A stretch of 64,000 bases of DNA from assembly GCA_025531455.1 (NCBI GenBank), contig JAMYHL010000092.1, positions 1 through 64,000 on the forward strand, written 5' to 3'. The position numbers and the translations under genes were made by a program. The first letter of the stretch is position 1. Each line of letters starts with the position of its first letter. The notes beneath the pieces were generated by a model. That model was given only the letters and a program-made list of their open reading frames with translations. It was not told the DNA's origin and did not search any database. Below are positions 1 to 64,000 of this stretch, one piece after another. Source of the stretch: Apiotrichum sp. Y4204. Lineage: Eukaryota > Basidiomycota > Tremellomycetes > Trichosporonales > Trichosporonaceae.

Positions 1-559
1 AGGTTGCGCAGGAGCTCGCTAAAGACCTGCGGATCCGATTCGGTGAGGCACCACCCAGACTCGTCCATCGTGTGTGTAGTGTGTAGGAGGGGTTGGAGTG
101 GGAGGGGGAGGTGGCAAGAAGAAATGGAGAGATGGGGATGGGTGTGGAGGATGGCGGCTTTTGTGTACCTTTGTGTTGCAGAAAATCAACATTCGCGGCA
201 TGACGTACCCCGCCGTCTGGCATGGTCCTCTTGGCTGGTGGCAGTGTGGCGGACAGCTTTCCTCGCCCCTCACCGCTTCTGGAAGTGTGCACGTCGTCTC
301 GACGCGCAACCACGTCCAATCGGAAAGAGTGCAGCCAATGTATGAATGTGAAAGAGTGCAGCCAATGTATGAATGTGGAGCGCGGTGCATGCGACAGGGA
401 GCGCTTTCCGCTTCGATATACAACAGTGCGCCAATGCTAATGCTACATGTGCGTTTACAGTGCGGATCGGATCGAATCTGAGCAGTCGGCCGTTAGCAGG
501 GATGAGTGTACAACACCGCCCTCTGTTTAAGAACCATGAGGGCAACACCGCACACCGCG
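1..559. other. Left edge, no secure gene
   Basis: A plus-strand frame is open from the edge to about position 77. It could be spliced from a GTGTGT donor near 74 to a TTGCAG acceptor near 180 and continue to a stop near 480, giving the 3' end of a gene that starts outside the window. The product matches nothing I recognise, and the last part contains a 27-base in-frame duplication. A minus-strand reading of the same bases looks like shadow coding. I cannot support a firm gene here. Confidence 0.3.
324..377. repeat. 27-bp perfect tandem duplication
   Basis: Two back-to-back identical copies of a 27-base unit beginning AAAGAGTGCAGCC lie at 324-350 and 351-377. The unit is a multiple of three, so any frame crossing it is kept. 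The perfect identity suggests a recent slippage or duplication event. Confidence 0.9.
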
Positions 560-2656
560 TTAGGCTGCGGTTGGTTTCCTGTCTCTGTTACGAACCCGTC
601 TTAATATCTTGGTTCTGACCTTTGGGTGGCGCTGAACCGTTAGCTTCGGACGATCAACCAGCTTACCGAGTAACATCGGAGCCAGATCGTGGTAGGCCAT
701 CCTCAGCACCTCAGTCAACCATGAGAGGTTGATGCAGGTCAGCTTGACCGTGACTCCATCAAATCCAACTACCGGGACACGAATAAAGTGTTGGTCGTCG
801 AGATTACACGCGCGGCCTTTTCGAGTGCACTCCACACAGCCGGCGTGTTTGAAGCTGTAATTGTTTGTTTCCACGACCACGAGCGGCCATACTTGGCAGG
901 ATCCAGCGGGACAATAAAGGCAGCGGAGAAGACTGCACGGCCCACAGCCTCAGCTAGGAAACGTAGGGAATTGACATACCAGAACGCAGGACGACCGTCA
1001 ACGACGTCGGCTAACACGAAGCCTAGCTCCTCCATCCGTCGCACTTCACGACTTTTGATGGTCTTGGTAGTCCTGGAGCCCAATGGCTGTGGGAAGCTCC
1101 GAAGGACACGAAGGGCGCCTTCGAGAGTTTGATGCGAGCACCATACATGTTGTTGCTCCCAATGGGAGGCCATCCTCCGCCGGCAATTCACCCCCCTTTC
1201 GCGCTCTTCCATCTTGTCGTCAAGGACGGCGCGTTGCAGGTCTTGAATGCGTGACTCGGCATCCTGATGTTGCGCCCTCCAACGCTGCGACTCTGTCCTG
1301 GAGCTCAACGACGTAAGTGGCGGACGCAGCGAGCCTTGTCGCTAAATTGTTGATGCGTAGCTGAGCCGCTCTGGTGTCCTCGATTACCGCGATGCAGTTC
1401 TTGAACGTGATAACGGCGTGTCCAAGGTCGGGGCTGTGGGGCTCGGGAGGCAGTTTGGTCTCCCTTGTTTCTGGTGCCACCCCGGTCAATCTCTTCTTCT
1501 GCAGACCGGGTTTTGAACTCGTAATACACCCGGGTTCGATAAATTCAGTGAGCAGTGCTTGTGATAGACCATTGACCCTCTGCCCTGGTGCCATCTCCTC
1601 ATTCGCATCAAGTGATGGTGGGGCACTGCGCGTCACTCGTTCCGAACGGTGGGCGTGTCGTTGTAATCGTGAGGATATCTCCTCAGGAATCATCCGAATA
1701 TCAGTTGGCTTCAGACTTGACGCGTCTGAGGTAGACACCGTCTGCTGTCAGCCCTTCCACGAGGTCCCTCCGCTAATCGCACATTCCACCAACATCAGCA
1801 CTTACTGGCAATCTCTCAACTTTCGCCCTGCCACTCCGTAGCCAGCAGGTAGAACCACTGCCCTCGTCATCAGATTCGTTCGAGCTAAGGACGATAATAT
1901 GGCTGGGCACCGCAGGGGGCAGGTCGCCAGACGTGCTCGCACACCGCACTTCGCCACTAGCTCTGGATGGCTTGGGGCGCTTGGACCGAGAAGCATTTTC
2001 TGTATCGGAGAGAACAGTCAATTTGGACGAGCTCACTGGGGGGCTGGTGACAATACGACGCCGACGCCGCACAACAGATATTGAGTTCGTGGAGCTACTA
2101 CCAGCCCGTGAGTTATCCAGATTGTCAGCACGGTAAGGGGAAGGTACCCACGGACGGCAGGTAATCGAGGTCAGAATCGACATCAGGGGAAGCACGCGCC
2201 CCCCGTTTATTCGACCTTGTAGGATACGAGTGGGGACTTTGGCCCGCAGGCGAGGCGAGGCACCTGGGCCCAAGATGGGACAGTGACGGGGGTGAAGAGG
2301 CACTTGTGTTCTCCTCTGCGTCCGCTCTCTGCTCCTTTACGAGCTTTGCGTCCTTGATCTTGAACCCCCACGACCCCCTGATGGTCGTGAGATTGCACAC
2401 GGTTTTGCCCTGTACGCATTCGCCGCAGCGGATCATCGAGACCCAGCCATCGTTCTGGAGCTCGGCCTCGCGGAGCTCGCACGCGTGGTCCGTGTCGGCG
2501 CAGCTTGTGCACTTTGCGGAACCTGTTGCGCTGCTGTAGCCTGCCTTCCCTGGCGCTTGTATCTTACTGATAGTAGTTGATGCCGTCGGCGGCGTGCGAG
2601 TAGATGAAACCCGCGACCTCCATCATTTTGCGGCCTATGTAGACCTTCGGGGCCAT
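560..2656 (-). CDS. Unrecognised protein with paired six-cysteine modules and a central coiled coil
   Basis: This is one multi-exon gene read from an ATG at 2656 (starting MAPKVYIGRK) to a stop at 560. Exon 1 is 2568-2656, followed by a 34-nt intron (2534-2567). A GTAAGT donor at 1805 splices to an exon starting at 1741. A GTATGT donor at 979 splices to the last exon, 560-932. The N-terminal part carries C-x2-C-x6-C, then about 17 residues, then C-x2-C-x5-C. The C-terminal part carries C-x2-C-x4-C, 19 residues, then C-x2-C-x6-C. Three of the triplets end C-[NE]-L. The spacing resembles a Zn2Cys6 cluster with a long linker, but the usual basic residues are mostly absent from the N-terminal copy. 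Between them lie Ser/Pro/acidic sequence and heptad-like coiled coil. Two joins (about 2120-2030 and 1400-1260) need an intron or a frameshift that I could not fix, so a damaged gene is possible. No known family recognised. Confidence 0.6.
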
Positions 2657-3701
2657 CGTGCAAAGGTGAGAAAGGGTGGTGATGTTTGTTGGCTTCATGA
2701 CAAGTGAGAGAAGGTTCAGATAAGAGGAGAGAAGATAAGAGATGATACATTACAGAAAGATTGGTAATGGAAGAATCATCCAACCGAGGAAGGCAAAGGA
2801 TGGAAGGAAGAACACCATGTAACCTTGTAAAGAGATTAGTCGCGCACTCAAGTCTACAGCACTTGTGAGGTTGAAGTGAAATAACAAGTTTGCTGCATTG
2901 CCGAAGTGTCCTGTAGCGGCCGGCGGACTGGGGCTGGGTGTACGATGCACGGTCAAGTTATGTGCGGACACGAAGAGAAAATTACAATAGTACTCTCGTT
3001 CTTATCAGCCCATATCAGCTCCTTGCCCACAAGATCCAGAGGTGTGGTGCCAGTCACGAAGAACAGTACAAGTCTTGCCGCCGTGGCCGCCGCACGAAGA
3101 TTGACGTTGGTCGAGGTATTATTCTCTGTATGTACATCCGCTGCGCGGGAGTTTGACCTCGAGAGTCCTAAAGCAGAAGCTGTGGGGTCCTAAGCTCTGA
3201 GGGTAGGAGAAGATAAGCCAACAACCGAGACAACCGAGCAGAGTCAGAGTCAGCAATACGCATGTGAACGTCAATCGCGGCTTCAGTCAAGTATCACCTT
3301 CTGGATGTCCAGCCCCGCGATGCTGTTCTTTGCGCGCTTATCATCGACCGGAGAAACACCGCCTGAAGGCCTGCACGTCTTCAAGCTTTTCGGAGGCGGC
3401 TAGTTGCTCGCACTTGCTGATGTGGAAGGAGAGAGCGATGGGGAGTGGTAGTCTGGAGTTGTTCTCTGCTATCAGCTGGCAGATCGCAGCACATCTTGTC
3501 TACGAAAGCCTTCTCCCACTATATCCGTATGTCCGTTCATCAAGTCTCGATCTCAGCTTCTGACATCCGCCCATGCCGTAATCTGGACCTCCACCATTCC
3601 CCATCACTCTGCAACAAATGCCCCAAGGTCCTTCAATGTCTATCGCTACTATGCTTGCATGGCCTACATGATCCAGACTGCTACGCTCCGCTACGACACT
3701 T
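2657..3701. other. Intergenic, with weak coding-like minus-strand stretches
   Basis: The minus strand between about 3195 and 2960 holds an ATG-less open stretch of roughly 78 codons with protein-like composition, ending near a possible GTAATT donor. About 100 bases further on is a hydrophobic, membrane-like stretch stopping at 2750. They could be exons of a small membrane protein lying 94 bases upstream of the preceding gene, but no start or complete exon chain was found. The rest (3200-3700) shows nothing recognisable. Confidence 0.25.
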
Positions 3702-5678
<1,977 letters not shown>

Positions 5679-6659
5679 TGTGGAGAGGGAGAGAAGGGGG
5701 GTGAGGGGGTGTGGGGTGAGTGGTGAGGAGAGAAGGGTAGGTGTTGATGAGGAAGATTATGTCGGCGACGACGGGGTGCACAGAGAGTGTGATGATATTG
5801 GGGGAGGGCTGCTAGGGCTGGGCACTGGCAGTTGGAAAGTGGGGGGACGGGGCAGAGCGGCAGAGCGGCAGAGCACATGGTGGGAAAGGGGGCAGAACCA
5901 GTCCAGGGACTTGGAACGGAGACGGTTGCTCCGAAGCGGCATATTGCAACGGCGCATTTTGGCACGCGGACCAAGTCCACCGTACATGGCCCTACAGTCA
6001 CTACAGTCAGCTACAGTCGGCTCTTGATCCGAAATTGACCACACCAGGCTGGGCTCCCCAATGAAATCGGCCCAATAATCCCATTCCATTCCATCTCTTG
6101 CTCAACTGCCGCAGCCGCAGCCGCAAGATGCCATCCAGGCCATTTCCAAAGCCAGCAATGCTATCCATTCCAGTACATTATCCAACACCACATGCATGGC
6201 GGGGTGGGCTTCAGGTGGAGGTGGAGTGCATCGAGATAGTGCATTGAATAGGTAGTGCATGTTGCCGTTGATGCCATCGCTGATGGTGACTGGCACAGGA
6301 TATGCGCAAACAAAAAGCGACAGACTCATAAGATCCAAGCATGGTGGAAATTGGCCGAAATTCCAACGCTACCCCACCTTCTCTCTAGAACTCGGCCGTC
6401 CAGCTGACCAGGTTGGAGAGGTGGAGAGGTGGAGAAGATGATAACATCTCTTGATCTCAAGAATGGGATCCATTGATCCATTGCAACTCACTCTCCTCTT
6501 CATGCAGGATGCAACTGATGCAGACCTCGGCATGTATCAAGGATGGAGTCACGACGCGTGCCAGCGCGTGCTGACACCCTCCTGACTCGACCCAAAACGA
6601 GCACCGCATGATATCAACCCCTATAAGGGGGCCGTGCAACTCTCAACCGCCCACTTGCC
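5679..6659. other. Intergenic promoter region between divergent genes
   Basis: Holds the upstream regions of LPD1 (leftward) and the GNAT gene (rightward). Purine-rich G tracts lie just 5' of LPD1. Around 6115-6130 there is a short CAGCCGCAGCCGCAAG-type repeat. No convincing ORF, tRNA or mobile element was seen. Confidence 0.5.
6618..6630 (+). promoter_or_regulatory. Palindromic TATA-like box before the acetyltransferase gene
   Basis: The 13-base sequence CCCCTATAAGGGG is a perfect palindrome apart from its centre and contains TATAAG. It lies about 30-40 bases before the ATG at 6660, an unusually short distance, so it could be a core promoter with a very short 5' UTR. Assignment by sequence only. 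Confidence 0.35.
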
Positions 6660-7274
6660 ATGCACTCATCTCTCGCGGCATCTCTCGCAAAACCATCAAC
6701 GTCCGGCTCCACGACGCCAGTGACCCCTGGTACGCCGGGCACGCCGGCCGACCTGGTCATCCGCCCGCGCGTCGAGTCGGACCTCTCGCCCCTCGCCGCG
6801 CTCCTCACGCGCCAGCAGGCCGCGACGCAGTACCCTATGCGGTGGTCGGGGCCGATGGAGACATTTCTCGTGCGGAACGGCGAGGTGCGCGCGTGGGTCG
6901 CCGCCTCGGGCAGCGATGTACTGGGCCACATTGCGATCCACCTCGTGACGGAGGACGACGGGGAAATGGCGGAAGAGTGGAGCAGGGCGCACGGCGGCGT
7001 GCCCGTCGACCAGCTGAGGGCGGTGAGCATCTTCTTCACGGACGTCTCGCGTTCCGGCGCGGGCATCGGGCGGCGCCTGCACGAGGTGGCCGTCGCTGCT
7101 GCGAGGGAGGAGGGATACCCGGTCCTTGATGTCGTGAGCGCCCACCGCGACGTGGTGCGGTTCTACGCCAATAAGGGATGGAGAGAGGTCGGAAGCATGA
7201 TCGCGCCATGGTCGCCCGAGGGGATGCCGACCGAGGTGCTGCTCATGGTCCTCCCGCGAGAGCTCGAGGGATAG
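6660..7274 (+). CDS. GNAT-family N-acetyltransferase
   Basis: Predicted acetyl-CoA-dependent N-acetyltransferase of 204 residues in one exon. A Ser/Thr/Pro-rich N-terminal tail (about residues 1-35) precedes the GNAT fold. The fold starts at LVIRPRVESDLSPLA (beta1/alpha1), continues through the central strands around residues 80-125, and has an acetyl-CoA pyrophosphate-binding loop of R-x2-G-x-G type (RSGAGIGRRL) near residues 137-146. The end has VVRFYANKGWREVG, a typical GNAT beta6 region. Substrate cannot be told: it could be a small amine, an antibiotic-like compound or an amino acid. No targeting signal is evident. It stands alone, divergent from LPD1, and is one of the few intronless genes here. 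Confidence 0.85.
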   Translation: MHSSLAASLAKPSTSGSTTPVTPGTPGTPADLVIRPRVESDLSPLAALLTRQQAATQYPMRWSGPMETFLVRNGEVRAWVAASGSDVLGHIAIHLVTEDDGEMAEEWSRAHGGVPVDQLRAVSIFFTDVSRSGAGIGRRLHEVAVAAAREEGYPVLDVVSAHRDVVRFYANKGWREVGSMIAPWSPEGMPTEVLLMVLPRELEG

Positions 7275-8471
7275 CGATGCGGACGCGGTCGTGGTTCGTC
7301 CCAGAGATAGCATGCGCCGAAGCGACGAGGGTTCGACAGATCACCGCGTGCCAGTGTTCCGATCGAGTTGGCCGAATACACCGCCCAACACGCCGTGATG
7401 TGGATTCGCCTCGGCGCCATCGTTTCCCTCATCATCAACATCTACTTCTACGCATCTGCGGCATGCACTCTCTCTACCATGCTATCATGTATCATCCGTA
7501 CAATGTTGCCCCGCATTCGGCGTGGGTGCGAGCTGTGATGGCCGACAGGCGCGGGGCCGGGGTGCACGGCGGTCCGCCAATTTCCAACGCACAAACGCCG
7601 GCAGCCGCTGGCGCCAACGCGCCAACGGGCGGTAGCGAGGCGTGGCTGGCCTGGCTGGCTGATGGGTGTGGGGCTCCTTGTGGCCTGGTGTTCGTACTTT
7701 GTGCACTCCTGGGGGGTCTCATGTATCGATCAGTGGTTTTGAATCTCAAACATGTGGTCATTCCATCTGCCTCTGTCGCGTTCGTCTGGTGCTGCGCATG
7801 TGCTCACTGTTTCTGGAGCAGTGAGTTGCATGTCATGCCCGCTGCGCAGAACATTGCTGGTGTCGGTGTCATTGACCATTGTCCGTGTTACCCTCTCCAG
7901 AGGGCCTGAGTGGGCCGCGACTTTTCCTGCCCCCCATGTGAGGCGTGTGGGAGTTGTTTGCGTCATTGGGATCATTGTTGCAATGAGACTGACGTCACTC
8001 CGCCCAAAGCAACCGAGAAGAAACACTCAAACGGTGAGCCAGGACAGACAGACAGAGCATGACGACGACAGAGAGGAAAAAAAGGAGAGCCAGTATTTGA
8101 CACGTTACGCTGTGCGAATGCGCGAATACGCAAAGTGACGCTGCCACGATACACGATGATGCGAGGTCTCGGGCGCGCGACGGGCGGGGCGGGGCAGGAG
8201 CAGGAGGAGAGAGTAAGAGCAGAGAGACAGAAGGTGTGCGGGTGACAACATTCCTGGCAAAGTGAGGAGTGAGATCATGAGAGGCAACAGATCCAAGAGA
8301 GAATGGACGGGGGCGGTGGGTAAAAAGGCCCGGGTAAGCTGTCTGTGAAGTAAACACCCCCCGCCATCGCAGCGATATAACTAACCTGCCTCCCATCTCC
8401 CGCGATCGCTCCCATCGCAGTCACCATCTTCTCTTCCCGCCACCACCTCCAACACCACCATCAGTATCACC
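7275..8471. other. Intergenic, long upstream region of the Ish1-like gene
   Basis: About 1.2 kb without a supportable gene. Longer open frames crossing 7178-7909 start inside the acetyltransferase gene and have shadow-like composition. The last 150 bases contain the pyrimidine-rich run typical of a fungal 5' UTR just before the ATG at 8472. Confidence 0.5.
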
Positions 8472-10564
8472 ATGCGCATCTCCGCGCTCCTCCTCCTGGC
8501 CCTCGCGGCCGATGCCAGCATCTTTGGCAAGAAACGTGAGAAATTCCCACTGGGAAAAGCTCTAACAGCAGCGGCGTACGAAGACTGGAGCATTGAAGAG
8601 GCGAAGGTGTTCCTCCGGGCCCAGGGATACCATGTCAAAAAGGACGACAACATCGCGTCGCTCCAGAAGGAGATTAGCAAGCACGCCGACGCGGCGGACA
8701 GGGTGAGTTTGGATGAGAGCCGGGGGGATGGGGACGGTGGTGGGAATAATGATATCTGCGTGAATCCGTGACAGAGGCTCACACTCTCAGTGGGCAAACT
8801 CCGTGTACAAGGACGTGTCGGACTCGGTCATCGACGGCTGGAAGGACTCGCAGCTGCGCGAGTACCTTCTTGAGAACGGAATTATCTCTCCTGCTTCGAC
8901 GCACGAGCAGCTTGTCTTGATGGCGAAGAACAAGGCCTCGCAGATCAGCTATGCCATGGAGCACGGTCAGCCGACACCCGTCGCGTCGCACGTCTCGCTC
9001 GCGGCGTCGGCGGCCTCGTCGCACCTCTCCACCGCGGCGTCGTACGCCGCCCGCCAGCTCGAGGACACCAAGGACTATGTCTTCTCTGGATGGTCGGACG
9101 AGGACTTGACCGCCTGGCTGCGCTCCCACGGCGTTCTCCCCGAGCCGGCGCCCAAGGAGCGCCACGACCTGCTTACGGCCGTCAAGCACGCATACATCAA
9201 GCTCACGGCGCCCGTGTACAACGCCTGGTCGGACAGCTACATCCACGAGTGGCTCGTCAACCACGGTGTCATCCCGCAGGAGAAGAGCCCGCGCGACAAG
9301 CTCCTCGAGCTCATGCAGGAGAACTACTACGATGCCGAGGACAAGGTGTACTCGTCATGGAACGACAGCCAGCTCCGCGACTGGCTTGTGGACGCTGGAG
9401 TTCTGTGAGTTTGGATCGCATTGTGTTTACTGACCCGCAGGAACAAGAACAAGGCGAGCGAGGGCCTCTCGCACGACAAGTACCTCAAGCTCATGGACGA
9501 GCACTACACCACGGCCAAGAGCACTGTCTGGCACTCGTGGCGCGACTCGGACATGCGCAACTGGCTTGTCAAGCACGGATACCTCAAGACCGATGCTGAG
9601 GCAAAGCGTGACGAGGTGAGTGGCGAGCAGTGGAACAGCAAACGCAGCACAGACAACTCACACCGCAGCTCGTCAAGCTCATGAACGAAAAGTACAACGA
9701 GGCGTCCTCGGCGGCTTCGGCGCCGTACCTTGCCTGGCCTGATGCCCGCCTCCGCGCCCAGCTCCGCTCCTACGGTGTCGACGACAAGAAGCTTCTTGGC
9801 CGCGACAGCCTCCTGCAGGAGATGCGCGTTCGCTACGTCCACAACGAGAACTACGTGTCGGGCCTGTACAACCAGGCGGCCGGCGTCGTCAAGGACGCGA
9901 TGAACACTGTCCACGGCGTTCTTAACAACTACCTCGGCGTGAGTGTGCTGTGTGTATTCCTCACTGACCCCAGATCGACCTCCTCAAGCTCAGCCCCCAG
10001 GAGGCGCTCGACCACGGCCTCTCCTCGGTTTCTTCCTACGTCGAGAAGGCGAGCAAGCGCGCGTCCTACACCGCCTCGCAGTTCCAAGCCTCGGCCACCA
10101 AGTCCTACTTCTCCCTCTCGTCCGGCCTCCACTCGTCTGCCACCGCGGCCGCAAAGTCCGCCGAGGCCTCGGCCAACTCTGTCTCCTCGTCTCTCTCCTC
10201 GCAGGCCGCCAGCGCCTCGGCAGCCGCCAAGGCGACGCCGGGCCTCAAGGCTCTGAGCGACGCGAGTGTCTCGGCGTCCAAGGCGCTCAAGTCGGGTGCG
10301 GCCGCGGCCGAGTCGAGCGCAAACGCCGTCGCGTCGAGCGCGTACGCCGATGCCAAGCGCCATGTCGACGAGGCTGGCGCGAGCGTCGAGAAGGCCCAGA
10401 AGAGCATCTCGGCGAGCGCCGTCGCCGCCGCTTCCTCTGCTAGCAAGTACGCGTCCGAGGCGAGCAAGTCGCTCTCGAGCGTGTACTCTGTTGCATCGCG
10501 CAGCGCCTCGAGCCTCTCGGTCGAGGCGTCCAAGACCGCGAAGAAGGTCAAGAACGAGTTCTAA
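8472..10564 (+). CDS. Ish1/Msc1-type stress-response repeat protein
   Basis: 626 residues from five exons: 8472-8702, 8791-9404, 9441-9615, 9669-9938 and 9974-10564. The start ATG opens a cleavable signal peptide (MRISALLLLALAADAS). Seven copies of the Ish1 (HeH/LEM-like) module follow, each with the core W-x-D/E-x3-L-x2-W/Y-L-x3-G; for example GWSDEDLTAWLRSHG and SWNDSQLRDWLVDAG. The C-terminal 200 residues are an Ala/Ser/Lys-rich helical region, probably an extended amphipathic or coiled-coil tail. In fission yeast Ish1 is a nuclear-envelope, stress-induced protein; Msc1 is the budding yeast relative. By analogy this is a luminal or perinuclear membrane-associated protein, though no clear transmembrane helix other than the signal is visible. 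Intron ends repeatedly fall within repeats, consistent with growth by duplication. Confidence 0.88.
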
Positions 10565-11332
10565 GCAGGAAGAATATGTAGTAGTTATAGCGCGCCCCCG
10601 GGCAATGTATGCTACGATGTGATCAAGTGCAGAGCAGTGAGGCAGAGAGAGCAGCTCACTGGCATTCCACTAATTAGTCATTACCATCATCCGTCCACAA
10701 CAGGCACTCGATCGATCTCTGATCTCTGATCCAACTCGAAGTGGAGCGGGGAGCGATCGTGTCCTCCGCGCCTCTCTCGCCCAAGATCCAAAATTCAACA
10801 CAATACCGAGGCAACAGCCGATGAGAACTGAAAAGGGTGACCTGGCGGGACAGACAGTCTGAGATTGTTGACGTCATGCCGGACACGGCTAAACGCCACT
10901 TTTCCGTCCAGATTTGCTTGTATGTATCCGCAGTCTGTTGCTGCGCAACACGTCCCTCTCCCCCTCTCTGTGGCCGCGGTAACGTCCACAGCACAGGGGA
11001 GGTGACAAAGGGTACCCGGGGCCGCGACTCGCAGCTGCCAGAATGCAGCATGCAGCATGCAGAAGCAGAGGGAGCACCACCCGGCACATGATCCGATACG
11101 ACAGGGATGGATAAACAAAGAACTGGGAAGAGATAAATATAGATGTGGCCGAAAAAGTGCGAGCAACGACGGGCAGGGCAAAACGATTCGATTTCAAGCA
11201 TACCGAGCATAGCCGGGGACGGTAACGGACCACAGGACACTGTCCGGTGTGTGATGGGATGTATATCTGGGTTGATTTGATCGCATCGCCCCTCTCTCTC
11301 TTTATCCCACTGTACACTATCCATTCACCACC
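10565..11332. other. Intergenic between two rightward genes
   Basis: The terminator region of the Ish1-like gene and the promoter of the C2 gene. The 100 bases before 11333 are CT-rich. No ORF or RNA gene is supported. Confidence 0.5.
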
Positions 11333-13690
11333 ATGACCGACATTGAGAAGGCCGTGCGCGACGATAGACGGGTCGCGGAGAAGCGCGAGGGCGACGCCGA
11401 GCAGCACCACGAGAAGGAGGCGGCCAAGCGCGAGGAAAACAAGGAGAAGGATAACGACAAATCAAAGAAATCCGACAAGAAGGACAAGAAGGATAAGAAG
11501 GACAAGGACCCGCCAGGCGGCCGGGACCGCACGCTTGTGCCCCGCACACAGGGGAAGACCTATACTGTGCGCTTCGTGTTCCACTCTGCCTCGGATATCC
11601 CAATGGGCGACATGACGCAGGCGTCGTCGGACCCGTACGTGCTTGCGCAGCTCAACCCGCGGGGAAGGGGGAAGCACGGGGTACGGCACGCGCGCGACCC
11701 GCTGCTGCGGTTCCGGAGCGCGACGGCGTACAGCACCACGCACCCGGTGTGGGATGCCGAGTGGGTCGTGGCGGGCATTCCGGCGGCGGGGGGCGAGCTC
11801 AAGGTCCGGGTGTACGACGAGGATAATGGATCGTCGGATGACCGGCTCGGAACCGCCAAGATCAACCTGGGCGTGCTGGACGAGGGGTGGAAGTGGGAGC
11901 GGCGGACGGTAGAGCTCAAGAAGCGCGGCGGGTCGTTCCGCGCCTGGGGGTTCGAGACGCTGTGCGCCCCCTGTGTGGCGAGTGCGCGCCGCGACGCGAC
12001 CATTACGCTGTCGGCCGAGGTACTCGGCGAGACGGAGGACGAGTGCGGCAAGGCGTATACCCTCAACTCGTGGTGGTGGATCCACTACTCACCGCTCATG
12101 GGCGCGATGGTTGGCACGACGGTGCCCGACGAGGACGGCGACGACAAAGCAAAGTGAGTGCCGCCCTGTAGCTGTCGCTTGGCGCTAATCAATCCCAGCT
12201 TTGCCGCCGTTCAGTTCCAGCTGCGCGGCCCAGTCCCAAACGAGCTGTACCACCGCTACGTCGAGTTCAAGGCGTTTGTGCACCCGATGTTTGAGGCGCG
12301 CGGCCTGCGCGGCTATTTCATGCACAGGGTGGTGCACGCGCAGCACCAGGAGGTGTACCACTTTGACCGGCAGACAGAGTACGGCCGCCTGCCTGGGCCC
12401 GGCAAGAAGATGGCGCAGTGCTTCCTGGACCTGACGGCGTGGGGCGAGGGATACCGCATCTTCACGTATGTTATCACGCTCGACGGCCTCATGCGGTTCA
12501 CGGAGACGGGCAAGGAATTCGCCATCGACATGCTTAGCAAGCACACGATGCACTCGGACGTCAACGTGAGTTGTTCGGCTGGCTGGGGCTGACCAAAGAT
12601 CTATACTGCATTTTCGGGCGAGTTCTTCGTGCGCAAGTGGAAGGGAGGACGCCGCGGCGAGGTCGGCAGCGGAGAGCACGGCGAGGGCAGTGGAGAGCAC
12701 GGCGAGGGCAGTGGAGAGCACGGCGAGGGCAGCGAGGAGCACGGCGAGGGCAGCGAAGAGCACGGCGAGGGCCACTCCGAGGGCCAACAGGGCGGCAGCG
12801 GGCCGCACGCCCACGAGACGAACGGCACCGACACTCCGAAGTTTGACACCTCGAAACCGAGCCACAGCATGCTCGCCCCGCCGCGCGACGCCGAAACGGA
12901 GGGCGGCGAGATATTCTCCCACCCACACGAGCACCATCTCGCGGGCGCGGGCGGGGGGCTGGACACGGAGGCTCACAAAGAATCGCACGGTCACGGCCAC
13001 CGGTTCCTCGAGAAGAACAGCAAAGCCGAGTGGAAGGGCCGCAAGGATAACTGGAAGGACATGGTCAAGGACCGCGAACACAACCAGCAGACCGAGGCGG
13101 CCGGCAATCCCGATGCCGGGGCCGGCGCCAGCACCAACCCCGCAAACGACGCCGCGACCGATGCCACCACCGCCGACGGCACGGCGAATGGCGCCGCCAG
13201 CGGGAGGCAGCCGAAGTCCAAGCTCGACTCGGGCCCGCCGTGGCACAGGAACAACAACGGCGGGCGGCCTGTCGAGACGACGCACCTTCACGGGCGGTCT
13301 GACGGCACGCTCCCCGATCCGTCAGAGTACGAGCTCGTGATCGACAACGACAGCGGGACGTACCGCCCGGACGATGAGCTGTTGCCTGTCCTCGCGGCGT
13401 TTTTGCGGAGTAACTTTGTCGGCCTGCATGTGACTGCCAAATCGTGCAAGGACGACGATTACCAGGATGTCAAGAAGAAGCGGCGGGAGGACAAGGAGAA
13501 ACACTCGAGCGGCAGGGTATACGCCGCCTCGTCGAGTGACCTCAGCTCCATTGCGAGTGGGAGCGACCGGCGCGGAAACAAGGAGAAGGGCCTCGAGTTT
13601 ATCACGAATCCGACTGGCGTGGCGCACCGTGCCAAGGACAAGGTTGGCGGCGTGTTCCATCGCGATAAGGGCGAGGAGAACGAGGAGTGA
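11333..13690 (+). CDS. C2-domain protein with EHGE heptad repeats
   Basis: 759 residues from three exons: 11333-12153, 12199-12565 and 12599-13690. The order is a strongly charged Lys/Glu/Asp N-terminus (1-60), then a C2 domain (about 75-190). Candidate Ca2+/phospholipid-binding acidic residues sit in SDIPMGD, SSDPYV and YDEDNGSSDD. A conserved-looking region (about 250-400) follows with many aromatic and His residues. Then come five 7-residue repeats of GS[G/E]EHGE, a His-rich tail, and a final segment (about 660-759) that looks folded again. The C2 domain suggests Ca2+-dependent membrane association; the rest is unrecognised. The His/Glu-rich part could bind metal ions, but that is inference. 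Both introns are short (45 and 33 nt). Probably a fungal-specific C2 family. Confidence 0.82.
12665..12769 (+). repeat. 21-bp coding tandem repeat (five units)
   Basis: Five consecutive 21-base units, each translating as GS[G/E]EHGE, inside the C2-domain gene. The first three units are nearly identical; the last two carry GAG or GAA in place of GGA. Recent copy-number change is likely. Confidence 0.9.
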
Positions 13691-14247
13691 GACGAGTTGG
13701 GAGTGGCACCAGGTTCATAGGGCAGGAGGGCAGGAGGTACATATTGTTATGATCCATCTAGTTAATGTTATCACATTGTGCATGCGTACATATGTTGGGC
13801 GAGAGACGATGGGCCTAGCCGCCACTGTCCCCAACCTGTGGCCTCTGACGGTTCTCGATGGCGTTGATGCCGTATGGAACCGTGGAATGCGCCTTACGCC
13901 GTCGGATCCGAGTTGATCCTGGCTGCATCGCATCCAACGGTGAGAAGCGGACACTGACACTTGTCCCATCCGAGTTCCTTTATTCTACTCAGCACCATCT
14001 CACGAGCACCCATCGATTCGGCCTACTCCACCCTCCTCGGCATCAAGCCTTCCGCCGAGGAAACATAGTGGCGGTAGAACTTCCGCCCCCAGCGCTCAAG
14101 CTGCTCCTGGACGGCGCAACGCGGCATCAAGAGCGGCAAGCTCACGGCAATGACGATATGATCTACATCCTCTACTACAGCAGGCAGTGGTACAACGAGC
14201 TGGTCCAACCAGCGAAGCGAGGACCGGAGACGCTCCGCATGACATGC
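13691..14247. other. Convergent intergenic region
   Basis: The 3' ends of the C2 gene (+) and the NAPE-PLD-like gene (-) face each other here. Nothing beyond likely 3' UTR sequence is seen. Confidence 0.5.
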
Positions 14248-15840
14248 CTATGCCACCGCGGCGGTCACCGTGCGCGACCCGCCGAGCTCCCACACGCCAA
14301 ACTCCTCTTCGGAGATATCGAGCACCTTGCGCGCCTCGGCGAGGTGCCGCGGCGGGTCGGAGAGCTGCTCGTGTGAGAGGTCCCACGTGCCCCAGTGGAT
14401 CGGGAGGGCTTTGCGCGCGCGCTTAGAAGTGAGTAAGTATGACAGACACGAGCCACGATGCCCCGACGGCAGAACTCACGACATCGCGGAAGACGCGCAC
14501 CGCGTCAATCGGGGCGCAGTGCACTGTCGACAAGAACCGGCGGGGCGAGTACGCGCCAATCGGGATGAACGCGAGGTCGAACCCCCCGAAACGCTCGCCA
14601 ATCTCCTTGAACGCCGGACATGTCGGTACCGCGGGGTCAATGTCGTGCGTCTCGGCGTCGACGGCAGCATACCCCGTATCTCCCGCAAACCACACCTTTG
14701 CCCCCTCTGGCGCTTGCTCTTCCACGGCCCACCCGCCCCACAGGCTGCGGCCGGTATCCCACGCCGTGCGCGCGGTCATGTGCTGCGCGGGCGTGCACGT
14801 AAACTTTAGAGTCCCCCGCCCGCCAACAGCGACAGTCACGCTCTCCCACCAGTCCGCCTCGCGGTACACTTCGGCGGGGACGGTGCCGCGCAACACGCGC
14901 CATGTATTCAGCGGGGCGATGAGCGCGGGCGGCGCTTTTTGCCTCGCGTAGATTGCCGCGAGCGTCGGCAGGTCCAGGTGGTCGTAGTGGTTGTGTGAGA
15001 TGGCCACTATGTCGATCTCGGGCAATCCAGAGACGTCGCCGCATGGTACCGCTGAGAGATGAGCGTTTGTCCGCGCACTGTGCTTCTTTGCATCTTCGCC
15101 TCTATACCCACGGGTAAAGCGCTTCGGGGCGCCAAAGAGCTGCGTCGGCCCGCATCGCCGCGAGAACACCGGGTCAAAGAGGACGGTGAGCCCGCGCTCT
15201 GCGCCGCGCGGCGCAAACTGCACGAGCACGCACGCGTGACCCAGCCATGTCGCCTTTACGCCCTCCTCTGGCGGCGTAAAGTCGGGAGTGACGGTCGTGA
15301 TAAAGGCAGACGGGTCCGCGAGTTCGGGCTTGGGGATCCACAGGCCGTCCCACAGGAACTGGAGTCAGTTGGGAACAGGCGTAGGTATACCTTTGAGATT
15401 ACCGAGAAGGGCTGGGGGTCAGCGTCAACTGCACTGCGTCCTGGGTTCCGCAGGGTCCGTCGCTTTCTACTCACAGGATGGTTGCGCGCGCTCGGCCACG
15501 GATTAGTAAACTGCGTGCCCTCGTCATTGACCCAGTGCGCGCCCTTTGTGCGCGCCCCCGCTTCCGAGAACGAAATGTGCGCCGTCGGGGTTGTCGGAGA
15601 CTCCATCGTTGGTGAAGTAATGGGAGACTGTGCAGATGCCAGTGGGGATGTAGGACGGGGAGTAACGGTGGCGCGGGGCGCGGGTCGCGGGCTCGGGCTC
15701 GTGCGTGGGATGTGTCGCAGGACGGGAGTCACTTCTGTTTCGCTTTTCTCCACGGCAGCAGCGGCGGCGGCGGTACGGTGCGCAAGCGACGTGTGCAGGC
15801 TTCGAGATAGGCAGAGCACCCTCCCCCGCGAAAGAAGCAT
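14248..15840 (-). CDS. NAPE-PLD/Fmp30-like metallo-beta-lactamase-fold hydrolase, probably mitochondrial
   Basis: 459 residues from five exons: 15475-15840, 15391-15411, 15112-15358, 14480-15051 and 14248-14421. The N-terminus (MLLSRGRVLCLSRSLHTS) is Arg/Ser-rich like a mitochondrial presequence. FTNPWPS and WLGHA are family landmarks. The zinc-binding H-x-H-x-D-H appears as SHNHYDHLD, later ligands lie around AQHMTARTAWD and FAGDTGY, and the C-terminus has PIHWGTW. Relatives hydrolyse N-acylphosphatidylethanolamine (NAPE-PLD), and yeast Fmp30 is a mitochondrial protein linked to phospholipid homeostasis; the substrate here is inferred. Exon 2 is a microexon of only 21 nt encoding PFSVISK. 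Skipping it would keep the frame but remove the residues just before the conserved FLWDGLW. A 60-nt intron removes an unrelated insertion before VPCGDVSGLPEID. Confidence 0.9.
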
Positions 15841-17933
15841 GGTGTGGACGCGAGAATACCTCCTGTGCGGGTGGGTGCCGCGGTATATGTTTGCGCAATG
15901 GGTGGTGCTCGCCGCTGGCCGCCGTCGGGCTCGGTTTCCAGGCTGATGGGTCCCAACTTTTCGTGTGCCGTCGGGAAGGCCGATGCCCGAAATTAGACAT
16001 TCTCATTCTGGGTGCATTGCGCATTGAGTGATGGAGCTTGCACGTGTGTGACACGCGGACTTTTGAACAGATTGCTCCACAAACGTGTCATGCACAGTCA
16101 TGTGCGGTCCAGCTTCAGCTTCAAGAATGTTGGATGTCTGCAAGTCAGTACTGACGGACTGTGAGGATCCACGGGGCGTCGATGTCGCATCACGTTTGTG
16201 GTGCTGGCGATCAGTGGTTCAGTGGATCTGCAGATCAGCGGCTTCTGACAGCGACGCTAGAAGCAGAACGGTGATCCGCGCGAAATGACAAGTCCAGGGA
16301 CAGAAGCAGCGTGCATCCCATATGAAACACGCGTGTGCTTTGTCGTCTCCATCATGTATCAAGACTACTACTACCAATGCATCGATAGCGCAAAAGCCTC
16401 TGTATGCATCAATGGCCCTGCCATGTGAGACAACACAGAAGCAGAATTGTGCCGAACGCTCCGACGCTCCGAAACATCGTGTCCAATATGCGTATATCGC
16501 CTATGATCCGGCCAAGAGGTTCAGGAGCGAGGGGAGCGAGGGGCGGCTACGGCACCGGCTCGTTTCATCCCTGGGCGAGTTACGACATGTGCAGGAGCCG
16601 CGAGCGTCGAGGGGAGGGAGGGGGGGAGTACAAGAGAGGGAGGCACAAGATGAGGCTGTACAGCGCGCAGAGCACGCAGAGTCCAGACTCGGGATGCCGA
16701 TTCCAGTCGCAGGAATTGCAGGGATCACAAGGAGATCGCCCGGGCCATGGGCCATGTTCTATGGGACGAGAATTGCGAGATCTCTTTTCGAGCTCCGTGT
16801 CCCCCATAATTTCAGTGTGCAGAGCTGTCAGAAAGAATGGGGCGATCACAGGATGACACACTCGTACAACTGTCAGCTGTACTGTACTCGCCTCGCCATC
16901 GATATGGGACACGAACATGCCATCCATGGCGCCCTCGCTGTCGTCATCGGCGTCACCCTCGGTCTGTCTAAGAATCAGACATAAGCTTATATGCGGGCGA
17001 CGTCCCGGCACCCAATCCGCCTTCTGTGGCGCCTATTGTTGGGCACAATGGACAGGCGTCGAAACCAGAATCGTTTTGTAGATGCAGATGCAGATGCCGC
17101 AACCCCAGCCCCAGCCGTGCTCTTCCACCCCAGAAGGCTGGCCCGCAGCCGGGAGGTACCTCTCGGGACGCACCGCAGGCACAACTCTAAACGTAACCTG
17201 TCGCCTGTAACCTCCCAGTCTGATGTTTCTGTCGCGCGGCAGGGCGGCAGCGGAACGACCGAGGAGGGACGGGTGCAAACCTGGGGCCTGCTTTTATTGT
17301 TGTTGTCGAGGGAGGACCGAGGACAATGGCCCACGACTAATGGCCACGGCACGACAGAGGATCCGACGGGCGACGACAGGCGTCAGCTGGCCATGTCGTA
17401 AACTTGCAGGATCCAGGCGGGGTTGAACAACGTAACTCGCTGCTGGAAAGGCGAGCCAAGCCAAAGCAACAGGCCCATCCCTCGGGCTGTTGCCGCTGGT
17501 CGCTTGCTGCTGCCGCACACCGCCGCCGCCACCCGCCGTACTGCTGAAGCCGTCCTCCGCTCCGCGACCGCCTCTTGCGTAACACTGCGTGGTCTCAGAA
17601 CAACACGGAACACGGAGCAGGGAGCTGGGAGCACGGCTCGCGAAGTGCAGCGCAGCATAACACACAAAGCACAACAAGATGCTCCTGGACGCTGCCAACG
17701 GTCGCCAGATCTTCGTCTCCATCTTCATCGTTCTGAGAAATCCTGGATTGACCTGTCAATCGCCAACGTCGACATTCCACCTCCCATTCTGCGATCTACG
17801 CGTCTGTGCTCCACAACAACAACGACGCCCACGCCACCACTCTTGTCTCCACAACTCGCGTTGCCACCGCGCCCGTCGCCACAACTACCATACCACATAA
17901 CCACCCCGCGCCCCACCTTCCGCTTCTGGCGCA
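15841..17933. other. Long intergenic region, no secure gene
   Basis: About 2.1 kb between divergent genes. A minus-strand frame from 16804 to 16580 would give a short protein with clustered cysteines followed by a hydrophobic stretch, but it has no splice support and overlaps an equally long plus-strand frame, so I do not call it. The last 250 bases before 17934 are rich in CCAC and CAAC runs, as in a fungal 5' UTR. Confidence 0.4.
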
Positions 17934-19691
17934 ATGAGCGCCGCACCTCCCCGGGCGCGCTCGCACTCGTACTCGCGCGCCCCGACCACCGTCAGCGTCC
18001 ACCCGTCGCAGCCCAAGCGCAGCCTCGACATTGGCTGCACCGGTTGGGCATCGGTACCAGGTTCTCGAGGGGCACACTCGCGCGCACACTCGTTTTCCCG
18101 CTCCTCCCACTCGGCCTACTCCACCGCCGCATCGACGTGGTCCGGCTCGACATCCACCACATCCACCTCTATCGCCACCTCGGCTTCCGGCTCGGCGGGG
18201 TCCACTTCGTCCGCCACCGGATCCAGCGGATCTACCGCCACCTCCGCCTCGACCACAAACTCGACCTCCGCCTCGGCCTCCCCATCTGCCTCTGGCTCCG
18301 GATCCAACCCCTCCGCCACATCCACAGGTCCGAGCCACAAGTACACCCCGCAGTCCAGCCAGTCAAGTATGCCGCCAATAGCGTATGTGCGGCACCCGAC
18401 GCACTCGCGGCGCTTCCGCCGACCGCTTCCGATGCCAACGACGACTGCCCCGCTCCCGGCGCAGATGCTCCCGGCAGACGAGCGTGAGCGGCGGGACAGG
18501 GAGCGGCGGCGGGCCCGCAAGCTTGCGCGCGCGGCGCTCGCCCAGGCGCAGGCGGAGCGCAAGGCGGAAGCGGAGGCGCTCGCACAGGACGAGGAGCGCG
18601 CCGCGGACAGGGAGGAGGCGCGCATAGTCCTCGAAGAACGAGAACGCGAGAGGGAGGTGGCGGCGCGGCCGGACGAAAATGGAACCACCACCGCAAGTAA
18701 GCCCAAGAAACTCCCTCCGAGAAGGGATAGTCGGGCGTTTGAGGCGCCCGCGACGAGCAGTCCGCCCGCCGACGCGTGGCTGCCCCCTTTACCGAGCGGG
18801 TATCCCGACTGGGCGGCCGTCTTTGCAGCGACTACAGGCGACAGCTTTGACACCGAGTCTAGCGCTGAGGCAGGGATGACACGGCGGTCGATGAGTGCTG
18901 ATCTGCGAGATGCGCGGCGCTCGCACCGCGCCACGCTCGCGGGGCGGAAGAGCATGAGCGACGCGCGCCGGCCAGAACCCGAGGGATCCGTCAACATGCG
19001 CCGAAGCCGGACGAGCACGGGAACGCGGCCGCCATCGACCCCGACAAGCCCCGGCTTTCCGACATGGCACGACATCTCCACCGCGGGGGCACTCACTGGC
19101 GGGCCGCTGCCCCAGCCAGGAGTCAACAACGCCCTGCCCCCCGTACCGCGGATCGACCCGAACCGCGCGCTGCCCCGCGGACAGGACTATCTCATCTCCC
19201 CGCCGTGCGCCCCCGAATTTGCCGGTCTCGAGCGCAGCCTCACTGCCCGCACAGACCAGACGGTCCGTAGCGTCCGGAGTAACCTCGAGGGCGGGCGGCA
19301 GGGCATCAAGCACGCGAGCTCGGCGTCGCTCCCGTCTCTGCCGTCTCTCGCGCAGCCGGTCCCTGCAGCCCCGGCGCCGCCGCTCGACGACCACATATTC
19401 ATGTTTGCCAACATCGCCCAGCTCCAGGCGCTCATCGCCGCAGACGACGAGCTCGTCGAAGACTACCCCAACTGGCGCGTGTACCGGCGCGAGATGCTGT
19501 ATGCCGAGGCGACGCCAGAGTTTGCGGGCCTGCTCAACAAGCACGTCCTACAGCGCGGCGTGAGTCTCGCCGAGCTCGACGACATCATGGGGTGTCCCGG
19601 CGTCGACGGCACGCCAGGGGGACACCAGCGAATGCCGCGAAAACGCGAGAAGAAGAGTGACAAGAAGAACGTAGGATGTGTCGTGATGTGA
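17934..19691 (+). CDS. Ser-rich low-complexity protein with C-terminal CaaX motif
   Basis: 585 residues in one exon. The order is Ser/Arg N-terminus (1-70), a nearly pure Ser/Thr/Gly/Ala block (about 70-145), a highly charged Arg/Glu/Ala helix (about 180-245), a Pro/Ser/Arg-rich middle, and a more ordered C-terminal part (about 480-560, LDDHIFMFANIAQLQALI onward). It ends KKNVGCVVM, a polybasic stretch plus CVVM, which fits a CaaX box; Met at the last position favours farnesylation. The expected fate is prenylation and attachment to the cytosolic face of a membrane. The ordered C-terminal region with YPNWRVYRREMLYAEATPEF looks like a conserved domain I cannot name. A regulator tethered at the plasma membrane is plausible but unproven. 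Confidence 0.75.
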   Translation: MSAAPPRARSHSYSRAPTTVSVHPSQPKRSLDIGCTGWASVPGSRGAHSRAHSFSRSSHSAYSTAASTWSGSTSTTSTSIATSASGSAGSTSSATGSSGSTATSASTTNSTSASASPSASGSGSNPSATSTGPSHKYTPQSSQSSMPPIAYVRHPTHSRRFRRPLPMPTTTAPLPAQMLPADERERRDRERRRARKLARAALAQAQAERKAEAEALAQDEERAADREEARIVLEEREREREVAARPDENGTTTASKPKKLPPRRDSRAFEAPATSSPPADAWLPPLPSGYPDWAAVFAATTGDSFDTESSAEAGMTRRSMSADLRDARRSHRATLAGRKSMSDARRPEPEGSVNMRRSRTSTGTRPPSTPTSPGFPTWHDISTAGALTGGPLPQPGVNNALPPVPRIDPNRALPRGQDYLISPPCAPEFAGLERSLTARTDQTVRSVRSNLEGGRQGIKHASSASLPSLPSLAQPVPAAPAPPLDDHIFMFANIAQLQALIAADDELVEDYPNWRVYRREMLYAEATPEFAGLLNKHVLQRGVSLAELDDIMGCPGVDGTPGGHQRMPRKREKKSDKKNVGCVVM

Positions 19692-20012
19692 AGAAGTGGG
19701 AAGAAGAATGTGTCAAGTCGAAGAAGCCGTCGAATAGGAGTTATTTTCAGCGGCGCAAGAGTCGCCGCTGCGACATCGCCACGCCATTTGCACTCGCCTA
19801 ACACACATACATACACACAAGACGCGGCGAGCGCGCCGGTTTTCGACTATCTAGGTTTCCTATTTGACAAGATCTGGCCACACCGCGCGGGCGGGGAGTG
19901 GGGCAGTGTTTTGGTTTGGTTGTGGGTTGTGGGTTGCTGGATGTTGATTGTTGGCGATTTTGTGGGATGATGCGGATGATGTTATTTTGTTGTTGCATTG
20001 CTGTCGCGTTGC
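19692..20012. other. Convergent intergenic region
   Basis: 3' flanks of the CaaX gene (+) and the dioxygenase gene (-). Contains a GT-rich stretch (about 19910-19995). No gene. Confidence 0.5.
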
Positions 20013-21642
20013 CTAGTCGGTCGTCGGGGCCGGCTTGAACTGCCCAAAGCCCTTGGCCTCGTACAGCAGATCAGTACGGATGACGAGCTTGCCGCCATCC
20101 GCGCCGACGGCTGAACCCTCGTGCAGAAGCGAGCCCTGCGTGTCGCCGTGCGCTGCTGTTAGTCCTGACGGAGAAGGGATGTGGAGACCTGAAGTGCTGG
20201 AACCATTGACCATTACTCACGGAAACACAGGACGGAACCCTGGATGGGACGAACGCTCGTGGCGTCCATGACGCCAATCTCCTTGCTGGGGAGGAAGAAC
20301 GTTGTGCAGCCGGTATCCTTTGGAATGTCGCTGTTGAGGTAGACGAGAAGCGTGTAGCGCGACCACAGCGGGTCGTCGACGGGTTGCGAGTCGTGCAGGT
20401 ACTCGCCGGTCTCGGGGTGCAGGCCGGCGGCGGGCCACGCGCCGTCGATATGGGGCTGGAGTTAGAGACACACTCGAATCCCCCGACTACTACAGTACTC
20501 ACGCGGTACAGCTGGTTCTCATTGTACTGGTACACCCTGAAGCGCGCGTTGATGCCTCGGACATTGCCGCCGCCGACGCCATCAAACACCGGTGCGGACG
20601 GGGGCACGAACGGCTTGATCTGGCTGTAAAAGTGTCCGAGAAACTCGGAATCCGCAAGCCAGACAAAGTTGCGCGCAAGGATCGACGTCTTGAGCAGCGC
20701 GCTCCCCTCGGCCGCCTGGTCCTTCTCGAAACCGCTCGCCTCGGCAGCCTGGATAATCTGGAGACACTCGTCGGGCGTGAAGACATCCAGCACGACAAAC
20801 GCGCCCGGAACACCAGGAACGGGCACCTTTGACGGCGCGCGGCGCTCGCTCGCCGGCGTAAGCCGGATCGCACCAGGAGAAGAACCCCACACCGTCGAGT
20901 CGTACATGTTAGGCGGCCGGCGGTCCGCCGCCTTGACAAAGTTGACGACGCGGAAACCGGGATACGGTGCAGGCGGGGGTAGCGTCCCAGGCGCGCCGTA
21001 CAGCGTCTTGGCACACATGCGCTCCCAGATGGGGATCTCGCTGCCGTCCGTAATCGGCGGGCGGGCCTCCCACACACGGGTATACTGAACATGCTTGCGG
21101 GTAGCCGGCGGCCCCGGGAGGCCATTAGCTCCCTCCCCGGCCTCCATGTTTGCAATACGCAGAATCATGTCGAGACAGCGGAGGGCCTCGGGGTCACCGG
21201 GACTCCCGTCCGGCGCGGAGGTGGCATCGCACTCGCGTACCCAGCGCTGGAGGGCGCCGAGCTTGGGCCGCATGCCGCGCGCATACATCTCAAACAGGGC
21301 GACGAGCGCGTCTGTAAACCGGTAATCCTTGAGGGCGGCGGTGACTTTGGAAGTGAGCGATGCGCCGAGCGTTGCGCCCTCGGCGAGCACGCGGTGTAGG
21401 TCGTATACCCCGCGCTTGAGGTCCTTCATCTCCTTTCCCGCGAGCAGGGCCGGGTTCTCCGCGAGTGTGCGCAGCGCAAAGACGGCGGTCTCGAGCTCTT
21501 CGGGGAGGAGAAGCGAGTCCGAGCTGGTGGATTCCGGAGGGGTCGGGAGAGACTCGGTCGGCTTGGCTGCCTTCACTGCCTTTTGCGGGCCTGGAGCCGC
21601 CGCGCGCTTCCGCTTCTTTGCTTGTTCGGCGCGTTTGCCCAT
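20013..21642 (-). CDS. 2-oxoglutarate/Fe(II) prolyl-4-hydroxylase-like dioxygenase
   Basis: 504 residues from three exons: 20503-21642, 20221-20455 and 20013-20152. A Lys/Arg-rich, nuclear-localisation-like start (MGKRAEQAKKRKRAAAPG) is followed by about 250 residues of mainly helical sequence. The C-terminal double-stranded beta-helix domain carries the iron ligands: HID in PHIDGAW (His382, Asp384) and the distal His in LLHEG (about 469), with Arg484 in VIRTD to bind 2-oxoglutarate. FPHG at the exon 2/3 join supports the chosen acceptor. Family members hydroxylate proline in proteins or free substrates; the basic N-terminus hints at a nuclear role, which is inference. An upstream in-frame ATG exists, but 21642 gives the natural basic N-terminus. 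It is head-to-tail with the mitoferrin gene; both concern iron only in a broad sense. Confidence 0.88.
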
Positions 21643-22407
21643 CGTGGTTTTTGTGGTGTGGAGTGGTGGATGGTGAGGATTGAAGATCATTTTTGTGCGT
21701 GAGTCCGGGAGAACCGATCGGGTGGCGTTGGAGTGGATCGGAGTTGGGGAGAAGTTGCTCCACGTGAGTGGTGCATGGTGGGCATGTGGCACCTTGGTAC
21801 CTTGACCAATTGACCAAGTCGCACGTTCGAACGTTCTGAGACAGATCGCTCCCAACTCAAAAGACTGTTGCAATCGAGAGCCAGTTTGTCAGAACTCAGT
21901 GTTCGATGCCCTGCTTGACCAATGCTGATTTAGGTGTCCCACGGTGTCAACGAGTCTCACTGTCACTGTCCACATTTGACCTAGACCTCGTCGGCGAACC
22001 TGTATCCTTGAACACACACCTCATCTCTTATTTGCGGTGCATAATCTATGTGCATCCATATACAGCCTATATGAGGGGTGTGAGTGGGTGATGTGATGCT
22101 ATGATGTGATAACAAGCGCGGGTGACGTGAGACAGGCGGGTATGAGGCAGGCATTTAGATACGAGTGCGAAGGTAGGGTTGAGCGGCTACTCATCGACAT
22201 TGACATGGCGGTTTTGGGGAGGGTCCCGCGACGGTAACGGGCGAGGGACGACAAGGCTCCCAAGGCGAACAGAGATAAGATACGGTTTATCGGGCGGGAG
22301 CGCGGCTATGTAGTGCCACTAGAGTCCAGGGATGGCGAGATCAGTGAATTGCACTGTCGTTGCCTTCAACCGGCCGCATTTCGAAACGTTTTGGAAACAA
22401 AGACCTT
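21643..22407. other. Intergenic between two leftward genes
   Basis: Upstream of the dioxygenase gene and downstream of the mitoferrin gene. No ORF, repeat or RNA gene supported. Confidence 0.5.
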
Positions 22408-23813
22408 CTATGCAATCGAGCCGGTCTCCGGGAGGGCGCCGCCTTGGCGGATGAGGACCTCTGTGAAAGTTAGCATCAATCCGTGCTGCAGCAACGCAGT
22501 GGTGCTCACTAAAGAACTCATAGGAGAGCCAGGAGATGGCGGTCGAGGGTGCGACGGTGAGCACACGGGGGAGCATGCCGCGCTTCAGGCCGCGGATGCC
22601 GTCACGCTCAACAATGATGCGGAGCGCCTCACCCATGCCGCGTGCATTGCGTATCCTCGGGTCTGACGACGTGCCACGGGTCTGGAGAAGCGTCTTGGCA
22701 ACGTCCAGCGGCGTGGTGACGGCCGCTGCCAGACCACCGGCAATACCACCGGCCGCGACGTGGGTGAGCGGAGAGTAGGCCCCGCTCGGGTTGAAGAACG
22801 ACTTGAGCGACTCGTACGCCGAGAACTGCACAGCAGTGAACGGCACGCTCATCGTGAGCGTCGTGGGGTAGGACACGTAGAACGCCGCGAGACCTTCGTT
22901 GGTGTAGACTTTGCGCGCGCATTCCCACACAGTGCGGTACGGCGAGCCCTGGATCTGCATACGCTGCTTAATGACGTCGAAGGGGTTCATGAGCGCGTCG
23001 GACGTAATAGTTGCGGAAGCACCAGCCAGAGCGGTGCCGCCGACGCCCTTCCATCCCTCGTCGTGACCGCCGGCAATCTCACGCGCGAACTCGTACATGC
23101 CGAAGTGGGCAGCATGTGCCGGACCAGCACCGAGAATGACCGACGCGACACCGCGCCACAGCGACCGAACGCCCTCGCCGAGGCGCACACTGCGGAGGTG
23201 GTCCGCGAACGTCGTGAGCGGCGCGCGGGCGGCCGCAGCAGCAGCAGACGAGACATCACCGGCCGCTGTCTGGACTGCCATCGGGGAAAGAATTTGCATG
23301 CGGGTCTGATGTTAGCCGGAATGGGGGCCGAGAAGTGAAAAAAGTGGCAGGAAAACAGGGCCAAAGTGTGTCCTCGTGGCTCGAGCAAAAGTGACTGCCA
23401 CGAGGACAACACGTACCTTGATGGAGTCCACCGGGAAGATGGCGGCGTGCTCGGAGATGCCAGCCTGTGGTGTCAGCAGGAGCAGATAGTGAGTTGAGCG
23501 GCGCTGCACGACATCCCGATACGGGAATGCCACCACAAGCGCCCGCCGATCTGGGTGATCCAGTGGCTGAAGCCGGCCAACTTGTGGTAGGCATTCCCGT
23601 CTGGCCACTCACCATTGCGCCGGCGGCCATGTTCACGCCCCAGCCATATCCGACAGGCAAAGACTCGTAGTCGTGCTCCTCGTCCTCAAGGTCGATCGGC
23701 GTATGGGCCTGCTCAAGATGAGCACCGTGGGGGTGAACGTGCACACGGGGCCTGTCAGACATTGTGACGGCGATCGGAAAGGGGGCAATGGGTGGGCTGG
23801 AGATGTTAGACAT
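22408..23813 (-). CDS. MRS4: Mitoferrin-type mitochondrial iron carrier (Mrs3/4 family)
   Basis: Member of the mitochondrial carrier family that imports iron across the inner membrane for haem and Fe-S synthesis. Four exons: 23613-23813, 23417-23464, 22510-23305 and 22460-22408, giving 365 residues. Three carrier repeats are visible with signatures FPVDSIKTRMQ, NPFDVIKQRMQ and TPLDVAKTLLQ, and each repeat has two hydrophobic helices. GWGVNMAAGAMAGISEHAAIFPVD and the late RGMLPRVLTVAPSTAISW-type segment are characteristic of mitoferrins. The start may be 23813 or the downstream in-frame ATG at 23762 (MSDRPRVHVHPHG), which gives the commoner N-terminus. The 48-nt exon 2 holds the end of helix 1 and the first signature. 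An ATCTGATAA iron-GATA motif lies about 1.2 kb upstream. Confidence 0.92.
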
Positions 23814-26370
23814 GTCAGGTGGCAAGAGGTTGACAATGGGGACAGAAGAGTAAAGGTGGCTAGAGTAAGGAGCGTGGGGTAAATAGAAAAGTGCAGCACG
23901 GGAAAGAAGTGTGGGGTGTGCACGGCTGATGTTGAGAGAGGGGATGGTGCCAAGATAAATAGCGCGGACAAAAATCCAGCATGGCTGATAGCAGCGATAG
24001 CACCGAGAAACCCGTGCAACAGCAGTACTGCGTCTCCGCAGATTTACCGCGCCCCGCGGCCCATTACCTCGGGCTGATAGGGATCATCGCCGAGCCATCG
24101 TCACCGCTCGAAAGGATGGAGACAACAACGCCCGTAGCAGACGCCACGCATCACATGAGGTAACGCCCAGTCCTGTGTTGGAAAGGAGGGGGGAGGGGGA
24201 TCATGGGGCCGCTCGCGTTCGGATCCTGGCATCTGGGCTTCTGAACATCTGGGGTTGCTAGGGGACTGGCGGCTTTGCCTGTAGGTGTGGTTTTCTTTCG
24301 CATTGTCATCGGCCGATGGATGGTGACTCACTCCGAGGCGGGCGGAATGAACTTTTTCCTTGCTTGTTTTCTTCCACTTTTGTTGGTTGATGTTCGCCAG
24401 CCGGTGTGTTAGGGCGGAGGGCTGAGATTGCTGCTGCGTCGGGGTCGGAGATGGTGAGATCGTAAGAAGAGGTGAGCTCGACGACGCTTTTAGTGATGAG
24501 GAGAGGGGAAGGCAGAAGTTGGTGGTGGTGGATGTCTCTTTCCGCGAGCCCCCCCCCCCCTTGCTCCGCCCAATGGATGCAATGAGCGAGCCAACCGAAA
24601 AGTGATGACCCATTCCCGCATGGCTCTCTAGCCCATCTCCGTCCCTGGCTGGCATGGCTGGGCTGCAGTGCTCCTGGCTGGCAAAACGGAAGTATAATTT
24701 GTCTATTTTCCATTTCATCATGACTTTTTTTTTTTCTCCCTCCGGTACGAGTGGAGGCCGGAGACTGAAGCAAACGGGAGGGTGACTAGACTCATGTCGG
24801 CTAATCTTCGCCCGAACACGGGGGGAGGGAAAAAGGGATAAATGGGCCATTAAGGCCATTGACCGCTGGAGGGTATTTCAATCAGATCATTAGAAACTGA
24901 ACATTAGGAAAGTGCTCGGCATGCTTCGGCAATATGGATGTTTGTAATGCCCTACCGTTTGTTTTCCTTGCAATCACCGTGATCGACAATCTGATAAGGG
25001 CAGAAAAGTCTCCCCACCCCCGGCCGAGTTATCCCGACCATCAACAACATTCAACAAGAGCAACAGCATGGCATCCTTTGCCCATTGTGCCCTTGCCCAT
25101 CATCCTTCTCCCTTCATCCCTATCATTATTCCCTGCTATCCTTGTGTGCGCACTTTTTGCGCGCCACTCGCATCACTGCGCAATATCATATCAGATTACA
25201 AACGCCCCCGAGCGGGGGATCGCGGGTCACGAGTGTGGGCACGTGTGGCGGCGTCTGGGAGCTCATTCCTCTCGCCCCCAATTCCGATACGGACCTACCG
25301 CAGACGAAAAAGCCAAAGGCCGGGCAGCATACATGTCTCCGTGATCCGTACTACATGTCTTGTCATGTGTTCACTGCTTCGGTGGCCGGGATGTGTAAGC
25401 AGCACTGTCCGCCGCGACGCCGACGATAACGCCGAGGATGAGTGCGACGGCGACGGCGAAATGAGCGCACGCTCGTTCTCATTCCCCGCGATTGTGATTG
25501 TAACTTTATTCAGAATGGAAGCGATAAATTCCAAAGTGGAGGGCGTCCACCGTTGTGGGGACCCCCGGATAGGCCCAATGGGTGAGAACAATCACGCGAG
25601 AAGCCCGAGAAGAGGGTATCTGAGAGCGTTCCATATATAAGTGTCCAGGAGGTCGAGACTCGCGTACTCCCTCCCCCATAACCACATACAGTACCGCCTT
25701 CGCGATGCTCAGCCTCAGTCTGTCTCACAGGATCTCATCTCACAGGACATCCCACGGGCCGGGGCTGTGGGTTCTGACCATCCTGTACCACTTGACCACT
25801 TTGCACTTTGGCCACTTTGACCGAGACAGGATCAATTCAGTCTCAGGCTCAATCTCGACTGGTCGGGCAATAAAGAACGCGGAACGCGGTGCATTAAAAG
25901 GTGCTTTCCTTCCTAGTGGTGCAGGCATGCAGGTTGGTATTCGAGTCGCGTCGGCGACCTGCGAGCGCTAGCCCACACTTGAATGCCTCGAAGACGTGTC
26001 ACATGCGCCATCCTCGACTATACAGCTATACGACTGCCCAAAGTCGCGACCAACTGACAAGCAGAATGGCATGCTACAAAGCGAGGAACGAGATTAACGA
26101 GGCGTGCTCATTCTGATCATCCTCATTCTCAATCCCACAATCCCACACGCGTTGGATCGAGATTGGCGCATCAGCGCATCAGCGCATCTCGATGCGCGTG
26201 CGTGGGACAGGAACAACATTTTGATACTCGATACTCTATCTATCATCTTTATCCTTCTTCTTCTCACCTTTTACTAAAGGCTGCACGCCTGCAAGACCAT
26301 CAGTATCAGCATTCTCAGACCGATAACAAGATAGGGACACGAGAAGGTCACAGATACGACAACATCATCC
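23814..26370. other. Long intergenic region with homopolymer runs
   Basis: About 2.5 kb between the divergent mitoferrin gene and the gene at 26467. It contains a 12-base C run at 24549-24560, an 11-base T run near 24725-24735 and a TATATAAG-type box near 25633. A 252-codon minus-strand frame (24101-24859) crosses the C run and has no recognisable content. No gene is supported. Confidence 0.45.
24989..24997 (+). promoter_or_regulatory. Iron-GATA motif (ATCTGATAA)
   Basis: Exact match to ATCWGATAA, the site bound by fungal iron-responsive GATA repressors (SreA/Urbs1/Cir1 group). It is 1.18 kb upstream of the mitoferrin start and 1.47 kb upstream of the next rightward gene, so assignment to mitoferrin is tentative. 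Confidence 0.35.
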
Positions 26371-26466
26371 TTCACCACTCTCACCATTCTCACCACTCTC
26401 ACCACTCTCACCACTCTCACCACTCTCACCACTCTCACCACTCTCACCACTCTCACCACTCTCACC
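26371..26466 (+). repeat. 9-bp minisatellite (CTCACCACT)n ending at a start codon
   Basis: About ten head-to-tail copies of CTCACCACT, with one early variant (CTCACCATT), end exactly in CTCACC followed by the ATG at 26467. The array is therefore the immediate 5' UTR, and its last unit supplies the CACC context before the initiator codon. Copy number is likely to vary between strains. Confidence 0.92.
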
Positions 26467-27952
26467 ATGCAGCCAAGCATCAACGTCATTCCGCCCTCGC
26501 CGCGGCGCTCTGCCTCCCCACCGCCCTCGCCCTTCCAGTTCGCGGTGCCTTCTCGCGGCGCGTCCCCGCCAGCCTTCTCGCCACCCTCGCCACCGCGTCC
26601 CCCCTCGCGGCAGCGCCAACGCGAGCCAGAGTCCCCGCCCTCGCCGCCTCGGCGCACACCCCGCAAACCCGTCTCTTTAGGCCCGATACCCGCGTTACCA
26701 CTCGACACGCCCCTGCCCTCCTCCGCCCGCCCAGGCGCATCGCCCACCCTGCCCTCGCCCCCGACACCGCCTTCCCCACCAATGCCTGCAACCTACTGGT
26801 CCGCCGCCCCGTCGCCGCGCGACCTCCGCGAGTGTCTCACGCGCTACGTCTTCCCCGCCCCGCCTTGCACCCCATCAACACCTCTCACAGGCCCTGATGT
26901 GACCCGCGCACTTGACCAGCTCCACGTCCGCACGCGCGCGGCCGCGTTCAAGAGCCCCCCAACCCGCCTCCGCGTGCAGTACCACCGCGGCCTCGCCGGT
27001 GTCCTCCTCCGCCAATTCTCCCGCCTAGCGTCCCCCGACCCCGAGGATATCGCCACCGGCCGCCTCTCCAAGTCGTACCTCCGCAGCATCGAGGAGTGGT
27101 GCGCGCGAAGCGCCGAGGCGCATGCGTCCCATTTGCACGCGTCGTCAAACGAGCGCGCGGCCGCCGACGCAGGGTATGCCGCTCTTGTTGACCCGATCAA
27201 CGACCTCGCAGCCCATAAGAGCAGCTACGCACCCGGGCGCCGCCCGCTCGCTGCGCCGCACTGGGCGTGGCCACCTCCCGGGGACGCAAGCGGACCAACC
27301 GACTGGGTCGCGTACGCGTCGGACACGCCACAGGCGGTGTGTAAGTGGAAGCAGGTGTCAGATGAGGAGATGGCGGATCTCGCGGGCGCGGGGCGCGGGC
27401 CCGCTACGGACAAATGGCCGCTCGACGTGTTCCCCGGCTTTAGCGTTTGGCTCGAGGCCGGCGAGGTGCGGAACGATGCGGGAATGGAGGGAAATCCCGT
27501 GACGGCGTCGCTTCTTGTAAGAACAGTCTGGCACGATATGAAGCTTACTCCAGGCATGGTCGGACGCACACCACTACTTTGCGCGCTGGAGCGTGCTCTT
27601 CAACGGGCGGAGCGCACTGGTCTTCTTCCTCGCCAAGCCGGACCAGCTGTTTGTCAGCGACGTAATCCCCCACGATGCGGGATACGCTGCGGGCGACACG
27701 CTCACAATTGCGGGCGTGCTCTTTGCGCTGTGTGTCCTCGAGCCTGCGGACCGGCCGACGGTGAGCATGGCGGACGAGGTGCTCCGTTTCTATCCGCCGC
27801 CGTGCCAGCGCTTTCTTGCGAGTATTCAGGATGAGGACGAGGGTGAGGACGGGAAGAAGGAGACGGACGAGGTGATGGGTAAGAGCCAGATGAAGGTCGA
27901 CGCCCCGCGTCTCAAGAAGAAGGGCAGAGCGAAGGGACCAAAGAATATGTAG
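26467..27952 (+). CDS. Unrecognised proline-rich protein, two exons
   Basis: 482 residues from exons 26467-27516 and 27554-27952, separated by a 37-nt intron (GTAAGA...TTACTCCAG). The first 110 residues are a Pro/Ser/Arg-rich disordered tail. The remainder looks folded: helices around residues 115-250 (LRVQYHRGLAGVLLRQFSRL), then WVAYASDTP, CKWKQV and WPLDVFPGF, and after the intron AWSDAHHYFARWSVLFNG followed by a hydrophobic ALVFFLAKPDQLFVSDV. It ends in an acidic and then a Lys-rich tail (KKKGRAKGPKNM). The general pattern recalls fungal-specific domains with alternating aromatic strands, but I cannot name it. ATG choice is supported by the repeat array ending at it and by the long uninterrupted frame. 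Confidence 0.75.
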
Positions 27953-28800
27953 CAAAGCTACGCGCCGAGCAGAACGACGCATGACCACGACCCGACATAG
28001 CTGAACGTCAGCACAACCGCATGATACGACACCCAAGACTGCCATACACGAAACGCAGACGACGCGACGAGAACGAGAACGAGAACGAGAACGAGAACGA
28101 TATACGATACCCCTTCCCATCCCCTGTAGACCGTACTTCCATGTCCCCTGTATCGCGAAAACCCCCGGCTTAGTTCAGTATTTGTACATTGCGTTAAGAG
28201 ATTAGCAGCTTGATGAAGGATGTTTATGAACAGTGCTGTTTTGATTCCAGACCTTGGGATGGCCAAAGCGACATGGTGTGTTAGTAGCCAGAACGCGGTG
28301 CAGAACGAGCACGAGCTGGCCAGCAAGTCGACATTGCGCCGACAACCGCGACGACCGCAACGGAAGCATGTGCCCCGGGTGATGTTTGTGCAAGTGGTGG
28401 AGATTGGAGGTGAATTGATGAAAGGAGGCATGGAGCCCCACTTGAAGCAGTCTGGACATCTAGCCACTCCGGACCAGACACACCCACCGCAGGCGACCCA
28501 CAATCGCCAGTTCGTTGCTGAACATCAGCGCACCATTGAGACTTGTTGACCTTTGGTGGGCAGTGTGAGTTGCAGTGGTGGTGGTGGGGATGGTGGAGGG
28601 TGGAGTTGGCGGATGTGTGTCTTCCGGCCCAGCAGTCCCTCTCGGACATGACCGCCCCCACAACGGACATGACGAGCAGCACTCATAACGCGACGCAGAA
28701 ACACGGCAATCAACTGCTTTACACCCCTCACCAGCTCAGATCATCACCACTCACTACACCCTCACTGCTGTCCGATATCGCCCGCTATCCCGCCCGCACC
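27953..28800. other. Intergenic between two rightward genes, with a hexamer repeat
   Basis: Contains five tandem GAGAAC hexamers at 28069-28098. The minus strand shows open frames that are low-complexity reflections of that repeat. In-frame ATGs upstream of 28801 (for example 28651) precede sequence with no family similarity, so the region is treated as 5' UTR of the hydratase. Confidence 0.5.
28069..28098. repeat. Hexamer tandem repeat (GAGAAC)5
   Basis: Five perfect copies of GAGAAC in the 3' flank of the gene ending at 27952. Confidence 0.9.
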
Positions 28801-29990
28801 ATGTCCAAGCCGCAGTTCACCCTCCCTCCCCCCGCGATCCCAGACGACATGGTGCGCCTGACCTTTCCCGCGCCGCACGTGCTCCACATCGCGATGAACC
28901 GCCCCAAGGCGTACAATGCCATGTCGGCGGCGCTGAACGCGACACTCGCAGACGTGTTTGACTGGTACGAGGCGGAGCCGTCGCTCTGGGTCGCGGTGCT
29001 CGGGAGCACGAACCGCAAGGCGTGGTGTGCGGGCGCGGACCTCAAGGAGTGGGTGAGTAGATGGTGGGAATGAGGAGATGTAGTAGGACAAAACCAGGTC
29101 CTGGAGACTTTCACAAGAAATACGCGTCCGCAAGACATTTACTAACATTACCAGAAGGAGAAAGGTAAGACCGGCCTTCCGCGGAACGGCATCGCAGGCC
29201 TGACGGAGCGCTTCACGCGGTAAGTACCGCGGGCGGGGCATGCCGGCGTAACCCGGGCTGACAGCAGCAAACCGGTCATTGGCGCGATCAACGGCGTGGC
29301 CCTCGGTGGCGGGTGTGAGATTGTGGTCAATCTCGACATTGGCATCGCAGGCGAGAGCGCCATCTTTGGCTTTCCCGAGGCGAAGCGCGGGGTGTCTATC
29401 GCGGGCGGGGGTCTGCAGCGCTTCGTCAAGATTGTCGGCCACCAGAAGGGTGAGTGCACAGAGTTGGGCCGAGTGGGGCGAGTGGAGGCGGAGATCACGG
29501 CTTCCCGGATCCACGGGTTCCATTGTCTTTCCCACAAGCTGCAGGCCGCTGACTCGCAGCCGTCGAGTGCGTCCTCACAGGGCGGAACATTCCTGCTGCA
29601 GAGGCACTGCAGCTGCGCATGATCAACGAGGTGGTGCCCGACGACAAGGTCGAGGAGCGCGCACTCGAGCTCGCAAAGATGATTGCGGGCAACTCGCCCG
29701 ACTCGGTCGTCGCCGGTCTATATGGTAAGTCACCACGAGCGGGGAGATCGAATCAGCAATTATGCCCATGGTATGGTCACGCTCCGTCTCCCGCCCGAAG
29801 ACCCACCCTCTTATCTCGCTCACACACAGGCATCCGCCTCGCGGGGGAGCACGCGTCCGCGCGCGAGTCCAATATCCTCTTTGTCGACTCGGCGCAGTAC
29901 CGTGCCGTGAACACGGGCGAGAACATCAAGGAGGGCCTCCTCGCATTCCAGGAGCGCCGCGAGCCCAAGTGGGTTCCGAGCAAACTCTAG
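28801..29990 (+). CDS. Enoyl-CoA hydratase/isomerase, peroxisomal (C-terminal SKL)
   Basis: 274 residues from five exons: 28801-29052, 29155-29219, 29268-29449, 29560-29724 and 29830-29990. Crotonase fold; hydrates trans-2-enoyl-CoA (or acts as an isomerase). The first oxyanion-hole segment is WCAGADLKEW; the second is GVALGGGCE. Both glutamates of the classical hydratase are present, one in GGGCE and one in FPEAKRGVSIAGGG. The protein ends KWVPSKL, a textbook PTS1, so it should be imported into peroxisomes. The start at 28801 was chosen because family similarity begins right after it. A 3-ketoacyl-CoA thiolase that also ends in SKL lies 3.6 kb downstream, which fits peroxisomal fatty-acid beta-oxidation. 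Intron 1 (102 nt) is longer than the others. Confidence 0.93.
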
Positions 29991-30645
29991 GACTCTGGGA
30001 TATAGGGATATGGTTTGATAATGGCTATGGCTGTGGGCGGCGTGGGAGGCCGATGAGAAGCAGTAGTACAGTACAGGTATGCAATCATGGAATCGAGGCA
30101 CGTATGTCGCAGAGCGGGAATCAGTGCATCTCGGGCCTGCGTTCCAGTGTTCAGTGTTCGGATCCCGGGCCCGACTGTTCGCAGGGATCGTCAACGACTG
30201 CGGCCCAGACAACGGCCCAGAAGAGAAATTCCGACCGACCTGACTCTGACTCTGTGCATGCGGTAGCGTAGAGGCTCTATAACCCCGTGCTTTGTCTCCC
30301 AAGTCCTGGCGGGCGTGCATTCCAAGCAGCCGCGGCCTGGCAGGAACCCGCGCTTGGCAGGGCAATGGCAGGGCGTGGCCGAGATGTTTCGGCCGGCGTG
30401 GTGGTAGTGTGGTTATCTGATTACTTTAGCAATTGGGCGTGGCGTCTAATCAGATAACGGGATGGATGGAAGTTGGAATGCTGCCTGTCCTCCCGCTCGT
30501 GCCCAGTCTTGCAGCTCACCGGGCCCGAAGCCGGCCGACCAAACTGTTCCCCACCCAGTCGCAGATTCCAGCTCAGCGGCCTGACTACAGTACATATAGG
30601 CAGCAAGCGACGACAAGAAGAAGAACACCCCATCGCCCCGGCAAA
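29991..30645. other. Promoter region of the CFEM-like gene
   Basis: 655 bases. The downstream half contains the palindromic iron-GATA pair at 30412-30458 and a TACATATAGG element near 30590, about 55 bases before the ATG. No gene or RNA seen. Confidence 0.55.
30412..30458. promoter_or_regulatory. Inverted pair of iron-GATA motifs
   Basis: GTTATCTGATTA (30412-30423) and its exact reverse complement TAATCAGATAAC (30447-30458) form a 12-bp inverted repeat with a 23-bp spacer. Each arm contains ATCAGATAA, the ATCWGATAA consensus for iron-responsive GATA factors. The pair sits about 190-235 bp before the start of the CFEM-like gene at 30646. The right arm and two flanking bases recur as an identical 14-mer (TCTAATCAGATAAC) at 56402-56415, upstream of the siderophore transporter. 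Confidence 0.7.
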
Positions 30646-31379
30646 ATGCTCCCCGCCCTCCTCCTCACCGCCGCCCTCGGTACGTCCCCACCTCACCCCC
30701 CACGTATCTAACTCCAGCGACCGCGACGCCCAACCCCGACGCCCTCCTTCGCCTCGAAGCGCGGCAGGGCCTCGCCTCCCTCCTCCCCGAGTCGTGTGCC
30801 GCGCAGTGCACAACCCTCAGCACCGGGTATGCAGGGTGCCACTCGGGCGACAACGCAGTCTGCGGCTCCCTCTGTCCCGTGAGTGCATCAACCTCCTAAT
30901 CCTAACGCCAGGACGACAAGTGGGCCGAAGTCGAGAGCTGCCTCACCTGCGCAGTCTCTGCCGGCGCATTTGATCAGGCTCGCGGCGCCTCGATCGGGGA
31001 CACGCTCAAGAAGATGTGCACCAACCTCGCGGCCTCGAATGCTGCCATGAGCGGCCCGGCGGCTACCAACGCCCCGAACGCCACGGGCACTGCTGGGGCC
31101 CCCGCGGCCCCAACTAATGGTACGGACGGCGGCCACTCGCACGGGGATGACGGCCACTCCCACTCGAACGACGGCCACTCCCACGCGACCTCTGGGACTG
31201 CGGCGCCGACTGGCGGCCCCCGCTCCTCTGGCGCGGCGAACGGCGCGCGCACCAGCTCGAGCGGTACCGCCGCGCCCTCTGGCCCTGCCACCTCGGCGCC
31301 GGGCAGCGGCGCCATGTCGCTTGGCGCGTCGGCTGCTGGTGTCGCTGCGGTCGTGCTGGGTGCGCTTGCTCTTTTCTAA
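30646..31379 (+). CDS. CFEM-like eight-cysteine, GPI-anchored, His-rich cell-surface protein
   Basis: 220 residues from exons 30646-30679, 30718-30878 and 30912-31379. A signal peptide (MLPALLLTAALATA) precedes a compact domain with exactly eight cysteines (38, 42, 52, 60, 64, 75, 78, 101). Its opening PESCAAQC resembles the CFEM start, and Asp56 in CHSGD sits where CFEM haem-binding proteins place their axial Asp. The second half departs from the classical consensus (C-x3-C and C-x2-C pairs), so this is CFEM-like rather than proven CFEM. A Ser/Thr/Ala stalk follows with three HSH clusters (GGHSHGDDGHSHSNDGHSHA), then a hydrophobic GPI-attachment end (AAGVAAVVLGALALF). Likely role: haem, iron or other metal capture at the cell wall. 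Two iron-GATA motifs upstream support iron regulation. Confidence 0.75.
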
Positions 31380-31526
31380 TTATTCAAATGAGATTCTCCT
31401 GTGTGCTCGTAAATTTTAATTACATGCACTGGTATTTTTGTTACTCTCTCGGGAACTGGGCTACTCGTTACGGTATGAAACACTGGAATCGCTATACTAC
31501 ACAACACAGACACAGCACCTCGTCAT

Positions 31527-32697
31527 CTAACACTCATCATCCGCGATGGACGGGTCGACTTTGACAACAATCTTACCCGCGGCATGACCCTCCCCGAGGC
31601 GGCGGTACGCTTCATCCGCTTCCTCAAACGCGAAGATACTGTCAATCACGACCTTGATCTTCTTGCGTTCAAGCATATCCACCACGGCCTGGCGGTCCGC
31701 CAGCGTCGGCGACATCATCGCACACGCGCCCCACTTCCTCCCCACACCGCCGAGCCACGCGGTAGTCGGCCACCACTCGTTGAGCTTCATCTTCCACACG
31801 GCCCGCAAAAAGTCGGGGATCGAGAAACCGGGGGGCTTGATTCCCACACTCTCGTACAGGCCGCCAGGGACGAGAAAGCGCGGCGAGGCGGCGTACAGCG
31901 CTTGCTTGCCGAGCACGTCGATTACCACGTCGAACGGGGACGCGCCGAAGCGCGCAGCGAGGTGGGCCCCCAAGTCGGGGTGCGCGGCGTAGTCAATTGC
32001 CTGGGGTTAGTTTCATCTAGTGCCCACGGGCTCGACTCACTTCATCCGCACCGAGCGACTCGATCATCTGCGCCTTGGCCGCCCCACAGACGCCGACGAC
32101 AAAGCCGGTGGGTCCGACCGCATTCCGCACCATCTGCACAACGAGGTGCCCGATCCCACCCGACGCAGCGTTGATCAGCACGCGGTCGCCGGTCTTGGCG
32201 CCCGACTCGAGGACGAGCTGGCGCGCAGTCAGGCCCGCGAGCATGGCGCCTGCGCCGTGCGCAAATGTCGTGTCGCGGGGTTTGTGGACCGCGTATCTTG
32301 CGGGAATGCGGATCCGCTTTGCGAGTGCGCCGTTCCCCGTAGGGAGGAGGAAAGCGGCGGGGAGCATGGCGCAGACCTTATCGCCGACGGCGAAGCGCGC
32401 GCCCTCTTTTGCGGCTTCGTCGGGGTGCCACACGTCGACGACCGTGCCGCTCAGATCCATCTCGGGGACGCTGTTGGCGGCACGCATCCGGTCGGGAAGG
32501 AGGACCATCTGCCAGATTGCGCCGGGGTTGAGAGCTGCAAAGGCGACGTCGATCAAGAGCCACTCCTCGGGCTGGGCGGCGTCCTTGGGCAGTGGGACGG
32601 GTGGGGGGAGAGTTGGGACCGCGCCGGTGGTGAGCGTGAGTACGTCCCACGGCAGGCCGCGCGTGGTCTGCGTCCACTGAGCTTGCATCTGGGGCAT
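31527..32697 (-). CDS. MDR-family NAD(P)H quinone reductase-like oxidoreductase
   Basis: 376 residues from exons 32041-32697 and 31527-32000. Medium-chain dehydrogenase/reductase without the catalytic-zinc signature: the N-terminal GroES-like part (ALNPGAIWQM, DLSGTVVDV, VGDKVCAM) lacks the G-H-E zinc motif. The cofactor fold is VLINAASGGIGHLVVQM, a quinone-oxidoreductase-type A-S-G-G-I/V-G loop. The C-terminus continues with FDVVIDVLG and a conventional GKIVVKVD end. It probably reduces quinones, enones or similar substrates with NADPH. The reading starts MPQMQAQW at 32697. It converges with the CFEM-like gene (147 bp apart) and shares an 877-bp divergent promoter with the thiolase gene, so co-regulation is possible. 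Confidence 0.88.
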
Positions 32698-33574
32698 TGT
32701 GAGAGGATGTAATGCGGGTGAGAGAGTGAGAAGAATTTGATTGCTGAATTGCTTGTCTCTCCAGTGCCACTGTCCTGTCCTTTTAAGTGCATTTGTTGTT
32801 GTTGTTGCCGGACGGTGGGTGGTGACGAGCACTGTTCGGCAGGAAGCAATCAGCCGCGGCACGTTGCACGGCAGAGACGGCACAGACGGTATGCAACAAG
32901 TAAGACAATTGAAAGCGCCCGGCCGCCCAGTTTCGTCAGCGGAATCTGCTGGCGGCTGGCCTGCCATAAGTACTTAGTAGTGCATTCATACACTCCATTC
33001 CAACGCTGCTTCCATTGCAGTAGCGGGCTCTCAGCGGCAGCGCTTGCGTCCTCGTCCGTTCGGCTGTTAGCGTCATGAGAAGCAGTGCTGGATGGCGTCG
33101 GGGGCGTCCGCTCCTCGGTCAGTGGTGGGAATGTGGAACTTGCGGGCAAGCACGTTCTCGCTCTTGAAATGATCAAGATGCAAGTTGACCGATCAAGTCA
33201 AGGTATGCATCTTGTAGATAACCGCAGCGCAGTTACTGCTATCTCCGGATCTACGGAGATCGCTCCGGCCGTTGCCCGCTGTCGTCGGTGTCGCTCTGTC
33301 GCCGCCGGCCGCGGACGTGAGTCCTGGCGTGTGGGACTGGCTGGGGCGGAGTTCGGCGTTGGCCGATAGCTCGAGGGGTTTTCCCGGGATATGGAGATGG
33401 AGATTGCTGCGGGGCAAGCGGGGCAAGCTATAGCCGACCCTCTGGGGGATAGCCAACCGTGGATTGTGGAGTTCGGATTCTGGCATCACACCCATTGTCC
33501 CGCGATGCAATATAACGGTCCCACATCCAGCATTTGTCCAGCACTGACTTTTCTTTTCCACCATCACTCTCACC
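32698..33574. other. Divergent promoter between quinone reductase and thiolase
   Basis: 877 bases between two oppositely oriented starts. Contains short TTG-rich and CCG-rich runs. The last 35 bases before 33575 are CT-rich (TTTTCTTTTCCACCATC), a typical fungal leader. No ORF is supported. Confidence 0.5.
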
Positions 33575-34898
33575 ATGTCTGGACGCGCAGCCCTCCTCGC
33601 CAAGAACCCCGACGACGTCGTCATTGGTGCGTGTGGCCTATGCGCCCTCCTAAGACCCACAACTGACAGGTAGTGTCCGCGAAGCGCACGCCAATGTGCA
33701 AGGCGCACAAGGGCGCGCTCAAGGACGCGCGGTACGAGGACATGATGGCGGCTGTGTTCCGGGGCGCCATCTCCGCGGCTGGGATTGACCCCGCGCTGAT
33801 CGAGGACATTCAGGTCGGCACGGTACGCACGCCGCGCGGCGGCGCGAGCATCACCCGCATGGCAGCGCTGCATGCAGGTATCCCGATCGAGACGAGCGTC
33901 TCGACCGTCAACCGCCAGTGCTCCTCCTCTCTCCAGGCCATCTGGACGATCACGAATGAGATTCTCGCGGGCGATATTGATATTGGTATGGCGGGCGGGT
34001 GCGAGAGCATGACCCACCACTATAACAAGAATCCGCTCGACCACCCGACGTCCAAGGAGGTCCTCGGCACGCAGTGTAAGTGAATTCCCTGGAGGGTAGA
34101 GGCTGATGGCAGTGGCCGCCGACTGCATCATTCCCATGGGCATCACGAACGAGAATGTCGTCTCGGAGTAAGTCTGAGCTGAGCGCGAGTCAATTCCTCC
34201 AGCTGACACCCAGCCATAACATCCCCCGCGCATCGCAGGACGCGTTCGCTGCGAACTCGTACCAGAAGGCGGAGGCGGCGCAGAAGGCCGGCAAGTTCGA
34301 CTCGGAGATCACCCCCGTGACCGTGAACGGCACCACAGTCAGCCGCGACGACTGTATCCGGTACGGCGTGACTGCCCAGTCGCTCGCGTCGATCAAGCCG
34401 GCGTTCAAGGCGGATGGAACAACCACCGCGGGCAACGCGTCGCAGCTCACAGACGGCGCGGCGGCGCTCATTCTCGCCCGCCGCTCCGTCGCGAACGAGC
34501 TCGGTCTGCCGATCATCGGCAAGGTGTGCAAGGTCGTGACTGCTGGCGTGCCGCCGCGCATCATGGGCATCGGACCGGCCGTGGCCATCCCGAAGCTGCT
34601 CGCAAAGACGCACCTGTCAGTTGGCGACATTGACATTTTCGAGATCAACGAGGCGTTTGCGGGCCAGGCACTGTACTGTGCCCAGGAGCTCAAGTTTGAC
34701 ATGAACAAGCTCAACCCGTGCGGTGGCGCGATTGCGCTCGGACACCCCCTCGGCGCGACGGGTGCGCGGCAGGTCACCACCGCGCTTGCCGAGGCGCGCC
34801 GCACAAACGCCCAGTTCTTCGTCACTTCCATGTGTGCGGGTACTGGCTTCGGTGTGGCGGGGCTGTTTGTCAATGAGCAGCCGCAGTCCAAGCTCTAG
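33575..34898 (+). CDS. Acetyl-CoA C-acyltransferase (3-ketoacyl-CoA thiolase), peroxisomal with PTS1
   Basis: 397 residues from exons 33575-33626, 33674-34075, 34113-34167 and 34214-34898. The last enzyme of beta-oxidation, cleaving 3-ketoacyl-CoA with CoA. The nucleophilic Cys is about residue 100 (NRQCSSSLQA), followed by GGCESMTHH, the NEAFAGQAL loop, GHPLGATGAR and the C-terminal CAGTGFG cysteine, all thiolase signatures. The protein ends QPQSKL, a PTS1. The N-terminus (MSGRAALLAKNPDDVVI) has no PTS2 nonapeptide, which most fungal peroxisomal thiolases use. The first intron needs the acceptor GGTAG rather than the nearer ACAG to keep VSAKRTP in frame. Together with the SKL hydratase it indicates peroxisomal fatty-acid oxidation. 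Confidence 0.93.
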
Positions 34899-35181
34899 AG
34901 TTGTAGATTAGGATAGGATGCAGGGATACAGAAGTGAAGGGCAATTGCGGGGGAGAGCAGGGTGGTCTGTGTGGGGTGGCTTATCGCCCTTATCATGCTT
35001 ATCAGCCTGAAGACCAGAACGATCACCTTTCGATCGTCTACAGTCCGTATTCTCCTGCCCCGACCCCTGCATCATATCATATACTGTTCATGCCATTGAT
35101 CTATTCATGCTTGTCGTGCTGTATTGTATGCTGTATTGATTATATACACTAAGCCCTAATCTACAACCGTCCCATCTATGT
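34899..35181. other. Convergent 3' flanks, pyrimidine-rich
   Basis: Short gap between the thiolase gene and the leftward gene ending at 35182; no gene. Confidence 0.5.
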
Positions 35182-35901
35182 CTACAACTCGAGGTCGAAT
35201 CCGTCCTCTGCAAACTCGTACGCCTCGTCGCCGAGCACGTCCTCGGCGTCGCCGTATCCGAGGAGCGCACACGCAACGGCCGCAAGGATGGGCGACAGGC
35301 GCTGGGTATAGCTGCTCTTCGTCTTGGATTTCGGCGCCTCGTGTTTCGGAGGCATGGGACGGACGAGGAAGCGGACGTGCGCGCCGGTTGATGCGGGCTC
35401 GATACGCGCATTCTCGGGGACGACTCTTGGGGCCGGGACGCAGGTGGCGCCTTCCTCATCCTGCGCGACAAAGGCTTCTAGCGCGTGCAGGTGGTTTGTG
35501 CCCCAGGCGACGAGCTTGGCGCGCAGGCCGTGGTGGTGCTCGTGCTCGCCAAAGTAGTCTGTTGCCTGCTTGTCCTCTAGGGGATAGGGGGTGAGGGGGA
35601 GGCAGGGGACAGACGGCGAGAGAAGCGGCGTGGAGGGGAGAGAGCTGTGCCGCGACGAGGAGGCCGAGGCGGAGAGCTCGGGAGTGGATGGCGGCGACCA
35701 GTCCATGTCCTCAGGGATCGCCTCCATCCTGCGGTTCAGGACGCGCGGTGTCGCGTCGAGGGCAATGTCTGCGGCGGTGGAGAGGGAGACGCTGCGTTTC
35801 TGGGTGTCAGGCGGGTCTCATCTTTGAGTAAGGGCACGACTCACCAGAGCCTCGGGGTCCGTATTGGACTGCTGGGGGCGGGTGTATGTTGCGGTGGCCA
35901 T
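35182..35901 (-). CDS. Unrecognised small protein, Ser/Pro-rich
   Basis: 224 residues from exons 35845-35901 and 35182-35799; the 45-nt intron has a CCTGACA branch site and CCCAG acceptor. Exon 1 encodes MATATYTRPQQSNTDPEAL. The middle (about 45-100) is Ser/Pro-rich and disordered. HHHGLRAKLVAWGTNHLHALEAFVA suggests one amphipathic helix, and a further helix (RLSPILAAVACALLGYG) is hydrophobic enough to touch a membrane. The end is acidic (GDAEDVLGDEAYEFAEDGFDLEL). No family recognised; short single-domain fungal proteins with an acidic tail are often regulators, but nothing here shows it. Confidence 0.7.
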
Positions 35902-37752
35902 GGTGGCAGGTGCGACTGTTGGCTGGTGTCTGGTGTCTGATGTGTATTGCTGAGTGCGGGGAGGTTATCTCTGTTCAGTCCATAGATCCAGAGACCTTAT
36001 GTATATGTGCCTTTTCCGTTCGACTCCGACAAACTTATCATCCACACTGCCCGATCGATCCCGACACGTATGACTGAAAGATTTCATACATGTAGCTGGA
36101 GAGTTCAAAGGAAACGGTGCAATGTGAGTGGTCTATTGTTCCTACTACTCTTGGGATCTGTGACGCGTCGTGGGCCGTGGGGGGAGGCAGCTTGGCAGCA
36201 GTCTACAGCAGCAAGTTTTCTTTTTCCTATCAATTCCCACGCCGATAAGGATGCCTTTGAGAAAGACGGACAATCTCGCCCAGGCACAGTCCCAATTTAC
36301 AGTTCGGGACCGGACGGGACATGACCCATGACGCTGGCGGGCAGGACGCAGTGGCAGCGGAGGCTCTGGGCAGAGTTGTACAACCAAAGTTGTGGCCCGC
36401 CCACTCCGCATTCTTCCGAAGCCATTGTTCCTGTCCCCACGAGCCACGAGCCGCGAGCCAAGCGTTTCAGGCATTCAGGTAATATTCTGGACCTCTACTG
36501 CACGCGCCACGACAGACATTGCGATTGAACGCGAACATTTGCTCCGTGCACGCAGATTCTACGGGGCCGGACATTGATAGGGGCTTGATCGAATGAGGGC
36601 TGTGCGCTACAGGCATGCAGGTAGCGGGTAGCACTGACCTAGCTCATCGCAGCTTGGACGTTCATGATCGTTTTTTCCTATCTGACAGCCGCCGCTCGGA
36701 CAACATACAGGAATTGACAAGAGTTCTAGAGGGTCGTTGGATCAGTGATCAGTGAAAAATGAGAGATGTTTGGTGCATTTTGACGATTCAGCGGGGAGCT
36801 GCCAAAAGGGTCGAGATTGTGTCATCAGACGCGCGATACTTTGTTATTGTTGTACAAATGCCGTTCAGAAGCTTAACGTGCCAGTTTGTCGGAATCGCGG
36901 GGGAGAGCACAGTTCACAGTTTTCCTTTCAACAACCCAAACTATCAGACCCTTGAGAGTTGTTCGATGCCACGAAGCAGATGTGTCTGAACCCCATTGTT
37001 AATGTACCGGCGAGTTCCGTCCTCAGAACGGGCTCTAGACCTCACGGGTTCCAGTAGTAAGTCCGATGCGCGTGGCTCCCCCCAAAGGCATAATTTCGTT
37101 ACCCCCATGTTATCTTCTCAGTCTCCATCGACCACCGCGACCAAGAACTGTTGGAGTCCGGAACCGCAAAAGGGCAGGCATTGGGTAGAGTAGAAACTTA
37201 TCATCATATACGTTGCGTGTTCAGTCTTCCAGACATGACGGTTCAGGACCATGGGCCGATTCTAGGCTCGTCCGGAAGAAGTCCGGATATATCTCTCGTC
37301 ATTCCCCTTTCTTGTCGACAGCGCAGATGTCCAGGAATGCATATTGATGTCGCGTCCACCACATGTAAGAACCACATGCTCCACATGCACAGTAGCAGGA
37401 GCTCTATGTGGGCAAGTGTCAGCGCTGTTACGAGAAACGGCGACGCGTGCATCCTCTGGCCGCCGAAATGGGAGGAATGGGACGCTCAGCGCCGACAACG
37501 CCTTGATCCCGTGACTCGTTCTGGGGAATACCGAACGCCGTGCACACAGAGCATGTGAGACATTGTTGACCATCTCCACTGTTCACTCCACTGTTCACTA
37601 TCCACGATGCACAATGCACGACGCGACAGATGGCCTCCGGTTCACTTGTGACCGGTGAGCCGGTATATCTTCCTCGATAACGTCCAGAGCATGCTCGAGT
37701 TCCCCCATCAATCTCTCGCCTCTGCCCAGCTTACTCACATACTCTAGCCACA
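35902..37752. other. Intergenic, A+T-richer, no gene
   Basis: About 1.85 kb between divergent genes. Base composition is more even than in coding neighbours. Open frames are short, overlap on both strands and lack splice support or recognisable content. Leader-like sequence precedes the ATG at 37753. A decayed element cannot be excluded but no remnant is identifiable. Confidence 0.4.
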
Positions 37753-39029
37753 ATGACGCTCGGAGCCATCCCCCCCACTATGAAGGCCGTGACCATGATC
37801 AAGCCGTTCGAGGTCAAGGTCGCCGAGGTGCCCACGCCCAAGATCGAGCTCGACACGGACGTGATTCTCAAGGTCTCGACCGCGGGTCTCTGCGGTGAGT
37901 GTTCTTGAACTGTGGGATGTATCCCGTATCGCTGACGCCAGGCTCCGACCTCCACTTCTACCGTGGTCACCTGCCGGTCACACCCAACATGATTGTCGGG
38001 CACGAGGTTGTCGGCGAGATCATCCAGGTCGGCGACAAAGTGTCCAAGTGGAAGGTCGGCGATAGGGTCATCACGCCCTTTGCCGCGTCGTGCGGTACGT
38101 CGCAAGGAATCCCTCTGTGCTACTACCTACTGACGGCAGGCTCCTGCTTCTACTGCAACAAGGGGCAGACGGCGCGCTGCCCCGAGGCAGTAGTCTTTGG
38201 TGTGGGCCGCCTGCCCGGCTGCCAGGCCGAGTACGTGCGCATCCCGCTGGCGGACAGCTTCCTGTGGCGCCAGCCCGACGACATTGACGAGAGCACCCTG
38301 GTGATCATGGCGGACATTCTCCCGACAGGATACTTTGTCGCGGCCGGAGCGAAGCGTCTCATGATCGAGGGAGAGAGCGGGCGCGCAATGACGGGCAACA
38401 TTGTCGAGGACGTCGAGAAGACAAAAGAGGGCGTCTGTGTCATTATCGGCTGCGGCCCAGTTGGACTCTGCGCAATCGTAAGCTATACAAACAATGATCA
38501 ATCTAACAGCAGTCTTCCGCAGTTCAGATGTTCGACAAGGTATTCGCGACGGACCTCAGCGAGATGCGCCTCGAGGCGGCGCGGGCCCACGGGGCGATTG
38601 CGCTTCCGGACGGCGAGCTGCAAAAGGCCGTCCTCAAGGCGACGGAGGGCCGCGGCGCCGACGCAGTGTGCGAGGTCGTCGGGCACACCGATGCGCTCCT
38701 CAAGGCCCTCGATCTCGTGCGTCCCTGCGGCGTCGTGTCCTCGTGCGGCGTCCACTCGCACGACATTACCTTTGCCGGCCGCAACCTCTACCTCAAAAAG
38801 TGAGAAAAAAGTCTCGCACTGTATATTTGCTAATCGCAGCGTGCGCTTCCAGTTTGGCCAGTGCTCGGTGCTCACGTACTTTGAGGGCGCTCTCGGCGTG
38901 CTGCGCAAGCACAAGGACGTGTTCAGCTCGTTCATCCAGAAGAAGATTGCGCTCGACGACGCAGAGGAATACTACAAGCTGTTTGAGCAGAACAAGATCG
39001 GCAAGGTCGTGTTTGATCTGAGCGCTTGA
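37753..39029 (+). CDS. Zinc-dependent alcohol dehydrogenase family protein (MDR)
   Basis: 364 residues from five exons: 37753-37894, 37942-38094, 38140-38477, 38528-38799 and 38840-39029. Catalytic-zinc ligands are visible: Cys47 in GLCGSD and His68/Glu69 in VGHEVVGEI. The structural-zinc lobe is complete: C98-x2-C101-x2-C104-x7-C112 (CGSCFYCNKGQTARC). The Rossmann motif is VIIGCGPVGLCAI. GCQAEYVRIPLADSFLW and MADILPTGYF fit the formaldehyde-dehydrogenase-like/threonine-dehydrogenase-like branch of the zinc ADH family rather than classical fermentative ADH. Substrate is unknown; the cytosol is likely as no targeting signal is seen. Exon 4 starts after an inner acceptor (TTCAG) because the outer one breaks the frame. 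It is convergent with the coiled-coil gene, 108 bp away. Confidence 0.87.
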
Positions 39030-39137
39030 GGGATGAGGGATTCTGAGATACAATCCTTTCTGGGGAGGCTGGATGCCAATACCGGGTATTATGATGCATT
39101 ATGAAGTTACAAGAGTCCCAAAAACTCAAGTGTTACA

Positions 39138-40390
39138 CTATTGGCCGCCGTGCAGGAGGATGTCGCGGCGGGTATTCTCGAGATCTGCCCGCGCGGCCTC
39201 GAGCGCCCCCTGTGCGTTCTGTGCCAATTGGGTAATGTGCGCGGTATACGCCGTCGCCTGGTCAATGACGCCCTGGAGTGCGCGACGCGCGGCCTGGATG
39301 TCCGCGGTCGCCTGGTCCGCGCGCGCGCGGAACTGCAGCTCGGACCAGGTCGTGTCAAAGAAGATGTCGGCGATGAGGTTCCTGCTGTCAGGTATGAGCA
39401 GATTTGGCACTCACCCCGTGGGAAGGTTGACGGCCATGAGTCCTGGAATGCCCGGCTCGAGCTGCCGCGCCTGCTGTACGAAGAGCGCGGCCTGGTCGAG
39501 CTCGCGCTGCGCCTTTGCAAACTCGCTCTTCTCGACCAGCGCCCAGTCGTCCTCCCCGCCATACGCGTTCATCGTCGCAAAGTCAGTGGACTGCGGTCAG
39601 CGGCACGGTCAATCTTAAGGCGAGGTGCTCAGACTCACAGCTGCGGAAATCTTCTCCGCCTTGGCCATGTTACCCTCCGCCTGCGCGAGCAGCTCGAGCG
39701 CACGCCGCTCGTTAAACACCACCCCTTGCGTCTGTCAGTCAGTTACTTTTCCCCACATCTCCATACGTGGTTATACTGCGCCAGGGCGGCATTGTACGCC
39801 TGCTCCTTGACGTCTTCAAAGGGGAACGCCGGGGTGGGACCATCAAATACGCGGCTGTACAGCTGCGACAGCTGGCCTTTCACCGCCTCGTGTTCGGCCG
39901 CGGCGCGGCTCACGTCCGCAACCTGTCGATCCAGCGAGGCGACCTGCTCTTCCGCAGCCTCCAATCGCGCGCGCGCAGTCTGCTCAGCCGTGAATGCCGC
40001 GAGGTACTCTTTTTCCTCCTTGTCCTCCATCGCGGACAGCCGCTGCCGCCCGTGCACCGGGTGCTTGATCTTCACCCACAGGCGCTTGATTGTGCGCCCC
40101 TTGATATCCTCCCAGTCCTTGAGCTCGGATTTCCTGCCGTCAGAAGAGAAGAAGAGGTACTTATGCAGCTCACGTTCGCTGCTGAAGGCCCGCCAGCGTC
40201 GAGCGGTCCGCGGCCACCTCTCCGCGGGACATGGCGAGCTGCCGCTCCGCCTGCGCGAGCATCGGCGCCGCATAGTCGGTCGCCTGGAGCTGCTGCAGCA
40301 GCTGCCGGTGCTGGGGTCAGTCGCGCCGCAGGTGCCAAAAGGGAAACGCACAGTTGCGAAGATGGCCGTTAGCTCGCTCTGGGTCGACAT
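39138..40390 (-). CDS. Coiled-coil protein of unknown function, six exons
   Basis: 352 residues from exons 40352-40390, 40174-40310, 39767-40133, 39639-39731, 39415-39590 and 39138-39384. Almost wholly helical: residues 14-75 (HRQLLQQLQATDYAAPMLAQ), then a short ordered segment (KDWEDIKGRTIKRLWVKIKHP) and long coiled coil (MEDKEEKEYLAAFTAEQTAR onward) to the end (DLENTRRDILLHGGQ). The last acceptor is a tandem NAGNAG (GACAG|CAG), so the protein may be made with or without one Arg. Large helical content and the central basic patch suggest a scaffold or membrane-trafficking adaptor, but no named family is recognised. Each exon join keeps frame, which supports the model. Confidence 0.75.
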
Positions 40391-40677
40391 TGTGCGGGAT
40401 GATGAGAAATGGGGCAATTGACGTTTGGAAGGAGTACTGCAGTGGCGTTATATCGGGAGGTTGCTAGCGACGCGTGACGCGTCGGTGGCGTTGCCCCTCG
40501 GGTCTATTGATTCCATTGGCCATTCACTCGCGACTGGTTTCAATCGAAACGGGGTACCATGCAGCGGAATGCACTCTCCAGTCTCCAGTCTCTTCGCCCT
40601 CCCTCGACGCTTCGCTATCTAATCAGCGAGCGCAAGCCCGATCGCGCCCGAAACGAGCGGCTCGGCGCGAATTTCAA

Positions 40678-40781
40678 GGTGCGATGCCCGAGCGGTTAAG
40701 GGGAATGATTCGAATGTCTCTGCGAGAGCAGGTCTGTGATCATTTGACGAAAGTCGCCAGAGTTCAAATCTCTGTCGCACC
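40678..40781 (+). tRNA. tRNA-Ser (anticodon CGA), with intron
   Basis: Acceptor stem GGTGCGA/TCGCACC, U8, D stem CCC/GGG, anticodon stem AATGA/TCATT, anticodon CGA at 40711-40713, T arm CAGAG-TTCAAAT-CTCTG. A long variable arm (about 13 nt, GAC/GTC stem) marks a class II tRNA. A 24-nt intron (40715-40738) follows base 37. A T5 terminator starts at 40782. CGA with a long arm fits tRNA-Ser for UCG codons; the base after the acceptor stem is T rather than the usual G, an oddity to check. Confidence 0.85.
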
Positions 40782-41535
40782 TTTTTGGGAGGCTGCTCGC
40801 GGGGAGCAAGGAGCAAGGAGCAGCGGCGCAGCGGAACGTGAGCGAGAGGCAAGTAATGAGATCGTGATCTCTTGACCATCTCGGAGAGCGGAGAACGGGT
40901 GGAGGTAGATCGTGGAGATTCCGGAAATTCTGTAGATTCTGGGGATTCTGTAGATCCATTCGTAGATTATGTGGCTGATGTACATTCTGTACATTCTGCA
41001 GACTCTGTAGATTCTGTCGAAAATTCTGCATATTCTGTATATTCTGTACGAACTCAGCCACGGTGCGGCATCGGCGGCGTCGGCGGTCAGAGTGGGAACT
41101 GGAACACTGCAGTGTATGTAATGCAGTACGTGCTCCTCTTCGGATTGATGGATCAATCGGCTCAATGGCCCTGGCGGCCTGGCGGATGCATTACGGCACG
41201 GCACCGGCTAGATATCCCGCACGCACCATCTTCCACAGCACAGTCTCGCGGGTGTTTCATCCTCGTATCTTCCGCGACCGACGTGATCCTGCATTTCCTG
41301 GAATAAACCTGACATGTCTAACAGCTTCCGATGGAGCTGTGGGGAGGTGAATGTAGCTGACGCGGCAGATGGTTGCCCCTCCATCGGTTTGCCGCGACAA
41401 GGCCACATGCTGTCTCGTCTCATATATCAGCTAGGAGCCGCCTCCTACGAAGCCATACCCCGTCAACGTGTTCGATCATCACCTCCGGCCAACATACTGT
41501 AACAAGCTCAACATCTACAGTAACAGCAATCAGCC
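40782..41535. other. Region between tRNA-Ser and the alpha-solenoid gene
   Basis: Starts with the tRNA terminator, then holds a degenerate ATTCTGTAG-type repeat (about 40915-41050) and upstream sequence of the gene at 41536. No other gene. Confidence 0.5.
40915..41050 (+). repeat. Degenerate minisatellite, (ATTCTGTAG)-like
   Basis: About 13 imperfect units built on ATTCTGTA(G/T/C), interrupted by variants such as ATTCTGGGG, ATTATGTGG and ATTCTGCAG. Units are 9 nt where clear. It lies about 135 bp 3' of tRNA-Ser and about 490 bp before the intronless gene. Confidence 0.8.
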
Positions 41536-44500
41536 ATGTTCGCAGTCTCCGAGGCGGTGACGGAGCTCCTCGCGCGTGTGGAACCCCTGTCCGCATCCCG
41601 CCGCGACCGGGAAGTCACTCGGTACGCGCGCAGTCTCTCGCCATCCGACGCCGCCGCCGTTGTTGCCGAGCTCGAGGCCCGCGGAGGCGTGTATCCCGTG
41701 CGCCTGGCTGGGCTCGTCGCCGTCGCGTCGCGTAATCTCGAGTGGATCACCAAAGCCATCGGGAGCACGGACTCCAACACGTTTCGTATCGCCATCGGGT
41801 GTTCGATCCGGCATCCGGACCGCGTCCCCGTGCCGGATGCGGTGTTCGAGGCCGCGCTGGACGACGCGCCGCGGGCGCGTCGCCGCCTAATCACCGCGGC
41901 GGGGGCACTCTCCCAGCGTCCCCAGCTCGCTGACAAGATATTTGAACGCGTCCGCGCCGAGTGGGGAGACCGCGCCGCCGCCGGCGTGCTGGCCTCCTGC
42001 TCTGCGGAACTGGTGGAGCAGCACCTGACGCACTTTGTCGAGCTGGTGGATTGGCGGTTTATCACCAAGCGGCACCCGCTCATTGTCATCAATACCTTGG
42101 TGAATGTGCTCAAGCCGTCAGCGGATACTTGGGACGAAGTCGTCAAGCATTTCCCCAGGCCCCTCACTCCCGAGCTTCTTAATCGCCTCAAAGAGCTTGC
42201 CTACTCCCCGGAAGACCTCGATTATCGCTTCCTGGAGTGGCTCATTCCCAAGAAGGACCGGCCGCCTCCAGAGAGTTTCGATGCGGAAGCCTGGTTGGAC
42301 CACGAATGCGTCGGATCTGGATGTCGCCACATTACGCGGGACATTCTGAGAAAGCTTCTCCGCTCAAAGTCGCCCAAGCTCGACAAATTCCTTGGCATCA
42401 AACCGACAGGCGAGTGGCTTTTCCAATACTACCTCCTGATGCTTCCGATGCAGGAACGGAAAGCCGTGTGCGATTTCGCATTTGAGCGGGGTGCTGCTTT
42501 CGACATTCTGAAACACGGTCAACTCAACAACACGTTCCTCGGGTGCCTCCCAAAGGAGACTGCTGCCAGCTTGATTAGGCCGCACGTGAGAGGCGATACG
42601 GACTTTATGGAGGCATTGTCGAGAAAGCGGTTTCTGCCTCCCGATGAGGTGCGCGAAGACTTTTTGACCGGCACGCGGCGCAGCGACGGCGATGATCGCT
42701 ACTTGGCGTGGAAGTATTTCCTTGCAAACTTCCTTCTCTGGGAGGAGAATGATTCGGACAAGTTTACCGAGCTCCTGCAACTCTTTGTTGAGCGAACACG
42801 CAACGATCGCGCCGAGGTTCGAGCCGGCTTTATCACAGATTTGTCATATACTCGCGCCTCCCTATGGACCCCAAAGGCGCGCGCCATCCTCGACCAACTC
42901 CGCCAAGATGCTATTGATGACGACGTCGACACGTTGTATCTCACGCAGACCGTCTCTCATCTATTCAGATCTTTTCCTACAAACCCGACCATTGTCAACT
43001 GGGCACTGGGGTGGTTTCAAGATCCGTCTCAGAAAGATAATGCTCCGCATGGAGGTTGGAATATTCCGTCTATGACCCAAAGCAATATCACCCTAAAGGA
43101 CGCCAAGGCACTGTACGAGATTCTCAAGCCTAGTCTAGACGACGCGATCAGCAACAAGGATTGGGGCTTTGTGCTGTCCGTCGCTAGCTCACTTGGTCCG
43201 CGCGGAGTCCCACTACGGGGATTGTACGAGGCTGTGCGACAGGTCTACGAACTGGCCGACAACGATTTCAAGCTGTCGGCATTGTTCCGTTGGCTCACGC
43301 CCGCTAAAACGCAAGGCGGAAGGGCCGGCATTGCGTTCGAGATCGATCCATCATCTGCGCTCCTACCTTCGATGGCGGAAATCATTACCCTCCAACGGAC
43401 GGATCTCATCGGAAAGGTTTTGAAGGGACCTCTTATTAGCCATTTGTCCAATGGTAATAACATATGGATGGTCCCTACCGCGGCGAAGAAGGCTGTTCAG
43501 TGCTGGACCAGTTCCCAAATGGGAGAATACTGTGATTACCTCGAAAGGCATGCCAACGACGAAGATATTACGACAAAAAAGCGCGCAGAATACATCCGGG
43601 GCTTCGGCATCGTTCCAGGCGGAGCAGCGAGAGCCGTTTCATGGGTGGATTCCGATGACGTCCCACTTTCAGAGGCCGGTCTCTACGCCCTGGGAGGCTC
43701 CGAGTCCCACCTTTCGGTCCTGCTCTCGTATGGTGCGGACGACCGGGCCCGCATCGCCTCCCCAAGAGTCTATGAGACTGCCCGGCTCATGCGCCCATCG
43801 GAGGTCGAGCCGATTGTCGCCACCATGCTCACCACATCCGGCAGCAAGGTTGTCACCCGGAAGGCGGCCCTCGGTCTCGTTGCCAGACTTCTTCCGATAT
43901 CTCGACAGGTCGAGTGCGTCAGCTCGCTAATGTCAAATAAGCATACCCATCGCGACATTCGCGTGCTCTGTGTCGAGACCACGCTGCAAACACTTCTCAA
44001 CACCCCGAAAAGCTTGGAGATTCTCCGCGTGGCCTCCATTGACCCAGAAGAGGATGTGCGGACAGCTGTTGTCTCCACTGAAGTTTCGGTGGAGCTGTAC
44101 CCTGCGTACGTCAAGTTCGTGTCGGCATTGTTGCACTCGCCATATTCCGATGTCGTCAAGTATGCGGCAGGGTGGTTCAACCGGGGACCCCTGGACGTTT
44201 CCTCTGACCATATGGAGAAGTTTGATCTGCCCGCCATTCGCCGCCGCTTGGCCCACCTGGCCATCACAAATCTCGAGTCCACGACCCATGACGCGTACGT
44301 CTATCGCGAGGAGCTCTGGTGTATTGCTCTCGCGGGCGCCATCTCTCTGGCGAACAATGACGCGCAAGCTCTGTGCGAAGCCATCGATACTCTCATTCGG
44401 GACCAGGCTTCAGATCCCGGCGATATGCTAAAATACCGCCGCATTGAAGCCATCGTCGATTCTCTCGCCAACAATGCGAGGACTTCTCGAAGGATATGCC

Positions 44501-44913
44501 GGGATGTTACGGATCTGCTGTTGCAACACCCTCAATACGCGTCCTTGGCCGGCATACCGTACGCGGTATCCTTGGAGCCAACGGATACCGACTCGGCAGC
44601 AATCATCGCCCACTTCCAAGCCGTGGGAGCGGCCTTTGCTGCGACGCCAACGCTCATCGACAGAATCTCCCGCGACGCACGTGTTGCCGACCTTCTAGTC
44701 GCCTTGCGCGCCTTGCCCACGGGTACCGCCCTCCAAGCTGCCCAGCAGCTCGCCGACGCACCGACCTACAGTGTCGCCGTATTTGCATGTGCCCTGGCAG
44801 AGGGTTCGAACAGCGGAGAATGGCCGCAGCCCTGGAGGGACGTGGTGTGGAAGCTCCGGAAGCACCCGTCCGAGGATGTCCGTGTGCGTGCGTTCAGCAT
44901 ATTTATGATATGA
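41536..44913 (+). CDS. Large intronless HEAT-like alpha-solenoid protein
   Basis: 1125 residues in one unbroken exon, in a window where most long genes have several introns. The whole protein is predicted as repeated helix pairs of HEAT/ARM type; no catalytic motif, signal peptide or membrane segment is seen. Segments such as VFEAALDDAPRARRRLITAA and KRHPLIVINTLVNVLK have helix-turn-helix spacing. The pattern resembles, from memory, large solenoid proteins of actinobacteria, raising the possibility of acquisition from bacteria; this is an inference only. By eye the middle (about 42100-43700) uses more A/T-ending codons than neighbouring genes. It is flanked by tRNA-Ser(CGA) at 40.7 kb and tRNA-Ala(AGC) at 45.4 kb. 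Likely a scaffold for protein-protein interaction. The ATG at 41536 is the first in frame. Confidence 0.85.
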   Translation: MFAVSEAVTELLARVEPLSASRRDREVTRYARSLSPSDAAAVVAELEARGGVYPVRLAGLVAVASRNLEWITKAIGSTDSNTFRIAIGCSIRHPDRVPVPDAVFEAALDDAPRARRRLITAAGALSQRPQLADKIFERVRAEWGDRAAAGVLASCSAELVEQHLTHFVELVDWRFITKRHPLIVINTLVNVLKPSADTWDEVVKHFPRPLTPELLNRLKELAYSPEDLDYRFLEWLIPKKDRPPPESFDAEAWLDHECVGSGCRHITRDILRKLLRSKSPKLDKFLGIKPTGEWLFQYYLLMLPMQERKAVCDFAFERGAAFDILKHGQLNNTFLGCLPKETAASLIRPHVRGDTDFMEALSRKRFLPPDEVREDFLTGTRRSDGDDRYLAWKYFLANFLLWEENDSDKFTELLQLFVERTRNDRAEVRAGFITDLSYTRASLWTPKARAILDQLRQDAIDDDVDTLYLTQTVSHLFRSFPTNPTIVNWALGWFQDPSQKDNAPHGGWNIPSMTQSNITLKDAKALYEILKPSLDDAISNKDWGFVLSVASSLGPRGVPLRGLYEAVRQVYELADNDFKLSALFRWLTPAKTQGGRAGIAFEIDPSSALLPSMAEIITLQRTDLIGKVLKGPLISHLSNGNNIWMVPTAAKKAVQCWTSSQMGEYCDYLERHANDEDITTKKRAEYIRGFGIVPGGAARAVSWVDSDDVPLSEAGLYALGGSESHLSVLLSYGADDRARIASPRVYETARLMRPSEVEPIVATMLTTSGSKVVTRKAALGLVARLLPISRQVECVSSLMSNKHTHRDIRVLCVETTLQTLLNTPKSLEILRVASIDPEEDVRTAVVSTEVSVELYPAYVKFVSALLHSPYSDVVKYAAGWFNRGPLDVSSDHMEKFDLPAIRRRLAHLAITNLESTTHDAYVYREELWCIALAGAISLANNDAQALCEAIDTLIRDQASDPGDMLKYRRIEAIVDSLANNARTSRRICRDVTDLLLQHPQYASLAGIPYAVSLEPTDTDSAAIIAHFQAVGAAFAATPTLIDRISRDARVADLLVALRALPTGTALQAAQQLADAPTYSVAVFACALAEGSNSGEWPQPWRDVVWKLRKHPSEDVRVRAFSIFMI

Positions 44914-45356
44914 TGGATGATATCTGTCTGTGAGAAGTCAAATACGCAAGGAAGTCTGGACAGTATCAAGTGTTGTACCCTCCATGCAGCGATGTGACAT
45001 TTTCTGGTTGGCTCCAAGTATCGTGTATTCTGTACACTCACGAGCACAGACATGGCGCGGCCGCGGAGTCGGTCCTCAAGGTGGGAGCTGCACGCCGACA
45101 AGGTGACGCGCTAGACGGCCGTAAGCACCTGTCCATTCTGCCCATTCTGCGGCCCCGCAAACGTCAGTTCTCCGAAACGGACGATTCCAGGCACGTCTTG
45201 CACCACGCGGCTTAGAGGAGCGTCTGCGACAGTCCGTTCTCGGAAACTCGGAAAGGGCTTGTCTTCACTATACCGTCGCCGCGTCGCCGCGTCGCCGCTT
45301 CTCCCTCCTACTCGTCGCGCTCGACGCGGAGACGTGGCCCGAATCCGTCCCCCGTC
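44914..45356. other. 3' flank of the solenoid gene up to tRNA-Ala
   Basis: 443 bases; short tandem CGTCGCCG-type repeats near 45283-45300 precede the tRNA. No gene. Confidence 0.5.
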
Positions 45357-45445
45357 GGGCGTGTAGCTCAGTTGGTAGAGCGTGTCATTAGCAGGATCCA
45401 ACTCCTATCTTGACAAGGTCTTTGGTTCGATTCCTAACTCGTCCA
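45357..45445 (+). tRNA. tRNA-Ala (anticodon AGC), with intron
   Basis: Acceptor GGGCGTG/CTCGTCC with the G3:U70 pair that is the identity element of tRNA-Ala, then TA, D arm GCTC-AGTTGGTA-GAGC, anticodon stem TGTCA/TGACA, anticodon AGC at 45390-45392, and discriminator A at 45445. A 16-nt intron (45394-45409) follows base 37. The T stem (TTTGG/CCTAA) has one T-T mismatch, and position 6/67 is also T-T. The gene looks functional but the T-stem mismatch leaves some doubt. Confidence 0.87.
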
Positions 45446-46224
45446 GCGCATAGCGTTCCTTTTTCACTGGCGCGAGAGGTATCGTTTGTAGAGGAGTGAA
45501 AGATGCAAGTATGCGAAAGATGGTGGAGTGGTTAAATGATACGGTAGATGGGACGATGGGCGGTGAATCGGAGGATGAATGTCTTAATGTGGAGTGTGCC
45601 GCTTCGAGGTGGGCTGGTGTGGTTAGCGCTGTTTCACGACGGCTCCCTGGGAATTTTGATAACAGATTGAGCGGCTAGTAAAGGTCAACGAAGCCCTGCA
45701 GGCGGACACGCCCGTTCGCGTCGGTCCCGGTCAGTCCATCCGGAAAAGCAACTGTGTGGGGTGAGTTGACTGGCATCAGGCGACGGTTGACCCCTCCTCT
45801 GGATGCGTTGCTTTCACCAGAGCACGCAAAAGAGGGGATTATTACGTCTAACCCATGAATCAAGGTGCAACCCCCCGTACGGAGATCGCATTGGCTGCAA
45901 GTGCACTATGAGTGCGTCGGCATCGGGTGGAATCTAGCCCATAGACCGCTGTCGCCCATAGACCGCTGTCCCCTGATCAGATACTGACCAAGTTCCGTGT
46001 GTCACTCGGTGGCACGTGTTAGCGCCGGGTTTGATAACCATGCTCTGGGGACTTGATAACGAGGCTGAGCGGTTAGCAACATGCGATATAATGAAACCCT
46101 GAAGTGGGCAGGTCCGCTGATATCGTGAGTTGGCACATTTTGATCAGTGCGTTTCAGTGGTGACGCATACGGCAGCGATACATCTAGGTGCCAGTATGGC
46201 GGGTATACAAATAGATCGACACTT
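45446..46224. other. Intergenic with diverged direct repeats
   Basis: Contains a short perfect direct repeat (CCCATAGACCGCTGTC, about 45939-45970). It also has two diverged copies of an approximately 80-base segment (45620-45705 and 46018-46110) sharing TTGATAAC, TGAGCGG and GAAACCCTG/GAAGCCCTG. No gene. Could be decayed mobile-element ends near a tRNA gene. Confidence 0.4.
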
Positions 46225-48414
46225 TTAGCTACGCGAGACGTCGCGGCCGAAGAGCTTGACCTTGAGCCAGTCCGTGAGAACGAGGGCACGGTTGCGGATA
46301 GAGTACAGGGTGGACTGGGTGTGAGCGGGGTACAGAAACATCGTCCAGTTTCACTTTTACTCACAACATACGCAGAGCGCCAGAACAGCATGGCGGCGCC
46401 ACCGCCGGACGCCACGTTGCCGTTGAAGAGGGGCAGGTCAGCGATGGCCTTTTCGGAACCAATGTAGGCGAGCGAGCCTTGGTGCGAGTAGTGGAAGGGC
46501 GTGGGGCGGGCAGCACGGTTGAGCTTCTTAAGCACCGAGTCAATCTCGCCTGCCGGAGCATCGCCCTTGGCGCGGAGCTCCGCGACCTCACGGGTGTAGC
46601 GGAACTTGTTGCCGCGACGGTTGAATTCCTTGGCGAGGTACTTGCCCTGCTGGGAGGCGACCTGAGCGGTGGGGGCGTACTGGGTGGCAGTGCAGTCACC
46701 AAGCGCATAGATGCCCTCAGCGCCAAGCATGCGGAGATGGTCGTCGACGACGAGACCGCGGCGGACGTTCTGAGTGTGGGGCAGCTTGGACATCAGGTTG
46801 CGGGTAAGCGGGCGCGAGGTGTTGCCGGTAGCCCAAACGAGAAGACCGTAGGGGATCTCACGGATCTCCTTGTTGGCATCCTGGACGACGACCGAGTCGG
46901 CCTTGACGTCCTTGACCATGGTGCGGGTGAGGATGTCAATCTTGTTCTCCTTGAACGTGGACTCGGTGTACTGAATGAGCTGCTTGGAGAAGGCCGGGAG
47001 CACGTTAGGGAGAGCCTCGATAAGGGTAATGCGCAGGCGGCCAGCAATCTCGGGGTACCACTTCTGGAGGTCGTCGTGCAGGAAGTCGTGCAGCTCGCCG
47101 GCGTACTCGACACCAGTCGGGCCACCACCAACAACGACCATGTGCATCAGACGGTCGATCTCCTCATCCGGCTGGTTCTTGAACGCGGCCGTCTCGATGC
47201 AGTCCATGAGCCTCTGGCGGATCTTGTCTGCGTCCCAGAGCTCCTTCAGGAAGCACGCGTGCTCTGCGACACCCTTCATGCCGAAGGTCTGGTTCTCGCA
47301 ACCAACAGCGTAGACGAGGTAGTCGTAGTGGATAGTTACCGAGCCGGACGAGCCCTGGATATCAGACACATCTGACTGTTAGCCTCATCTCGACGAACGC
47401 GGAGCTCACCCTGGAAGGTAATCGTCTTGTTGATCGGGTCGACGTCCTGCGCCTCCGCCTCGTACACCTGCACAGCGCGCTTCTTATGGCGGGTGATAAA
47501 GCGGGTCGGCTGGATAAGCGAGCGGGCCTCAAGCGTGCCGACGGTGACCGACGGCAGCAGCGGGGTGAAGAGGAAGTAGTTGCGGGGGGAGATGACAATG
47601 ACGTTGAACTCGTCCGTGTCGAGGTTCTTGAGGAACGAGGTCGCGCCCCAGCCCGAGCCGAGAACCACCATCGTGGGCTTCTGGGGGTCCTGCGGCTCCT
47701 GGTCCGGCGGGTGTGTCTCCGTCTGGGTCACTTATCGTTAGCCTCGCGCCAAATGTCGCACGTCCGCAAAAATTCCACACCGCCAACCTTATCTGCGACG
47801 TGGTTACTCACCGTAGAAGAATGCGGCAGTGGCACCAATGAAGACGACAACGGTGAGGCGGACCGTGTTGCGGACGAACCGGCCGAAGCGTCCCCTCCGG
47901 GGCTGTAAGGGTCAATGCACTGCGTTGCGCAACGCTGGAGGGGTATCGAATACTCACCTGCTCCGGGCCAGCCGCCGACGCATATCCGCGGAAGGCGCCG
48001 ATGGGAGCGCGAGCCGGGCTCAACGCCACCTGGCGAGACGCGGCAGCGAGGAGAGGCGACGACACGACGCGCGCACGGGGCGCGAGCGACGAGCGTGCGA
48101 GAAGAGGGGCACGAGCTAAATGCAAGTCAAGAAAGGTAGAGATCGGCGTCGGGATTTGCAAGGGCGGAGAACCATGTCAGCGATCTGTACTGGCGATCAA
48201 AGAACACGTCTGGATTAGGGAGGTGGCAACCGTGCACGCTACGGGATGGGGTCTTATGCAATGCAGATCACGCTGATCTGATCTGCATCCATCTGTTAAG
48301 ATGCTCATCTCACAGAGCTCTGTTCGCTGGCGAACACGGTCACACCGACCACAGATCCACAGAGCAGTCGAACAGGACACCAGAAAGCGACTTACCGAGC
48401 TGGCGGAGAGCCAT
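46225..48414 (-). CDS. Type II (alternative) NADH dehydrogenase, mitochondrial
   Basis: 561 residues from six exons: 48396-48414, 47958-48115, 47812-47902, 47410-47730, 46365-47371 and 46225-46314. Single-subunit, rotenone-insensitive NADH:ubiquinone oxidoreductase of the inner mitochondrial membrane (Nde1/Ndi1 group), with no proton pumping. The N-terminus ([20 protein letters not shown]) is Arg/Leu-rich like a presequence. A single hydrophobic stretch ([15 protein letters not shown]) precedes the FAD motif [17 protein letters not shown]. The second dinucleotide motif is [16 protein letters not shown] (NADH). The C-terminal segments [16 protein letters not shown] and [15 protein letters not shown] are diagnostic. 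External or internal orientation cannot be decided from sequence alone. The 19-nt first exon was found by frame and by the GTAAGT donor. Confidence 0.94.
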
Positions 48415-49630
48415 GGTGGAAGGAGTGGGAGTCCTGAGAATAGTGAGTGACGTTGCGATGGAGGATATGGGGGATAAAAATGGCTCGCTGGATACATGTG
48501 CGGAGCGCGCACCATACTGCGCTTCCCGGCCGCCGCTGTCATTGCCTCGAACATCGCCTCATTACACCCAGCCATACACCCCTTCAACTCCACTCCACTC
48601 GACGACGACGATAGCCATCCACTGCATCGACTACCGCGTCACGTGCAGGGCGAACTAACTCGGAAAATCTGAGCGTTCGAGACCCTGTAGGGAGTCCTGC
48701 TCGCCTGATCGAACGGAGTGCGACGGGAAGGGCAGGGCAACGGTGATTCGTCACCGCACATAGCACGCGCTGCCGCTGCGCCCTGTCGCACCCCGCACTG
48801 CGCAGGTGGCAACGCAGGTGTGCACAGAGATACGCCGAGAAGGCCGGATGGTAGCGAGGGCTGCAAAGCTGCAACCGCAGAGCCGCAGAGCCGCGGAGTG
48901 GAGCGACTAGCGGACATGAAAACGAAAAACGCCATCCACCACGCGGTGACTGGGCGACACGGTGCGAAGCAACGACGACTCACCTGAAATTATATATGGC
49001 AGATTAGGGCCCGAATGCGGAGTGGTGCTGAGAGAACCAAACCCAGAAGCGAGAAGAAGAAAGTGAAAGCGATGGGAGAGAAAGAAACGAAGAGATCCAG
49101 AGACGAAGTCACGAGTCGCGGGCTAAGAGATTGTGTCTGGTATGACGGTTACGCTATATGTATATCCTGTTTTTCTAAAAACACGCACGAGCGGCTGGTA
49201 CACTCTGTACTCTGTCCGTCTGACGGGGCTGTCTCACTCTGTACTACTCGGTACTCGGTCTCGATCTGCTCCAGAGAAATGATAACGACGAGTGCCAGTC
49301 TCTCTACTCGACACATGATTCGATGGGGCAGCTCGGGCTACATTCCAACTGCCGCCGGGTGCACGCCGTCCAAGGCAGCCAAGCAGAGCTCTCCACAGGC
49401 GACAGGGTTCAACAGGTGGGGCTGGCGGTGTAAGCGACCCTGGCATCTGGCCGCTGGCGCTTGCAGGCTGCTCTCCCCCCTCAACCTGATGTACTGTATG
49501 CATCGATGGAAGCCTTACCGCTCTGCTTCTGCGCCTTCTGCACTCTCAGACTCTGCAAGAGGGGGGATTATCCTTGTATCTCCGTCGACATTGCTCCCAA
49601 GCTTTGATAGCACCATGCAGCTGCATTCTC

Positions 49631-49666
<36 letters not shown>

Positions 49667-50583
49667 CCGACTGTGGGTCCTGGGTGCTCTGGGAGAGTGA
49701 AGGGTGAAAAAAAAAAGAGCAAAAAATCAGAAAAAATTGCTCCAAAAAACAGAGGACCGGAAAACTTTCGTCATAACTGGACCTCGTACCTCGGACGTTT
49801 CTGAATTTCTTGAGTACCAGCGCACGATTGCACAGCACACCGCTGGAGATGTTGATTTGAGATGTACGCAACTGACCCTCGCCTTGCACCCGATGCCTTA
49901 CCGCGGCCCGAGTGGGGGGAAGCGGGACAGTCGCGGTCCCGGCCAACCCCAGTTGCAGCAGCAGCAGAATCATGTTGTCATCGGGAGGTATGGACGATAC
50001 GATATACGATACGACCCGTCATCGCTTATCCCCATCTCCACCGCTGGATTGTACGGAAAGTGGGCACACCGGCAGAGCAGCAACCGGTGGGTTCGGACCG
50101 ACAGAGTTCTGTGATCTGTGAAGTCCGTCCACAAGGTGTCAACTGCAGAAATGACGTGTCTACACGCCTCATCCTCTCTCTACGGATCTACGGAAAAAAG
50201 GGGGGATCTGAGTAGGCTGAGAGAGAAGAAACCCTGGATTCCCATTTCAAGAGCAAAGCGGCGTTGGCCAGCAACAAGCATGGCTGCATTGGCTGCACCC
50301 AGCCAGCCAGCTGCACGCGCGCGTACGCGAGCCAGCCAGATGCGGCCATTTCTAACCTCCACCTACCTATGCTAGCTATGCTGCCTGCACTCCATGTGGT
50401 ATGCAGCAACAGCATTCCCGCCAAGGGCAGGGGAGGGTTGTCACTCAATGGACAGGCGGTACTGCATGCGTAGCACCAACCTCCCAGCGGTGGCGAGCAA
50501 CTAGATGATCACTCGTTTGCCCCATCCTCCATCGTCACTGGCAGTCATCGCGCTTTGCATTGCCCGTCGCTGCACCACCCACG
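48415..50583. other. Intergenic, contains a long poly(A) tract
   Basis: About 2.17 kb between the leftward NADH dehydrogenase and the rightward phosphatase gene. It holds a 33-base A run (49632-49664) followed by A-rich sequence to 49757, and repeated TACTCTGTACTC motifs around 49200-49255. No ORF has support. The poly(A) could be a microsatellite or the 3' end of a retro-inserted sequence on the plus strand; no flanking target-site duplication was recognised. Confidence 0.45.
49632..49664 (+). repeat. Poly(A) tract, 33 nt
   Basis: Uninterrupted run of A, preceded by GCAGCTGCATTCTCC and followed by TGCCGACTG. A second A-rich segment (49707-49757) lies 43 bases on. Confidence 0.95.
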
Positions 50584-52469
50584 ATGCCTGAAGTTATCGC
50601 CGGCCTCTTCCCCGGCAGCCGCCGCTCGTTCGAGCTCCCCCACCACGACAGCGACAGCCCCGCGCGCCGCGCTCTTGGGTCCGAGACGCGTAAATTCACC
50701 CTCAAGCGTCTTATCAAGAGCTACTGGAGCGACTGGATCCTCATCCTCTTCCTCTGGTAAGTGTCTGTCCTGAGTAAATGAGCATGGCGTGCATGTCCGC
50801 AGTATCAACAAGATTCTGGGCCACGTCGCTGGATTCCGCGTCGGCAACCTGTGTTCCATCTTACCCGTACTCGTGCTCGGAGGAGGGACTCGCACGATGG
50901 GGATGGAATGTGTGGTCCGGGGCGTTGGCTTCGGAGCAGCAGAGTACTACAAGAACACGACACGACTCTCAACTCGCAACAGCTACAGCTTCTGTCGTGT
51001 CACGATACTGCTTATCCCCACTCCATTACGACTCTGGCTGCAGAGCGGACCAAGGATGTCACCGCCTTGACCTCGTGCCTCGGCCCCTAGGGCCCTCCCG
51101 TGATACGGGGAAGGACAACGCCAAGTGGTGATCTCGTGCTCTCCCTCTCTCTCGAGCACTCTCGGTTTCCCTTGCGTCCACCCACCTCGGGTGGACACGA
51201 GACCCGCACTCCGAATCGGAAGCGCAGAACTCGGGATCGGTCTTCATCTGTTAACCGGGTTCCGATCATCGGAACAGATCATGAGATCTTCCCTGTCTTG
51301 TTGATCCGTTGATCAGGATAAGCAACCTGATTGAACGATGGCCCCCATCCATCGGAATCTCGTCGCCCATGCGTTCCGCAGGTGTTGTCTAACATGTCTC
51401 GAGCTGCTGTCTCATGTCTCCCCCGTGATTCTTGCGTGGCACAGCTGACCTCATCGCAGGGGTGTTCTTGCTATACTGAACCGCTCCGGTGGCCACAAGC
51501 GTGAATTCTCCCTCAAGGACATTTCTATCCAGCACACGTTTGCCGTGCACGAGCGCGTCCCTTCCGGGTGAGTATCCACTGCTAGCACCGAGAGCTGATG
51601 ACAGTCTCCTCGCCATCGTCTCGTTCTTTATCCCCGCTGGATGCCTGCTGCTCATAGCCCTGGTCGTCGCTCGCAATGCATGGGACGTCCACAACTCGTT
51701 CTGCGGCCTGGCCATGGCTTGGACCATGAGCGGCGTTGTCACCCAGATCATCAAGGTGCGTAGCTACGGGTGACCGGGTACCGATAATTGGGACGACGAT
51801 CTGACAAGCAGATGACGGTTGGCCGCCCTCGCCCCGACCTTATCAACCGTTGTCTTCCCCGTGCGGGGGCTAAAGACTCGCCCGTCTACGGCCTCAGCAC
51901 AGTCGAGATCTGCACCACGACTGATATGATGCGTCTTAATGACGGCTTCAAGGTAGGAACAGGTCTGCAGCCCTTACTGATCTCAGTCCTTCCCCAGTGG
52001 CCACTCGTCGCTCGCGTTTGCCGGCCTCGGCTTCCTCACCTTCTACCTTGCTGGCAAGATGCACCTGTGGGACCAGTACGGGAACCGCAACCGTGCGTGG
52101 TTTGCGCTTTCGCCTCTCCTGGGCAGCGCCGTCGTCGCCATCTCGCGCACCATGGACAACCGCCACCACTGGCAGGACGTGCTCGTGGGCTCAACCCTGG
52201 GTTTCTTCATTGGTGCGTGCAACTCCCACTCTTCTGCTCACTCCCCAGCCTTTATCGCGTACCGCACGTACTTCCCCGCGCTGAGGCACCCGGCATGCCA
52301 CCTCCCGCTTCTCCCGCGCCCGAGCAGGTCGGAAATTGCTGAAGCGGCCGAGGCCGAGGCCGACTTTGAGGCCGGTGCTGCCGGCACTTCGGGCTTCCGC
52401 CTCCTCCCCGACGGCTCGGGCATCCCCCGCGAGAGCGAGGACGACTGGCGCCCCAACAACGGCAACTAG
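50584..52469 (+). CDS. PAP2-type lipid phosphate phosphatase (DPP1/LPP-like)
   Basis: 339 residues from exons 50584-50756, 51460-51567, 51605-51755, 51812-51952, 51987-52212 and 52249-52469. Integral-membrane phosphatase of phosphatidic acid, diacylglycerol pyrophosphate and related lipids. All three catalytic motifs are visible: KMTVGRPRPDL (K-x6-RP), FPSGHSS (PSGH) and SRTMDNRHHWQDV (SR-x5-H-x3-D). About six hydrophobic segments surround them. The N-terminus (about 1-45) is hydrophilic and the C-terminal tail acidic. Intron 1 (50757-51459) is 703 nt, far longer than its 33-60 nt neighbours. It contains an alternative acceptor at 50803 leading into an exon-like stretch (INKILGHVAGFR) resembling the start of exon 2, but that path meets a stop. 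A hairpin lies at 51177-51197 inside it. Confidence 0.9.
51177..51197. other. Perfect 8-bp hairpin in the long intron
   Basis: GTCCACCC-ACCTC-GGGTGGAC: an 8-bp stem and 5-nt loop inside intron 1 of the lipid phosphatase gene. It may be a folded intron element or the trace of an insertion. Confidence 0.7.
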
Positions 52470-53218
52470 GACGGGCGTCGCGGGGACGGGGACCCCGACG
52501 CGGTGTCGCTGCGAGACCTTTCGGCGCGCGAAGAGAGTGGCCGTGGTCCGTGATCTGTGATCGCGCCGTGTGCGCAATCCTGATCCGTGATGCGGGTACT
52601 CGCTTGCAGCGGTTGAAGATGATGTGATGTGACACCCCCCGACGCTGTGCTGGCCGCACGTGCCCGCGACGTACGTAACGAAGCATAGACGACAGAGACA
52701 GAAGACAAGATGTGATGAAGGATATGAAGCGGTATTGTGTCTGAGCAGCTGTATCGGACTCCTGTTTCCGCACTGTTGAGTTACATACCTGTCAGTCTTT
52801 CAAGCAACTGACAGAGGGGGAGCAAGATGTGATGCATATAGACCTCCAAAATCGAGGTTGAACAACTGTATCGCTTCTGCCTGTATCGCTTCTGCTTTTG
52901 AAAAGCTGGAACAACGAGACGCCTCCTGAAACCGACCGAAATCTCAGTTCATCTCAGCGTGAGACCTCCACCTCCACATTCTGTCGTACCAAATTCCAGT
53001 GGGCGGCTGGCCATCCATCCCGCTTGCCATCCCACTTCCCATCCGTTCATCTGCAAGTCTGTCAATCTTGCTTCCACATATCACCCCCTTGACGACGCCG
53101 TCCGCGTCCCCCCTATCTCCTTCGCTGCGTTTGACGGCCACAGCAACACCGGCAGCGAGGGTGGCAGCGTCATCGGCATTAGTATCGTGCTCACGCTGCG
53201 AGCCACCTCTTCTGCGAT
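52470..53218. other. Promoter region of the chromodomain gene
   Basis: 749 bases with no supportable gene. Pyrimidine-rich and CATC-rich sequence (52960-53200) precedes the ATG at 53219. Confidence 0.5.
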
Positions 53219-53890
53219 ATGGCATTCATCGAGGAGATTGTGGGGGATCCCATCCCCCCTGTCGACGTCCAGTCTGCGGAAGGATTGGAGGCCGTCAACG
53301 GCGTGGATACAACGGAGTCCATTGACAGCGGGAGCACCATCATGAACGGCGGCGGGGATCAAGCGGACGGGCACCAAGTCGACGAAGAGACCCTCAAGGG
53401 TGCTATCAAGGTGGGGGATACTCGCCTCGAGGAGATGGACGCGGAGAACTTCTTGCCCGCTCGGATAGGCAACGTCGCGAATATTGATATCGAGATGGAC
53501 AGTGGCCCTGGTGATGTGCATCCCGCGGGCGAGGAACGCGATGAGTCGAAGGACCATGCCGCCAAGCTGGGAGAGACTTCTGCAACAGGGCAGATGGAGT
53601 ACGCCAAAACGGAAACCTCAGGGCAGACGCAGGACGTAGAAGTCATCGCTGCGCTCAATAGTGCAATACTCGCCGTTCCCAAGGCCGAAGACGACGGTCG
53701 CAAAGTCGCTGTGGAAGTCGATGTCGCTACGGTGGTCGAAATCGATGTCGAGGAAGGCCGCCACGATGGACACGACGACGTGGAAGTAGGCGCTGATCAG
53801 GGCGCTGATCTGCCGATCCCGAAGGAAGAGCGTGGGAATTCCGTGGAGGAGCCTATCGTCATTGATGAGGATGAGGAGGAAGAAGAGGAA

Positions 53891-53922
<32 letters not shown>

Positions 53923-55821
53923 CGAGGTGCGAGAGGAGGAAGCGGTGCAAGAGGAGGAAGAGCAGGACGAGATGAAGTCCGCGTACGAGATCAAGTCTGA
54001 CTCTGATGACGACTACGAGGAGCCCGAGAACTTCTCTGACCACGATGTTGACGGCCAAGTCGCGAGAAATCGTGAGGGCAGGAAACGCGCGTCGCCTCGG
54101 AAAAAGGAACCCATCACCGATGATGACGGAGATGAGGATGTGGTCATCACCGACTTCAAACCCGGCGAGCCCTCTCCCGAGGTCATCGTCATAGACGACT
54201 CGAGTGACTATGAACCCGATTCGGACAAAAAGCCGAAACGCGAGGCGAAGGCTGGCGGCGTCGAGTACGAAAACACTGTCCTGCATCCGCTCTTCTTCGC
54301 AGAAGAGAAAGTCAAGGCTGACACTCACTGGGTGTACCTCTTCTTCCGCTTCTGCGTTGAGCGGCACAAGATGTACGAGCGCCGCGAGGCCGGTGTCCCC
54401 CGTGACCAGCTTACCACCGACGAGACAATGCGCAGTAGGCATATCGGCAACGTCTTTCGCGAGCTGGACCCTGGGTCCATCATGATGAAGGACATCATAA
54501 TCAACAATGGCGAGCAGTCTCGGGACGAAGTGTGCTGTGAGTCCGTTGGCATGACCTAAAGCTCCCTTTCTCTCCACTAACACCCAGTCCGTGTATTCTT
54601 GTACACTGCCTTCTACAACAAGAACACGTGGAGCATCCTGTGCGACGCGGCAACAGGCGACGTGCCCACATGGAAGCACTTTGAACACGACATGCCAGCC
54701 ATGGAGGCTGCGCTTGGCAAGGCCGTCGCGGAGGGCACCGGCTTGTATCAGGGCGGCTTCCAGCAGGTGCCGCCGACAATCTACTTTGACCCGCTCAACG
54801 ACCGCAACCGGCAGAAGTCGATTGCCAACTACGCCGCGAGTCTGCGTCTCGTGCTCGCCATGATGCAGGCTGGGTTGCCCGAAAAGCTATCGGAATGCAA
54901 GTACGCCGTGGACGCGAGCAATGTCCTGCAGACGTTCCCGACACTTGGCGGCTTCCTCAGTCTGAATATTCTCTGCTATTTGAACGACACAGTCTTCACA
55001 TGGCTCTACCGCGACTTTGCGACCTGCGGCCCGGGGTCGCGATACTATCTGCAGCGAATCTTTGGCGAGCGGGTGATCAACTCGACGACAATGGAGGACG
55101 CGGGCATGAAATGGCTCGCCGATCACCAGTGGCGCTACTACGCGCGCTTGGGGTTGGATCCACCCCACGAGTGGCGCAACGGCTTGAGGCCGGGTATGCG
55201 CGTGCTGGATATCGAGAACGCGCTCTGCTGGGCGCACCGCTACGTGAACGCGTACGAGAAGAACGGGACAGGCAGCCTGGCTGACCTGCCGAATCCCGAG
55301 TTTGACCCAGCACTCACCGAGCACTGTTCAGAACCCGCATGGTGTCCCGAGGAGAAGTATGCGGCCAACTCGTCCCAGCCGTTCTGGCAGGATGCCGCGG
55401 AGTTTGCGCGCCTCGCGGAGCTGGAGGAGGATGTCTACGAGGTGGAGAAGGTGATTGGGCGGCACAAGAAGGCGTTCCGCGTGCGCTGGACTGGATGGCC
55501 GCCAGAGGACGATACATACGAGAGTGAGAAGACGCTAAAAGAGGGTTCGCGCGAGGTGAGTACAAGCTGTTTTTCTCTGCATTTTGCTGACGGAAGGCTC
55601 TTGAGGAGTGGACCAAGTGGGAGAACCGCGTATGGGACACGATCGAGCGTATCCGTAAAACGATGAAGCCAAAGCCGAAGGAGAAGTCGCAGGGGGCCGT
55701 GCACGACTCGCCGACGAGATCGCGATCTAAATCCGGGAAGCGCACGCATGAGCCCTCGACCTCGCCCGAGCAGCAGCATAAGCGCCTGCGCACCACCCGT
55801 GCAGGCGTCGCCTGCGACTAG
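53219..55821 (+). CDS. 5-hmdU DNA kinase helical-domain protein fused to a chromodomain
   Basis: 836 residues from exons 53219-54536, 54588-55555 and 55597-55821. The N-terminal ~340 residues are acidic and disordered, with a long Glu tract (about 217-240). Residues ~355-700 form the helical domain known in Pfam as HMUDK_hel: HPLFFAEEKVKADTHW, then the hallmark FFRFCVERHKMYERREAG and GNVFRELDPG, later YNKNTWSILCDA, GGFLSLNILCYLND, ATCGPGSRYYLQRIFG, LADHQWRYYARLG and the late VLDIENALCWAHRY. That family occurs with enzymes that hypermodify thymine in phage DNA. No P-loop kinase domain is present here. Residues ~721-770 are a chromodomain (DVYEVEKVIG, FRVRWTGWPPEDDTYES); Tyr723, Trp740 and Trp743 could form the methyl-lysine cage. 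The C-terminus is basic (KRTHEPSTSPEQQHKRLRTT). Inferred role: chromatin-bound DNA-base processing or recognition. Confidence 0.85.
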
Positions 55822-56216
55822 TCACGAGGAGCGAGGAGGAGGTGTGTTGGATCTGATACTGTGATTTCTAGATGCTTGCTGTATGTGATGTGTGTATAGT
55901 CTTGGGCCGGATGCCCGACTTTGCGAACCTGATTGTTGTCTGTTGTTTTGTTGGGGCTTCTTACTCCTCGTACTGGCGTCAATGTTCACCGTCCAGGCCA
56001 TCTGCTTAGATATATTCTCGACACGCTGACCGGTCAAAATGAACGGCGTCTCAGCATCGCCTGTCTCCTCCGACGGGACGTGGGGCCGTCTCCGCTGAAG
56101 CTGCCTTTATGTATTATCTGACTGGTTCGCATGTAATCGTCTGCGATTATGTGATAGGGAGTAGCATTACGCACAAGCGTGCTGTGCTCACGTGTACGGC
56201 GTGGTTCTGGCCATGC

Positions 56217-56270
56217 TGGGCACCATATGGCGGATACCATATGGTACATGGCCATATACATGGTACATGG
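56217..56270. repeat. Cluster of palindromic CATATGG/GTACATGG motifs
   Basis: ACCATATGG occurs at about 56222-56230 and again at about 56238-56246. They are followed by TACATGGCCATATACATGG and GTACATGG. Several units are self-complementary (CCATATGG, CATATG), so the block can form small cruciforms or serve as multiple E-box-like (CANNTG) sites. Confidence 0.6.
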
Positions 56271-56405
56271 TGCAGGGTGCGAAAACACGGTCACATGGGT
56301 TTATGGGTACAGAGCATCAGACGAGCATGTCGTGGCCGCGTAAGGCCAGAGAAAGCCGTCCAAATTCCGTAATACAATGCCAAGACATATCGGCCGCTCA
56401 CTCTA

Positions 56406-56414
56406 ATCAGATAA
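56406..56414 (+). promoter_or_regulatory. Iron-GATA motif (ATCAGATAA), distal
   Basis: Matches ATCWGATAA and lies within the 14-mer TCTAATCAGATAAC that is identical to the right arm of the palindrome before the CFEM-like gene (30445-30458). About 790 bp upstream of the siderophore transporter. Confidence 0.6.
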
Positions 56415-57041
56415 CACCACATGATCAGGGCCGGACGCAGGATCGCAGGATAAAGAAATGGCGCCTCGCCGAGGTCATCCCGACAAACCCACCCCATGTT
56501 GCTGGGGTACTGTGCGGTGCATGTGTACAGGTCAGTGCCAGCAGTGACGTCGAGTGCCGGCATCCGAGCGCATCCGAGGTCTGAGCTCCAAGTCCTGGAT
56601 CGTGGTTGTGTCGGCCGACCAGGACAGTCGGCCGATTAAACTGTTTCACCTCACCTTTGTTCAAGAAGCTTCTATTGACCAGGACCGTCGCCTAGCTTAC
56701 TGTTCAGGACGCTTGGCAACGCCTGTTCCGCTGGAGATGTCCTTGACACAAACACAGACGACATCTCTCCCGGAGCCTTCCTCGGAACTACTACATTACT
56801 CCTCGGAGCTACCATACCACTGGGCCTGTTCGAGCTGTTAGTCACTCGCCTCCGAGAGGACATAGGCATCAATCAGGCCTGAATCGAGCGGGCCAGAACA
56901 CTTTTTACAGCTGTGTACCTGCCGAAGTCTTGGCATTGTCGGCCGAATAACCGTCACTTATGTACAACAGTCGACGACTTGTACTGAAACAGACAGGGCA
57001 GGAGACCTGGGCAGAACGGCGAGGGACTGCGATTTTTTTTT

Positions 57042-57050
57042 TTATCAGAT
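57042..57050 (-). promoter_or_regulatory. Iron-GATA motif (TTATCAGAT), proximal
   Basis: Reverse complement of ATCTGATAA, an exact ATCWGATAA match, 147 bp before the transporter ATG and just after a T tract. Confidence 0.65.
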
Positions 57051-57196
57051 ATGGCTCTGCTCCAACTCGTCACTCTTCTCCGTTCCGAGGGGGCTGCATG
57101 ACACTTTTTTTTCCTCGCCCTTGCTGCCTTGCAGCGTGGTTTGGTTATAAAGCTGCAAGCGGGTAGTTGTCCAGGTTCTCGCCCGCCCTACTCACC

Positions 57197-59169
57197 ATGA
57201 CTCCGCTGTACGCCGACCCCGCCAACGCGGTCGACGTCAAGCAAACCGTGTCCCGCGATGCGCCTGTCGTTGTTGTCGAGGAGAAGTCGCCCGGTGTGCG
57301 TCGCATCGAGGCTATTTCCAGCTGCTTCACCACCTGGCACAAGTGGATGCTCTATGTCTCCATCTTCCTGGTCGCATGTGAGCTTTTTCTTTCGCCACAG
57401 TGCTAACAGGTAGACGCGTACGGTCTCGACGGCCAGGTGCGCTACACGTACCAGTCGTTTGCGACGAACAGCTGGGGCCAGCTCGCCCTCATCTCGACTG
57501 TCAACGTCGTAACCGCCGTCGTGGCTGCCGCGATCCAGCCCCCTCTCGCCAAGATCTCCGACTACTGGGGCCGTATCTCCCTTCTCGTCATCTCCGTCAT
57601 CTTCTATGTCGTCGGCACAATTGTCCAAGCTGCGGCTAAAGGGGTAGCCACCTATGCTGGTGGTGCTGTCATTTATCAGGTTGGCAGCTCAGCCATCATT
57701 CGTAAGTCACAGTTGTCAGTTGAGGACACGAGCTTATCACCAGTTCTTGTTGTTATTCTCATCGCCGACACCACGTCGCTGCGCAACCGTCTCGTCTTCG
57801 TAGGTGTGAACTGGCTGGCCCAACTGACCTCTAGTCGTACATCCCAGCGTTGCCGTTCATCATCAACTCCTGGGTCTCGGGCAACGTCACTGATGCGGTC
57901 ATTAAGCACTCGACCTGGCGGTGGGGTATTGGCATGTGGGCAATCATCTTCCCCGTGCTCACGATCCCTCTCTTCTTCTGTCTCATCTCGGCCGAGGTGC
58001 GCGCCAACCGCGCCGGCCTGCTCCATGACGTGCCCAACCCCTACAAGCAGATTTTCAGCGGTTCGCTCTGGCTCGACTTCTTCTGGCAGGCAGATGTCGT
58101 CGGCATGCTCTTCCTCGCCGCGACCATCGCCCTGATCCTCCTTCCCTTCACGCTTGCCGGTGGATCCGTCACCCCGGGCGGTATCGCGGCCAGCTTCAAG
58201 ACAGCCAAGATCATTGCGCCACTGGTCGTTGGTGTGGTGATTGCCCTGCCATTCTTCATCGTCTGGGAGGCAAAGTTCGCCCGCCACCCCCTCCTTCCCT
58301 TCCGCGTATTCCGCAAGCTGGCAGTCTGCTGCGCCATCGGCATTGCAGTCACGCTCAACATGGCGTGGTACACCCAGGGCGACTACCTCTTCACGACGCT
58401 GCAGGTCGCGTTCGGCAAGGACGTCATGACGTCCACGCGCGTCGCCAATATCTACTCGTTCGTCTCGGTCATTGTCGGAGTCATCCTCGGCCTGTGCGTC
58501 CGCTGGATCCGCCGCGTCAAGCCCTTTGTCATCGTCGGTGGTCTCCTCTTCATCCTCGCTTTCGGCCTTCTTATCCGGTACCGCGGCGGCCACTCCACAA
58601 GCGACTTTGCCGGTCTTGTCGCCGCCGAAGTTGTGCTTGGCATTGCCGGCGGTTTTGTCCCCTACACGACCCAAGCGGCGATCCAGGCTGAAGTGGCGCA
58701 CGAACGCACCGCACTCGTCACAGGTCTCTTCCTGGCGGCATACAACATCGGCTCGGGTATCGGCAACACGATCGCGGGTGGTATCTGGACGAACACGATG
58801 CCAGGGCACATCCTGACCAACCTGAACAACGCTGGAGTCGCCGACGCGGAAACTGTCGCTGTCGAAGCGTACGGATCGCCTCTTACCTGGATTCTCGAGA
58901 ACCCCCTCGGCACCCCCGCCCGCGAGGCGGTCGACCTTGCGTTCCGCCAGGTCCAGCGATACCTCACCATTGCGGGAATCTCGCTCTCGTGTCTGCTCGT
59001 CATCTTTGCGCTCGGTCTCAAGAACCGCCGCCTTGGAGATACCCAGTCGCTTGATAACATCGAGAAGAACTCGGTCCTTCCGCCCGACTCGGACGGAGAC
59101 TCACACTCGGACCACACCGCGTCTGCCGTTGCCGATCCGCACAAGGCGGCCCCCACCCAGCGCGTTTAG
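57197..59169 (+). CDS. Siderophore-iron transporter (MFS, Arn/Sit/Mir group)
   Basis: 619 residues from exons 57197-57377, 57414-57701, 57744-57799 and 57835-59169. Major-facilitator permease with about 14 hydrophobic segments, importing ferric siderophores across the plasma membrane with protons. Family marks: a hydrophilic N-tail followed by YAYGLDGQVRYTYQSFA (loop after TM1), the motif A-like KISDYWGRISLLV, STWRWGIGMWAI, and the late GAGGFVP-like region (GIAGGFVPYTTQAAIQAEVAHERTALVTGL). The last loop and C-tail carry NPLGTPAREAVDLAFRQVQRYLTIAG, typical of siderophore transporters. The start codon gives a normal N-tail, and the first intron uses acceptor GGTAG to keep YAYG in frame. Two iron-GATA motifs upstream agree with repression by iron. 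The specific siderophore cannot be told. Confidence 0.92.
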
Positions 59170-59995
59170 GGAGCAGATTTACGTATCTATTAAAACCTCT
59201 ATAACTACAGGATACGTATCTGCCTAGGGTTTTTTACAGTATATCTTCCGCATGTATATATCACGATGACGCCGGGTGGAAGGGCGGAGCTTGGAGGAGG
59301 CACGCGAGTGTGCTATGGCTGTTGTCTCTCTTGCGGATTGGCACACATTTTTGGTGGTTCGAGCTGCCTGAAAGACATTCAACGCCGAGGCCGACAGCCA
59401 TCTAGTGGACCAAGTGCGTTGCATAGAAGTAAACGATGTGCCGAGTGAGCAGGCGCCCAGGCACCCAAATGCCACCAGCACACAGATGATTGCATCTTTC
59501 AACCAGAATGATCAGGACAGCACTCGCAAAGGAGCCCAATTGGACATGATGGAGCTTCTCCATCCTCATCGTGATCTCCCCTCCTCCAAAACAAGACGTG
59601 AACACGTATCCGTACTCTCGCCATGTACTTGCAGTATGCCGCCGGGGGTTGGTCCATTTACCTGCTGAGGTACATTTGAACGGACGAAGAAGGAAATAGT
59701 TTGATCTCTCCCACCCACTTGCATCTTGGCCGTGGTGCACAGATCGACTACCTACGAGCTTCTTCTGTCTCGTACCCTAGCGGTCCTATCGATTCCCCAC
59801 TCATATCTACAACAGTCGTACGCGAGAAACCAGAACTAGAAAACCAAAAATGTACCCGAAGAACCGAAGCCTACAACCACAAGCCCACACCCTGCAGCAA
59901 CACGCAGCGGCGCTGCCCCCCTCTCCTTGCTTACAACGCGCCCTGACAATCATAAACCGAGTCGTGAACCGTATGGCGCCGTGTATGTCATTTGT
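59170..59995. other. Convergent 3' flanks
   Basis: 826 bases between the transporter (+) and the bHLH gene (-). Open frames are short and unconvincing. Confidence 0.5.
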
Positions 59996-61869
59996 TTAGG
60001 CCTTGCCGTTGATGTTCTCCACGTGCTCCCATTCCGCCTGGGACGCCACCCGGAACTTGTTGTTGGCCGGGACCTGGCCGACCTTGAGGGTAGCGACACC
60101 GCTGGTCGTGTCACGCATTTGGACGTCTTCCTCTTCTTCTTCGTTCTCTTCTTCATCGCCCTGTACGCTCCCGGAATCGCCGCGGACCAGGGCAGGCGGC
60201 GGAGGCACACCTGTAGGGTTGCTGGCTGGAGTCGAGCCAAAGGCGATACCTGCTTGACGGAGACTGTCCTCCAAGTAGCCAATATAAGATACTGCCTTGC
60301 GCAGCACAACGGCCTTGGAATCTGTGGAAATAATGTCCGGCAGTGCTGATCGCAGTTGATTGAAGCCGTTATTGATGGACCTATAGTGGTGTCAGCATAC
60401 GATGTCGTGTTGACCCTAAACAGGAGGGGAATGGAATCGAAAAGGGCCCCAGTGACCACCCACTGGGGGCTCCCACGGGGCCACAGGCGGACGAGGTCGC
60501 CACAAAATGTGACAACCTTGCCTGGCGATGACCACAGCCTATCACAAAGTCAAGTGTCACAGTGGGAGGCGCCGCGTGTTGCGGACTATTATTTTATTCC
60601 GCCCCTGAGGGATGCCCGAGCACTTGCACATGTCATGATGGTCTCTGAGCTGGTGGCCCCGGGCATGTGGCAACATGTGAGGCAGGGAATCAGAGGGAAA
60701 AGGTAGGGCATGGGGCTTGAAGAGAATGAGAGACAACAGGAGGCATGTACTCACTCGCGCCGCTTTTGTTCCGAAAGCAAGTGTGCCACTCGGCGGTTCT
60801 GGCCACCCCCACCCCCACTTCCAGGGCCAGAACTTCCACCAGAGGCGGCAGGTGTCTGAGGTGTTTGGGCACCTGCCCAGTCACCGTTGTCAGACATGGC
60901 CCCATTGGGCCCGTACCGGCTGAGAGCCGACGCAGCCGAGTGCGAGCGGGCACGGCCAGCATGCAGGCTCGAGTAGCTGTGGTTGCTGTGCGGGGGCGAC
61001 ATGTACTGATCGTGGCTGTAGCCGTTCATCGCGTGGAGCGGGGGGGACGTGCGGTCACTCCCTGGGTGGTTTTGCGTCGGACTTTGATCCGGACGGTACG
61101 TGGAGTTGGGTCCGGAGCCGCTGCCACCGATCGTGAGACCAAGACTGTGACCACGTCCGCCAGCTGGAGGCGGTGCGCTGCCACTGGAACCACTGGGACC
61201 TTCGTAAGAGTACGAGGGGCGGAGACCGCCTCCACCGAATGACGAATAAGGTTTCGGACTGGTAGCACGGGAACCGCCGGGCGACAGCGCGGCGGATGGA
61301 AGACCAGGCGATAGAGCAGCTGGAGGAGGACCCATGCTACCACCTGGTGCTGATGTCGGAGTCACAGGGCCGCCCGACGAAGCCGACGACAGGCTCGCAA
61401 AGGATGGAAGGTGGTATCCCCGGTCATTGTGGCTGTGGTACCGTTCACTCTGAGTCCGGGGAAGGGACGGCCGGCGATCGTGCCACATGCTCTGCGGAGA
61501 ATCTCTTACGTCCAGGTTACGTTGCTCACGATCGCGAGGGTCACGCCGCTCGTGAGGCACGTGAAGCGGGGCAGCCGAGTTTGGAGGGGGCAGGTAGATG
61601 CGCGACGCGTCTTCATGATTGGAAGCAGCCTGGGCGGCGCTGACGCTGTGTCGCCGGGGCGGGTATGGATGGGCGCGGTAGGACGACAAGGACGGCTGTG
61701 GCGATCGCGAAGCGGAGGGAGAAACGAGCGGGCGTCCACTGTCAGACGACCGATCCGCGGGATGATGATGGTTCTGATGACGAGGGGATGAGTTGGGGAT
61801 GGGAATGTTGTTGGTCGAATCGGTCGGCGATCTCGATGACCGTTGCCTAGCCTCTGTTGCGTAAGACAT
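59996..61869 (-). CDS. bHLH transcription factor
   Basis: 499 residues from exons 60755-61869 and 59996-60380. The N-terminal 355 residues are disordered, rich in Ser, Pro, Gly and His. The DNA-binding region follows: basic part RRVAHLLSEQKRRE with the His-Glu-Arg positions of class B factors that read CACGTG, helix 1 SINNGFNQLRSALPDI, loop, and helix 2 VVLRKAVSYIGYLEDSLRQAG. The tail has an acidic Glu-rich stretch (DEEENEEEEED) and ends NINGKA. It most resembles the Mlx/Ino4-like subset, from memory. The 374-nt intron interrupts the codon for the last basic-region Glu. The intron contains a CCCCAGTG/CACTGGGG hairpin. Target genes cannot be inferred; CANNTG elements in the neighbouring transporter promoter are suggestive only. 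Confidence 0.88.
60447..60468. other. 8-bp hairpin in the bHLH intron
   Basis: CCCCAGTG (60447-60454), six unpaired bases, then CACTGGGG (60461-60468). It lies inside the unusually long intron of the bHLH gene. Confidence 0.6.
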
Positions 61870-63804
61870 TGGGAGGCGAGATTGTGTGTCGAAATCTGTG
61901 AGAAACGACTTTTGTATATCAGAGATTGACTGATGAAATGATCAAGCTCGACAAGCACGGCTGATCAAGACTGCCGTCAGAGGGCACGGGCTGTGGATTC
62001 TCGTGGAGGCGATGGGAGACAGAGAAGGGTGCTCTCGTGATGGCGGTGGAATCTGTCTGTCTGGAAGCGCAATGTCAGGCGTCAAGGCGTGTTGGAAAAT
62101 GTAAAGTGCCACAGACAACGCGATCAGATTGCAGCGATGTTCAAGTGGGGGGTGCACGGGCCTCGAGAGCGGCCACACAGGATCTGTGGAGGACTCGGCC
62201 AGAAGGACGTAGACTGCAGGGAGCGGGGTCCCAGGGTGGACGAGTAAAGGATCCAGGAGGGTTCGCGAGGGGATGTCGAACCGGCGGCTGGATGGGGGTT
62301 GTGGTTGTCGTGGGTCGGACCGCGGACCGCGTGCCTTTGCAAGACGTGGTATGGGTGATCGAGGTGTGCGATCCTGCTCAGGCGCGACAATGTCAACTGA
62401 CGAACCCCAGGGTGCCTTTGGCTGCTTGAACGGACGTCGGGAAACCGGCACTGGCAGTGATCCAGAGTCGACGAGTCGGAGTTAAAAGTGGCGTCGCGGG
62501 TATCGCCGGGTGTCAGGCTTGCGAGGTGTGGAGAATGTGAGAACACAATGTCGGTGGGAAAGAGCTGTCGCAGTCACTCTTGACGAACCAGCCGTCGAAG
62601 TCCACAGGCGATGCGAGCCAGCCGCGGGTCTAGGACGTCAAGGAGGGGAGAAGTTGGTAGTATGGAGACTGTCGGAACTCGCTGTCGATGCGGGCAGATG
62701 TGATAGCGATGCGTCCAGAACGGTGTTCTGCACTGTCGAGGGAGACAAGTCTATGCGAAGACAGAGATGCCCACTGATGAGTGGAAGACACGCCGGGGGA
62801 ATGGGGAACAACGCAGTCGCCCGGAAGTTGTATATGAACTGCCCAGTTGGGAGGTCGGGATGCCGGGGACGTGACGTATCGGAGTCGGAGGACAACGAGG
62901 GCAATGACAATGGTACCGAACGGGGAAGCGACGGCGATGAAAACGAGAGAGACGATGTGGATGAACGAGGAGACGATGTCTAGCCTGCGGTGTGCCCCGT
63001 CTTGCCGTGGTACTCTCCTCCTGTCGCAATGTATGTGGGTGTCTGTGTGCATGTATGTGCATGCATGTATGTGTGTGTACGGTGTGCATGTGCGCTCCGG
63101 ACGGGACTGCAGGTGATGCCCATGTGCTCAAAGCCGGAGATGTGGGGGGGACGTGGGGGTGGGCGCGCGCGCCTGATGGCCAGAGGCGTTGAAGCGAGTT
63201 GGCAAGCGGCCAAGAGGACTGACAAGGGGCAAGGCCAGAGGGGAGGGATGGTGATGCCGGGGAACAGAGGCAGAACAGACCAGGGTCTGGGTCTGGCTGC
63301 CGCCATGGTGCCGAAACGTTCAGCTGATTGGGGTCGTGGGGGGAACCAGCTTGTTAAGCGACTGCCAGACCAAAGGGGGGGCGCCTCGCGCAGATGCCCG
63401 GGATCTGAATGCCTCTTCTGGCCCTCTGTAGCCTACTCTGCGCGTGAAGGGGGAATCTTTGGCTTCGAAGCTGGCGAGCTGATGACCTGGCCAGGGAAGC
63501 GCGGAAGAGAGGACCGAGGTGTTCTTCCCATTCCGTGCTGCTGGGTGAGTGCCCAGCTTCCAGAATGCCATCCTCTGATCTGCAGCTCTTGTGCTCTGCT
63601 CTTCGCCTCTCTCTCTCCGTCCGACTCGGTAGTTGGTGAGTATCTCGAGATCGTCTCACGTACACATTCTGCTAGTCTGCCCCTCTCTCTTCTTCTGGGC
63701 CCTCCCCCTTGCGCCCTTCTCCCCCCCCCTTTCTTCCCCTCTCGCTAGTAGTGTTACTAGTGCAACAGCGATCGCTAGGCGATCACCCGAGTCTCTTTTT
63801 TAGA
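61870..63804. other. Upstream region of the bHLH gene and of a possible edge gene
   Basis: 1.9 kb. It contains a TG-rich stretch (about 63028-63095, repeated TGTATGTG/TGCATG). A CT-rich leader-like segment at 63590-63740 precedes the possible gene start at 63805. Overlapping frames of 90-250 codons on both strands look like shadow or non-coding composition. Confidence 0.45.
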
Positions 63805-64000
63805 CATGCCGCGCCCCTCCGGGCTCTCTGCCGTCCCTCCTCAGCCCTCCGCCTCGTCCAGGCGGGCCAGGGACGCCGATCGGGAATTGGCTTTGCCTCC
63901 TTCACCTGCAGCCTGCGGGGCCTCCAAACTTCCAACGTGTAAATGGGCGAATGCGCATGGGAACCTTGCCGCATCGCACCGCATCGCATCTCATAGCGGC
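63805..64000 (+). CDS. Possible gene start running off the right edge
   Basis: An ATG at 63805 (MPRPSGLSAVPPQPSASS...) opens a frame that stays open to the window end, 65 codons. It follows 150 bases of CT-rich leader-like sequence and a CTTTTTTAG tract. The N-terminus is Ser/Pro/Arg-rich, which is common in fungal proteins. No domain can be recognised, and an intron or chance open frame is possible. Confidence 0.3.

Follow-up and report, generated by a model that had tools for sequence, protein, structure and literature searches.

A predicted basidiomycete chromatin protein that joins a phage-type HMUDK_hel domain to a chromodomain

What would a domain of phage DNA-hypermodification systems do in a fungus, in one chain with a chromodomain? 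The question is raised by a gene of Apiotrichum sp. Y4204, found in the 64,000-nucleotide stretch of contig JAMYHL010000092.1 that we analyzed (the window). Thymine hypermodification is known in phages, whereas nearly all established DNA marks of eukaryotes, base J aside, are on cytosine or adenine. Judged by its domains, the gene appears to encode a chromatin protein that combines a bacterial/phage-type HMUDK_hel with an HP1/MPP8-type chromodomain.

Gene structure, genomic copies and selection

Splice prediction from sequence alone gives a three-exon gene at 53219-55821 on the forward strand, encoding 833 amino acids (aa) once spliced. Its ATG at 53219 and stop at 55821 are the ends given in the original prediction.

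53219..54536, +, exon 1: ATG, acidic low-complexity N-terminus and start of HMUDK_hel (open reading frame plus donor GTGAGT at 54537)
53855..53968, +, acidic run, aa 213-250, 76% D/E
54080..54106, +, NLS-like RKRASPRKK, aa 288-296 (pattern only)
54323..55252, +, HMUDK_hel domain, aa 369-661, split by intron 1 (PF18723 match)
54537-54587, +, intron 1: 51 nt, GTGAGT..CAG (splice prediction, frame kept)
54588..55555, +, exon 2: remainder of HMUDK_hel, linker and most of the chromodomain (splice prediction)
55208..55228, +, signature D647-I-E649-N650-A-L-C653 (fungal/bacterial conservation)
55436..55623, +, chromodomain, aa 723-768, spanning intron 2 (PF00385)
55436-55438, 55487-55489 and 55496-55498, +, codons of the cage residues Y723, W740 and W743
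55556-55605, +, intron 2: 50 nt, GTGAGT..GAG (splice prediction)
55606..55821, +, exon 3: C-terminal chromodomain helix (EWTKWENRVWDTIERI), basic tail and stop (splice prediction)
55624..55818, +, last part of the chromodomain helix, then the basic C-terminal tail with NLS-like KRLR at aa 821

All four peptides quoted in the original prediction were found in the translation, as were the long acidic N-terminus (net charge -81 over aa 1-350) and the basic C-terminus (+9 over aa 780-833); the protein is presumably nuclear. Only two Pfam families, HMUDK_hel and the chromodomain, match the whole protein at E ≤ 1, and at this threshold it has no nuclease or effector part, no amino acid:DNA transferase (PF18724) and no HhH-GPD match. 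The proposed check against PF18723 aligned profile positions 1-274 of 281 to aa 369-661 with 242.6 bits (E 6.8e-72; curated cut-off, 25 bits), and the exon search of the genome gave 216.2 bits at the same location, a match far beyond chance. PHROG 2396, of unknown function, also matches the protein (E 7.1e-24). As predicted, motif search of the 833-aa protein did not find the kinase P-loop GxxxxGK[ST], and with no P-loop in the chain, filing the gene as a 5-hmdU DNA kinase was rejected. The accompanying view that catalysis is thereby uncertain needs correction, because bacterial and phage HMUDK_hel proteins, too, are often standalone, so that P-loop absence says little on activity. Elsewhere in the window, 41536-44913 is a single open reading frame of 1125 aa with no Pfam match at E ≤ 0.001.

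The exon profile search gave two HMUDK_hel matches in the genome (48.9 Mb, 182 contigs). The second copy, on contig C106, is intact, splices alike to 817 aa and has the same structure as exon 1 of the window gene. Window positions 44832-64000 are colinear with C106:414500-434300 (~19 kb) in pieces of 88.6-94.1% identity, and a short-stretch alignment of both copies gave pieces of 81.6 and 90.1% identity. SET, Piwi, thymidylate synthase (TS) and dTMP kinase matches in the assembly are also paired, while a PF00145 match on C2 is unpaired; the colinear copies and the paired matches suggest a hybrid or duplicated genome. For the pair of copies, dN/dS by the Nei-Gojobori method was 0.032 in HMUDK_hel, 0.041 in the linker, 0.065 in the chromodomain, 0.436 in the N-tail and 0.274 in the C-tail; the two domain values derive from small numbers of substitutions (HMUDK_hel, 4 nonsynonymous and 32 synonymous; chromodomain, 2 and 7). 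Both domains are strongly constrained, and the tails drift.

Retrotransposons commonly use chromodomains for targeting, and 7 of the 26 chromo matches in this genome lie in open frames of more than 1000 aa, which would suit a gene that derives from an element or was captured recently and plays no durable part in the host. However, just two matches occur in 48.9 Mb, in colinear segments of ~19 kb, and they are under purifying selection, with the same fusion found across subphyla. Synteny and selection thus contradict a mobile-element origin, which is extremely improbable and was rejected.

The chromodomain and its chromatin setting

PF00385 matched the whole protein with 24.7 bits, 0.4 under the Pfam cut-off of 25.1, and with 29.4 bits in the exon search. 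The nearest solved chains by sequence are the MPP8 and CDYL chromodomains (E 0.0008 to 0.002), in agreement with the identity first proposed, and the model of a Vanrija relative shows a chromodomain fold with rmsd of 1.1-1.4 and 36-42% identity to the MPP8, CBX5/HP1 and Chp1 chromodomains. The putative cage residues Y723, W740 and W743 are exactly where the original prediction placed them, and the cage is usable, its three positions being aromatic in 36 of 36 aligned fungal rows, window included (723: Y 29, F 3, W 4; 740: W 36; 743: Y 15, W 7, F 14). This alignment joins 35 database rows to the window protein and leaves out P0006, P0021, P0026 and the short P0152-P0158. The solved relatives nearest to the chromodomain include H3K9me3 readers, and by analogy it probably binds H3K9me-type marks.

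Profile searches of the contigs gave 3 PF00145, 8 Piwi and 28 SET matches as chromatin genes. Two of the three PF00145 matches adjoin a chromodomain match (C128:177460-178962 and C68:180034-181535), the chromodomain and DNA methylase matches lying ~1 kb apart in both copies; we take these pairs to be consistent with a DNMT5-like chromodomain DNA methyltransferase.

Relatives in fungi, bacteria and phages

The proposed survey of fungal homologues found the fusion across Basidiomycota, not peculiar to this genome. A first protein search gave 23 matches, comprising 22 fungal-type proteins and one protein with a thymidylate kinase plus HMUDK_hel. Of these 22, precomputed Pfam annotation assigns both domains to 19; in P0006 and P0022 the chromodomain is visible in the alignment (P0022 at 23.5 bits, below the cut-off), and the gene model of P0021 breaks off. 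Sources include Vanrija, Cutaneotrichosporon, Kwoniella, Naematelia, Kockovaella and Parajaminaea, several rows being metagenome proteins. A second profile search (32 matches: 23 fungal-type, 6 bacterial-type and 3 chromodomain-only) added Ustilago, Sporisorium, Pseudozyma, Kalmanozyma, Thecaphora, Violaceomyces and Abortiporus. With classes and subphyla assigned from names, presumably correctly, the predicted fusion is common to Tremellomycetes, Agaricomycetes (Abortiporus) and Ustilaginomycotina. Among the papers listed for this subject, titles and abstract openings name no fungal HMUDK_hel-chromodomain fusion, and an earlier mention is possible. The source record of P0138, a Sporisorium scitamineum relative, bears the name 'related to SET2-Histone methyltransferase'; its Pfam matches are HMUDK_hel and a sub-threshold chromodomain only, and the name is a probable misannotation. 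Ustilago maydis is absent from the 32 second-search matches, though several other smuts are present, which fits the loss of its RNAi, heterochromatin and DNA-methylation genes reported in PMC7763443.

In two unrooted trees a single branch separates all the fungal rows from the others (tree 1: 30 of 59 rows fungal, SH-aLRT 100; tree 2: 21 of 38 rows fungal, 100/100, after 9 fungal rows, 10 bacterial rows and 2 long rows from phages were dropped from the tree 1 set). This branch between fungi and bacteria measures 1.57 changes per site in tree 2. It seems that the fusion arose once, early in Basidiomycota; the unrooted tree is compatible both with a single acquisition that preceded the radiation of basidiomycetes and with spread among fungi. 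Parajaminaea (P0020, Parajaminaea phylloscopi), which we take to be an exobasidiomycete, groups with the tremellomycete-type rows and not with smuts or other Ustilaginomycotina (100/100, tree 2), a placement that hints at paralogy or transfer within fungi.

On the prokaryotic side, a mixed fungal-bacterial profile matched 7526 of 8000 scored candidates, and among the 120 matches listed most are standalone proteins of 334-413 aa and others are kinase-fused. Gene neighborhoods were read from the best 80 bacterial loci of at least 558 confirmed stretches, with one representative per neighbor cluster scanned against Pfam. By motif, 62 of these 80 loci hold a standalone HMUDK_hel and 11 a fused P-loop. 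Their neighbors are a ~281-aa protein (69 loci), Peptidase_M78/ImmA-IrrE (65), ACPS (39), an XRE regulator (38), an ACP-like protein (26; no Pfam match, named by eye) and a dCTP-deaminase-like protein (26). For the ~281-aa protein, Pfam gave nothing at E ≤ 0.01 and a weak HisKA match (E 0.23) in 1 of 9 members; we call it TS-like because its best PDB match by profile is a CMP 5-hydroxymethylase (E 0.0035). A further gene of the mixed HMUDK_hel cluster occurs in 64 of the best 80 loci, 5 of the 64 with a P-loop; four such genes were scanned, giving three MazG_C and one thymidylate kinase. Loci L024-L103 carry a conserved run of ACP-like, XRE, ImmA/IrrE peptidase, CMP-hydroxymethylase-like, HMUDK_hel and MazG_C genes, with ACPS and dCTP-deaminase-like neighbors, which looks like a regulated base-modification or defense island.

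The link to phage thymine-hypermodification systems was borne out. PaMx11 carries HMUDK_hel as gp50 (141.2 bits), together with a P-loop protein (gp49), a thymidylate synthase (gp51) and ADDT (gp46, 97.1 bits). In Brevibacterium phage LuckyBarnes (L021:6986-7840), thymidylate synthase gp41, two glycosyltransferases and HMUDK_hel gp38 are consecutive, with no kinase named within the stretch examined, making a glycosylated-hmU system possible. MONT_52 of phage Montesquieu adjoins a TS/pyrimidine hydroxymethylase, and in Vibrio phage K469 a TS lies a few genes from HMUDK_hel. The matching gene of Sphaerotilus phage SN1 is named aGPT-Pplase clade 1, and the SN1 paper gives aGPT-Pplase1 alongside a nucleotide kinase (PMC9476957). 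The 5hmdU DNA kinase, as PMC7653180 describes it, phosphorylates 5hmdU in DNA.

The original prediction had also raised policing of invading DNA. Bacterial HMUDK_hel genes near XRE regulator, ImmA/IrrE peptidase, TS-like and MazG_C genes would suit a protein that recognizes foreign base modifications, as bacterial relatives may, and PMC13092281 lists a 5-hydroxymethyluracil kinase and a thymidylate synthase domain, in proteins that may carry PF18723, among newly validated anti-phage domains. In the fungal protein, however, the Pfam matches at E ≤ 1 are two domains, neither of them a nuclease or effector, and the chromodomain points to endogenous chromatin. We also know of no virus with modified thymine in these fungi, and such a role appears distinctly unlikely.

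Predicted fold, core residues and proposed role

The structure comparison, run on models of one fungal and one bacterial relative, gave as best match the 5-phosphomethyl-dU glycinyltransferase PUGT (phage PaMx11 gp46, PDB 8z2n, Pfam ADDT PF18724), tied with DUF2419 and followed by DNA glycosylases. Both models have a helix-hairpin-helix (HhH) DNA-glycosylase fold, and thus the label 'helical domain' identified the family correctly and was too weak. HhH-fold glycosylases flip a base out of DNA, and the models make HMUDK_hel a likely glycosylase-like, base-flipping fold, with a 5-phosphomethyl-dU transferase as nearest neighbor. No significant PDB match came from plain Foldseek, which for the whole fungal model listed chiefly chromodomains; profile comparison of PUGT with HMUDK_hel failed (hhalign probabilities 0.4 and 0.1%), so that the PUGT link is one of structure. 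A PDB profile search with ten bacterial HMUDK_hel sequences gave nothing below E 0.15. In PADLOC the Vanrija relative had a single weak match (E 0.007) and the three other proteins had none; NCBIfam gave none for four of five proteins, the kinase-fused fifth matching only under the cut-off (dTMP kinase best, 47 of 83.25 bits).

The alignment of 36 fungal and 119 bacterial rows revealed 13 polar positions common to both (R382, R389, N411, R414, D417, E437, R441, T453, N572, Q620, D647, C653 and Y658), each kept in at least 85% of fungal rows and matching at least 90% of bacterial rows; the fungal domain thus retains the prokaryotic core residues. D647 and C653 are present in 36 of 36 fungal rows and at a frequency of 1.0 (rounded) in the bacterial rows, and D647-I-E649-N650-A-L-C653 is likely part of an active or binding site. 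At position 649 the fungal rows (36 of 36) all have E and the bacterial rows (119 of 119) all have Q; among phages, PaMx11 gp50 has E, and LuckyBarnes and Montesquieu have Q. E649 as a fungal invention is ruled out by the phage E.

We propose, with a probability of about 0.5, that the protein is tethered to chromatin, flips bases, and reads or processes C5-substituted uracil where H3K9 is methylated, its substrate and catalysis being putative. The chromodomain would bind H3K9me-type marks and tether the protein to silent chromatin, where HMUDK_hel would bind DNA and flip a pyrimidine into its pocket. This pocket would recognize or chemically process a C5-substituted uracil, most likely 5-hydroxymethyluracil (5hmU) made from thymine by oxidation or by an enzyme, and the protein might act as reader, remover or modifier of a 5hmU-type base without its own kinase. 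Our confidence in the reader, glycosylase and police roles overlaps in part, as they share the tethering step.

Searches of the 48.9-Mb genome, run without positive controls, gave no match to Tet_JBP, PF18748, PF18724 or the bacterial TS-like protein. PF02223 matched in six pieces at two places (C111 and C120), which we interpret as two paired genes for cellular dTMP kinase, and thymidylate synthase is found at two places. The lack of other pathway genes in these uncontrolled searches, the missing P-loop, the long branch between fungi and bacteria and the E for Q at position 649 would all suit an HMUDK_hel that has lost its chemistry and serves only as a DNA- or protein-binding scaffold; the protein would then be of an ordinary heterochromatin kind, exotic only in the part that binds DNA. 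That is a possible but less probable reading, because the dN/dS within the domain and the 13 kept positions argue that the pocket is in use, and PaMx11 gp50 shares the glutamate.

5hmU arises from thymine by oxidation, and besides PUGT the folds nearest to the models are DUF2419 and DNA glycosylases; a glycosylase-like repair enzyme that removes 5hmU or another oxidized pyrimidine from H3K9-methylated chromatin could therefore be considered. We regard it as unlikely, since the prokaryotic relatives examined sit among nucleotide- and base-modification genes and the protein has no Pfam HhH-GPD match at the threshold above.

For the base-flipping protein that we favor, the union of a phage thymine-modification domain with a methyl-histone reader predicts that many basidiomycetes carry, or repair, a C5-modified thymine where their chromatin is H3K9-methylated, and conservation of the fusion in distant basidiomycetes suggests an unexplored DNA-base-handling activity at silent chromatin. 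It is rather doubtful that the heterochromatin of basidiomycetes has a modified thymine of its own (5hmU or a derivative), written, read or removed by this chromodomain protein; if true, eukaryotes other than the kinetoplastids with their base J would have an epigenetic mark based on thymine, using machinery from phages or bacteria. The large HMUDK_hel family also gains a likely structural identity (HhH glycosylase-like), and so a testable mechanism.

Compared with known systems, the fungal protein shares a near full-length domain, the polar core and PF18723 scores with PaMx11 gp50, the 5-hmdU DNA kinase of Bacillus phage SP10 and 'aGPT-Pplase clade 1', and the phage and bacterial HMUDK_hel proteins also match structurally through viral models. 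The phage and bacterial members examined have, fused or nearby, a P-loop kinase, a gene for a pyrimidine hydroxymethylase or TS-like protein, or both, whereas the fungal protein lacks a kinase and carries a chromodomain, an acidic tail and a basic one. PUGT is an amino-acid transferase of the PF18724 family, to which the fungal protein has no match, and for HMUDK_hel the likeness is one of predicted fold; HhH DNA glycosylases and the queuine salvage enzyme DUF2419 are likewise alike in the models, with only 6-13% identity. MPP8, CBX5/HP1 and Chp1 share sequence, fold and aromatic cage with the fungal chromodomain, which, unlike theirs, is joined to a DNA-base domain in a protein with no chromoshadow or other known part. 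Plant CMT/ZMET2 and fungal DNMT5 are chromodomain DNA methyltransferases that follow the same logic as the window protein, a histone reader and a DNA-base enzyme fold in one chain, but their catalytic fold is unrelated and their chemistry is on cytosine, whereas that of the window protein is probably on the thymine side.
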